Source of the DNA: a virus
DNA length: 29,707 nt
IMG/VR virus record: IMGVR_UViG_3300045738_000428
Coordinates: 1 to 29,707 of that record
Direction: 5' to 3' (one strand)
Shown here one piece after another: positions 1 through 29,707 of this stretch; the first letter of the stretch is position 1; the number at the start of each line of letters is the position of its first letter. The position numbers were made by a program, and so were the translations under genes. The notes under the pieces are model-generated. The model saw only the letters and a list, made by a program, of their open reading frames with translations, made no database searches and had not been told where the DNA came from.

Positions 1-56
1 TTTATATATTGTTTATAGTTGATAGCATCAATACATAATCAGCTAATCCTGGTGGT

Positions 57-395
57 CTAGGTTAAGTCTATATTTATACTGATAGGCTCTCCAGCACTAG
101 TATGGTCTAACTCCTGCCTCTCTATAAACCCTCTAGCCTTGCCTTTAGTTTTCAGATAGAATATAGTAGCAGCTGTATTACCTCCCTTTATCTGAGAGAA
201 TAGCTGGCTCTCTGCAAAATCTAGGGCTACACTAGCTATCTCCTCTACCTTACTAGCAAACTCATCATCCTCCTTTAGCCAGGCATAAAATTGTGTTCTC
301 CCTATCTCAGCTAGCTTACATGCAGTAGTAACTACTCCTAAAGATTTCTCTAGGGCCTCTAGGGCTCTCTTTTTACTGTGTTCGGTTTTGTTCAT
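57..395 (-). CDS. Terminase small subunit-like DNA-binding protein
   Basis: A 112-aa protein that probably recognises phage DNA and hands it to the large terminase for packaging. Residues 6-45 look like a helix-turn-helix (ALEKSLGVVTTACKLAEIGR, then TQFYAWLKED), followed by a helical DFAESQLFSQIKGGN stretch and FYLKTKGKARGFIERQE, a layout typical of small terminases and related phage HTH proteins in Bacteroidota phages. It starts with ATG one base into the preceding dioxygenase stop (TAATG). It is the last complete gene before the left edge; the 56 bases beyond it hold no convincing gene. Because TerL is cut at the other edge, the pair would be neighbours on a circular map. The function is inferred from family resemblance. 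Confidence 0.75.
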   Translation of the reverse strand: MNKTEHSKKRALEALEKSLGVVTTACKLAEIGRTQFYAWLKEDDEFASKVEEIASVALDFAESQLFSQIKGGNTAATIFYLKTKGKARGFIERQELDHTSAGEPISINIDLT

Positions 396-1147
396 TACAT
401 ATATGGTCTAAATGCCTTTAGAGGATAGAATACTAAGCTGTTCCTGTAACCATTTACCCTAGTAGGCGTAATAGGTGTAACTCCATGTACATTTCTCCAG
501 GCTGGGTATACTAACATACTATTATCAGTACCATCCATAGTAGTATTATAATCTGGTACATGTAGGTCTCCTCCTTTAGCGTTTTTCTTTTTATTTATTA
601 TTACATTTACACAGCCCTGTATATTCCCTACATCCCTATGAAATGGAGCTGATATATTATAGTTATTAATACTACTAGTAAAACATTTGCCAAATCTGTA
701 CTTTTCTGGTACATTTAGCTTTATTAACTCTACCTGGTCATTATATTGTACTGGTAATATATCATGTAGTACGCTTTCACCCTCTCTACAGGCTGCTAGC
801 ATAGCTTTAATAAAGGTCCTGGCTGGTCTACTCCTATGCACACTAGATATACTAGGGTAGGGCCTCCTCATGTGAGGTTTGGGAGGGCAGCTACCTATAA
901 TAGTACTAAATTGCTCTACTCCTGAGGACCTTTTCATCATGCTCTTAGGTACTCTAGTGCTCCTAAACTCATTATTAGCTATTTCAATAAGCTGCTTTAG
1001 CTTACCCTCTATTTGCTTAATAAAAAACCCTACTGGTACCCCCTCTACTGTAAATAGAGTATCCTCTAGTATATTAGGCTCCTTATATTCGCATATATCC
1101 CCTATTTTAACATTATGCTCTACCTGTATAAGCTCTAAATGCTTCAT
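395..1147 (-). CDS. TET/JBP-like 2-oxoglutarate Fe(II) dioxygenase
   Basis: A 250-aa protein whose C-terminal half carries the TET/JBP dioxygenase signature. It has the metal-binding HxD (H170-R-D172 in APFHRD), a GGD turn at 192-194, the distal metal histidine H221 and a 2-oxoglutarate-binding arginine R235 in HGVTPI...YRNSLVFY. That last block parallels the H-x-T-T-P...R-I-S-L-V-F-Y region of animal TET enzymes. Known relatives oxidise 5-methylpyrimidines in DNA, and phage versions start base hypermodification. Here the substrate is unknown and no C5-methyltransferase is visible in the window. The N-terminal ~150 residues are not recognised. It overlaps the ParB-like gene upstream by one base, so the two are probably co-translated. 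It may modify phage DNA, or another nucleic acid. Confidence 0.75.
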   Translation of the reverse strand: MKHLELIQVEHNVKIGDICEYKEPNILEDTLFTVEGVPVGFFIKQIEGKLKQLIEIANNEFRSTRVPKSMMKRSSGVEQFSTIIGSCPPKPHMRRPYPSISSVHRSRPARTFIKAMLAACREGESVLHDILPVQYNDQVELIKLNVPEKYRFGKCFTSSINNYNISAPFHRDVGNIQGCVNVIINKKKNAKGGDLHVPDYNTTMDGTDNSMLVYPAWRNVHGVTPITPTRVNGYRNSLVFYPLKAFRPYM

Positions 1148-1740
1148 TATTCGTTATTTTCTGATAAATGTAGTACTAGCATATCTATTAGTAGCTTTCC
1201 TACATAGGAGCCCTGGGCTACAGCTGATTTATAAAGCTCTCTAGCATCCTCATAATCCTTATTCTCAAATGGTATCATTATTGCCCTCCTAGCATTACCC
1301 TCCATAGCATCTAGCTCCTCATCAAAATCTTCATCCTCTAGTATAGAAATATCTACAGGCTCCTCTATACTAAAAAATTCTACCTCAGTAAAGCCCCAAT
1401 CTAGTAGGTCCTCCTCATCAAATAGGTTTGCTAGAGCATCCATATCAAAGGAGCCAGTATTTTTATTTAATCTTACATTCAATTCTCTCTCTTTCTTTAA
1501 TGGTAGGCTCAATTCAATAGTAGGTACCTCTTTTATACCTAAATGTTCTGCTACCTTTACTCTCTGATGGCCTCCAATTATTATATTTTGCCTTTTTGGG
1601 TGTTTATTGACCAAAATAGGGGCTACAATACCAAACTGCTCAAAACTAGCTGAGATGTCCTTAAATTGCTTTTTGGAGAGTGTTCTGGGGTTGTATTCAG
1701 CTGGGATGAGGTCCTTTATTTTTCTTATTACTATCTTCAT
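1147..1740 (-). CDS. ParB/Srx-fold protein (ParB N-terminal domain)
   Basis: A 197-aa protein with a ParB-like nuclease/CTPase-fold domain in its first ~95 residues. It shows the YNPR motif (16-19), a helix with ISASFEQFGIVAPILVN, and the GGHQR motif (56-60) followed by VKVAEHLGIKEVPTIEL. The remaining ~100 residues are acidic (EDEDFDEELDAMEGNARR) and lack the ParB helix-turn-helix, so this is unlikely to be a plasmid-type partition protein. In phages such domains often sit beside DNA methylases or base-modification genes and terminases. Here the gene feeds directly into the TET/JBP-like gene with a one-base overlap. A role in DNA modification or packaging is inference; the fold call is secure. 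Confidence 0.85.
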   Translation of the reverse strand: MKIVIRKIKDLIPAEYNPRTLSKKQFKDISASFEQFGIVAPILVNKHPKRQNIIIGGHQRVKVAEHLGIKEVPTIELSLPLKKERELNVRLNKNTGSFDMDALANLFDEEDLLDWGFTEVEFFSIEEPVDISILEDEDFDEELDAMEGNARRAIMIPFENKDYEDARELYKSAVAQGSYVGKLLIDMLVLHLSENNE

Positions 1741-1765
1741 ATCTATAAATATAATTGATTACTCT

Positions 1766-1963
1766 TTAGTGTATTTTCTCTAGTAAATCTACTAATTCCT
1801 GGTCGGTATAGCAGGGCCTACTACCTTTATAGCTCTTAGGGGCGTATAGAGATTTTATCTCTCTGATTTTATGCTTACTATCATAGTAAATTACCCATAA
1901 TCTAGCTACTCCATCTATATCTAGTGCCCCTATTTTAGTTTTTAGTACTCTTAAAAAGCTCAT
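1766..1963 (-). CDS. Hypothetical 65-aa protein
   Basis: A small basic protein (MSFLRVLKTK... to LVDLLEKIH) of unrecognised family. The centre reads like a beta hairpin (GVARLWVIYYDSKHKIREIKSLY), and the end like a short helix (YTDQELVDLLEKIH). Its ATG overlaps the stop of the small membrane gene upstream in an ATGA, which supports real translation and coupling. A 25-base gap separates it from the ParB-like gene. No function is assigned. Confidence 0.65.
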   Translation of the reverse strand: MSFLRVLKTKIGALDIDGVARLWVIYYDSKHKIREIKSLYAPKSYKGSRPCYTDQELVDLLEKIH

Positions 1964-2076
1964 GCCTCTATATCATCATCCTGTACAGGGCTAAAATAGG
2001 CCTCTATCATGCAGCCTACAATAATAATACCCCAAATTAGTAGTATAATAGATACGGTATTTATATCATCTCTCAT
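1960..2076 (-). CDS. Small single-pass membrane protein (38 aa)
   Basis: A short gene with a strongly hydrophobic segment at about residues 8-24 (VSIILLIWGIIIVGCM) after a charged N-terminus (MRDDINT), and an acidic tail (SPVQDDDIEA). It is joined to both neighbours by 4-base ATGA overlaps: its ATG sits on the stop of the 49-aa gene and its TGA on the ATG of the 65-aa gene. Such perfect packing at both ends is hard to get by chance. A single membrane-spanning peptide in an early phage operon could be an inner-membrane host-takeover or superinfection factor, but nothing proves a role. Confidence 0.65.
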   Translation of the reverse strand: MRDDINTVSIILLIWGIIIVGCMIEAYFSPVQDDDIEA

Positions 2077-2222
2077 ATCTTGAAAATTTGCCCAGTAATT
2101 AAACACAGCCAGCCCCTCTCCTTAGCAAAATACCTCCTAGTACATCTAGGGTAGTGCATCCTTAGGTATTTATGCCCTAGGTAGTGTAGTAGATATTTTA
2201 TTTTACTCTTTATCCTGTTCAT
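2073..2222 (-). CDS. Small basic protein (49 aa)
   Basis: A short gene starting MNRIKSKIKYLLHYLGHKYL and ending GQIFKI. It is rich in Lys, Arg, Tyr and His, with two cysteines. Its ATG lies inside the end of the 74-aa gene (20-base overlap) and its stop overlaps the next ATG as ATGA. Codon style (CTA, AGG, AGA) matches the neighbours, supporting real coding. Family unknown. The basic character would fit nucleic-acid binding, but that is only inference. Confidence 0.6.
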   Translation of the reverse strand: MNRIKSKIKYLLHYLGHKYLRMHYPRCTRRYFAKERGWLCLITGQIFKI

Positions 2223-2427
2223 AATTATGTAATTCACATAAAGTCCTCCATATTATATTTACACAGCTAACACAGCTAGTATTTGGCTTGTACCTAGTAC
2301 CAAATATATCATTATGTAGCCTTACCATAGCATTAGTAGTAGAGAGGTTATCTGATTGCCCTGTTTTTATCTTAGGATATATCTCTAGTAGTAGGGCCCT
2401 CTGTTCTATTGTTAGTTTTACATTCAT
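2203..2427 (-). CDS. Hypothetical 74-aa protein with CxxC
   Basis: A small helical-looking protein (MNVKLTIEQRALLLEIYPKI... ending HNYEQDKE) containing a CVSC pair and a later cysteine in IIWRTLCELHN. The family is not recognised. The first 20 residues resemble an N-terminal helix of small phage regulatory proteins, but this is weak. Its start overlaps the stop of the zinc-ribbon-like gene by 4 bases, so it is part of the same translationally coupled run. Confidence 0.6.
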   Translation of the reverse strand: MNVKLTIEQRALLLEIYPKIKTGQSDNLSTTNAMVRLHNDIFGTRYKPNTSCVSCVNIIWRTLCELHNYEQDKE

Positions 2428-2666
2428 TTATACCATTTATCTCTAGGGCAGCCCTCAGACCTCCATTTAGCTTTCTCCCTTACAGGGCATCCACACTCAT
2501 TACAATGCTCCCAGGGTTTTGGGGTTTTATCTAGATGTATACAGCTCATACAGGTAAATATTCTTAATTTATACTCTCTTTTACTAACTTTTCTAAATCT
2601 ATCTAGTATATGCTTTACTAGGGCCCAAAGAAACCTTAGTAAAAACTTAACCCTAGCCCTCCTCAT
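2424..2666 (-). CDS. Zinc-ribbon-like small phage protein (80 aa)
   Basis: The first ~30 residues are basic and hydrophobic (FLLRFLWALVKHILDRF) and could be an amphipathic helix. The C-terminal half has four or five metal-type cysteines (CMSC at 39-42, HCNECGC, then EGCPRDKW), a pattern common in small phage proteins with a rubredoxin-like zinc knuckle. It overlaps both neighbours (14 bases with the sigma-like gene and 4 with the 74-aa gene). Metal binding is likely; its target is unknown. Confidence 0.65.
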   Translation of the reverse strand: MRRARVKFLLRFLWALVKHILDRFRKVSKREYKLRIFTCMSCIHLDKTPKPWEHCNECGCPVREKAKWRSEGCPRDKWYK

Positions 2667-3207
2667 TTATCCTCTCCTCCTCTAGCCTTTTTTTTATATA
2701 TTTCTTTACTCTCTTAATAGTCTTAAATATACTAGTCCTGGAGATACCTGTTTGCTCAGCTAACCCATGTAAGGTATTAGGCTGGTAATAGTAGAGCTTA
2801 AATATCTCTCTATCGTACCAGTATATCTCATCTATAATTTTATCTATCTTATCTAGTTGTTTCCAGGTGGATGTTTGGCCATTATATACTATATCTGCTA
2901 TCTGGTCGGCTGTTATATTGCCATTTATTAGGGTGTAATACTTTTTATACTTGTAGTAGTATCTAGAGGTGCTAGATTTTAACATTAGGGTAAGGGCTCT
3001 AATACAGTACCATAATAAATCCCCTCTATCATAAATTGCCTTTAGTTTATTATCCTCTTTTTCAAATAGAGATACCATAAGCTCCTGAAATGCATCATCT
3101 CCAGCTGTTTTATTTCCAGCTATATTATGAGCTATTTCTTTTAGTTTCTCTATTGAGCCTAATATAGCATCATATACATCTGTTTCCTTATCAGAAAGGC
3201 AGCCCAC
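2653..3207 (-). CDS. Sigma-70-like / ECF-type transcription factor
   Basis: A 184-aa protein with a sigma-factor layout. The N-terminal helical part (DDAFQELMVSLFEKEDNKL...GDLLWYCIRAL) resembles region 2. The C-terminal part (YDREIFKLYYYQPNTLHGLA, then EQTGISRTSIFKTIKRVKKYI) resembles a region 4 helix-turn-helix. Proteins like this are common in Bacteroidota phages and probably redirect host RNA polymerase to phage promoters. The start is a GTG at 3207, 17 bases inside the previous gene; no better ATG lies upstream in frame. The DNA-binding role is strongly suggested, while the sigma role is inferred. Confidence 0.65.
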   Translation of the reverse strand: MGCLSDKETDVYDAILGSIEKLKEIAHNIAGNKTAGDDAFQELMVSLFEKEDNKLKAIYDRGDLLWYCIRALTLMLKSSTSRYYYKYKKYYTLINGNITADQIADIVYNGQTSTWKQLDKIDKIIDEIYWYDREIFKLYYYQPNTLHGLAEQTGISRTSIFKTIKRVKKYIKKRLEEERINEEG

Positions 3208-3424
3208 TCTCTTTATTATCCTCTAGGGGCTCCTTTTTTACATAAGGGGCTGATATTTTGCTACTAAAGTACTTTTTACCCTCACTCTCTCTAACCCATA
3301 GGGCTATATCCTGTATTGTTCCATCCTGGAGGGCTATTTTTCCTTTATAATCTGGGTAATTTTCGCTAGGTTTATCATCTACCTTAAAGATAGTGCCAGT
3401 ACCTGGTTTGTGTTCATAGGCCAT
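3191..3424 (-). CDS. Small ssDNA-binding-like protein with SSB-type tail
   Basis: A 77-aa protein (ATG at 3424 is preferred over an upstream in-frame start because MAYEHKPGTG fits a widespread phage protein start). The body (GTIFKVDDKPSENYPDYKGK, then beta-rich IALWVRESEGKKYFSSKIS) resembles small OB-like phage proteins. The C-terminus ends in DNKESGLPF, close to the acidic DDLPF-type tail by which SSB proteins recruit partners. It sits among replication and recombination genes, which fits single-strand binding, but the fold is not proven from sequence alone. Confidence 0.55.
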   Translation of the reverse strand: MAYEHKPGTGTIFKVDDKPSENYPDYKGKIALQDGTIQDIALWVRESEGKKYFSSKISAPYVKKEPLEDNKESGLPF

Positions 3425-3512
3425 AGTATAAAATTTTCTGCAATAATACAGCAATTATACATAGAAATATAAAAACAGCTTTAGTAGTTTTTAACAGGGG
3501 GGTGTTTATATC

Positions 3513-3917
3513 TTAGATATACCAATCATCTCTACTAGTATTGTAGACTATTATATATCCTTTACTAGTACCTGACCATGTTTTAGTAGCTTTTATCCTG
3601 TATACATAGCAATCCTCCTCTAGTAAGGCATCCATAAAGGCCTTTATTAGATTATCTATATCTGGTTTTTGTTGATGAGGGGTAAAGGACATACTAGAGG
3701 CTTTCTTTTTACTCCAGCTCTTAGGTATAGGGATAAAAAATTCTATATTTAGAGTACTACCAGGAGAGTACCCCTGCTCTTTAGCCTGTAGCACCAGTAC
3801 TCTTTTATATTCCCAGTATCTTAGTACTACTGGCCTTTTTTTCCAGCTATCAGCTCTAGTCATTCTAGGTTTACCCATAGGGGTTATTTCAAAAGAATGT
3901 TTTTTTAGTGTTTTCAT
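3513..3917 (-). CDS. rusA: RusA-like Holliday junction resolvase
   Basis: A 134-aa endonuclease that cuts four-way DNA junctions during phage recombination and packaging. The hallmark KPDIDNLIKAFMDAL block is at residues 84-98 with its catalytic aspartates, preceded by the FEITPMGKPRMTRADSW beta strand and basic patch and by IPIPKSWSKKK. Length is normal for RusA. It overlaps the DnaB stop by 4 bases. After its TAA the same frame stays open for 32 hydrophobic codons without an ATG (see findings). Confidence 0.9.
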   Translation of the reverse strand: MKTLKKHSFEITPMGKPRMTRADSWKKRPVVLRYWEYKRVLVLQAKEQGYSPGSTLNIEFFIPIPKSWSKKKASSMSFTPHQQKPDIDNLIKAFMDALLEEDCYVYRIKATKTWSGTSKGYIIVYNTSRDDWYI

Positions 3918-5227
3918 AATCCAAAATTTTCATTAGTATTATCGGTAAATTTACATAATTCTCCTCTAAATGTAATATCTACACTACCAGTCTCTCCATG
4001 CCTATTTTTTGCTAGTAGTACCTTACATGATAAATTATTAGAGTTTTTATTATAGTAGGCCTCCCTGTAAATAAATATTACCTGGTCGGCATCCTGCTCA
4101 ATAGCTCCACTCTCTCTCAAATCAGATAGCATAGGGGTTTTATCAGCTCTACTCTCTACAGCCCTACTAAGCTGAGATACGCATATTACAGGCAGCTCTA
4201 GCTCTTTAGCTAGTACCTTTAGTTGCCTGGAGATATATGCTATTTGCTGCTCCCTGTTTTGCTGCTTATTTTGCCTATCCTGGCCCTGTATTAGTTGTAT
4301 ATAATCTACTACTATCATGCTCAGTTTATTCTCATGGTTAAGTTTTCTAGAGATGGTCCTGAGTTGGTATACATCTAGGGCCGCACTATCATCAATTATT
4401 ATATTACCTCCGTTTACTATAGGAGATATATCTGTATGTGTTTGCCTCCACTCCTCATCTGTTAATTTACCCCTTTTTAATCTATCATGGTCTATTTCAG
4501 ATAGGGAGCTTATGAGCTTATACCCTATTTCTGTGGCCCCCATTTCTATGCTAAATAATAAGGTCCTATACCCATTTAAGGCTGCAGTAGTCATGAAATT
4601 TAATGCTAGAGTAGTTTTACCCATCCCTGGCCTGGCTGCTAGTATTATGAGCTCCCCTGGGTTAAATCCATTATTGAGCCTATCTAAATACCTAAACCCT
4701 GTAGGTATACCAGTAATAGAGCTTGTACTAGTACTAGCTTTCTCTATGGCTTTTAGGCTGTTATGTATTACCTCAGATATATCATAGTAGCTCCTAGCCT
4801 TAGCATGCCTACTAATAGTATCAGTAAGTTTAGATAACCCAGAAAGTACATCAAATACATCAACCTCCCTATCATATACCTTATCTATCATCCTATGAGC
4901 CTGTAGTAGCTCTCTCCTCATCTGGTACTCCTTTAGTATAAAACAATGCTCCTCTATATTTAGTGAGTTGCTACTAGTAATATCTAGTATATTATCTAGG
5001 GATACTTTGCCTTTAAGGGCCTCAGATACAGAAATTATATCTGGGGTTTTACCTTTATTATATAGCTCAATACATGTAGTGTATATTTTAGAGTTACTAT
5101 TAGTATAAAAACAATCCCTATTAAGTAGGTCGGCTATTATATGTAGGTCATCTATACTGGTCATAGCTGCACTTAGTACAGCGTTTTCTATTTCTGGGGC
5201 TGTTAATTCTGCTGGGTTATATTTCAA
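3914..5227 (-). CDS. dnaB: Replicative DNA helicase (DnaB family)
   Basis: A 437-aa hexameric 5'-3' helicase that would drive phage DNA replication. The N-terminal DnaB domain (ENAVLSAAM...LLNRDCFYTNSNSKIY) is followed by the RecA-like motor: Walker A ARPGMGKTT at 198-206, Walker B MIVVDYIQL around 304-312, SQLSR at 351-355 and the conserved SDLRESGAIEQDAD at 368-381. Length is normal for the family. It overlaps the initiator-like gene upstream and RusA downstream by 4 bases each. Confidence 0.95.
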   Translation of the reverse strand: MKYNPAELTAPEIENAVLSAAMTSIDDLHIIADLLNRDCFYTNSNSKIYTTCIELYNKGKTPDIISVSEALKGKVSLDNILDITSSNSLNIEEHCFILKEYQMRRELLQAHRMIDKVYDREVDVFDVLSGLSKLTDTISRHAKARSYYDISEVIHNSLKAIEKASTSTSSITGIPTGFRYLDRLNNGFNPGELIILAARPGMGKTTLALNFMTTAALNGYRTLLFSIEMGATEIGYKLISSLSEIDHDRLKRGKLTDEEWRQTHTDISPIVNGGNIIIDDSAALDVYQLRTISRKLNHENKLSMIVVDYIQLIQGQDRQNKQQNREQQIAYISRQLKVLAKELELPVICVSQLSRAVESRADKTPMLSDLRESGAIEQDADQVIFIYREAYYNKNSNNLSCKVLLAKNRHGETGSVDITFRGELCKFTDNTNENFGL

Positions 5228-5625
5228 AGGAATTTTTTTAAGGGGTTAAGGGGCTTATACTTATCATTATTGAAATGCGACATTTTATCTGCTTTTGTTC
5301 TACCAAAATGCTGGTAATTTTTCCAGTTCAATATCTGTATTACAGAGCATTTATTATAGGTTTTCCTGGTTACTTGTTCTACCTTTTCAAATTTTTTGAT
5401 TATCCTATAACATTGCATCTCTGGTATCCCAGTCTGGTCAGATAAGGCCTGCATACTAGTCAATACTTGTCCTGGCCGTATAGTATATTCCCTCCCCTTA
5501 AATTTCCATTTAGAGCCGCTATGGCTAGCCCTTAGTAGTAAATGTACCCACAGATGTAGGTACTGGCTTTTTTTATACCACTTATTTTCTACTAGCTTTC
5601 GGTGTAATTGTATATACCCTCTCAT
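5224..5625 (-). CDS. DnaD-like winged-helix replication initiator
   Basis: A 133-aa protein beginning MRGYIQLHRKLVENKWYKKS, then LHLWVHLLLRASHSGSKWKFKGREYTIRPGQVLTS, and a winged-helix part (LSDQTGIPEMQCYRIIKKFE). This is the usual start of phage DnaD/replication-initiation proteins that load the helicase. It lacks the C-terminal DnaD domain seen in longer relatives. It lies directly upstream of DnaB, with overlaps on both sides (44 bases into the 192-aa gene), which supports a helicase-loading role. Confidence 0.7.
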   Translation of the reverse strand: MRGYIQLHRKLVENKWYKKSQYLHLWVHLLLRASHSGSKWKFKGREYTIRPGQVLTSMQALSDQTGIPEMQCYRIIKKFEKVEQVTRKTYNKCSVIQILNWKNYQHFGRTKADKMSHFNNDKYKPLNPLKKFL

Positions 5626-6160
5626 ATTTATGTAATTTTCTTATTGTTATTTCATTATCAAATCTAGAAAATGCAGAAAAAAGCATTTTGAAGCAATTTG
5701 CAGCGTTTTGGCTATCTCGGTATATGTTACCCTCAAAATTACCTATTCGTATGTTAAATCGTACCTTTTGGCTGTTTTTGGGTATATTTCGCATCAGTCT
5801 GGGAATGCTATTTCGGTTTAGGATAAGCTCAAATTCATACCTATCCATATAATTATCTCCTTTTCTACCAGGAGCTAACCAATGGGCTTTCATAGTTTTA
5901 TAGAGTATCCTGTAGGCATCCCATCCAGCCATATTATTATTATGCTGATTGTAGTAGTAGTAAAAACTTATTCTATCTCTACTTTTTATGTAGTCAAATA
6001 ATCTATTGTAATCTATAGCCAGCTCTCTCATTATTAAATTACATGAGGCGGCTCTACAAAGCTGATATTTCTGCTTTCTACTAGACCAATGAAAAGAGCC
6101 TACTGGTACCTCAGCAAGCTCCTCTCCTAGTGTTATTATATCCCTTATTGCCCTAATCAT
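5582..6160 (-). CDS. Hypothetical 192-aa early protein
   Basis: Not recognised. The first half is aromatic-rich (DRISFYYYYNQHNNNMAGWD) and the second basic (IPRLMRNIPKNSQKVRFNIR...TITPKASRK). Position between a recombinase and a replication initiator suggests a replication accessory role, which is inference. Its 3' third (about 5640-5830) differs in style from neighbours: CGA arginine codons and GCG triplets appear that are rare in the rest of the genome, hinting at a separate origin or different constraint. It overlaps both neighbours. Confidence 0.65.
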   Translation of the reverse strand: MIRAIRDIITLGEELAEVPVGSFHWSSRKQKYQLCRAASCNLIMRELAIDYNRLFDYIKSRDRISFYYYYNQHNNNMAGWDAYRILYKTMKAHWLAPGRKGDNYMDRYEFELILNRNSIPRLMRNIPKNSQKVRFNIRIGNFEGNIYRDSQNAANCFKMLFSAFSRFDNEITIRKLHKYERVYTITPKASRK

Positions 6161-6900
6161 TTGCTGCTACTAAGGTTTATTATAGCATCATTTATTTTAT
6201 TTAGGTCCTTACCTGGTATATCATAGCAGGCTATCCTCCTATTTACCACCCCTACCCTCTTAGCAATATCATCTAGGGGGCAGGTATCTATATACTCTAT
6301 CATACTAGAGAGCACTTTAGGGCTCCATACATCTATAGGAGGAGCCTTTTTTACCTTAGGTATAGGCTTAGGAATTAGTATTGTTTTTACAGGCTTAGCT
6401 ATATTACCAGTAAAATCTCCATTTTTATCAATAATAGGGGCTGGTTTATCCTTACTAGTATTAAAATCCTCTTTTACCTGGTTTACATACTTATTATCAT
6501 CCCATTTACCTAGGAATATATCAGCATTAAACCCTAATTTAGATAACCCCTTAGTAAGAGCATCTGTACTGACTTTTTTATAGCACTCATCATCTAGTTT
6601 ACCAGCTTTAGAATGGGTATTTATACTAGAGTTTATGCAGTATTCGCACCTCTCCTCTCCTATTTTGTACCAAAAAATAGCCTGGTATCCTATTAGCCCC
6701 TCACATATCATAGTAAAGGTTTCATTAGAAATACCCCACCCATCTCCTATAGGGCCTAGCTGTTCTGTAGCTGTTCTCATCTGATACTGAGCATTTATAC
6801 TAGTAAATTTTCTACCAAACCCTACCTCCTTAGTATATTTTGGGTTTGTTTTCTCTACAGCCCTCCAGAGCTGCATGTTTACTGATTTATCTATTTTCAT
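6157..6900 (-). CDS. Rad52-like single-strand annealing protein
   Basis: A 247-aa protein likely to anneal complementary single strands in phage recombination. The N-terminal ~150 residues match the Rad52/Sak-like phage pattern: WRAVEKTNPKYTKEV, FTSINAQYQMRTATEQLGPIGDGWG, a beta-rich core (YQAIFWYKIGEERCEYCIN) and ECYKKVSTDALTKGLSKLGFNADIFLGKWDDNKYV. A Pro/Lys linker follows (PVKTILIPKPIPKVKKAPP), then a small helical tail. It sits in the replication block and overlaps both neighbours by 4 bases. An ERF-type SSAP is the alternative. Confidence 0.75.
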   Translation of the reverse strand: MKIDKSVNMQLWRAVEKTNPKYTKEVGFGRKFTSINAQYQMRTATEQLGPIGDGWGISNETFTMICEGLIGYQAIFWYKIGEERCEYCINSSINTHSKAGKLDDECYKKVSTDALTKGLSKLGFNADIFLGKWDDNKYVNQVKEDFNTSKDKPAPIIDKNGDFTGNIAKPVKTILIPKPIPKVKKAPPIDVWSPKVLSSMIEYIDTCPLDDIAKRVGVVNRRIACYDIPGKDLNKINDAIINLSSSK

Positions 6901-7172
6901 GATATTACACCCTTATTAGTCGGCTGGGATTTTTGCCTGGTTATTATATAATTGTATAATTCTCCTCCACACTCCTCATCCTCATCTACTAGATTTTCCT
7001 CTACTAGTATAGAGCTATCTACCATTATACTCCTTAGCATAGATTGTAGATTTTCTACTGGTATTTGCCTCCAGTATCCAAATCTTAATGTAATTCCAGC
7101 TAGATGGTTACCTACCTCAAAGGTACCAAATTCTTCCTCTAGGAGGATGAGATGATTTATATGTATTCTCAT
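6897..7172 (-). CDS. Hypothetical 91-aa acidic protein
   Basis: Unrecognised. It starts MRIHINHLILLEEEFGTFEV, with a GITLRFGYWRQIPVENLQSM core and an acidic stretch (EENLVDEDEECGGELYNYI). A beta-rich N-terminus followed by an acidic helix is the only structure visible. It is coupled by 4-base overlaps to the annealing protein and the preceding gene, so it is probably made in similar amounts. Confidence 0.6.
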   Translation of the reverse strand: MRIHINHLILLEEEFGTFEVGNHLAGITLRFGYWRQIPVENLQSMLRSIMVDSSILVEENLVDEDEECGGELYNYIITRQKSQPTNKGVIS

Positions 7173-7444
7173 AGCTGTTTTATGTATTTAATTGCATACT
7201 TTTTTAGGTCCTTTGTATTTATCCACCTTAGGAGCTCTATAGTAGATAGTGTTAGTACAAATTCTATACCACCCTCATCAGAGCCTATTAGAGTAGTTTC
7301 ATCCGTTTTTGCATCTGTCCACATAGTATTTATACTATACAATTCTTTATAGATAGTTTTATCCTTTTTTTTGCATTTACATGCAGCCTTACAGGCCTCA
7401 GCTTTTTGCTGGTCCTCCATATATAATTCCTTTGATTTTCCCAT
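7169..7444 (-). CDS. Hypothetical 91-aa Cys/Lys-rich protein
   Basis: Unrecognised. The N-terminus is a charged helix with a cysteine cluster (EACKAACKCKKKDK) that could bind metal. The C-terminal half (IEFVLTLSTIELLRWINTKD) looks like an alpha/beta core. It begins two bases after the stop of the 165-aa gene and overlaps the next gene by 4 bases. No function can be assigned. Confidence 0.6.
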   Translation of the reverse strand: MGKSKELYMEDQQKAEACKAACKCKKKDKTIYKELYSINTMWTDAKTDETTLIGSDEGGIEFVLTLSTIELLRWINTKDLKKYAIKYIKQL

Positions 7445-7446
7445 GA

Positions 7447-7944
7447 TTACGATTTTTTTAATTTAATGCTGATAGTTTCTCTACCAGGGTTAAAAATAGG
7501 AGCCTGTACTAGCTCCCCTGTTTCTGTATCTACTATATCATGCTTTAGAGCTGCCTTATGTTTATCTTTTAAGGCCTTTAGCTCTAGCTCCTTAGATATT
7601 ACACCTGGTATCTTAGTAAAATCCCATCTACCAGCTGAGTTTTTTAGGGTTATATCAGCATTATATACCGAATAGGAGCCAGTTCCATACTTTGCAGCCT
7701 CATCCACAGCTAGCTCCAGGAGCTCCTTTTTAGCCTGTTTAAGGGCCTCCTCCACTTTTTTGATGGTAACATATACCTCCAGGGGGTTAAGCTCCCCAGA
7801 GAGCACTAATTGTACCAGCTTTTCTACTGCTACTGGTATAAATATACCCCTATCTACTGGCTCTACATAGGGCTCCAGCTGCTCCTTTTCCGCAAAGTAA
7901 TTTTCTTCTAGGTTGTCCTGTACTTTTTTAGATAATTTTGTCAT
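7447..7944 (-). CDS. Hypothetical 165-aa early phage protein
   Basis: A mostly helical protein. There is a likely coiled coil at about residues 60-90 (YVTIKKVEEALKQAKKELLELAVDEA) followed by a beta-rich C-terminal part (GTGSYSVYNADITLKNSAGR). This resembles early phage proteins that accompany recombinases, but no specific family can be claimed. Its ATG is 11 bases after the frameshifted small gene, behind an A/T-rich leader. Confidence 0.6.
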   Translation of the reverse strand: MTKLSKKVQDNLEENYFAEKEQLEPYVEPVDRGIFIPVAVEKLVQLVLSGELNPLEVYVTIKKVEEALKQAKKELLELAVDEAAKYGTGSYSVYNADITLKNSAGRWDFTKIPGVISKELELKALKDKHKAALKHDIVDTETGELVQAPIFNPGRETISIKLKKS

Positions 7945-7955
7945 GATTTCAATTT

Positions 7956-8155
7956 TTATTTATATTTATTAAAGTTAAATTCTACTAGATGTAATTTTAA
8001 TTCTTTAGCTGCATAATTGATATGTTTACTAGTAGTATGAGAGGATGTTTTACCTCCTGCATCCCAACTTACTTTTACTAGATTACCTAGGTTTCTATCT
8101 ATATAAAATTATCATCATATTTTAGGTTTTGCCTGTACTTAGTAAAGTATTTCAT
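7956..8155 (-). pseudogene. Small gene broken by one-base frameshift
   Basis: The ATG at 8155 lies 2 bases after the stop of the preceding 128-aa gene and opens MKYFTKYRQNLKYDDNFI before an immediate TAG. One frame over, the reading continues without a break as YIDRNLGNLVKVSWDAGG... to FNFNKYK and TAA at 7956, with codon use like the neighbours. One extra T in the T4 run near 8110 would join both halves into a 66-aa protein (DDNFYIDRN). The sequence is not a classical -1 slippery heptamer, so this is either a recent mutation or a base-calling error. Confidence 0.55.
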
Positions 8156-8157
8156 GG

Positions 8158-8544
8158 CTATTTATTTAATTGGTTAGTAATGTTTTGCCTATACTTTTCT
8201 ATACTAATAATACTGGTCATAGCTTTTCTTAGCATAGTAGCACAATCATCATACCCTCTAGCACTTTCTCCATAAATTAGGCTCCACTTCTGGTCATGCT
8301 CAGTAGCATTAGATTTAAGCTCTACCTCCTTAGTATAAAATTTATGAGCTATATTTTCCATAATAGTAGCCTGTAGGTTTATTTCAGTTTCTACATGGGC
8401 TGCTCTAAAGGTTTTAATCCCCTCTAATCTAGCCTCCCTTTCTGTATCAGTACTAACTTTAGATGCAGAGGCATCTAATCTAGCCACCTCTTTTTGTAGC
8501 TCCTCTATACTCTTAGGAGCCCTTACTAGTTCATTTTTGTTCAT
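8158..8544 (-). CDS. Hypothetical 128-aa helical protein downstream of ribozyme 2
   Basis: Unrecognised, with charged helical composition (EELQKEVARLDASASKVSTD, then ...MENIAHKFYTKEVELKSNATE). It probably forms coiled coils. Its start lies 25 bases downstream of the predicted hammerhead-2 cleavage site, so its mRNA would begin with a short 5'-OH leader UAUUAUUAACCAAAAAA. This mirrors the arrangement of the 67-aa gene behind hammerhead 1. Confidence 0.65.
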   Translation of the reverse strand: MNKNELVRAPKSIEELQKEVARLDASASKVSTDTEREARLEGIKTFRAAHVETEINLQATIMENIAHKFYTKEVELKSNATEHDQKWSLIYGESARGYDDCATMLRKAMTSIISIEKYRQNITNQLNK

Positions 8545-8562
8545 GATAACAATTTTTTGGTT

Positions 8563-8642
8563 AATAATAGACCAGGGGTATATTCAGCAGCTCCCACCAC
8601 ATTCCCCCCTAGTTTCGGCCTTTAGGCCTCATCAGTATTATT
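8563..8642 (-). ncRNA. Hammerhead ribozyme 2 (type I, long stem III loop)
   Basis: Read on the minus strand from 8642: stem I 5' strand AAUAAUA; core CUGAUGA (8635-8629); stem II GGCC-UAAA-GGCC; GAAA (8616-8613); stem III ACUAGGGG pairing with CCCCUGGU (8 bp, one U-G wobble) around a 27-nt loop; then GUC with cleavage expected after C at 8570; then stem I 3' strand UAUUAUU (7 bp). All core nucleotides of the hammerhead are intact. Stem I is open, which makes it type I. The 5' part is also the last codons (N-N-T-D-E-A-stop) of the 67-aa gene, with the stop codon inside loop II. Activity is predicted, not shown. Confidence 0.9.
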
Positions 8643-8825
8643 CTCTGGCAAATATTTTCCAGCTAGCACATTATAATTTTGCATTATAACTAAGCATTGT
8701 TCTTTACTAAGGCCTGCTAACCCCCCTACTAATGATACATTCATCATATTAGTAATCCCAGACCTCTGTACCTCTACATAGCTTTCAAATTGCTCCCTAG
8801 TAATTGGTTTAGTGATAAATTCCAT
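8622..8825 (-). CDS. 67-aa protein bracketed by two hammerhead ribozymes
   Basis: Unrecognised family. It begins MEFITKPITREQFESYVEVQ, with a middle section MNVSLVGGLAGLSKEQCLVI and the end LPENNTDEA. It may be a small helical protein with a conserved-looking GGLAGLSKEQC loop. Predicted cleavage by the two ribozymes (between 8850 and 8849, and between 8570 and 8569) would excise a 280-nt RNA carrying only this gene. Its last six codons and stop are written in the ribozyme 2 core, so termination and ribozyme folding compete for the same bases. Confidence 0.7.
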   Translation of the reverse strand: MEFITKPITREQFESYVEVQRSGITNMMNVSLVGGLAGLSKEQCLVIMQNYNVLAGKYLPENNTDEA

Positions 8826-8841
8826 GATTAAAATTTTTGGT

Positions 8842-8900
8842 TAATAATAGACCAGGTTGCTATACCTGGTTTCGGCCTTTAGGCCTCATCAGTATTATTA
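8842..8900 (-). ncRNA. Hammerhead ribozyme 1 (compact type I)
   Basis: Read on the minus strand from 8900: stem I 5' strand UAAUAAUA; core CUGAUGA (8892-8886); stem II GGCC-UAAA-GGCC; GAAA (8873-8870); stem III ACCAGGU pairing perfectly with ACCUGGU around a 6-nt loop; GUC with cleavage expected after C at 8850; then stem I 3' strand UAUUAUUA, an 8-bp perfect match. Every invariant core base is present and all three stems are complete within 59 nt. The stop codon of the 63-aa gene overlaps the first three bases of stem I. Cleavage would leave a 24-nt leader before the ATG at 8825. Confidence 0.95.
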
Positions 8901-9089
8901 GTGTACAATCTGAGGCCAGTACCTTAGTACCTCAACCTCTATAGGCATTGTAATACCTTTTGAGGATAGCCCTGAGCCAGGTATTATAGCACTACCATTA
9001 GAGCCCCATACAGGGGTACCCATATCAAAAAATATCTTTTGAGCTAGGTACTCCCTGTAGGTTGCTTTATTCATTGTAAATTTTTTCAT
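8898..9089 (-). CDS. Hypothetical 63-aa protein
   Basis: Unrecognised: MKKFTMNKATYREYLAQKIF, then a Gly/Ser-rich PVWGSNGSAIIPGSGLSSKG and EVEVLRYWPQIVH. Its ATG overlaps the ArdC stop (ATGA), so it is coupled to the antirestriction gene. Its TAA is the first triplet of hammerhead 1 stem I, placing the ribozyme immediately behind the reading frame. Confidence 0.65.
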   Translation of the reverse strand: MKKFTMNKATYREYLAQKIFFDMGTPVWGSNGSAIIPGSGLSSKGITMPIEVEVLRYWPQIVH

Positions 9090-10402
9090 GATTTTGGTAT
9101 TATATCATCAGATAAAAAGCTATTAGCCTTTTTATTAGGCTCATAGTAGGCATGAAATTCTCCTGCATGTAAAAATACAGGGTTTTTACCATTATCATCA
9201 GCCCATTTAGGCTCCTCATTTTCATTATAAACCTTTACTAGTTTATGTTCCACCCCTGCTACCATTATACTAGTCTTAAATACCCTCCCCTCTCCTATTA
9301 GCTCTCCTAGACCAGATGTACCCTCTTTAATAGGCTCCTGGTGTGCTTTTTCAGCTTTCAGTTTTTCCCCTGATAAACATTGGTGTATTGGCTTTGAGGC
9401 CTTTTTAGGAGCTTTTGGCTCCTGCTTAGGCTTGCTGCTTAGAATATGTTTTACGGCTTTCTCAGCACAGCTGGAGGCCTGCAGTACCCATTTCTCCTCA
9501 GCCTCTAATTTTTTAATCCAGCCATTTATATATGCTTGTGAATTTGTTTCGCTATCAGTAGGCTCTATTCTAGTAACAGCTGATAAAAATAGAGAGCCTA
9601 TTTCAGCTACTAGCTCCTCAAAACTATAATCTTTACTACCAAAATAAGCTGTAGCCTCAGTAATACCTTTTCTGTTTAGCCTGCTTTTATGCCCTGTAGA
9701 ATGTATTAGCTCATGGTATAAAGTTTTATAGTAATCATCCTTAGTAGTAAATGCAGCTTGTTTAGGCATGTTTACCTCATCAGTACTAGGTCGGTAAAGT
9801 GCCTGTGTACCTTTAACCTTTAATGCTGGTCTACTAGGGTAGTCCTTATATACGCATTCAGCATTAGATAGAGGGGTATACAGGCTACTAGTAATATTCT
9901 TAATAGATTTTACTTTAAGGCCCTCACATTGAGCTATATTAAATACTCTGTAGTATCTAGGGCTCCAGTTATCTCTTACTGCTGCATCATCCTTTTTATA
10001 ACCAGCTTTATTAAGAGCTTTCTCTGAATTGTACCATTTACCATCTGCAAAATAAGATACTAGCCAAAAAATTACATTAGTACCATGCTCTCCTTTAATG
10101 ATATTGCCTCCAGCCTCAGTACATTGTTTGTAGGTTACAAAATGAGGTGTATCCCAGCTGTTTTTTCTCATTTTATAAGAGAGCATAAGAGTATTATAAT
10201 TAGTATATGCTCTACCTGTTTTGTAGTTTACAGGTACAATAAAATCCCCCTTTTTAGTAGTCCAGGGCTTAAACCAATTAAGGCCCTCATCCTTTAGGCC
10301 CTCAATTACATTTTCAGTAATTACTTTGTAAACGCTTTTTGTTGCTTTACTAGTGTTTTTTGTTGCTTTACTAGTTTCCGAGATGTTTTTTGTGTTTTTC
10401 AT
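9086..10402 (-). CDS. ardC: ArdC-like antirestriction protein with zincin domain
   Basis: A 438-aa protein. Residues ~20-160 match the ArdC ssDNA-binding N-terminal domain (TENVIEGLKDEGLNWFKPW, YTNYNTLMLSY, FVTYKQCTEAGGNIIKGEHG, FNIAQCEG). Residues ~200-330 are a metallopeptidase-like domain with HELIH at 230-234, a STGHKSRLNRK loop and the third metal ligand in EELVAEIGS (262-270). ArdC proteins shield incoming DNA from host restriction. A Lys/Pro linker and an extra ~100-residue C-terminal region (GRVFKTSIMVAGVEHKLVKV) follow. The first residues carry a 7-aa repeat (TSKATKN/S). It is the first gene after the promoter gap, so it is probably expressed very early. Confidence 0.9.
   Translation of the reverse strand: MKNTKNISETSKATKNTSKATKSVYKVITENVIEGLKDEGLNWFKPWTTKKGDFIVPVNYKTGRAYTNYNTLMLSYKMRKNSWDTPHFVTYKQCTEAGGNIIKGEHGTNVIFWLVSYFADGKWYNSEKALNKAGYKKDDAAVRDNWSPRYYRVFNIAQCEGLKVKSIKNITSSLYTPLSNAECVYKDYPSRPALKVKGTQALYRPSTDEVNMPKQAAFTTKDDYYKTLYHELIHSTGHKSRLNRKGITEATAYFGSKDYSFEELVAEIGSLFLSAVTRIEPTDSETNSQAYINGWIKKLEAEEKWVLQASSCAEKAVKHILSSKPKQEPKAPKKASKPIHQCLSGEKLKAEKAHQEPIKEGTSGLGELIGEGRVFKTSIMVAGVEHKLVKVYNENEEPKWADDNGKNPVFLHAGEFHAYYEPNKKANSFLSDDIIPKS
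10336..10375 (-). repeat. Two-copy 21-bp tandem repeat in the ardC start
   Basis: A 19-base unit, TTTTTGTTGCTTTACTAGT on the plus strand, occurs at 10336-10354 and again at 10357-10375 with a 21-base period. It is in frame, giving the repeated peptide TSKATK(N/S) near the ArdC N-terminus. It is probably a slippage duplication in an unstructured leader. Confidence 0.8.
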
Positions 10403-10683
10403 GATTAAAATTTTTAGGTTAGTTAATTTTCATTTGTCATGGACAAAGTAAAGACCAAAAAACGGACTGGCCAAGCAAATTTACAAAAAAAGTAAAACGA
10501 GTACTAACAAATTGACCAAAAAAAAAGTAAAAAAAGGGTAAAAAAGGGGGGTTTTTGGGCTGTTTTTTAGCCTCAAAAATAGGCCGAAACATCGATTTTG
10601 AAAAATTTGTTCCGCTGTTTTGCGTTTTATACTGATAATTTTTTGTTGCAATTTTGAGAAAATCGCAGTTTACTAGATAGAAA
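10403..10683 (-). other. AT-rich gene-free region before the early operon (possible origin/control region)
   Basis: No gene is supported on either strand. Read on the minus strand it holds a T/C-rich half with long T runs and CCCCCC (complement of the purine tracts at 10519-10556), a weak GGCT...AGCC hairpin near 10557-10576, a near-palindrome GAAAAATTTGTTC at 10599-10611, and a copy of the 12-mer TTTTGCGTTTTA (10618-10629) also found before the tape-measure gene. Its position between late and early genes suits a replication origin or early control region, but no iterons are clear. Confidence 0.4.
10476..10511 (-). promoter_or_regulatory. Candidate early promoter (Bacteroidota -33/-7)
   Basis: On the minus strand TTTG (10511-10508) is followed after 24 bases by TAAATTTG (10483-10476), matching the TAnnTTTG -7 box of Bacteroidota primary sigma promoters. 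The spacer is one base longer than the usual 17-23. It lies about 70 bases before ardC and would launch the whole early operon. Confidence 0.45.
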
Positions 10684-11415
10684 TTATAATTTTTGGGGTA
10701 ATATTAATGGTATTTCTCCATTTTCTAGTATTACAGCACACGATATTATATATTTTTTAGTAAAGTTTTTAGCATAGGCCATAGCATAGGCCTTATCATC
10801 CACCCCTACCCCAGTCTGTACAGCAAAGCATCTCCTATCTTTATCTACTTTCCACATAATAGAACATTCTGTATGTAAATGGCCCTGCACTACTGACATA
10901 CCCCAATTCATCATACGATTATAGGCAGCCTTAAAACCACTACTACCAGTACCATGAGTATAATATACATTATCATAGATAAAATGATTATCAAAGGTCC
11001 AGCCTGGGGTACCTAGTACATCATCATAATCCTTAATCCATTTATTAGATATACCAGAGCTTAGGGCCTTTCTGCATACTATAGCATCATGATTACCTAT
11101 ACATACATCAGCTAATGGAAATGCCCTATACCAGGGCTGTAGATGAGAAATAGCCCTCTCTAGCTCCTCTCCAGCTCCATACCCATCTGGGTTAGTATCA
11201 TGAAAAGAGCTATAATGGTTATCTATCTGGTCGCCTATAAATACCACTTGATTACATGAGTACTTTTTATAAACCTCTAAACAATGCTCTAAATATCCTT
11301 TTTTAATAAATGGAGCATGTAAATCTCCTACTACTAGTATATTCCTAATAGTATTATCTCTATGTTTTTTGATTATTTTGGCCTCATCTGGGGCCAGCCT
11401 GTATTGTTTATTCAT
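10684..11415 (-). CDS. Calcineurin-like metallophosphoesterase
   Basis: A 243-aa enzyme with all metallophosphoesterase motifs: GDLH at 30-33, GDQID at 61-65, GNHD at 107-110, THG at 153-155 and GHLH at 178-181, binding a two-metal centre. In phages such enzymes cleave nucleotides or nucleic-acid ends (polynucleotide phosphatase, cyclic phosphodiesterase or nuclease-like); the substrate cannot be read from sequence. A 2',3'-cyclic phosphodiesterase activity would be notable because hammerhead cleavage leaves that end, but this is speculation. It sits between the lysis block and the early control region. Confidence 0.85.
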   Translation of the reverse strand: MNKQYRLAPDEAKIIKKHRDNTIRNILVVGDLHAPFIKKGYLEHCLEVYKKYSCNQVVFIGDQIDNHYSSFHDTNPDGYGAGEELERAISHLQPWYRAFPLADVCIGNHDAIVCRKALSSGISNKWIKDYDDVLGTPGWTFDNHFIYDNVYYTHGTGSSGFKAAYNRMMNWGMSVVQGHLHTECSIMWKVDKDRRCFAVQTGVGVDDKAYAMAYAKNFTKKYIISCAVILENGEIPLILPQKL

Positions 11416-11419
11416 GCTG

Positions 11420-11427
11420 CAAATATA
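11420..11427 (-). promoter_or_regulatory. Candidate -7 box before the phosphoesterase
   Basis: TATATTTG followed by C is a good TAnnTTTG box ending five bases before the ATG at 11415, so a transcript would be almost leaderless. No TTG is found at the -33 position, which lowers confidence. Confidence 0.3.
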
Positions 11428-11487
11428 TGCATAACTACCTCTAATGAGATAGCCATACTAAATACTTACTAACTATGTATTGTTAGA

Positions 11488-11673
11488 TTATCTGTTTTTA
11501 CCCATGTCAGCAACACCCTGTGCTCCTGTAAGAGCTACTAGAGCCCAGAAAATCTCAGATACAGCATCCTCAGATACTCCTATCATTCTAGCTATAGTAG
11601 GGATAACAATAGCTGCTATTGTAAACCATACTTTTTTACTTTTTAGCATTACATTAATTAACCATTTATTCAT
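11488..11673 (-). CDS. Holin-like small membrane protein
   Basis: A 61-aa protein with a basic start (MNKWLINVMLKSKKVW), a hydrophobic segment at about 16-30 (FTIAAIVIPTIARMIG), a turn with acidic residues, a second hydrophobic segment at 41-52 (IFWALVALTGAQ) and a charged end. It lies directly after the M15 peptidase, so it probably forms the inner-membrane pore releasing the endolysin. Sequence alone does not separate a holin from another small membrane protein. Confidence 0.6.
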   Translation of the reverse strand: MNKWLINVMLKSKKVWFTIAAIVIPTIARMIGVSEDAVSEIFWALVALTGAQGVADMGKNR

Positions 11674-11691
11674 TATTTCAATTTTTAATTG

Positions 11692-12075
11692 TTAATATAT
11701 CCACATGCAATCCTGGTCCTTATCTAGGTCGCAGTCTACATGTATAAAATTATTACTAAAGCCAAACCTACAAAATCCTACTGACATGAGAGCCTGTAAA
11801 ATTAAATATCTTTGGCTGCTACCTGTATACCCTATATCAGCTGCTAGCCCATTTAGATGGCTAGAGCCTACTCTACCCCCTACTAGCTTATTATGCTCTA
11901 CTGACCTATAACCACTATTAATCCTAAAGGGTACCCCTGCTATAGCCCTGGCCTCATCTAAATCAGTAAGAAAATCAACATCCATATTAATACCACTACC
12001 AGGTATATCTGGGCTGTCAAATTCTGATATGCTAAAGTATTTCAGGCCGAGCTGGCCATTGTCCGAAATATCCAT
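11692..12075 (-). CDS. M15 family D-Ala-D-Ala peptidase (endolysin)
   Basis: A 127-aa zinc peptidase that cuts peptide crosslinks of cell-wall peptidoglycan for lysis. From LKYFSISEFDSPD onward it matches phage peptidase M15: INSGYRSVEHN at 52-62, SSHLNGLAAD (zinc ligands H73 and D80) and the IHVD histidine (H112). I chose the ATG at 12075 behind an A-run. The frame stays open upstream through a TTG, but that stretch (12076-12159) overlaps another reading frame and a repeat and has no family support. The length is minimal, with no separate wall-binding domain. Confidence 0.85.
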   Translation of the reverse strand: MDISDNGQLGLKYFSISEFDSPDIPGSGINMDVDFLTDLDEARAIAGVPFRINSGYRSVEHNKLVGGRVGSSHLNGLAADIGYTGSSQRYLILQALMSVGFCRFGFSNNFIHVDCDLDKDQDCMWIY

Positions 12076-12266
12076 TTTTTGGGGGTTTTTAAGCGTTTTA
12101 AGCCACTTTTGCAGGCTTTCAATGTTCCTATGCCAAAAGGCCCTAAGAATAGCAAACAACGCTTTATTTTTGATTTTTGTGATAGCTCCACCATCTCTGA
12201 ACAGTATAAATTATAGATATTACCAGTAAACTTACTTTTAATATCAGCTCTAAATCCGTTAAACAT
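12042..12266 (-). CDS. Uncertain 74-aa reading frame overlapping the endolysin
   Basis: ATG at 12266, 15 bases after the 44-aa gene. The first ~40 residues (MFNGFRADIKSKFTGNIYNL, then YCSEMVELSQKSKIKR) could be a real protein. The rest (KACKSGLKRLKTPKKW) runs through the 24-bp repeat also found before the tape-measure gene and ends 34 bases inside the endolysin. The competing frame there reads NIESLQKWLKTLKN, similar at codon level to the XkdF-like C-terminus. The coding status is open. Confidence 0.3.
   Translation of the reverse strand: MFNGFRADIKSKFTGNIYNLYCSEMVELSQKSKIKRCLLFLGPFGIGTLKACKSGLKRLKTPKKWIFRTMASSA
12086..12109. repeat. Copy A of a 24-bp dispersed repeat
   Basis: The plus strand reads TTTTTAAGCG then TTTTAAGCCACTTT. 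The same 24 bases occur without a mismatch at 20962-20985, about 8.9 kb away. It lies just upstream of the endolysin start. Shared identity of this length by chance in 30 kb is very unlikely. Confidence 0.9.
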
Positions 12267-12281
12267 ATTACAAAGGAGGTA

Positions 12282-12416
12282 CTATTTATTGCTAGTACTG
12301 GTCCTATTTCTTCTAGTATTTTTCTTGCTGGCATCCTTTATTTCTCTCTTATTTAGATAGTCCTTTAGAGCTATCTCATTATTAATTTTAACATATCTAG
12401 TTTTTTTAGCTTTCAT
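12282..12416 (-). CDS. Small very basic protein (44 aa)
   Basis: MKAKKTRYVKINNEIALKDY followed by a Lys/Arg/Asn/Ser-rich tail (KKNTRRNRTSTSNK). The ATG is one base after the stop of the connector gene, and the codon style matches the neighbours, so it is probably real. The basic tail suggests nucleic acid binding or a capsid-interior role, but the family is unknown. Confidence 0.55.
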   Translation of the reverse strand: MKAKKTRYVKINNEIALKDYLNKREIKDASKKNTRRNRTSTSNK

Positions 12417-12417
12417 A

Positions 12418-12990
12418 CTATTGCAGGTAAGCCTCTAGAAAATCATTTAAGGTTACCTTAGACCTCCTTTGTATGCCCTGTACTCTGTTATCTAAATTCA
12501 TAGCTGAGGTATAAGTATCTTTACTAGGGGAAATATCAGCTCCAGTATTAGTGTTATACTCTGGGAATAAGCTAGTATTGTTACAGATGTAATCTACTAG
12601 CCTCTTAATATACCATTCAGCTGTATCTAGTACATCATTTCTTAAATCTTGTAGCTCCTCTCTAGAAATAGGAGAGGCATTATCTGAATTTTTAAGCATA
12701 ATAGCCTTATTCATTACCTTATAGTGCATGTAAGGGATAGCCTCATAAAATGCAAAATGACATAAAGCATCCGAGATATAATCATCTACTAGTATTAAGT
12801 AGTTTCCTGCTAGTGAAGCTGCAGAAATATCTGCTTGTAATTTTTCATAGAGGTCAGTACCTAGGGCAGTTTCAAGATATTTACGCTGTGCTATCTTTAG
12901 ATAGGGGAGCAAAAATTCAACATCTACATTATTAGTAATTGCTGTAGTTTCTTTTAGTTTCTGTTCTGATACGAATAATACATAGGCCAT
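12418..12990 (-). CDS. Head-tail connector-like protein
   Basis: A 190-aa helical protein (NVDVEFLLPYLKIAQRKYLE, then TALGTDLYEKLQADI, ... TAEWYIKRLVDYICNN). It resembles the family of Bacteroidota phage proteins encoded next to portal genes and thought to be gp6-like head-tail adaptors (perhaps DUF6712-type; not verified). Position directly after the portal supports head completion. The C-terminal third (SPSKDTYTSAMNLDNRVQGI) is less regular. Confidence 0.6.
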   Translation of the reverse strand: MAYVLFVSEQKLKETTAITNNVDVEFLLPYLKIAQRKYLETALGTDLYEKLQADISAASLAGNYLILVDDYISDALCHFAFYEAIPYMHYKVMNKAIMLKNSDNASPISREELQDLRNDVLDTAEWYIKRLVDYICNNTSLFPEYNTNTGADISPSKDTYTSAMNLDNRVQGIQRRSKVTLNDFLEAYLQ

Positions 12991-13002
12991 AATTACACTT
13001 TT

Positions 13003-14883
13003 TTATTTTCTACCTTTTCTAGGCATATCAATAGGAGCTACTGGTACAGCTCTCTCATTAGCTGGAGGAGCAAACCCTTTACTCCTAGACTTAGTAGTAC
13101 TTACTACCTCATCATCATTTATTGCCTTAGTACCCTTTTGGATATATATTTTACGATACCATCTATGATAGCAATTAACCCCTCCTTTATACAACCAGAT
13201 TGAGTAGGTATTAGTTTTCCCACTAGGGCCAAATCCAGGATTTACATTCATTCTACTCATAGCTTTTATATCCTCTTTTCTGTATACTTTTTTTGACCTC
13301 ATCATGAGTTTACAGAAATCTCTCTCTGCTGCATGGCCTCCTTTACTACTATAAACATACCTTACTCTAAAGAGCTGGCCTTTTTTATTTTTGCCATCCT
13401 GTTTACTTTTTCTATTAGGGTAGCCTTTACCTGATTTTACAGCTAGCTCTACTTTACCCTCATTTAGTAGGGCCTCATAGTCTTGGTCCTCATCCTCATC
13501 ATTTACATCCTCCTCAGAGAGCAAATCATAGTCAGTTAGTATACCAGCCTCATCCTCTCCAAAAGTAGCTAAAATAGCCTCTAAATCCTCCTGAGAGCTA
13601 TATTTTTGTTTCTTTTCTTTATCTCTCTCCATCTCCTCATCTGCAGCCGTATCCTCTCCTGCCTCTAGGGCTGGTAATCCGAGCTCCTCCCTGAGCTCAT
13701 CCCTAGTCATAACCTCTTTTAGTACATCTGGGCCAAATTTATTACTCATAGGAGCTGATTTTTGTATAGATACTGGTAGGTTGATATCATTTACATCTAA
13801 TATATACCTGAGGCATTTCATTATTACAGACTGGAATGGAGCTATTACTGTATTATGGTATAATTCATAGGCATCTAGTAGCTCTGTACGCCCTCCTAGC
13901 TGGCCCTCAGTTTTTACCCCTAGTAGCATAGGAGATGTAACCCTGTGAGCTATCATTATATTCTGTATTACTAGTTTATTTAGTATTTCGTATTGTTTAT
14001 CGGCATCTGTTAAGCTAATAGGCATTAATGTAGGCTCTCTAGACTTATCATCTGAGAAAGTAAGCACAAATTTACCTGCATTACTAGCTCCAGTAAACTT
14101 TTTTTGTATCTTTTGCTCTAGGTCATATCTCTCCTCAGCTGTAGGGATACCATTATTAAAATTTATCCAAAAATTAGGGCTAAAGCCATTTCTGATATTA
14201 CTTAAATGAAATTCAGAGATAAGCTGGTCAGTAAGGCACCAATTAGTACCAGCCTGGTAATCTGGGGTATGGTACACCTCCATGCCAGGGCTATAAATAC
14301 CTTTATAGAGTATCTGAGAGGGCTCTGTTCTATCATTAGGGTTAAATGCAGGCATAGGCTGAGGTAAATAGCCTGTTTGTCTATATCTAGCCCAATCTGC
14401 AGATAACCAATATTCATCTATCTGGCCCATCTCATTTAATTTACCACATCTAATCCTCTCTAGGGGTATATGGTATATTTCTGCTATTTCTGTCCTATCC
14501 TGGCTCCAGATGATATTAAGAGCAAATCCCCCTTGTAGCTTTAAGTCAAACGCTATCTTAGTAATTACCTCATGTAGCGTTTCTTTTCTATTAGCATTAG
14601 CAAAAAACCTCTTTAGCTTTACATAGGCCTCTAAATTATCCTCAGCCCCCTCATCTACTACTATAGCATCTCCAGCAATCATAGCACTAGTAGCATTTAC
14701 TACAGCTGCATGAGTAGGGGAGCTATTATAGAGGTCTATAATGAATTGAGGGTATAAATTTTTATAGGCTCCATTACCATATTGTATCCAGCTATCTCCA
14801 GCACTCTCAGTAATCTTAGGAGCTGTTTGCTGGTCTAGATAAACCTGCATTAATGGAGATAATTTTTCTTTTTTAGTAGCCAT
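13003..14883 (-). CDS. Portal protein with C-terminal extension
   Basis: A 626-aa protein forming the dodecameric DNA gate of the head. The first ~400 residues follow the phage portal pattern: YNSSPTHAAVVNATSAMIAG, IAFDLKLQGGFALNIIWS, YHIPLERIRCGKL, and the later QLGGRTELLDAYELYHNTVI helix with LGLPAL. After an acidic linker (about 415-480, DEDEDQDYEAL) comes a ~100-residue domain with FRVRYVYSS, DFCKLMMRSKKVYRKEDIKA and YKGGVNCYHRWYRKIYI, with conserved-looking Cys and His, then a basic Pro-rich tail ending PRKGRK. The extension's role is unknown. The gene lies far downstream of TerL, an unusual order. Confidence 0.85.
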   Translation of the reverse strand: MATKKEKLSPLMQVYLDQQTAPKITESAGDSWIQYGNGAYKNLYPQFIIDLYNSSPTHAAVVNATSAMIAGDAIVVDEGAEDNLEAYVKLKRFFANANRKETLHEVITKIAFDLKLQGGFALNIIWSQDRTEIAEIYHIPLERIRCGKLNEMGQIDEYWLSADWARYRQTGYLPQPMPAFNPNDRTEPSQILYKGIYSPGMEVYHTPDYQAGTNWCLTDQLISEFHLSNIRNGFSPNFWINFNNGIPTAEERYDLEQKIQKKFTGASNAGKFVLTFSDDKSREPTLMPISLTDADKQYEILNKLVIQNIMIAHRVTSPMLLGVKTEGQLGGRTELLDAYELYHNTVIAPFQSVIMKCLRYILDVNDINLPVSIQKSAPMSNKFGPDVLKEVMTRDELREELGLPALEAGEDTAADEEMERDKEKKQKYSSQEDLEAILATFGEDEAGILTDYDLLSEEDVNDEDEDQDYEALLNEGKVELAVKSGKGYPNRKSKQDGKNKKGQLFRVRYVYSSKGGHAAERDFCKLMMRSKKVYRKEDIKAMSRMNVNPGFGPSGKTNTYSIWLYKGGVNCYHRWYRKIYIQKGTKAINDDEVVSTTKSRSKGFAPPANERAVPVAPIDMPRKGRK

Positions 14884-14901
14884 TTTTATATAATTTTATC
14901 A

Positions 14902-15495
14902 TTAAGGTACATGTATATAATTTTCATCAGTATCTATCTGGCTAGAGGCCACTTTATCAGTATGTTCTGTATAACTTACCTCCCCACTAGTGAGCTCTCT
15001 ATGCTGTAGAGAGCCTGCATGAGGCCCTATAGGGTTACCTAGTCTTATATCATCATATTGCTGGTCAGTAACTAGTAGGGCTTTACCTCTATCTACCTCA
15101 CTTAGAGATAAAGCATTAAATAAAGTTCCTGAAGTTAGTGTAGTTCTATTAGGATAGGAGGCAATATCATTATGCTCATATAAAACATACTCCCAATACC
15201 CTCTAGGCTGTAATTGTACCCTACCAATAGAGCCATCAGGAGATTGTAATAAGGTAGCAAAAAAAGCCCCTGATATATGCCTATCCCCCCCTATGATAAA
15301 ATCTTCTGAGCTTCCTTGTGCATCATCTTTTATTAAGGTAACATTTACCATCTCTCTAGTTGTATCATTAGTGAGGCTCAGTATTAGGGCTACATTAGGG
15401 TTATCTTCTTCTACAGATTTTCCATCCCAGTCATATTGTAGCTTATCATTATTAAAGGTACACCAATTACTACCCTCCTGCTTTAATAGTAACAT
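14902..15495 (-). CDS. Hypothetical 197-aa structural protein
   Basis: Beta-rich sequence (GSNWCTFNNDKLQYDWDG, VALILSLTNDTTREMVNVTL, GRVQLQPRGYWEYVLYEHND) with an LLVTDQQYDD strand near the C-terminus. It looks like an Ig-like or beta-sandwich virion protein, perhaps a head decoration or adaptor. It lies between the 57-aa gene and the portal; the start is one base after the preceding stop. The family is not recognised. Confidence 0.6.
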   Translation of the reverse strand: MLLLKQEGSNWCTFNNDKLQYDWDGKSVEEDNPNVALILSLTNDTTREMVNVTLIKDDAQGSSEDFIIGGDRHISGAFFATLLQSPDGSIGRVQLQPRGYWEYVLYEHNDIASYPNRTTLTSGTLFNALSLSEVDRGKALLVTDQQYDDIRLGNPIGPHAGSLQHRELTSGEVSYTEHTDKVASSQIDTDENYIHVP

Positions 15496-15496
15496 G

Positions 15497-15670
15497 TTAT
15501 TTATCTTCTTTAGTAGCAGCTTTTACCTCCTCAAAATATTTATCGTACCCCTGGCTCATTACTAGTGTTATTTGTTCCTGGTTAAGAAACGCTAGTTTTA
15601 TAATTTTTACCCCAGGGCATATAGAGGTATCTTTATACTTATTCTTTATTTTATAAATTTTATTAGCCAT
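15497..15670 (-). CDS. Small conserved-looking 57-aa protein
   Basis: I take ATG 15670 (MANKIYKIKNKYKDTSICPG), although the frame also opens at an upstream start, because the upstream ten codons look like leader. The body (VKIIKLAFLNQEQITLVMSQ, then GYDKYFEEVKAATKEDK) resembles short proteins encoded in Bacteroidota phage head modules. The C-terminal helix is charged. It is the first gene after the terminator and a candidate -7 box. Role unknown. Confidence 0.6.
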   Translation of the reverse strand: MANKIYKIKNKYKDTSICPGVKIIKLAFLNQEQITLVMSQGYDKYFEEVKAATKEDK

Positions 15671-15697
15671 AGCTTTTATTAGTAAATATAAAAAAAC

Positions 15698-15705
15698 CAA
15701 AAATA
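15698..15705 (-). promoter_or_regulatory. Candidate -7 box after the terminator
   Basis: TATTTTTG on the minus strand fits TAnnTTTG and lies 28 bases before the ATG at 15670 and just past the bidirectional terminator, where transcription would have to restart. No -33 TTG is seen. Confidence 0.35.
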
Positions 15706-15711
15706 GTAAAG

Positions 15712-15747
15712 AAAAAAGGGTTAATACTAAGATTAACCCTTTTTTTT
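15712..15747. terminator. Bidirectional rho-independent terminator
   Basis: A perfect stem GGGTTAAT / ATTAACCC with loop ACTAAG, flanked by six A on one side and eight T on the other, so it can end transcripts on either strand. It follows the 176-aa structural gene by about two dozen bases. It separates the capsid transcription unit from the portal unit. Confidence 0.9.
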
Positions 15748-15770
15748 ATCATGAAAACTATATTAAACTC

Positions 15771-16301
15771 CTAATAAGCAGGAGAAATTGTAGAATTTGT
15801 AATATTATCAAATGGATTAGTAGTGTAGGCACCCGCATTTCTCATAGGCTCCCCCTCCTGAGATGTGAATGTTAAATCGTATCCATTCAAATCTCCTAGA
15901 GCTGCTCCAGTACTGCCAGTACCAGCTGATAACTCAGCTCCATTCTTTTCTCCTATTACCCATTGATTATCATTATTATCTAGGATGTATATTACTAGTC
16001 TATTTTGTACTAATAATTTTATCTCATCTCTATCTGTAGCACTAAGTTTATGTAATTTGATATTTACAGCCCCCTCATAAAAAATTGTACCGTTTTCTGG
16101 AGATGATTGAATTGTCTCTGTAAAGCTCCCTATACCTTTAGCTAACTCATATCTCATTAAAGTATCTGCTACTATAGCCGATAGTACATTCCCAGTATAA
16201 GTAGGGCTATAATCGGCTACTGACTGAAATAGTATAGTACGGATGCCTCCAATATAGTCTTTGCAATCTAATAATCTACCAGCTGTTAAAACACATGCCA
16301 T
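15771..16301 (-). CDS. Small structural protein of Bacteroidota phages (tail-tube-like)
   Basis: A 176-aa protein starting MACVLTAGRLLDCKDYIGGI, with RYELAKGIGSFTETIQSSPE, ENGTIFYEGAVNIKLHKLSA and GAALGDLNGYDLTFTSQEGE. This pattern is widespread next to capsid genes in Bacteroidota phages and is usually annotated as a structural protein; the alternating strands and the Gly-rich loop would suit a tail tube subunit. It follows the major capsid gene and ends at a strong terminator, in keeping with abundant late expression. Confidence 0.6.
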   Translation of the reverse strand: MACVLTAGRLLDCKDYIGGIRTILFQSVADYSPTYTGNVLSAIVADTLMRYELAKGIGSFTETIQSSPENGTIFYEGAVNIKLHKLSATDRDEIKLLVQNRLVIYILDNNDNQWVIGEKNGAELSAGTGSTGAALGDLNGYDLTFTSQEGEPMRNAGAYTTNPFDNITNSTISPAY

Positions 16302-16316
16302 AATTTTACTTTTTTA

Positions 16317-17228
16317 TTAGTCCATTAATACTATATCACCACCCTGAGCATGTTGTACTCCAGCTGTAAATTTGCATACTACTCTTACATTATCTGAGCC
16401 ATCTAGCTCACTCATATCTAGCATTTTTACCTCTGTAGTATCACTCATTAAATCAGTACCGAAAAACATATTTGATTTTTGAGCTGCTACCATCTCATCT
16501 ACAGGTAACCCAGGGCAAACTGCAATTTTTATACCATTATACATAGGAGCAAAACCATCCCCCATATTGTATAATTGCTGGTAGCCTAAAGTGGCCTGGC
16601 TCTCTAAGTAAAATCTGTAAGCTACTGTGCCCATGTAAATATACAGGTCATCCTTAGGATAGACTGCTGTAGGTATAGATGCTACTAATTTAACTAGGTT
16701 AGTTACTATTGTAGCTGCTGTATATGCTGAAGCATTTGCTGTTTGTACTACTGTAGCATCATTACCAGCCTGTAAAAGACCTGCTGTAGCATGATTAAAC
16801 CCAGTAAATTCTCCTGTTGTACCATCAGTACCAGTCCAAATATGGTCCTCTATAGCATCAGCTATAGTATCTGATAAATGGCTTACTACAAAGCCAGCAA
16901 AATCAGAGCTCATATCTCTACTCCATGCTCCACTACCCATCTGAGCAGCCTGCCAGTCAGCTAGTAAGTCCTTTTTACAAAGGTCCACATTTATCTGTAG
17001 CTCTTTTGGGTTTAATACTCTCTCAGTAAGAGTAATAGTACCAGCATCAGTAAAATCACATGTAGCATCCTTTATTAAATTTTCTGTTGCAACCTTAGTA
17101 ATGTTTCTTTTGAATTTTACATTTTCTAGTACTGTTAAGTACTCTAAACTAGCAGCAGAACGCAAAGCGGCCCCTATGTATTGACCTGCATGCTCTCCAG
17201 CGTAGTTACTTGTAATTGAATATCCCAT
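16317..17228 (-). CDS. Major capsid protein (HK97-like)
   Basis: A 303-aa protein with an HK97-type layout. The N-arm is MGYSITSNYAGEHAGQYIGA, followed by the E-loop-like LTERVLNPKELQINVDLCKK, a spine-helix region and an A-domain (AVYPKDDLYIYMGTVAYRFY, DEMVAAQKSNMFFGTDLMSD, VVCKFTAGVQHAQGGDIVL). It is preceded by a scaffold-like gene and an XkdF-like protease. The A-rich leader AAAAAAATAAAATT lies just before the ATG. Length fits a small T=7 head. Confidence 0.8.
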   Translation of the reverse strand: MGYSITSNYAGEHAGQYIGAALRSAASLEYLTVLENVKFKRNITKVATENLIKDATCDFTDAGTITLTERVLNPKELQINVDLCKKDLLADWQAAQMGSGAWSRDMSSDFAGFVVSHLSDTIADAIEDHIWTGTDGTTGEFTGFNHATAGLLQAGNDATVVQTANASAYTAATIVTNLVKLVASIPTAVYPKDDLYIYMGTVAYRFYLESQATLGYQQLYNMGDGFAPMYNGIKIAVCPGLPVDEMVAAQKSNMFFGTDLMSDTTEVKMLDMSELDGSDNVRVVCKFTAGVQHAQGGDIVLMD

Positions 17229-17250
17229 AATTTTATTTTTTTAGTCCTTT

Positions 17251-17937
17251 TTAATTTTTACCATTTAAGTTATGCCAGTATTTATCCTGTACTGACATAG
17301 CCCTATATATAGATGGAGAAACAACTTGTTTAGTAGTTTCTTTTCTAAATTTATTTACTTTTATTGCCTCTGTAGCAGGAGCTTTTTCTAGTTTAGCTAC
17401 TTTCTTAGATAATACTTCTTTTTCAGCCTCTATTGATACTATCTCCTCCTCTAAAGTTATAGTATTACCCTCTAATAACTCTCTAACCTCATTAATTTGA
17501 GATTGTAAACCAGATACCATCTCCTTTACTGCAGCTGATAGCTCAGAAATTAATGCATCTTTGTACGCTAGAGCCTCTTTATCAAATTCTACCTCTCTAG
17601 TCTCTTTTACTCTCTTAGGCTCTCTCTCAGAGGCCTCTATTTCTTCTTCTGGAGCTTCTTCTGGAGCTTCTTCTTCCGTATCCTCCTCTAGTATTTCAGC
17701 TACTAACCCATCCTCATCTACTCTAAAATTTAATCCTGCTTCAGTAATATACTCCCCTACTGGTAATGGTATTGTAGTTCCATCTTCTGTAAGTACTGAT
17801 ATATCAACTCCAGCTACCAACTCATCAGCTGTACTAGTAATTATAGTTCCATCCTCTAGCTTGTCTTGATATGCTAATTTTACCCCTGGCTTATCTATTC
17901 CTAGGGCTATTCTAATCTGTTCTTTTAATGATGCCAT
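17251..17937 (-). CDS. Scaffold-like protein
   Basis: A 228-aa acidic protein. The N-terminal ~75 residues are beta-like (KLEDGTIITSTADELVAGVD), followed by a Glu/Pro repeat tract (EEAPEEAPEEEIE), then a long coiled coil at about 125-195 (LISELSAAVKEMVSGLQSQI...EAEKEVLSKKVAKLEKA) and a basic tail (SIYRAMSVQDKYWHNLNGKN). Coiled coil plus position between protease and capsid is typical of scaffolds. The GAAGCTCC-type repeat at 17641-17690 codes for EEAP units. Confidence 0.7.
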   Translation of the reverse strand: MASLKEQIRIALGIDKPGVKLAYQDKLEDGTIITSTADELVAGVDISVLTEDGTTIPLPVGEYITEAGLNFRVDEDGLVAEILEEDTEEEAPEEAPEEEIEASEREPKRVKETREVEFDKEALAYKDALISELSAAVKEMVSGLQSQINEVRELLEGNTITLEEEIVSIEAEKEVLSKKVAKLEKAPATEAIKVNKFRKETTKQVVSPSIYRAMSVQDKYWHNLNGKN

Positions 17938-17954
17938 AATAAGGTCCTTTATTA

Positions 17955-17962
17955 CAAATATA
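17955..17962 (-). promoter_or_regulatory. Candidate -7 box of the capsid operon
   Basis: TATATTTG on the minus strand fits TAnnTTTG and lies 17 bases before the scaffold ATG, in a 37-base gap between protease and scaffold. No clear -33 element is present. High demand for capsid protein makes a promoter here reasonable. Confidence 0.35.
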
Positions 17963-17974
17963 ATTTATGTTATT

Positions 17975-18874
17975 TTATTGTCTTTTTGCTAGTAGTTTTT
18001 TATTACACCATCTAAGCATGGGCTCTCCTCCCCACAAATCAAAATTGATTGGGCCACAATGCGAAATAAGCCCCTTGGCTGTCTTTTTAGCGTTTTTAAG
18101 GTACTTTTGGAAGATTTCAATGGTCTTATGCTGCATAGGCCTTTTGGCCTGTAAAAAGCGTGCCTTTTGGATTATACTTTTATTCGCACACTTGCAGCCA
18201 GATAGCTCATTTTTTATCATAGCTTTTTGGCTAACCTCTACAGCTCCTTTAGGGTAATCATCACTATATTTATCTAGGTCTAGTATACTAGCTAGCTCCT
18301 CTAGTATTCTTTTATTACCATTACTAGTCATTTTCTGCATTTTATCTATAAAATACCCCTCAATACTATACCCTTTTACCTCTCCTCTCTTAATCATATC
18401 CCACATTGTTTCATTATCTATTTTCATAGATACCATCCAGGTACCTTTAGGTAGATTTTTGAAGCCATATAATCTAGCTTTATCCATTTTAGGGTTATTT
18501 ACTATCCAGCTCTCTACTGTAGTAATACCTGCTATCTTATCAGTATGCTCATAAGTAGCTGATTTTTGATTATTATGTATTAGATAGAGCTCACTAGCTT
18601 TTTTTACAGTATCAGTAGAAAAATATACATAATACTCCTCTCCTGTTTGCTCATCTACTCTAAAAATTTGCTTATTAGGTATTAAAGCAGGGCCTATTAC
18701 TAGGCGTTTCTCCTTATCTACTTTAGCTAGGATAAGATTATTCTTTTTATGCTTATTAAGAAATACCCAATTTTGCTCTATTGCAGGGCTATTTACTAAA
18801 CTAATAGCATCTATTGCTAGCTGAGCCTGCTCCTCATCTATTACTAGCTCTACTATTTTTGTACTTTTTTTCAT
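17975..18874 (-). CDS. XkdF-like prohead protease
   Basis: A 299-aa protein using the ATG at 18874 (MKKSTKIVELVIDEEQ); an in-frame GTG 24 bases upstream is less likely. The N-terminal ~180 residues match the XkdF-type phage serine protease: LAIDAISLVNSPAIEQNWVF, LVIGPALIPNKQIFRVD, YYVYFSTDTVKKASELYLI, ATYEHTDKIAGITTVESWIV, LPKGTWMVSMKI and VKGYSIEGYF. The last ~85 residues (YPKGAVEVSQKA...CKCANKS...HCGPINFDLWGGEPMLRW) form the second domain found in many relatives. It lies just before the scaffold and capsid genes it would mature. Confidence 0.8.
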   Translation of the reverse strand: MKKSTKIVELVIDEEQAQLAIDAISLVNSPAIEQNWVFLNKHKKNNLILAKVDKEKRLVIGPALIPNKQIFRVDEQTGEEYYVYFSTDTVKKASELYLIHNNQKSATYEHTDKIAGITTVESWIVNNPKMDKARLYGFKNLPKGTWMVSMKIDNETMWDMIKRGEVKGYSIEGYFIDKMQKMTSNGNKRILEELASILDLDKYSDDYPKGAVEVSQKAMIKNELSGCKCANKSIIQKARFLQAKRPMQHKTIEIFQKYLKNAKKTAKGLISHCGPINFDLWGGEPMLRWCNKKLLAKRQ

Positions 18875-18890
18875 ATCATTAATTTTTTTA

Positions 18891-20813
18891 TTATACACTA
18901 GCTCTCCTCCTTATTTTATTTAGTCTAGACTGGCTATTTGTCATCTCATCTGTTAGTACATACGCTTTTACAGATTGGGTATCCATTAATGCTGTAGCCT
19001 TTCTACCCATTTGCATGGCACTAGATGTAGCTCCTCCTCTAGCAAATCCTATTCCCCCTCCTGCCACATTTATATTAGATAATAATGGTCTAAAAGCTCT
19101 AGCTGATTGGGCATTTATTACTACCTCCCCTCTGCTTAATCTTGCAGGTATACTATCACTAGTACCACTACCATACCCTTTAATCCAGCCCCCTCTAGCC
19201 TTACCCCCCTCTGGAGGTATAGGTATTTCTGTATTTCTGATAGTTTCTATCTGTTTCATTCCTGCAGCTACAGCCATCCCTGCTGCTATAGGAGCCAAAA
19301 TAGGCCCTATATAAGGTATTCCTGCTACAGCATTAAATGCCTGTTGAGCTCCTGTAGCTGTTCCCATGATAGCCTCAGCTATTTTTAGAGCTTTCCAGCT
19401 TTCAGTACCCTTACCAGCCATATTTGCAGCCTGGGCTAGCATATCCCCTACAGCTGCTAGCTGTTGTTTTTGTAAAGCTATCTCAGCGGCAGCCTCAGCT
19501 TTAGCTATAGCCCCCCTTACATTTCCGTATTTTTTCCTTATTGCAGCTGATAATGCCTCTGAATTTTCCATACCTGCTACCTTAGCTAGGGCTGCTTTCT
19601 CATCTATATCAGCTAATGTATAAGCTCTCTCTATTGCATTATCTATAACAGCCAGGGTATTCTCTTTATCCAGGCCTGCTAGCATAGCTGCAGAGGCTTT
19701 TGCTGCTGTTTCTTTTACCTTTAGTGCATCAGCCTCAGCTTTAGCTACTTTTTTAGCCTCATCTGATACCCTTTTAGCCTCAGTTTTCTTTTTAGCTATT
19801 ATTTCTAGGTTTAATGCCTCTACCTCAGTCATTAATCTTTTTTGCGTCATGGTAGATTGGGTAGTCATATTAATCAGCTCTACCTCTAAGGCCATTAGCT
19901 CCTCCTCATCTTCTATCATGCTCTCTCCTAGTGCTAACTCGGCAGCTTTTGCAGCTACTTTCTTTTTCTGTAATGCTATTAGGTCTGAGGTCATTTTTAA
20001 TTCTAAGGCCATTACCTCATTTATAGCCTCTAGCCTTTTCTCCTGGGAGAGGCTCTCATCCATAGCTAAGAGCCGAGCCTTAGCCACTTCTTGCCTAGTT
20101 TGGGCTCTAACCTTTGAAAATTCCATCTCCTCTCTCCTTATACCCTGCATAATCCCTTTTAGCCTCATAGCTGCATCTGCCTCATCATTCATCTCCTTTG
20201 CTACAGCTTTAATACCATCTGCAAATGCCTTTTGTTGCTCAGCATCTAGCCCAGTACCTACCTGTATTAATGCTGTACCATATTCTTTAGCCCCCTCAGT
20301 AACCTCATCCCAATCCATAGAAAATACACCTTTAATAACCCTCCCTAGAGCCTTAAAGCCATCTATAAACCCTGTAATCCTGTTCATTAAATTTTTCTTT
20401 ATTGCCTCCCATAAATCAGTAATAGCCTGCTTAGGATTTTTGAAAGCCCCTACCATAATCTCTCCTGCTTTAGAGAATAAATCAACAATTACATCTACAA
20501 CAGCCCCCATTCCTGCTAGTGCTCTCTCTAGCATTTCGGCTCCTCTCTGTGTTTTCTTAAAATAAGCAAATAGAGCTATTACACCCAATACTAGGGCCCC
20601 AATTCCACTACTAATCATACCAGCTTTCATAGTACCAAACATCATTTTAGCAGCCTTACCTACTGCAGCCATAGCTAATTTAACCTTACCCATAGCTCCA
20701 CTTAAAAGTGTTGTCTCAGTAGTAGCAGCCTTAGTACCACTACTAAGTTTACCTACATCCTTAGAGGCTCCTTTAGCATCAGTTGTTATCTTTAAATGTA
20801 CATTCTCAGCCAT
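18891..20813 (-). CDS. Tape measure protein
   Basis: A 640-aa protein that sets tail length. It has the usual build: start MAENVHLKITTDAKGASKDV, a hydrophobic stretch at about 55-85 (MMFGTMKAGMISSGIGALVL), long Ala/Lys/Glu coiled coils (about 200-370 and 420-480), a second hydrophobic segment (AIMGTATGAQQAFNAVAGIP, then YIGPILAPIAAGMAVAAGMK), and a Gly-rich C-terminus with ARLSRGEVVINAQSARAF typical of tape measures. At about 640 residues the tail would be fairly short (roughly 100 nm by the usual rule). Confidence 0.9.
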   Translation of the reverse strand: MAENVHLKITTDAKGASKDVGKLSSGTKAATTETTLLSGAMGKVKLAMAAVGKAAKMMFGTMKAGMISSGIGALVLGVIALFAYFKKTQRGAEMLERALAGMGAVVDVIVDLFSKAGEIMVGAFKNPKQAITDLWEAIKKNLMNRITGFIDGFKALGRVIKGVFSMDWDEVTEGAKEYGTALIQVGTGLDAEQQKAFADGIKAVAKEMNDEADAAMRLKGIMQGIRREEMEFSKVRAQTRQEVAKARLLAMDESLSQEKRLEAINEVMALELKMTSDLIALQKKKVAAKAAELALGESMIEDEEELMALEVELINMTTQSTMTQKRLMTEVEALNLEIIAKKKTEAKRVSDEAKKVAKAEADALKVKETAAKASAAMLAGLDKENTLAVIDNAIERAYTLADIDEKAALAKVAGMENSEALSAAIRKKYGNVRGAIAKAEAAAEIALQKQQLAAVGDMLAQAANMAGKGTESWKALKIAEAIMGTATGAQQAFNAVAGIPYIGPILAPIAAGMAVAAGMKQIETIRNTEIPIPPEGGKARGGWIKGYGSGTSDSIPARLSRGEVVINAQSARAFRPLLSNINVAGGGIGFARGGATSSAMQMGRKATALMDTQSVKAYVLTDEMTNSQSRLNKIRRRASV

Positions 20814-20941
20814 TTTTTTAATTTATGTTTACCATTTATATTATCATTATCTATGTCCTGTATTTCTGGTAATATTATTTTTAAGCTCCCTATTCCCAGC
20901 AGCATATTTTTTTTTATTATTTCCAATATCTTCCTATTCAT
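20792..20941 (-). CDS. Small 49-aa reading frame before the tape measure
   Basis: MNRKILEIIKKNMLLGIGSL continues through IILPEIQDIDNDNINGKHKL to KKWLRMYI. It fills most of the gap between the fibre and tape-measure genes and overlaps the latter by 22 bases. Composition is plausible but Ile/Lys/Asn-rich, as random AT-rich DNA can be. An in-frame GTG further upstream would add GLKRLKM/GLKRKKM from the tandem repeat. Weak call. Confidence 0.35.
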   Translation of the reverse strand: MNRKILEIIKKNMLLGIGSLKIILPEIQDIDNDNINGKHKLKKWLRMYI

Positions 20942-20985
20942 TTTTTTGCGTTTTAAGCCCATTTTTAAGCGTTTTAAGCCACTTT
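20939..20985. repeat. 21-bp tandem repeat plus copy B of the 24-bp repeat
   Basis: On the plus strand CATTTTTTTGCG-TTTTAAGCC (20939-20959) is followed by CATTTTTAAGCG-TTTTAAGCC (20960-20980), 19 of 21 bases identical. The second unit belongs to a 24-base stretch (20962-20985) identical to 12086-12109. The GCGTTTTAAGCC core thus occurs twice here, in a gap between genes. Confidence 0.85.
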
Positions 20986-21032
20986 CTCCCACTTTATAGC
21001 ATCATACCTACCAGCTATATTTTCTATCCATT

Positions 21033-21947
21033 TTAGTCTCCTCCTCCCTCTCCTCCCTCACCACCTAAATTTACCCCTGTTCTAATCTCAGTAAATTCTA
21101 CTGTAATTACCCATTCTATTATGCAGTTAGTTTCTCCCCTTACATTCATTTGAAAATCTGTACCTGAAAAAGCCCCTGTAGGCCTCCAGTCTGTTACAAC
21201 ACCACTACTAGCAATACTCCTCCTAGACTGGGCTACACTAAGGGTACCATCTTTGTTTATTACTACCCCTCTTTGCATCCAGGATGCAAAATCTCCTACA
21301 GCCCCCTCCTCATTCTCTCCCCCTACTCTTACAGCTAAACAATGAGCATTAAAGTACATGGCTGTATCAGTAGGTACAGGAAATTTAGTAGCCCTGGTAT
21401 TATCATTATTCAGATAGGAGGTTACTGTACTACCTGCAGTAGTTTGTACTCCAAATAGCACTCTAGTATATTGCCTCTCCCCTTGTATATCTTTTGTTTC
21501 TACTCTAGTAGTAGTATTATATACTAGATGATTACCCCCTTGTACCAGAGCATTATCTACAGTAGCCTCAGATAGAGTACCTATAGCTACACTATTTTTT
21601 AGATTAGATAGTATAGAATTTTCTCTACCAGATAATAAATTATTTGTATTACTTTCTCCTAAGGAATTTAGGGTACCATTTATAGTATTATTTACACATC
21701 TATCTAAGTAGTGGTTTGCCCCTCCATTTACTGAATTAAGGGTATTATATTTTGGCACAGAGGGCTGAAATTTTACATGGCATCTACTATCTGTTATATT
21801 CCATCTAAACCCATAAATCTCACATTGAGCTTTAGTAGGGAGAACATCTACTAGTACCCCCTCCTCATTAAATTGCTCATAGATAACCTCTTTAGTATTA
21901 CTATCTATCTCTTTTGGTTTTACTGATTGCCCTAGCTTAAAATCCAT
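21033..21947 (-). CDS. Tail fibre / adhesin-like protein
   Basis: A 304-aa protein. Residues ~70-140 show repeated short units (NTINGTLNSLGESNTNNLLS, GRENSILSNLKNSVAIGT) resembling the head repeats of trimeric adhesins, suggesting a trimeric beta-roll fibre. Then come beta-rich domains (VLFGVQTTAGSTVTSYL, DWRPTGAFSGTDFQMNVRGE) and a Gly/Glu tail (GGEGGEGGGD). It follows the tail-tip gene with a one-base overlap, as receptor-binding fibres often do. One frame away at the 3' end lies a protein-like extension (see findings). Confidence 0.6.
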   Translation of the reverse strand: MDFKLGQSVKPKEIDSNTKEVIYEQFNEEGVLVDVLPTKAQCEIYGFRWNITDSRCHVKFQPSVPKYNTLNSVNGGANHYLDRCVNNTINGTLNSLGESNTNNLLSGRENSILSNLKNSVAIGTLSEATVDNALVQGGNHLVYNTTTRVETKDIQGERQYTRVLFGVQTTAGSTVTSYLNNDNTRATKFPVPTDTAMYFNAHCLAVRVGGENEEGAVGDFASWMQRGVVINKDGTLSVAQSRRSIASSGVVTDWRPTGAFSGTDFQMNVRGETNCIIEWVITVEFTEIRTGVNLGGEGGEGGGD

Positions 21948-24151
21948 TATAAATCTTTTATTGTTACTAGCTCTATAGTACTTATATCTCCAGCTTTATA
22001 CTCTATCTTTAGTACTCTATATATTTTATTTTTTATTCTTACCACATCATTAAATCTAAATGCTGATATATCTGCTGATAATAATTTTATTTTCATAGTT
22101 ACTATCCTGGTATTTTTACTATACAGCTCATCTATATATTTACTCCAGTACAGATTATATAGCGTATTTATTATAGTAGTATAGCTAGAGGTATCATGGT
22201 TATACTGCATCATACCAAAATCATTACTCTCAGATGTAGCTACTACTGGGTAATCCTCTACTGGAGAGAATAATGGGCACGAATATTGATGTGAGGTTAA
22301 TCCTGCTGGGAGGCCACCACTATAATTCCAAAATCCAAAAGAGCTACCAGCCCATATACTTTCATAGGCTATATTCCAGTTAGCAGGGGTAGGGCCCCCA
22401 GGGTAAGGAAAAATAACTACTCCGTTATCAAATAGGCACCTCATTCCGTTATCCCATTTTTCATTTAGCCCCTCATCCTGTATAATAGGGCAGCGTAAAT
22501 GACTATCAAAAGGTCTATCCATGTAGGTAGAGGATATACCATTTACCTCTATAATCTCCTCTACTACATCAAATATCTCTACATCTATATTAAATCTAGT
22601 ATGAGAAAATAACCAGCTATTAGGGGAATTTAAGTTTTTAGTAATATAATCGCTTTCATCCTCTTTTTTTTGGAATATTAACCTCCTAGCTAGACCATCA
22701 ATAGGGGTAAGTCTTTTCTCCTCCTCATCTGCTTTAGAGGTCCAATCTAGAATATTACCAGTATCTACCCAGTCTTTCCAGGGCTCAATAATTATATTAT
22801 TTTCGTTATCCTCATCCTGTAAGAATAGGAGGTTGTATTTTGTAATAAAAGATTTTACAAAATCCCATTGACTTATATCTCCTCTAGCCCCAGCTAGTAC
22901 TCTATTTAGTTTTGTATGCCCCGTTCCTGTATTACCTGAATAAGACCTATACTCTGTATGGCTACCAGGTAGTAGCTGTACTGTACCACTAGTACATCTA
23001 ATTTTTACACTCATGGTATCTCCTGGAGCACAGTACAGGAGGCCAGGATTAGGTATATTTACCTGCTGCCCATTAGTTACAGTAGCATAGTATGTACTTT
23101 GTGTTACCCCGTTGTGTTTGGTCCTTATTGAAATATCCTGTGAGCCAGAACACGAAAAAATTACAAACCCAGCAAAACTAAAATAATAAGTTCCAGGAGA
23201 TACTAAATTATCATAGGTACCAGTATCTACATAAAGCTCCCCATCTATGCCTACTGTAGCTGAGGCTGCTGTATAATCTATTGTATCCATAGTATTCCCA
23301 AAAGTTTGTGCTAGATTAGGCTCATCTGAAAAGATAGAAAAATTAGTAGAGCCATGTGCATCATTAAAATCTACATATTGTTTAGTAAATGTAGATGAAT
23401 TCAAAAAAGTAGATGTAAATGAATACCCAGCCTCAGAAAATATCCTCATGAATAAGTAATAGGCTTGTACCCAGGGCCTAAAAAAATCATTAAAACTAGT
23501 AGCTCCTGTATTTGCACTAAGAGTAGGGGCTGTACCCCCTACCTGATGTACATACTCATTATTCCATAAGCACAAAGGATATTTTACTATATCTGACCTA
23601 TCAGAGCCAGGAGTACCAGCAAATGTACCAGCAGGCAGTACAGTAGATAGTAGTACCCCTAAATTACCTGGATAAGTCCAGCTATCTATTATTATCTCCT
23701 CATTATATATATGGTCTAGCTCTGATAAATCTAAATCTCTAAACGATTTATTAGAGAGTATATCTTTTATTGTAATAGATGTAGAGAAAATAGTAATTTC
23801 ATAACTGATATTTTTGCCAACATGTATTATATCATTAAGCTGTAAATAGCCATTAAATATATCTATGCTACCCTCTTTTATTTTGCATCTGGTTTTTTTA
23901 TGAGGGTTAAAATCCGTATCAGCTGTTACATCATGTATATGATTAAAAAATAAATTGTTTTTTTTAGTACCTGGTATTTCAAATGATTTACTATAAGAGC
24001 TAGATTTTTCAGCAACATTAGTATATTCATCCATGCTAAGCACTAAAGGAATAGGCTCATCTTTATACAGGTCAAGAAATTCCTCCCCTTTTAAGGGGTA
24101 GGGGCTAGTAGCTGTAAGGCTTTGAGGGTATACTATTAACTGGGTTTTCAT
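21947..24151 (-). CDS. Tail tip / baseplate-like protein
   Basis: A 734-aa protein. The N-terminal ~180 residues (PLVLSMDEYTNVAEKSSSYS, KSFEIPGTKKNNLFFNHIHD, SIDIFNGYLQLNDI) are a recurrent start of large Bacteroidota phage tail proteins, comparable to hub or distal-tail proteins. The middle holds beta-sandwich-like sequence (VSPGTYYFSFAGFVIFSCSG), and the C-terminus (KIKLLSADISAFRFNDVVRI, KNKIYRVLKIEYKAGDIST) returns to a hub-like domain. It overlaps neighbours by 4 and 1 bases. Baseplate role is inferred from position and pattern. Confidence 0.6.
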   Translation of the reverse strand: MKTQLIVYPQSLTATSPYPLKGEEFLDLYKDEPIPLVLSMDEYTNVAEKSSSYSKSFEIPGTKKNNLFFNHIHDVTADTDFNPHKKTRCKIKEGSIDIFNGYLQLNDIIHVGKNISYEITIFSTSITIKDILSNKSFRDLDLSELDHIYNEEIIIDSWTYPGNLGVLLSTVLPAGTFAGTPGSDRSDIVKYPLCLWNNEYVHQVGGTAPTLSANTGATSFNDFFRPWVQAYYLFMRIFSEAGYSFTSTFLNSSTFTKQYVDFNDAHGSTNFSIFSDEPNLAQTFGNTMDTIDYTAASATVGIDGELYVDTGTYDNLVSPGTYYFSFAGFVIFSCSGSQDISIRTKHNGVTQSTYYATVTNGQQVNIPNPGLLYCAPGDTMSVKIRCTSGTVQLLPGSHTEYRSYSGNTGTGHTKLNRVLAGARGDISQWDFVKSFITKYNLLFLQDEDNENNIIIEPWKDWVDTGNILDWTSKADEEEKRLTPIDGLARRLIFQKKEDESDYITKNLNSPNSWLFSHTRFNIDVEIFDVVEEIIEVNGISSTYMDRPFDSHLRCPIIQDEGLNEKWDNGMRCLFDNGVVIFPYPGGPTPANWNIAYESIWAGSSFGFWNYSGGLPAGLTSHQYSCPLFSPVEDYPVVATSESNDFGMMQYNHDTSSYTTIINTLYNLYWSKYIDELYSKNTRIVTMKIKLLSADISAFRFNDVVRIKNKIYRVLKIEYKAGDISTIELVTIKDL

Positions 24152-25620
24152 CCCTGCTGAGTATTTATATTATAACCTACCTGTATTTCTATTTCGTATT
24201 GAGCCACTTTATCATTAGCCTTAGTATATTTTTCATATTTATCAGATTTTACTATTACAGGGGTTGTATACCTACCTACATCTGGCTGGCTACCATCAGT
24301 AGTCTCAAAGCTCTCTAAAATGTACACCTCTGGGGATATAAAAAGCTGCTCTAACCAAGTAGCCTCCTCATCTGTTCGTACCCAATCAGAATTAGCCCTA
24401 ATAGTTTCTGTAGCTGTACTATTTAATACTGACTTACCCCTACTAAATCCTGCTCTTATGTATCTAGAGCCCCCCCACTCCCCTCTTACTGAGTTATATT
24501 CTGTTCTATCTATATCTATCTCTCTATATGATTTTTTTGTAAAATTATAATAATCCCAGGCACCCCACCTATTGAGCCAGGTAAGCCTTATAGTATCAAA
24601 TCCTTTACAATCATCCTCCTGCTTATTAAATATATATCCTTTACTAACATAGGTATGGTCAGCTCCATTCCCATAAGCATATACTACATAATGAGTAGTG
24701 GTGGGCCATTGAGCACTAAAAAAAGCATTATTTATTAAATTACCAGGGCCACATCCTAAAAATTGTACATGTTTTACAGCATCAGTAAGGCTAGTATCTA
24801 GAGAGCCATCATAGCCTCCATTTGCTGCAGTAGCATCTATATAAAATCCAGAGGCTACAGGGTACATCATTACTAAAGCCCTCTCCCAAACATTATTACC
24901 TGCATCAGTACCTCCTGCTAAAAAGCCTAGAGTATGATAATCTCCATCTCTTACAAATTGCCCTATTTTCATCTGCTCCTCCCAGTCGCTAGGGGTACCA
25001 GTAGGGGCATCTGTAAGGAGCTGGGCTACATTCTGATTTAATATCATAGGCCCAAATGGTCTATACTTATCTTTAGTATTAGTAGCTTGAAGCTCTAAGC
25101 CCCACTTTCCACCTGAAAAATTTTGTACATTTTCCCCTATTACAGCATTCCAAAACGCATAATCCCTATCCCCAATTTTATTAGGATATATGCCAATCTC
25201 AGAGGTGGGGAGGCTGCTGTACTCCTCTCCAAATTGAATATCCACCCTCTTTATTGTATTAGTAGATAGGCTCCATTTATCTATTACATGTATAGGGGTA
25301 GCATTCCCATATAAAAAAGAGGGGGCCGTACCCTTAAATTCTGGGGTTATAGTAAAATCACTAGAGCATAAATTATCAGAGGATACATGTTGAGTTAATA
25401 TCTCATGTAGGTTTACTATCCCCCTACCTAGCTCATTAGGAGAAAATTTTAATCTTATAGTATATGTAGCTGGAGGGGTTGAACCACTATAAATATATAA
25501 ATCAGCAATAAATTTGAATTTATAATTACCTGCTAAATTAGTAGATGATAAAGTCCACACCCAGTCCTGGCCTGCTGGCCCAAATTTTGAATAAGGTTTT
25601 TGTACTATTGTTATTGCCAT
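24148..25620 (-). CDS. Large tail-associated structural protein
   Basis: A 490-aa protein beginning MAITIVQKPYSKFGPAGQDW, with Ig-like beta segments (NYKFKFIADLYIYSG, TIRLKFSPNELGRGIVNLHE) and a C-terminal part (DTIRLTWLNRWGAWDYYNFT, KKSYREIDIDRTEYN). Similar proteins stand in front of tail-tip genes in Bacteroidota phages, but no precise function is established. It overlaps the tail-tip gene by 4 bases. Confidence 0.6.
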   Translation of the reverse strand: MAITIVQKPYSKFGPAGQDWVWTLSSTNLAGNYKFKFIADLYIYSGSTPPATYTIRLKFSPNELGRGIVNLHEILTQHVSSDNLCSSDFTITPEFKGTAPSFLYGNATPIHVIDKWSLSTNTIKRVDIQFGEEYSSLPTSEIGIYPNKIGDRDYAFWNAVIGENVQNFSGGKWGLELQATNTKDKYRPFGPMILNQNVAQLLTDAPTGTPSDWEEQMKIGQFVRDGDYHTLGFLAGGTDAGNNVWERALVMMYPVASGFYIDATAANGGYDGSLDTSLTDAVKHVQFLGCGPGNLINNAFFSAQWPTTTHYVVYAYGNGADHTYVSKGYIFNKQEDDCKGFDTIRLTWLNRWGAWDYYNFTKKSYREIDIDRTEYNSVRGEWGGSRYIRAGFSRGKSVLNSTATETIRANSDWVRTDEEATWLEQLFISPEVYILESFETTDGSQPDVGRYTTPVIVKSDKYEKYTKANDKVAQYEIEIQVGYNINTQQG

Positions 25621-25629
25621 ATTGTATTA

Positions 25630-26181
25630 TTATTTTAATGCTCCTCCTGTAGCCCTTAAAAATTTAGCTACATCTGAGGCGTATGCTTTTATTACCTCTT
25701 TAGGTAATCTTTTCCAATGCATAGTAAAGGCATCTCTCCAGTACCATCTAGGAGGTATTCCCTTTTCACTTATAGCCTTACCTATTAGATAAGCTGCACT
25801 ATTTATATTGCTCTCATTTTTAGTAATAAATTTACCAGTAGATAAATCTCTCAATTTTAAGGGTTTTATTCTTATCCAATTTCTTAATACAGAGGGTGGG
25901 GGAGCCTTTTTACCAGCCTTTCTCCCATATTCCACATATTTATGATGTTTAGCCGACTTAGTACCGAAAAGGAGCTCCACAGCCCCAGAGGGGTACACCT
26001 TTAGAGAATATCCTAAGCTATCTGATAGCTTTTTCTCTCTAGTATTAGATGGTCCTCTACTGAATTTTTTGCCTGGTTTACCTTTTCTATTAGCTAAATT
26101 CCATTTAGCTCTATCTATTACTTTTTTAGCAAACCTATGTAGGGCCCTCTCAGTCTGTTTTAATTGAATAGCCTTAAACAT
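25630..26181 (-). CDS. HK97 gp10-like head-tail joining protein
   Basis: A 183-aa basic protein with the gp10-type pattern: an N-terminal helix rich in Lys/Arg (ALHRFAKKVIDRAKWNLANR), LSDSLGYSLKVYPSGAVELL, a FGTKSAKHHKYVEYGRKAGK motif and a C-terminal helix (WYWRDAFTMHWKRLPKEVIK). The family takes part in tail completion and joining head to tail. Insertion around residues 100-135 makes it a bit longer than usual. Confidence 0.7.
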   Translation of the reverse strand: MFKAIQLKQTERALHRFAKKVIDRAKWNLANRKGKPGKKFSRGPSNTREKKLSDSLGYSLKVYPSGAVELLFGTKSAKHHKYVEYGRKAGKKAPPPSVLRNWIRIKPLKLRDLSTGKFITKNESNINSAAYLIGKAISEKGIPPRWYWRDAFTMHWKRLPKEVIKAYASDVAKFLRATGGALK

Positions 26182-26187
26182 AGCTTA

Positions 26188-26652
26188 CTAAACAGCAGCT
26201 ATAAATACCTCTAATCTAACATCTGCAGCCTCTATAGGTCTGGCCTGTATTTTATTAAGGTCTATCAAGGCCCCAAAAGAGGGTACACCATCGGCCTCCG
26301 TATCCATACACTCCTCTGCTGAAAATAATAGGTAGCTCTCTCCTGCCTTTACCGACATAGTACAATTTCTGTATTCCTCAACCCCATCGAAAAGGATAAA
26401 TGCTAGCTCTACTGAATTTGTACTATCTAGATTAGTAACACGAATATATTTAGTTTGTCCTAAATTGAAAGTACCATTACCAGCGTACTCAGTTTCTCCA
26501 AAATTACAGATAGTAGTAATCTGCCCATTAGTACACTTTACTGTACGCTTATATACATCTACTATATCTGTAATTGTTTTGGCGTTTGTAGAGCCTACAG
26601 CTACTGAGTTTATTGTTAAATCTTCTGTAATTGTAATTGTTAAATCTGCCAT
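26188..26652 (-). CDS. Small beta-rich virion protein
   Basis: A 154-aa beta-sandwich-like protein (MADLTITITEDLTINSVAVG, TDIVDVYKRTVKCTNGQITT, TKYIRVTNLDSTNSVELAFI, AGESYLLFSAEECMDTEADG). The size and pattern suit a minor virion or tail tube-like protein in Bacteroidota phages. It is preceded by a 123-base gap without a gene, so it may have its own 5' control, but no convincing promoter was seen there. Confidence 0.55.
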   Translation of the reverse strand: MADLTITITEDLTINSVAVGSTNAKTITDIVDVYKRTVKCTNGQITTICNFGETEYAGNGTFNLGQTKYIRVTNLDSTNSVELAFILFDGVEEYRNCTMSVKAGESYLLFSAEECMDTEADGVPSFGALIDLNKIQARPIEAADVRLEVFIAAV

Positions 26653-26775
26653 TTTTCTAAAATTTATTTAGTATCATTATTGTAATATCACTTTTTTTAT
26701 ATTTTTGTTTTACCTTTTCATTCCCCTATATCTAGTAGCTTGTTCTACTTTTTTACCTATTTTGTTTTACCTCTA

Positions 26776-27345
26776 TTAACCATCATCACAATCAGCCTCT
26801 CCCTGTATTACCTGAGCTGTTACATTTCCATTATCCTCAACCTCCCCTACTACTACTGTAGAGCCATCCCAGGAACATACACTATAATCAAAAACCATTG
26901 TAATAGAAAATTGCATATTCCAGCCTGCTACATTATCATCAAATTTTTCTGTAAAAGGCTCTAATGTAAAGGTCTCACTAATTTCATTAGTATAATCATA
27001 ATGAAAGTTTGTAGTAGGATAATTTAGCAATCCTCGCCCCCCTCTTTTTAACCAGGCTACTATATCTAATAGTATACCAGATGTAGAGGATAATACATTA
27101 TGCTCATTAGTTTCTCCTGGCTCTACTAGGTCCATACAGATAAGATTAAAATTATATTTTACTTGCTTATCTAGGGCCTCCATAGATGTAGGTACTACCA
27201 TACATAAAGGATATACTAATTTACCTGCTGTAGAAATTTCCCAAGCATCTCCAGTTTCAGCCATATTTACCTGGGGGTGGTCTCTACATATACATAGTAG
27301 GGTATCTACTACATTCTTAAAAGTTTTTATTTTATTACTGCCCAT
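26776..27345 (-). CDS. Tail completion-like protein
   Basis: A 189-aa protein (TFKNVVDTLLCICRDHPQVN, LVYPLCMVVPTSMEALDKQV, NFNLICMDLVEPGETNEHNV, DNVAGWNMQFSITMVFDYSV). The alternation of helix and strands and the late FxxxxAGWNMxF motif resemble tail terminator/completion proteins of phages with contractile or flexible tails. It begins one base into the tail chaperone stop (TAATG), matching the usual neighbourhood. Family call is tentative. Confidence 0.5.
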   Translation of the reverse strand: MGSNKIKTFKNVVDTLLCICRDHPQVNMAETGDAWEISTAGKLVYPLCMVVPTSMEALDKQVKYNFNLICMDLVEPGETNEHNVLSSTSGILLDIVAWLKRGGRGLLNYPTTNFHYDYTNEISETFTLEPFTEKFDDNVAGWNMQFSITMVFDYSVCSWDGSTVVVGEVEDNGNVTAQVIQGEADCDDG

Positions 27346-27590
27346 TATTGCCCTCTGTATTTATTTAATCTTTCCTGCTCTTTATTTACCTCAGAATTTA
27401 GAGATAACCAATTTAAGCATTCATTTACTGGCCTCTTAATTATTTTATCTACATTTAGTATATTGTCTTTTGCCATATTATATATTACTAAAAACCATCC
27501 ATATTTTTCTGCTAGTGTATTTTTAGAATTTAGCTCCTCTCTATCTGTACCATAGAGCTCCTTTTCTTTTGCTGTTTCTCCAAATAGCAT
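27345..27590 (-). CDS. Tail assembly chaperone, downstream frame (T part)
   Basis: The 81-aa frame from ATG 27590 contains AEKYGWFLVIYNMAKDNILN and VDKIIKRPVNECLNWLS, the sort of short helical segment encoded by the second half of tail assembly chaperones. The same frame is open 36 bases further upstream to the T9 run at 27625, so it is probably translated mainly as the end of a fusion with the 211-aa protein: 180 residues of that gene plus 93 from this frame, 273 aa in all. Confidence 0.7.
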   Translation of the reverse strand: MLFGETAKEKELYGTDREELNSKNTLAEKYGWFLVIYNMAKDNILNVDKIIKRPVNECLNWLSLNSEVNKEQERLNKYRGQ

Positions 27591-28165
27591 AGCATAGTCT
27601 CTCTGTGTTTGTTCCCTATATCGTAAAAAAAAACCAGGGCCCCGTAAGCCGTATCTATACTAAGGCTCTTACTAAAGAGCTTAGCCCTAGTACTAGCACT
27701 ATCTATATCATACTCCTCTATTATATATCTACCCTCTAATCTTTTTACTACAGGCCTATAAAGGATAGTTAGTATCTCTACTAAATTTTTATACCCCTCC
27801 TGTAGCCAGGTATCCAGGTCTACAAATTCTCCAAAAGTGAGATTTTTCATATCTGGGATAAAACCATATTCTACACCCTCTATCTCTACTACCCTAGTAA
27901 GGTCTTTGTTCGGCATATTTGCAGTTAGTAGCCCTAGTGTAGCATATACCTCTCTTAGATGGCTTACAGGAGCTTTAATAAGTTGCCTCTCCTCTACTCC
28001 AGTAAGAGCAGCTATAGTCTTTACCATTAGGGATATATCAGATAGTTTATCATCTTCTACTAGTATCATTACATCCTGGTATTGTTTAATATTAACCTCA
28101 TCCCAGCTTACAGGCAAATGATAGCTCTCAGTTTTTTTACCTACCTTTATTTCTAATCTAGTCAT
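27530..28165 (-). CDS. Tail assembly chaperone, upstream frame (G part)
   Basis: A 211-aa protein (VSWDEVNIKQYQDVMILVED, LMVKTIAALTGVEERQLIKA, NLTFGEFVDLDTWLQEG, YKNLVEILTILYRPVVKRLE) with the mostly helical make-up of tail chaperones that bind the tape measure. Near its end, GTT TTT TTT TAC provides a -1 slippery site. If no shift occurs, translation stops at 27530. The 61-base overlap with the next ATG frame is much longer than elsewhere in this genome, a further hint of frameshifting. Confidence 0.7.
   Translation of the reverse strand: MTRLEIKVGKKTESYHLPVSWDEVNIKQYQDVMILVEDDKLSDISLMVKTIAALTGVEERQLIKAPVSHLREVYATLGLLTANMPNKDLTRVVEIEGVEYGFIPDMKNLTFGEFVDLDTWLQEGYKNLVEILTILYRPVVKRLEGRYIIEEYDIDSASTRAKLFSKSLSIDTAYGALVFFYDIGNKHRETMLCYLEKQQKKRSSMVQIERS
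27626..27632 (-). promoter_or_regulatory. Probable -1 programmed frameshift site (T TTT TTT)
   Basis: In the frame of the 211-aa gene the bases read GT[T TTT TTT] TAC, an X-XXY-YYZ heptamer inside nine T (27625-27633). After a -1 slip the next codons are TTA CGA TAT AGG GAA, open into the downstream ORF. No strong downstream hairpin is obvious. A sequencing error in the T9 run is the main alternative. Confidence 0.65.
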
Positions 28166-28182
28166 TTTTAATAAATATAAAT

Positions 28183-28212
28183 TTTGTTAATTCAGTTTTT
28201 TTATTATCTTTG
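28183..28212 (+). promoter_or_regulatory. Plus-strand promoter of Bacteroidota type
   Basis: TTTG (28183-28186) and TATCTTTG (28205-28212), 18 bases apart, fit the -33 TTTG and -7 TAnnTTTG consensus very well. It is the best-formed promoter in the window and points against every protein gene. Confidence 0.65.
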
Positions 28213-28215
28213 CCC

Positions 28216-28298
28216 TGTGTATTTCATGATACATAATTTTCATTGTCGTTGTATGGGAGATTTGCTGGCCTGGGAATAGGCTGGCATCTCCTTTTTTT
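28216..28298 (+). ncRNA. Predicted plus-strand phage small RNA (~80 nt)
   Basis: Starting a few bases after the -7 box, the RNA would fold into a 5' hairpin TGTGTAT / ATACATA with loop TTCATG (28216-28235), a single-stranded centre (ATTTTCATTGTCGTTGTAT), and end at a strong intrinsic terminator (28256-28298). No open reading frame of note lies on it. Function is unknown; a regulatory, decoy or packaging RNA are all possible. It is the only plus-strand transcription unit I can support. Confidence 0.6.
28256..28298 (+). terminator. Intrinsic terminator of the plus-strand RNA
   Basis: GGAGAT pairs with ATCTCC; after a TT bulge GCTGGCCT pairs with AGGCTGGC around loop GGGAAT (two G-T pairs), and seven T follow. 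About 14 pairs and the T run make it strong and directional; the minus strand lacks a T run behind the stem. Confidence 0.85.
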
Positions 28299-28361
28299 GG
28301 TACCTTTTGAGCACGCTGCAGGCCCCTTTTTACATTTTAGGGTTATCACATAGCAAAGGGG

Positions 28362-28502
28362 TTAAAGTTGCTTAAATCGTATTTTTTTACCTTTTCTGCT
28401 GTACCTCTTTTTATTCTTATGTATCCTAGTAGAAATATGTTGAGCTGAGCCCCTCCTTACCTCTCTAGCTATCTTTTTTTTATCCTCCTTAGTAAAGCCC
28501 AT
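28362..28502 (-). CDS. Small basic protein after TerL (46 aa)
   Basis: MGFTKEDKKKIAREVRRGSA, then HISTRIHKNKKRYSRKGKKI and RFKQL. It is highly basic (about 40% Lys/Arg), and its ATG overlaps the TerL stop by one base (TAATG), so it is coupled to the terminase. The family is not recognised. A nucleic-acid-binding or packaging accessory role would fit the position. It ends in a TAA before an intergenic stretch of about 200 bases. Confidence 0.65.
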   Translation of the reverse strand: MGFTKEDKKKIAREVRRGSAQHISTRIHKNKKRYSRKGKKIRFKQL

Positions 28503-29707
28503 TAGTGTACATAATATTTACCTGTATTAGGGTTAATCTCATAGTACATTCTCATCATCATAGTATCAGCATAATCTGGCGACCTCCCTATTAGGTCTCT
28601 TACCTTATCTTTACTCAGTATAGTAAGTTTACTATCCTTATCTATATTTGTTCTCCTTACCTGCTCTAGCTCCTGTATTAGATGCTCCTTAAATTTTATA
28701 TCGTTAGTACTAACCCCTATCTGGCCCTTATTAATTAACTCTCCTAGCTTATAGTAGCATTGGGTTTTGAGATTAGCATAATTCTCTCCTTTTAGAGGTT
28801 TGCTACCATTAAGAAAGTTTTTACACCTGAGTATATCAGCAGCTCCTCCTCCAACACCATCAGCATCCACTACTATATTAGTAAGCAGTACCCCCTCTCT
28901 CTGTTGTATCTCCCTAATCCTATCAGCTACCTCTACCATGCTACTACTAGCTATTGTTATTATCTGTGTTACCTGTAGGCCATTCCATAGCATAATACAT
29001 GTTTTATCCTTACCAAATCTAGCAATATCAGCTGTTATATACTTATCTCCTGTAGGTACTATGCTACTAAACATATTAATAATGCTATCATAATTTAGGA
29101 GCTGGTCCTGGCTCTCATCATACTCCCAGTCTCCTCTAAGTAATCTAGCCTTACTAATCTCATCTAGATGCCCTAGCTGATTTTTGTAATGCTTAGAAAT
29201 ATGCTTATTATCATCTACTAAAGCCTGTATAAATTTTCTATGTTTAGCTAGGTTATTATCTCTAGAGGGCTTGTAGAATGTTTGATATACCCAGCCCTTA
29301 GAGGGGTTACAGGTCATGAGAAATTTAGGTATTAGGTTATACTCATCTAGCTTATATCTGAGCCTACTAGATACTATCTGCTTAGCTTTCTCTGTTAGCT
29401 GGCTTACCTCATCTGCAAATGCAAATGTGAGCTCTAGGCTCCCTAGGCTATCAAAATTTTGGTCTGCTGGATACTGGTATAGGTCCTTTAATATTATTTC
29501 ACTACCATTATAAAATGTAATGATATTAGCCTGTGCATTGTAATTATAATGCTCTCCAGCCTTTATGCCCCACAGATGGCATATATCAAAAAATGTGTTT
29601 AGGGTTGTTTTCTTTAGGGTATCTAATTTGCTCCTCCCTATCATGCCTCTAATACCAGGATATTTTAAGCAGGTAATAATTGCCCAGCAGCAGCCTATAA
29701 AACTTTT
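28502..29707 (-). CDS. terL: Terminase large subunit (N-terminus beyond window edge)
   Basis: The packaging motor and nuclease. The frame is open to the right edge and its first visible codons read K-S-F-I-G-C-C, the end of a Walker A motif (G-x-G-K-S), so about 40-60 N-terminal residues lie outside. Counting from the edge: Walker B LELTFAFADE ends at ~100, the coupling motif TCNPSKGW is at ~132, and the RNase H-like nuclease aspartates are in ITADIARFGKDKT (~227), VVDADGVG (~281) and SPDYADTMMMRMYY (~378-381). The ATG at 29644 is internal, not the true start. Confidence 0.95.
   Translation of the reverse strand, partial: KSFIGCCWAIITCLKYPGIRGMIGRSKLDTLKKTTLNTFFDICHLWGIKAGEHYNYNAQANIITFYNGSEIILKDLYQYPADQNFDSLGSLELTFAFADEVSQLTEKAKQIVSSRLRYKLDEYNLIPKFLMTCNPSKGWVYQTFYKPSRDNNLAKHRKFIQALVDDNKHISKHYKNQLGHLDEISKARLLRGDWEYDESQDQLLNYDSIINMFSSIVPTGDKYITADIARFGKDKTCIMLWNGLQVTQIITIASSSMVEVADRIREIQQREGVLLTNIVVDADGVGGGAADILRCKNFLNGSKPLKGENYANLKTQCYYKLGELINKGQIGVSTNDIKFKEHLIQELEQVRRTNIDKDSKLTILSKDKVRDLIGRSPDYADTMMMRMYYEINPNTGKYYVH

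Follow-up and report, generated by a model that had tools for sequence, protein, structure and literature searches.

Two predicted type I hammerhead ribozymes around a single small gene of a phage genome, and the placement of similar ribozymes in environmental phages

The window, which here means the whole stretch of DNA analysed (29,707 nucleotides, positions 1 to 29,707 of IMG/VR record IMGVR_UViG_3300045738_000428), is a virus record of 29.7 kb identified as a phage by its matches to portal, terminase, DnaB-like helicase and tape-measure proteins. The best named match of its portal is Nonlabens phage P12024S, which makes a host among the Bacteroidota probable. The virus is probably a siphophage of Bacteroidota type. 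An operon on the minus strand, probably an early one, holds two hammerhead ribozymes (HHR1 and HHR2) in the order ArdC-like gene, 63-aa gene, HHR1, 67-aa gene, HHR2, 128-aa gene. Its features are as follows.

9086..10402, minus strand: ArdC-like anti-restriction protein (ArdcN plus zincin-like metallopeptidase; PF08401, E 2.4e-22; PF18818, E 2.3e-32; phrog_7245), conserved as the neighbour on the upstream side
8898..9089, minus strand: 63-aa ORF upstream of HHR1; HHR1 stem I opens with its stop TAA (8900-8898)
8842..8900, minus strand: HHR1, type I hammerhead ribozyme, from sequence, fold, descriptor and independent covariance model
8849..8850, minus strand: predicted cleavage site 1, GUC/U, at position 17 of the hammerhead core
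8826..8849, minus strand: 24-nt A/U-rich leader that would precede the 67-aa ORF after cleavage 1 (UAUUAUUAACCAAAAA...AUG)
8622..8825, minus strand: 67-aa ORF between HHR1 and HHR2; its stop codon (8624-8622) lies within loop II of HHR2
8563..8642, minus strand: HHR2, type I hammerhead ribozyme, from sequence, fold, descriptor and independent covariance model
8569..8570, minus strand: predicted cleavage site 2, GUC/U, from sequence and comparison of copies
8545..8569, minus strand: 25-nt leader that would precede the 128-aa ORF after cleavage 2
8158..8544, minus strand: 128-aa ORF downstream of HHR2; a homologue lies downstream of HHR2 in the relative L005 (42-50% identity)

The 67-aa protein is weakly DUF5049-like and has distant homologues in Prevotella Lak phages (36-43% identity, E about 1e-4). 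Single-query searches of viral_contigs returned no close relatives of the 67-aa or the 128-aa protein, and no ArdC relatives were found in genome_contigs.

Hammerheads are recognised by a CUGANGA ... GAAA core and an NUH cleavage triplet (not G at position 17), and those of type I have three helices round the core, with stems II and III closed and stem I open. CUGAUGA, GAAA and GUC are present in both elements of the window, together with the helices of type I. In HHR1, stem I pairs 8900-8893 with 8849-8842 (8 bp), the core comprises CUGAUGA at 8892-8886 and GAA at 8873-8871, stem II is GGCC-UAAA-GGCC at 8885-8874, and stem III pairs 8870-8864 with 8857-8851 (7 bp, 6-nt loop). HHR2 has an identical stem II, CUGAUGA at 8635-8629, a stem I of 7 bp (8642-8636 with 8569-8563) and a stem III of 8 bp (8613-8606 with 8578-8571) closed by a 27-nt loop; the leader that follows it is nearly the same as the one after HHR1. 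The preliminary description of this DNA, which had placed two complete minus-strand type I hammerheads around the 67-aa ORF, was right to the base. Its predicted cuts at 8850/8849 and 8570/8569 each fall at a GUC/U, and the coordinates likewise agree with the prediction that a 280-nt RNA would be set free with the 67-aa gene as its sole gene. Natural hammerheads are accelerated at cellular magnesium by a contact between loop II and stem I. Stem I of HHR1 (8 bp) and of HHR2 (7 bp) consists of A-U pairs only, with no internal loop evident by eye; since such a contact is not apparent here, activity could be weak, and activity at cellular magnesium is uncertain.

The minimum-free-energy fold reproduces the type I architecture for HHR1 (-19.3 kcal/mol, z -3.3) as well as for HHR2 (-24.2 kcal/mol), although the z of -0.9 for HHR2 is not better than shuffled sequence because of its 27-nt stem III loop. 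A strict hammerhead descriptor finds two motifs in the window with 19 paired positions each, against 0.075 motifs per window in first-order Markov sequences of the same composition and 0.005 when at least 16 paired positions are demanded. A third look-alike at 9756-9790, inside the ArdC ORF, was rejected as it has UAAA in place of the required GAAA. A search with the Rfam hammerhead models had been proposed in the preliminary description. The Rfam 15 scan of the window returned no match at gathering scores, and the best sub-threshold hammerhead matches were to RAGATH-1-hammerhead (26.6 of 56.3 bits) and HH9 (21.6 of 52 bits). The window ribozymes share the core and the three-stem plan with Hammerhead_1 (RF00163), Hammerhead_HH9 (RF02275) and RAGATH-1-hammerhead (RF03152) but score below the gathering scores of these families, a gathering score being a threshold and not a defining chemical feature. 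An independent covariance model, trained on 20 aligned type I hammerheads from unrelated contigs of other phages only, detects HHR1 with 54.6 bits (E 1.3e-15) and HHR2 with 46.9 bits (E 4.7e-13), and has no third match anywhere in the window. The training copies contain 104 double-changed cells versus 30 in shuffles, and a covariation score of 0.885 versus 0.213; as these copies were picked by a pairing-demanding descriptor, their 100% pairing follows from the selection, whereas the double changes and the spread of pair types do not. A scan of 34 survey loci (see below) at Rfam gathering scores reported just one hammerhead. Most phage type I hammerheads therefore escape Rfam at its gathering scores, and a model of 20 sequences recovers them.

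One close relative, L005, was reached through its ArdC-like gene (59% identity). The L005 contig and the window are collinear along almost all of the genome at about 60% protein identity, and the order in L005 is ArdC, HHR1, a 160-aa gene, HHR2 and the homologue of the 128-aa gene, both ribozymes being of type I. The proteins encoded between the ribozymes, of 67 aa in the window and 160 aa in L005, show no similarity when compared. The ribozyme stems of L005 differ from those of the window yet are fully paired, and the core is kept at both junctions; core loss in close relatives that retain the flanking genes had been put forward as a test, and its outcome in this closest relative supports conservation. 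Hence, as read from these sequences, the ribozyme pair is kept while the gene between differs, and the middle gene appears as a replaceable passenger. Among more distant ArdC contigs, L021 and L022 have one hammerhead each, and L024 (/G010) has two, which enclose a 212-aa gene immediately upstream of its ArdC gene, so that two same-strand hammerheads around one phage gene occur in the window, in L005 and in L024/G010. The covariance model finds the same loci in the relatives as the descriptor, with the exception of L005 HHR2, whose long loops are missed, and gives two extra weak matches (22.4 and 20.8 bits). Across the eight copies from the window, L005, L021, L022 and L024, the GUC triplet is present in 8/8, and all copies are paired at stem I positions 1-6 with up to three pair types at each. 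The hammerhead helices are maintained by covariation among homologues. The descriptor found no hammerhead near the homologue of the 67-aa gene in the Lak phages, and therefore ribozyme and gene do not travel together. In Nonlabens phage P12024S, neither the descriptor nor the covariance model finds a hammerhead.

At the ArdC junction, a hammerhead is absent from the relatives L018/L019, L020 and L025. GC-rich hairpins are seen there by eye in L020 and L025, and a GC hairpin lies at the junction of L022. In L018, the gap from the stop of the ArdC-like gene to the start that follows, a place at which relatives carry a hammerhead, holds an RNA (3590-3685, the same as L019 2668-2763) predicted to fold as a three-way junction whose outer stem has 10 bp (MFE -44.3 kcal/mol, z -8.0). 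It has no credible Rfam match as a known ribozyme at E up to 10 and is considered a candidate new structured RNA or ribozyme. The ArdC-bearing contig L025, which is without hammerheads, repeats a hairpin (AAACAATCA.AGAGGGGGGAGTATTTCCC) after successive stops at 6935-6985 and 7245-7290.

The position of the ribozymes relative to the flanking genes is regular. Cut and AUG are 19-27 nt apart in all eight copies from the window and the four relatives, and the cut is always 3' of the upstream stop codon. The stop itself may lie in stem I (window HHR1, the first L005 copy and L021), in loop II (window HHR2), in stem II (the second L005 copy), in the CUGA core (the first L024 copy) or a few bases before the ribozyme (L022 and the second L024 copy). 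In the first of two surveys of other phages, which gave 84 distinct type I elements among the matches listed, all 80 scorable upstream stops end 5' of the cut, and the stop is inside the ribozyme in 47 of the 84.

These surveys were two stem II pattern scans of the IMG/VR viral_contigs, in which at least 120 and at least 119 contig stretches matched; the GGCC pattern, given a slightly wider gap, matched only 22 stretches in 257 Gb of genome contigs. Among the matches listed, 79 and 78 loci (157) were read, and the descriptor found 148 and 113 hammerheads in them, mostly of type I and some of type III. Additional hammerheads scored at the seed loci were all on the strand of the seed (101/101, with 0 opposite, among the matches listed), and 97 of the 101 lay within 2.5 kb of the seed copy, the value for a shuffled sample of the second survey being 0.33. 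The ribozyme ends at most 60 nt upstream of an ORF start in 106/144 cases (74%) and 78/107 cases (73%), versus 13% and 16% for random positions; like all figures of the surveys, these hold only given a hammerhead seed, take in near-identical contigs and rest on ATG-only ORFs. The hammerheads of the surveyed loci thus repeat on a single strand, frequently as tandem copies, and each precedes a small ORF at short distance. Several of the surveyed contigs (L258, L110, L050 and L212) are related to the window's phage, and four queries from array loci found no named isolate with a hammerhead array by DNA similarity. A CCCTATTCCT-CTGATGA element in L056, L065, L090, L097, L099 and L119 satisfies the descriptor; since it looks like a different RNA, it was excluded from later counts. 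It has a conserved, superficially hammerhead-like CCCTATTCCT-CTGATGAGCTCACC...GGTTTAGGGTCAGGAAT followed by a terminator-like hairpin, and has no Rfam match in L056 and L119.

In one contig different ribozymes are mixed. L104 (IMGVR_UViG_3300030102_003384) carries at 2399-5010 seven ribozymes in one operon, namely four pistol and three type I hammerhead ribozymes. The pistols score above the Rfam gathering score, and the hammerheads alternate with them before successive small genes with similar leaders. The occurrence of both classes in the same role suggests that self-cleavage is a shared, selected function and that selection in this array acts on cleavage itself.

The two ribozymes of the window are likely functional type I hammerheads that cut the early operon co-transcriptionally into one-gene mRNAs with short leaders. 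Both are at gene-gene junctions, with the upstream stop in or just before the ribozyme. The polycistronic transcript would be cut 3' of this stop as it is made, and leaders of 24 and 25 nt would precede the next AUG; given a stop before the cut and a short leader before the AUG, the products are probably one-gene mRNAs with neither reading frame damaged. The upstream piece would end in the hairpins of stems II and III and carry a 2',3'-cyclic phosphate at its 3' terminus, while the downstream piece would have a 5'-OH and an A/U-rich leader beginning with the 3' strand of stem I only. From the structure, covariation, conservation and stop/start position described above, we infer cleavage in the cell and its use in uncoupling neighbouring mRNAs in expression and stability. 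Besides the all-A-U stem I and the z of HHR2, two points stand against this reading: the 5' half of HHR2 would be covered by a ribosome finishing the 67-aa gene, and some ArdC relatives (L018/L019, L020 and L025) do without a junction hammerhead.

Stem I shared between neighbouring ribozymes raises another use of the cuts. The 280-nt RNA, with the 5' end UAUUAUUA, could rebuild stem I of HHR2 with 7 bp, as could the corresponding RNA of L024 with 6 bp, and it might then religate into a circular mRNA, or the outer pieces might be joined. The ends are compatible in 30/44 neighbouring pairs of phage hammerheads; stem I is compatible in 55% of within-locus pairs versus 10% between phages, and still in 53% within a locus once divergence has reached both stem II and stem III. 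Stem II itself is no more alike within than between phages. Against this, the closest relative L005 has 0 bp, and 13/44 pairs can form 3 bp or fewer. In eight of the eight pairs in which one stem I strand has changed, all from one phage group, the strand of the mRNA leader is the fixed one, and leaders are more alike within than between phages (0.49 versus 0.35). Because the leader strand is fixed and the leaders are alike, a shared leader explains the same data as ligation-competent ends, and a common 5' leader is the simplest reading of a stem I shared within a phage. Moreover, spliced or circular products were sought by Perreault et al. and none was found (PMC3088659). The circularisation suggested in the preliminary description is accordingly weakened: the ends can re-pair in the window but not in L005, the published search found no circles, and ligation of either kind appears unlikely. 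By eye, the leader of L102 and L122 could fold after cleavage as a 5'-terminal hairpin (GAGTA...TACTC), and stem I and this hairpin may be alternative folds.

The replaced middle gene also invites an explanation at the level of DNA, in which the ribozyme with its leader is a repeated module that serves mainly the exchange of small accessory genes through recombination between the repeats, and RNA cleavage is secondary. HHR1 and HHR2 are indeed 97% identical over 35 nt and 96% over 26 nt, and the gene between the ribozymes differs among collinear genomes. However, the two ribozymes of L005 are too dissimilar for ready recombination while every core base and pair is kept, and in the arrays stems II and III diverge with pairing kept, whereas recombination alone needs no pairing; we regard such a module as improbable. 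It is very unlikely that the main value lies in the stem II and III hairpins that stay with the upstream mRNA and would stand in for a terminator-like hairpin, for which speak the type I topology, which puts both hairpins on the upstream piece, and the other structured RNAs at the ArdC junction (the three-way junction of L018 and the hairpins of L022, L020 and L025), but against which type III hammerheads, with hairpins on the downstream piece, occupy the same positions in other phages and exact catalytic cores would not be needed. The cutting of the operon into one-gene mRNAs may finally be extended to a wider and highly speculative proposal, for which we hold out little expectation: in many phages nearly every early-operon gene would have its own self-cleaving leader, hammerhead or pistol interchangeably, a stem I common to the phage would allow religation into circular or recombined mRNAs, and the ribozyme-bounded slot would be an exchange site for small anti-host genes.

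The window pair belongs to a known kind, the phage hammerheads flanking single genes. Perreault et al. (2011) described hammerheads that flank single genes or short blocks in prophages on many occasions and proposed single-gene mRNAs or circles as the outcome; three of the arrays cleave in vitro and one in cells, and a triple array flanks ardA, another anti-restriction gene (PMC3088659). With these occasions and more than 100 further contigs found here, the view of the preliminary description that tandem hammerheads around a single small phage gene look unusual is not supported. The window resembles those prophage clusters in having several same-strand hammerheads that flank a single gene; it differs in that both are of type I, the phage is of Bacteroidota type and the neighbour is ardC-like rather than ardA (PMC3088659). 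The window pair is, in addition, conserved in a collinear relative with the middle gene replaced, and its cleavage is a prediction from sequence, whereas three of the Perreault arrays cleave in vitro. As summarised in a 2023 paper, gene-associated ribozymes of the self-cleaving kind in bacteria and phages are enriched near other ribozymes and phage genes, with different classes at similar places (PMC10085705), and the alternation of hammerhead and pistol in L104 is similar to these gene-associated ribozymes. There the emphasis is on Mu-like phages and no reason is offered, while the present set has a regular stop-to-start position. Likewise, eukaryotic retrozymes and tandem-hammerhead circular RNAs have direct hammerhead repeats round a short segment, as does the window, where the released ends can re-pair; unlike them, the window has a coding gene inside and no retroelement features were seen in it, and its end compatibility is not conserved in L005.

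Relative to the literature searched, three things are new: the conserved pair round a gene that is replaced in a collinear relative, the regular layout of stop, cut, leader and start counted across many phages, and the finding that phage type I hammerheads go unseen at Rfam gathering scores. The reason for the gene associations of phage hammerheads was still called open in a 2017 review (PMC6155905) and in the 2023 paper (PMC10085705). A layout of stop, cut, leader of about 19-32 nt and start, in which the ribozyme may be a hammerhead or a pistol and the middle gene is replaceable, offers a simple test on defined operons, and this test bears on why phages carry hammerheads.

Follow-up and report, generated by a model that had tools for sequence, protein, structure and literature searches.

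A syntenic family of predicted RNA genes lies between terL and the gene that follows it, here denoted g2, in a large group of Flavobacteria-type Bacteroidota phages, which are uncultured and in many cases marine. The promoter-RNA-terminator unit and its conservation are supported by sequence comparison; actual transcription, action in trans, start-codon pairing and a host target are what we infer. The best reading of the comparative data is that this is a new family of a known kind, namely, phage small RNAs that carry a promoter and a terminator of their own (reviewed in PMC12197685). We lean toward the view that the cassette is a noncoding small-RNA gene that is driven by a host sigma factor and acts in trans, likely against host messages. 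No description of this family was found in the literature searched, with most subscription journals lying outside that search. To our knowledge, most of the phage small RNAs described so far come from phages of E. coli, Salmonella, Vibrio and Pseudomonas. The family appears to be an undescribed, widely shared RNA gene that occupies a fixed place readable in any genome of the group and is missed by gene callers because it codes for no protein. It provides a set of defined RNAs with which targets can be sought and a clear test of whether Bacteroidota phages use FopS-like RNAs against their hosts.

A promoter-terminator cassette opposite to the phage genes

The window, i.e. the entire stretch of DNA analyzed (29,707 bases), is a virus record that is cut inside terL, and all its long genes lie on the minus strand, in agreement with the initial annotation. 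The 3' part of terL (28502..29707, minus strand; phrog_2 match, E 7.7e-29), which is cut by the window end, is followed by a basic 46-codon ORF overlapping the terL stop (28362..28502, minus strand) and then by g2 (27530..28165, minus strand; phrog_32199 match). The latter two flank the cassette, which lies on the plus strand of the 196-base gap between them. Because terS (57-395) is the last gene and terL is cut at the opposite window end, the record resembles a circular map that has been opened within terL; the records of several relatives have overlapping ends (41-127 bases). Elsewhere in the window, g2 overlaps an ORF at 27345-27659 (minus strand), the frame of which is open from 27659, and nine consecutive T (CCCTGGTTTTTTTTTACG, about 27625-27633) inside this overlap form a possible programmed frameshift site joining g2 to the 81-codon ORF. 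The protein encoded at 395-1147 (minus strand) matches a PHROG labelled queuine tRNA-ribosyltransferase (E 9.7e-55), a label that may be wrong given that its sequence resembles a 2-oxoglutarate-dependent oxygenase more.

The predicted promoter is of the Bacteroidota sigma-A type and consists of a -33 element, TTTG (28183..28186, plus strand), recognized from its sequence and the spacing in relatives, an 18-base spacer, and a -7 box, TATCTTTG (28205..28212, plus strand; consensus TAnnTTTG), which in relatives is found at a near-equal distance from the start of the next gene. In Flavobacterium, the TAnnTTTG box occupies positions -12 to -5 (PMC9723704), so that the RNA is predicted to start at 28217 and, with the last T of the terminator as its end, to span 82 nt (28217..28298, plus strand), close to the approximately 80 nt originally proposed. 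The intrinsic terminator (28255..28298, plus strand) comprises a stem-loop (28255-28292) and seven T (28292-28298); the stem has 14 strict pairs, or 16 in the MFE structure counting G-U. All coordinates initially assigned to these elements, within 28183-28298 of the plus strand, are right. The predicted fold (z = -3.8 for 28217-28298 and -4.1 for 28216-28300) includes a 5' hairpin of 7 pairs (28217..28234, plus strand), a 20-nt unpaired stretch and the 16-pair terminator stem. The unpaired stretch contains the motif UUUUCAUUGUCGUUGU (28237..28252, plus strand), a candidate seed or protein-binding site related to motifs that recur in other members of the family. The 5' hairpin, which the initial annotation had pointed out, is present in the window fold and specific to it, being absent from the nearest relative, L001.

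Scanning both strands of the window for TTTG-N17-21-TAnnTTTG yields one match, the cassette promoter; with 0.35 matches expected by chance on the plus strand, this lone match proves little. A scan for E. coli-type (sigma-70) promoters, which is uninformative for this phylum, does not rank the cassette promoter, and the number of terminators in that scan is near chance. The chance expectation of 0.35 full promoters and the frequency of TAnnTTTG in AT-rich DNA would fit a locus that makes no functional RNA and consists of ordinary promoter and terminator debris or of a hairpin in the gene-strand mRNA; the order and strand bias across relatives, the covariation in the stem and the conservation of the 5' end, all described below, render this explanation very improbable.

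Conservation of the cassette in related phages

It is the comparative evidence, not the window alone, that decides that the cassette is real. Relatives were collected by terL searches, which gave 80 loci in IMG/VR and more when a close relative was used as the query; searches with g2 found no further ones. Most of these relatives are metagenomic fragments. On the opposite strand of the terL-g2 gap, most of them contain a TAnnTTTG box that lies approximately 30-60 bases inward of the g2 start, and the T run of the terminator usually abuts the terL stop. In most relatives of subfamilies A and B, defined below by RNA sequence, TTTG or TTG precedes the -7 box by 18-19 nt. Among 42 non-redundant gaps, the opposite strand carries the box in 31, a terminator in 35 and both in order in 28, versus 2, 3 and 0, respectively, on the gene strand; dinucleotide shuffles of the same gaps gave 7.1 boxes, 3.85 terminators and a mean of 0.10 ordered pairs (maximum 1 over 40 shuffles), where the box is a short motif and the terminator threshold of -8 kcal/mol, like the class labels used below, is the analyst's choice. 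Gaps shorter than 85 bases are too short to hold the unit and therefore were kept outside this test and counted in the classification of loci instead.

Some 75 of roughly 130 loci have the cassette, and these loci are distributed across the terL tree. Under an automatic rule, 71 classified loci carry it, including the window as well as L147 and L150, which hold a different RNA, and 4 more are probable; in 45 loci the gap is 30-45 bases long and contains no cassette; 10, mostly close relatives of the window, hold other sequence without the box; and 3 have an opposite-strand protein unit in the gap, with a few of these labels being conservative (for example, L048 and L052 are listed as "other"). 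Loci with the cassette cluster on the terL tree (16 changes versus 43 after shuffling), and the distribution of the cassette indicates that it has been gained or lost repeatedly. In complete or near-complete genomes with a detected cassette (23-33 kb), nearly all genes run in one direction and the cassette is the single intergenic unit; other matches to box plus terminator in these genomes are weak and mostly lie within genes. The cassette was not seen in contigs, including prophages, of named Flavobacterium, Pedobacter and other genomes (approximately 50% terL identity), and the nearest isolate, Flavobacterium phage 11b, lacks it and has a terL-portal gap of 34 bases. The INPHARED collection contains no phage record that matches the cassette. 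Patterns specific to the promoter and the body proved too strict when run on viral contigs and produced few matches.

The cassette is missing from about a third of those relatives whose terL is 60-77% identical. This distribution, together with the moron-like units that otherwise occupy the site, speaks against the role in packaging near terL that had been suggested for the RNA. An RNA that served in packaging or primed replication, at terL or at an origin, would account for the position of the site next to terL and for a short RNA on one strand; given, in addition, that the GC skew has no consistent turning point at the cassette site and that Rfam contains no match to the window or its relatives (a cmscan of 28000-28500 of the window to E 5 was empty), we regard this possibility as extremely unlikely.

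RNA sequence, structure and coding capacity

The predicted RNA is approximately 55-80 nt long in most relatives. The RNA bodies diverge almost completely between subfamilies; the window RNA and that of L001 are 49% identical, with the promoter, the initial bases and a TTGTCG motif in common. Subfamily A is the largest, and its RNAs have an invariant GUUUUC at or beside the predicted +1, followed by GUUUUUGUU. These RNAs form a predicted 10-bp stem in which 100% of cells are paired and two pairs carry changes on both sides, a pattern of the kind sought by the covariation analysis that the initial annotation had proposed; the support is lost when the pairing partners are slid. The RNA is more conserved than the four-fold sites of terL (for example, 84 versus 48% identity in subfamily A and 87 versus 54% in subfamily B), a comparison for which such sites and AT-rich gapped alignments are a rough yardstick. 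The terminators of subfamily B (L028, L040, L056 and L070) include sequences such as AGTCGTATCGCTAGGTGCGGCT in L040, which we take to resemble helix 45 of 16S rRNA, near its 3' end, a likeness noticed by eye and post hoc that may be due to chance.

Short motifs recur across different subfamilies. Among 38 diverse RNAs, CATTGTTT is present in 7 (0.14 expected) and TTGTCGTA in 5 (0.05 expected), counts that are not independent of shared descent within subfamilies. These motifs are located in the terminator loop in some RNAs and upstream of the stem in others, and the unpaired stretch of the window RNA, UUUUCAUUGUCGUUGU, resembles both. An exposed motif of the UUUUCAUUGU type recurs among the RNAs and is absent from many subfamilies. 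The motif UUUUCAUUGUUUU is exactly complementary to AAAACAAUGAAAA, which represents an A-rich context of a start codon.

The window RNA contains a 17-codon frame (MIHNFHCRCMGDLLAWE). L001 has ATG-TGA in its place, and the RNAs of subfamily A mostly lack an ATG, which argues against a small peptide product; no ORF is conserved among the window RNA and the RNAs of its relatives. The dedicated plus-strand non-coding RNA that had been proposed for this locus is, accordingly, well supported by the conserved promoter-terminator architecture, the stem covariation and the lack of coding capacity.

The terL-g2 gap as a possible site for accessory units

Other units are found in the same gap. In L147 and L150, its opposite strand holds a different structured 83-nt RNA (AAGUUCUUUGUUUGAUAAAACGAUA...GACAAAGUUC) that has a TAnnTTTG box of its own; these RNAs fold with z values of -4.3 and -4.8, and the near relatives L151 and L155 have nothing at this position. 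In L076, L078, L079, L129, L131, L132, L134, L136-L138 and L145, the cassette is followed by a second opposite-strand unit with its own box, TAACTTTGC or TATCTTTGT, which carries a protein ORF where read, including L076, L078 and L079. In L164 and L168, opposite-strand protein ORFs are alone in the gap. These second units, with their own box and protein ORF, make the gap look like a moron site, and the presence of other RNA and protein units on the opposite strand suggests that accessory RNA and protein genes may use it as a slot. As a tentative extension, the gap could be a dedicated docking slot for RNA genes in which an opposite-strand promoter drives interchangeable RNA modules, such as the dissimilar bodies of the subfamilies or the 83-nt RNA of L147 and L150, or protein morons take their place, each tuned to a host target as an effector of takeover, superinfection exclusion or anti-defence.

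The gene strand of the gap has features of its own. In L003, L004, L115, L116, L119-L121, L123, L126 and L127, terL is directly followed by a conserved hairpin, rich in A+T, and a T run (e.g. CTCTAATTAAGTAATAGAGTTTTTT), and in L003 and L123 this hairpin coexists with the opposite-strand cassette. In L001, a gene-strand ORF of 71 codons (4550-4770), the product of which has a hydrophobic N-terminal part, begins where terL ends and extends right across the opposite-strand cassette.

Potential mode of action and targets

The unpaired 5' or central stretch with a recurrent motif, the terminator, the absence of an ORF and the host-type promoter make action in trans the most likely mode. Under this scenario, host RNA polymerase with the housekeeping sigma factor would start at 28217, on the strand opposite to all phage protein genes, and transcription would end at 28298, releasing an 82-nt non-coding RNA. 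The exposed U-rich motif of this RNA would then pair with the A-rich translation-start regions of messages, most likely those of the host, and thereby block translation, as FopS and GibS do in Bacteroides. The control of host or phage mRNAs that had been suggested at the outset is plausible by this analogy. The search for targets in the phage itself was null: in 18 genomes, pairing with own-phage start-codon regions was no better than that of shuffled RNAs, making a host target more likely. In a crude start-site test on five Bacteroidota genomes that are not known hosts, 0 of 19 AAAACAATGAAAA sites were just upstream of a listed TonB-receptor plug domain, and this test did not point to TonB-dependent receptors.

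The main rival is an effect in cis, whereby the RNA, or RNA polymerase at its promoter, would affect the complementary terL-g2 stretch of the late message, through RNase III cleavage of the duplex or transcription interference, and set the ratio of terL to downstream products or their timing. Over its full length, the RNA could pair with the intergenic segment of the transcript from the gene strand. In relatives, the RNA typically takes up precisely the stretch that separates the terL stop from the g2 leader, and some close relatives without the cassette carry a gene-strand hairpin or terminator-like sequence at the same place. Nevertheless, many relatives have a 30-45-nt gap and no regulatory unit, the window RNA reaches into neither flanking coding region, and interference alone would need no conservation of the RNA, whereas subfamilies A and B conserve both the RNA and its 5' end. 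We therefore find the cis effect rather unlikely.

A decoy or anti-defence RNA, in which the motif and the hairpin bind a host protein (an RNA chaperone, a nuclease, or a CRISPR or CBASS component) rather than an mRNA, would explain the accessory, moron-like appearance of the cassette, that is, its fast divergence, presence-absence polymorphism and replacement by other units, as well as the recurrence of the motif in loops or linkers; phage RNAs that act in this manner exist (Racr; PMC10651486). We consider such a role improbable. In 397 Flavobacteriaceae genomes, the window RNA has no match apart from stretches of the promoter region, where two matches fall that look like AT-rich or promoter sequence, and no convincing spacer or prophage match was found there for window positions 10000-29707. 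Subfamily A produced only short low-complexity pieces by BLAST, and its covariance model gave weak matches (best E 8e-4), so that no host homologue was detected. With no match to an RNA body in the genomes searched, no mimic of a CRISPR repeat or host RNA is seen.

Comparison with known small RNAs

The cassette shows the general attributes of phage sRNA genes, namely, its own promoter, its own terminator, no conserved ORF and evolutionary conservation. Like the OOP RNA of phage lambda, the predicted RNA would be a short phage transcript that has a promoter and terminator of its own and lies on the strand opposite to the operon around it (PMC12197685, PMC5869508). However, OOP is antisense to cII, whereas the RNA at 28217-28298 overlaps no listed gene, being located next to terL, between the g2 start (28165) and the stop of the 46-codon ORF (28362). 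The cabRNA of staphylococcal phages is likewise a small structured RNA from the terminase region (PMC10686824); it is transcribed in the sense direction from terS-terL itself, in contrast to the phage cassette, which is intergenic, outside both genes and on the opposite strand, and has a promoter and a terminator of its own. A packaging RNA of the phi29 type would be expected neither to lack an Rfam match of any kind nor to be missing in many relatives, as is the case here. Racrs also are small promoter-driven non-coding RNAs of phage genomes (PMC10651486), and they differ in copying a CRISPR repeat, whereas the window RNA has no repeat-like match in the 397 Flavobacteriaceae genomes, which possibly do not include the host. 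PreS of lambda and VpdS of VP882 are phage sRNAs that regulate host mRNAs or sRNAs (PMC12197685) and in this respect resemble the proposed function; they come from proteobacterial phages, depend on Hfq, and are set beside the window RNA by description.

The closest parallel is with FopS and GibS of Bacteroides thetaiotaomicron, which repress at start codons, FopS pairing near susC-type starts (PMC11697453). These RNAs are host-encoded, with FopS being multicopy, and have a known R1 seed, PUL/susC targets and the partner RbpB; FopS is reported to be deposited in Rfam (PMC11697453); the RNA described here, in contrast, is phage-encoded and single-copy. The Bacteroides RNAs, at approximately 65-70 nt, combine a single-stranded 5' stretch containing the seed with a Rho-independent terminator and the absence of an ORF, and FopS is driven by a Bacteroidota sigma-factor promoter, as is the predicted case for the phage cassette. 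The phage RNA has the same layout, with a Bacteroidota promoter, a 5' single-stranded stretch, a terminator and a length under 90 nt, to which the window RNA adds its 5' hairpin. This FopS-like layout, size and promoter, together with the complementarity of UUUUCAUUGUUUU to AAAACAAUGAAAA, lead us to prefer a model in which the cassette would encode a trans-acting anti-start-codon RNA.
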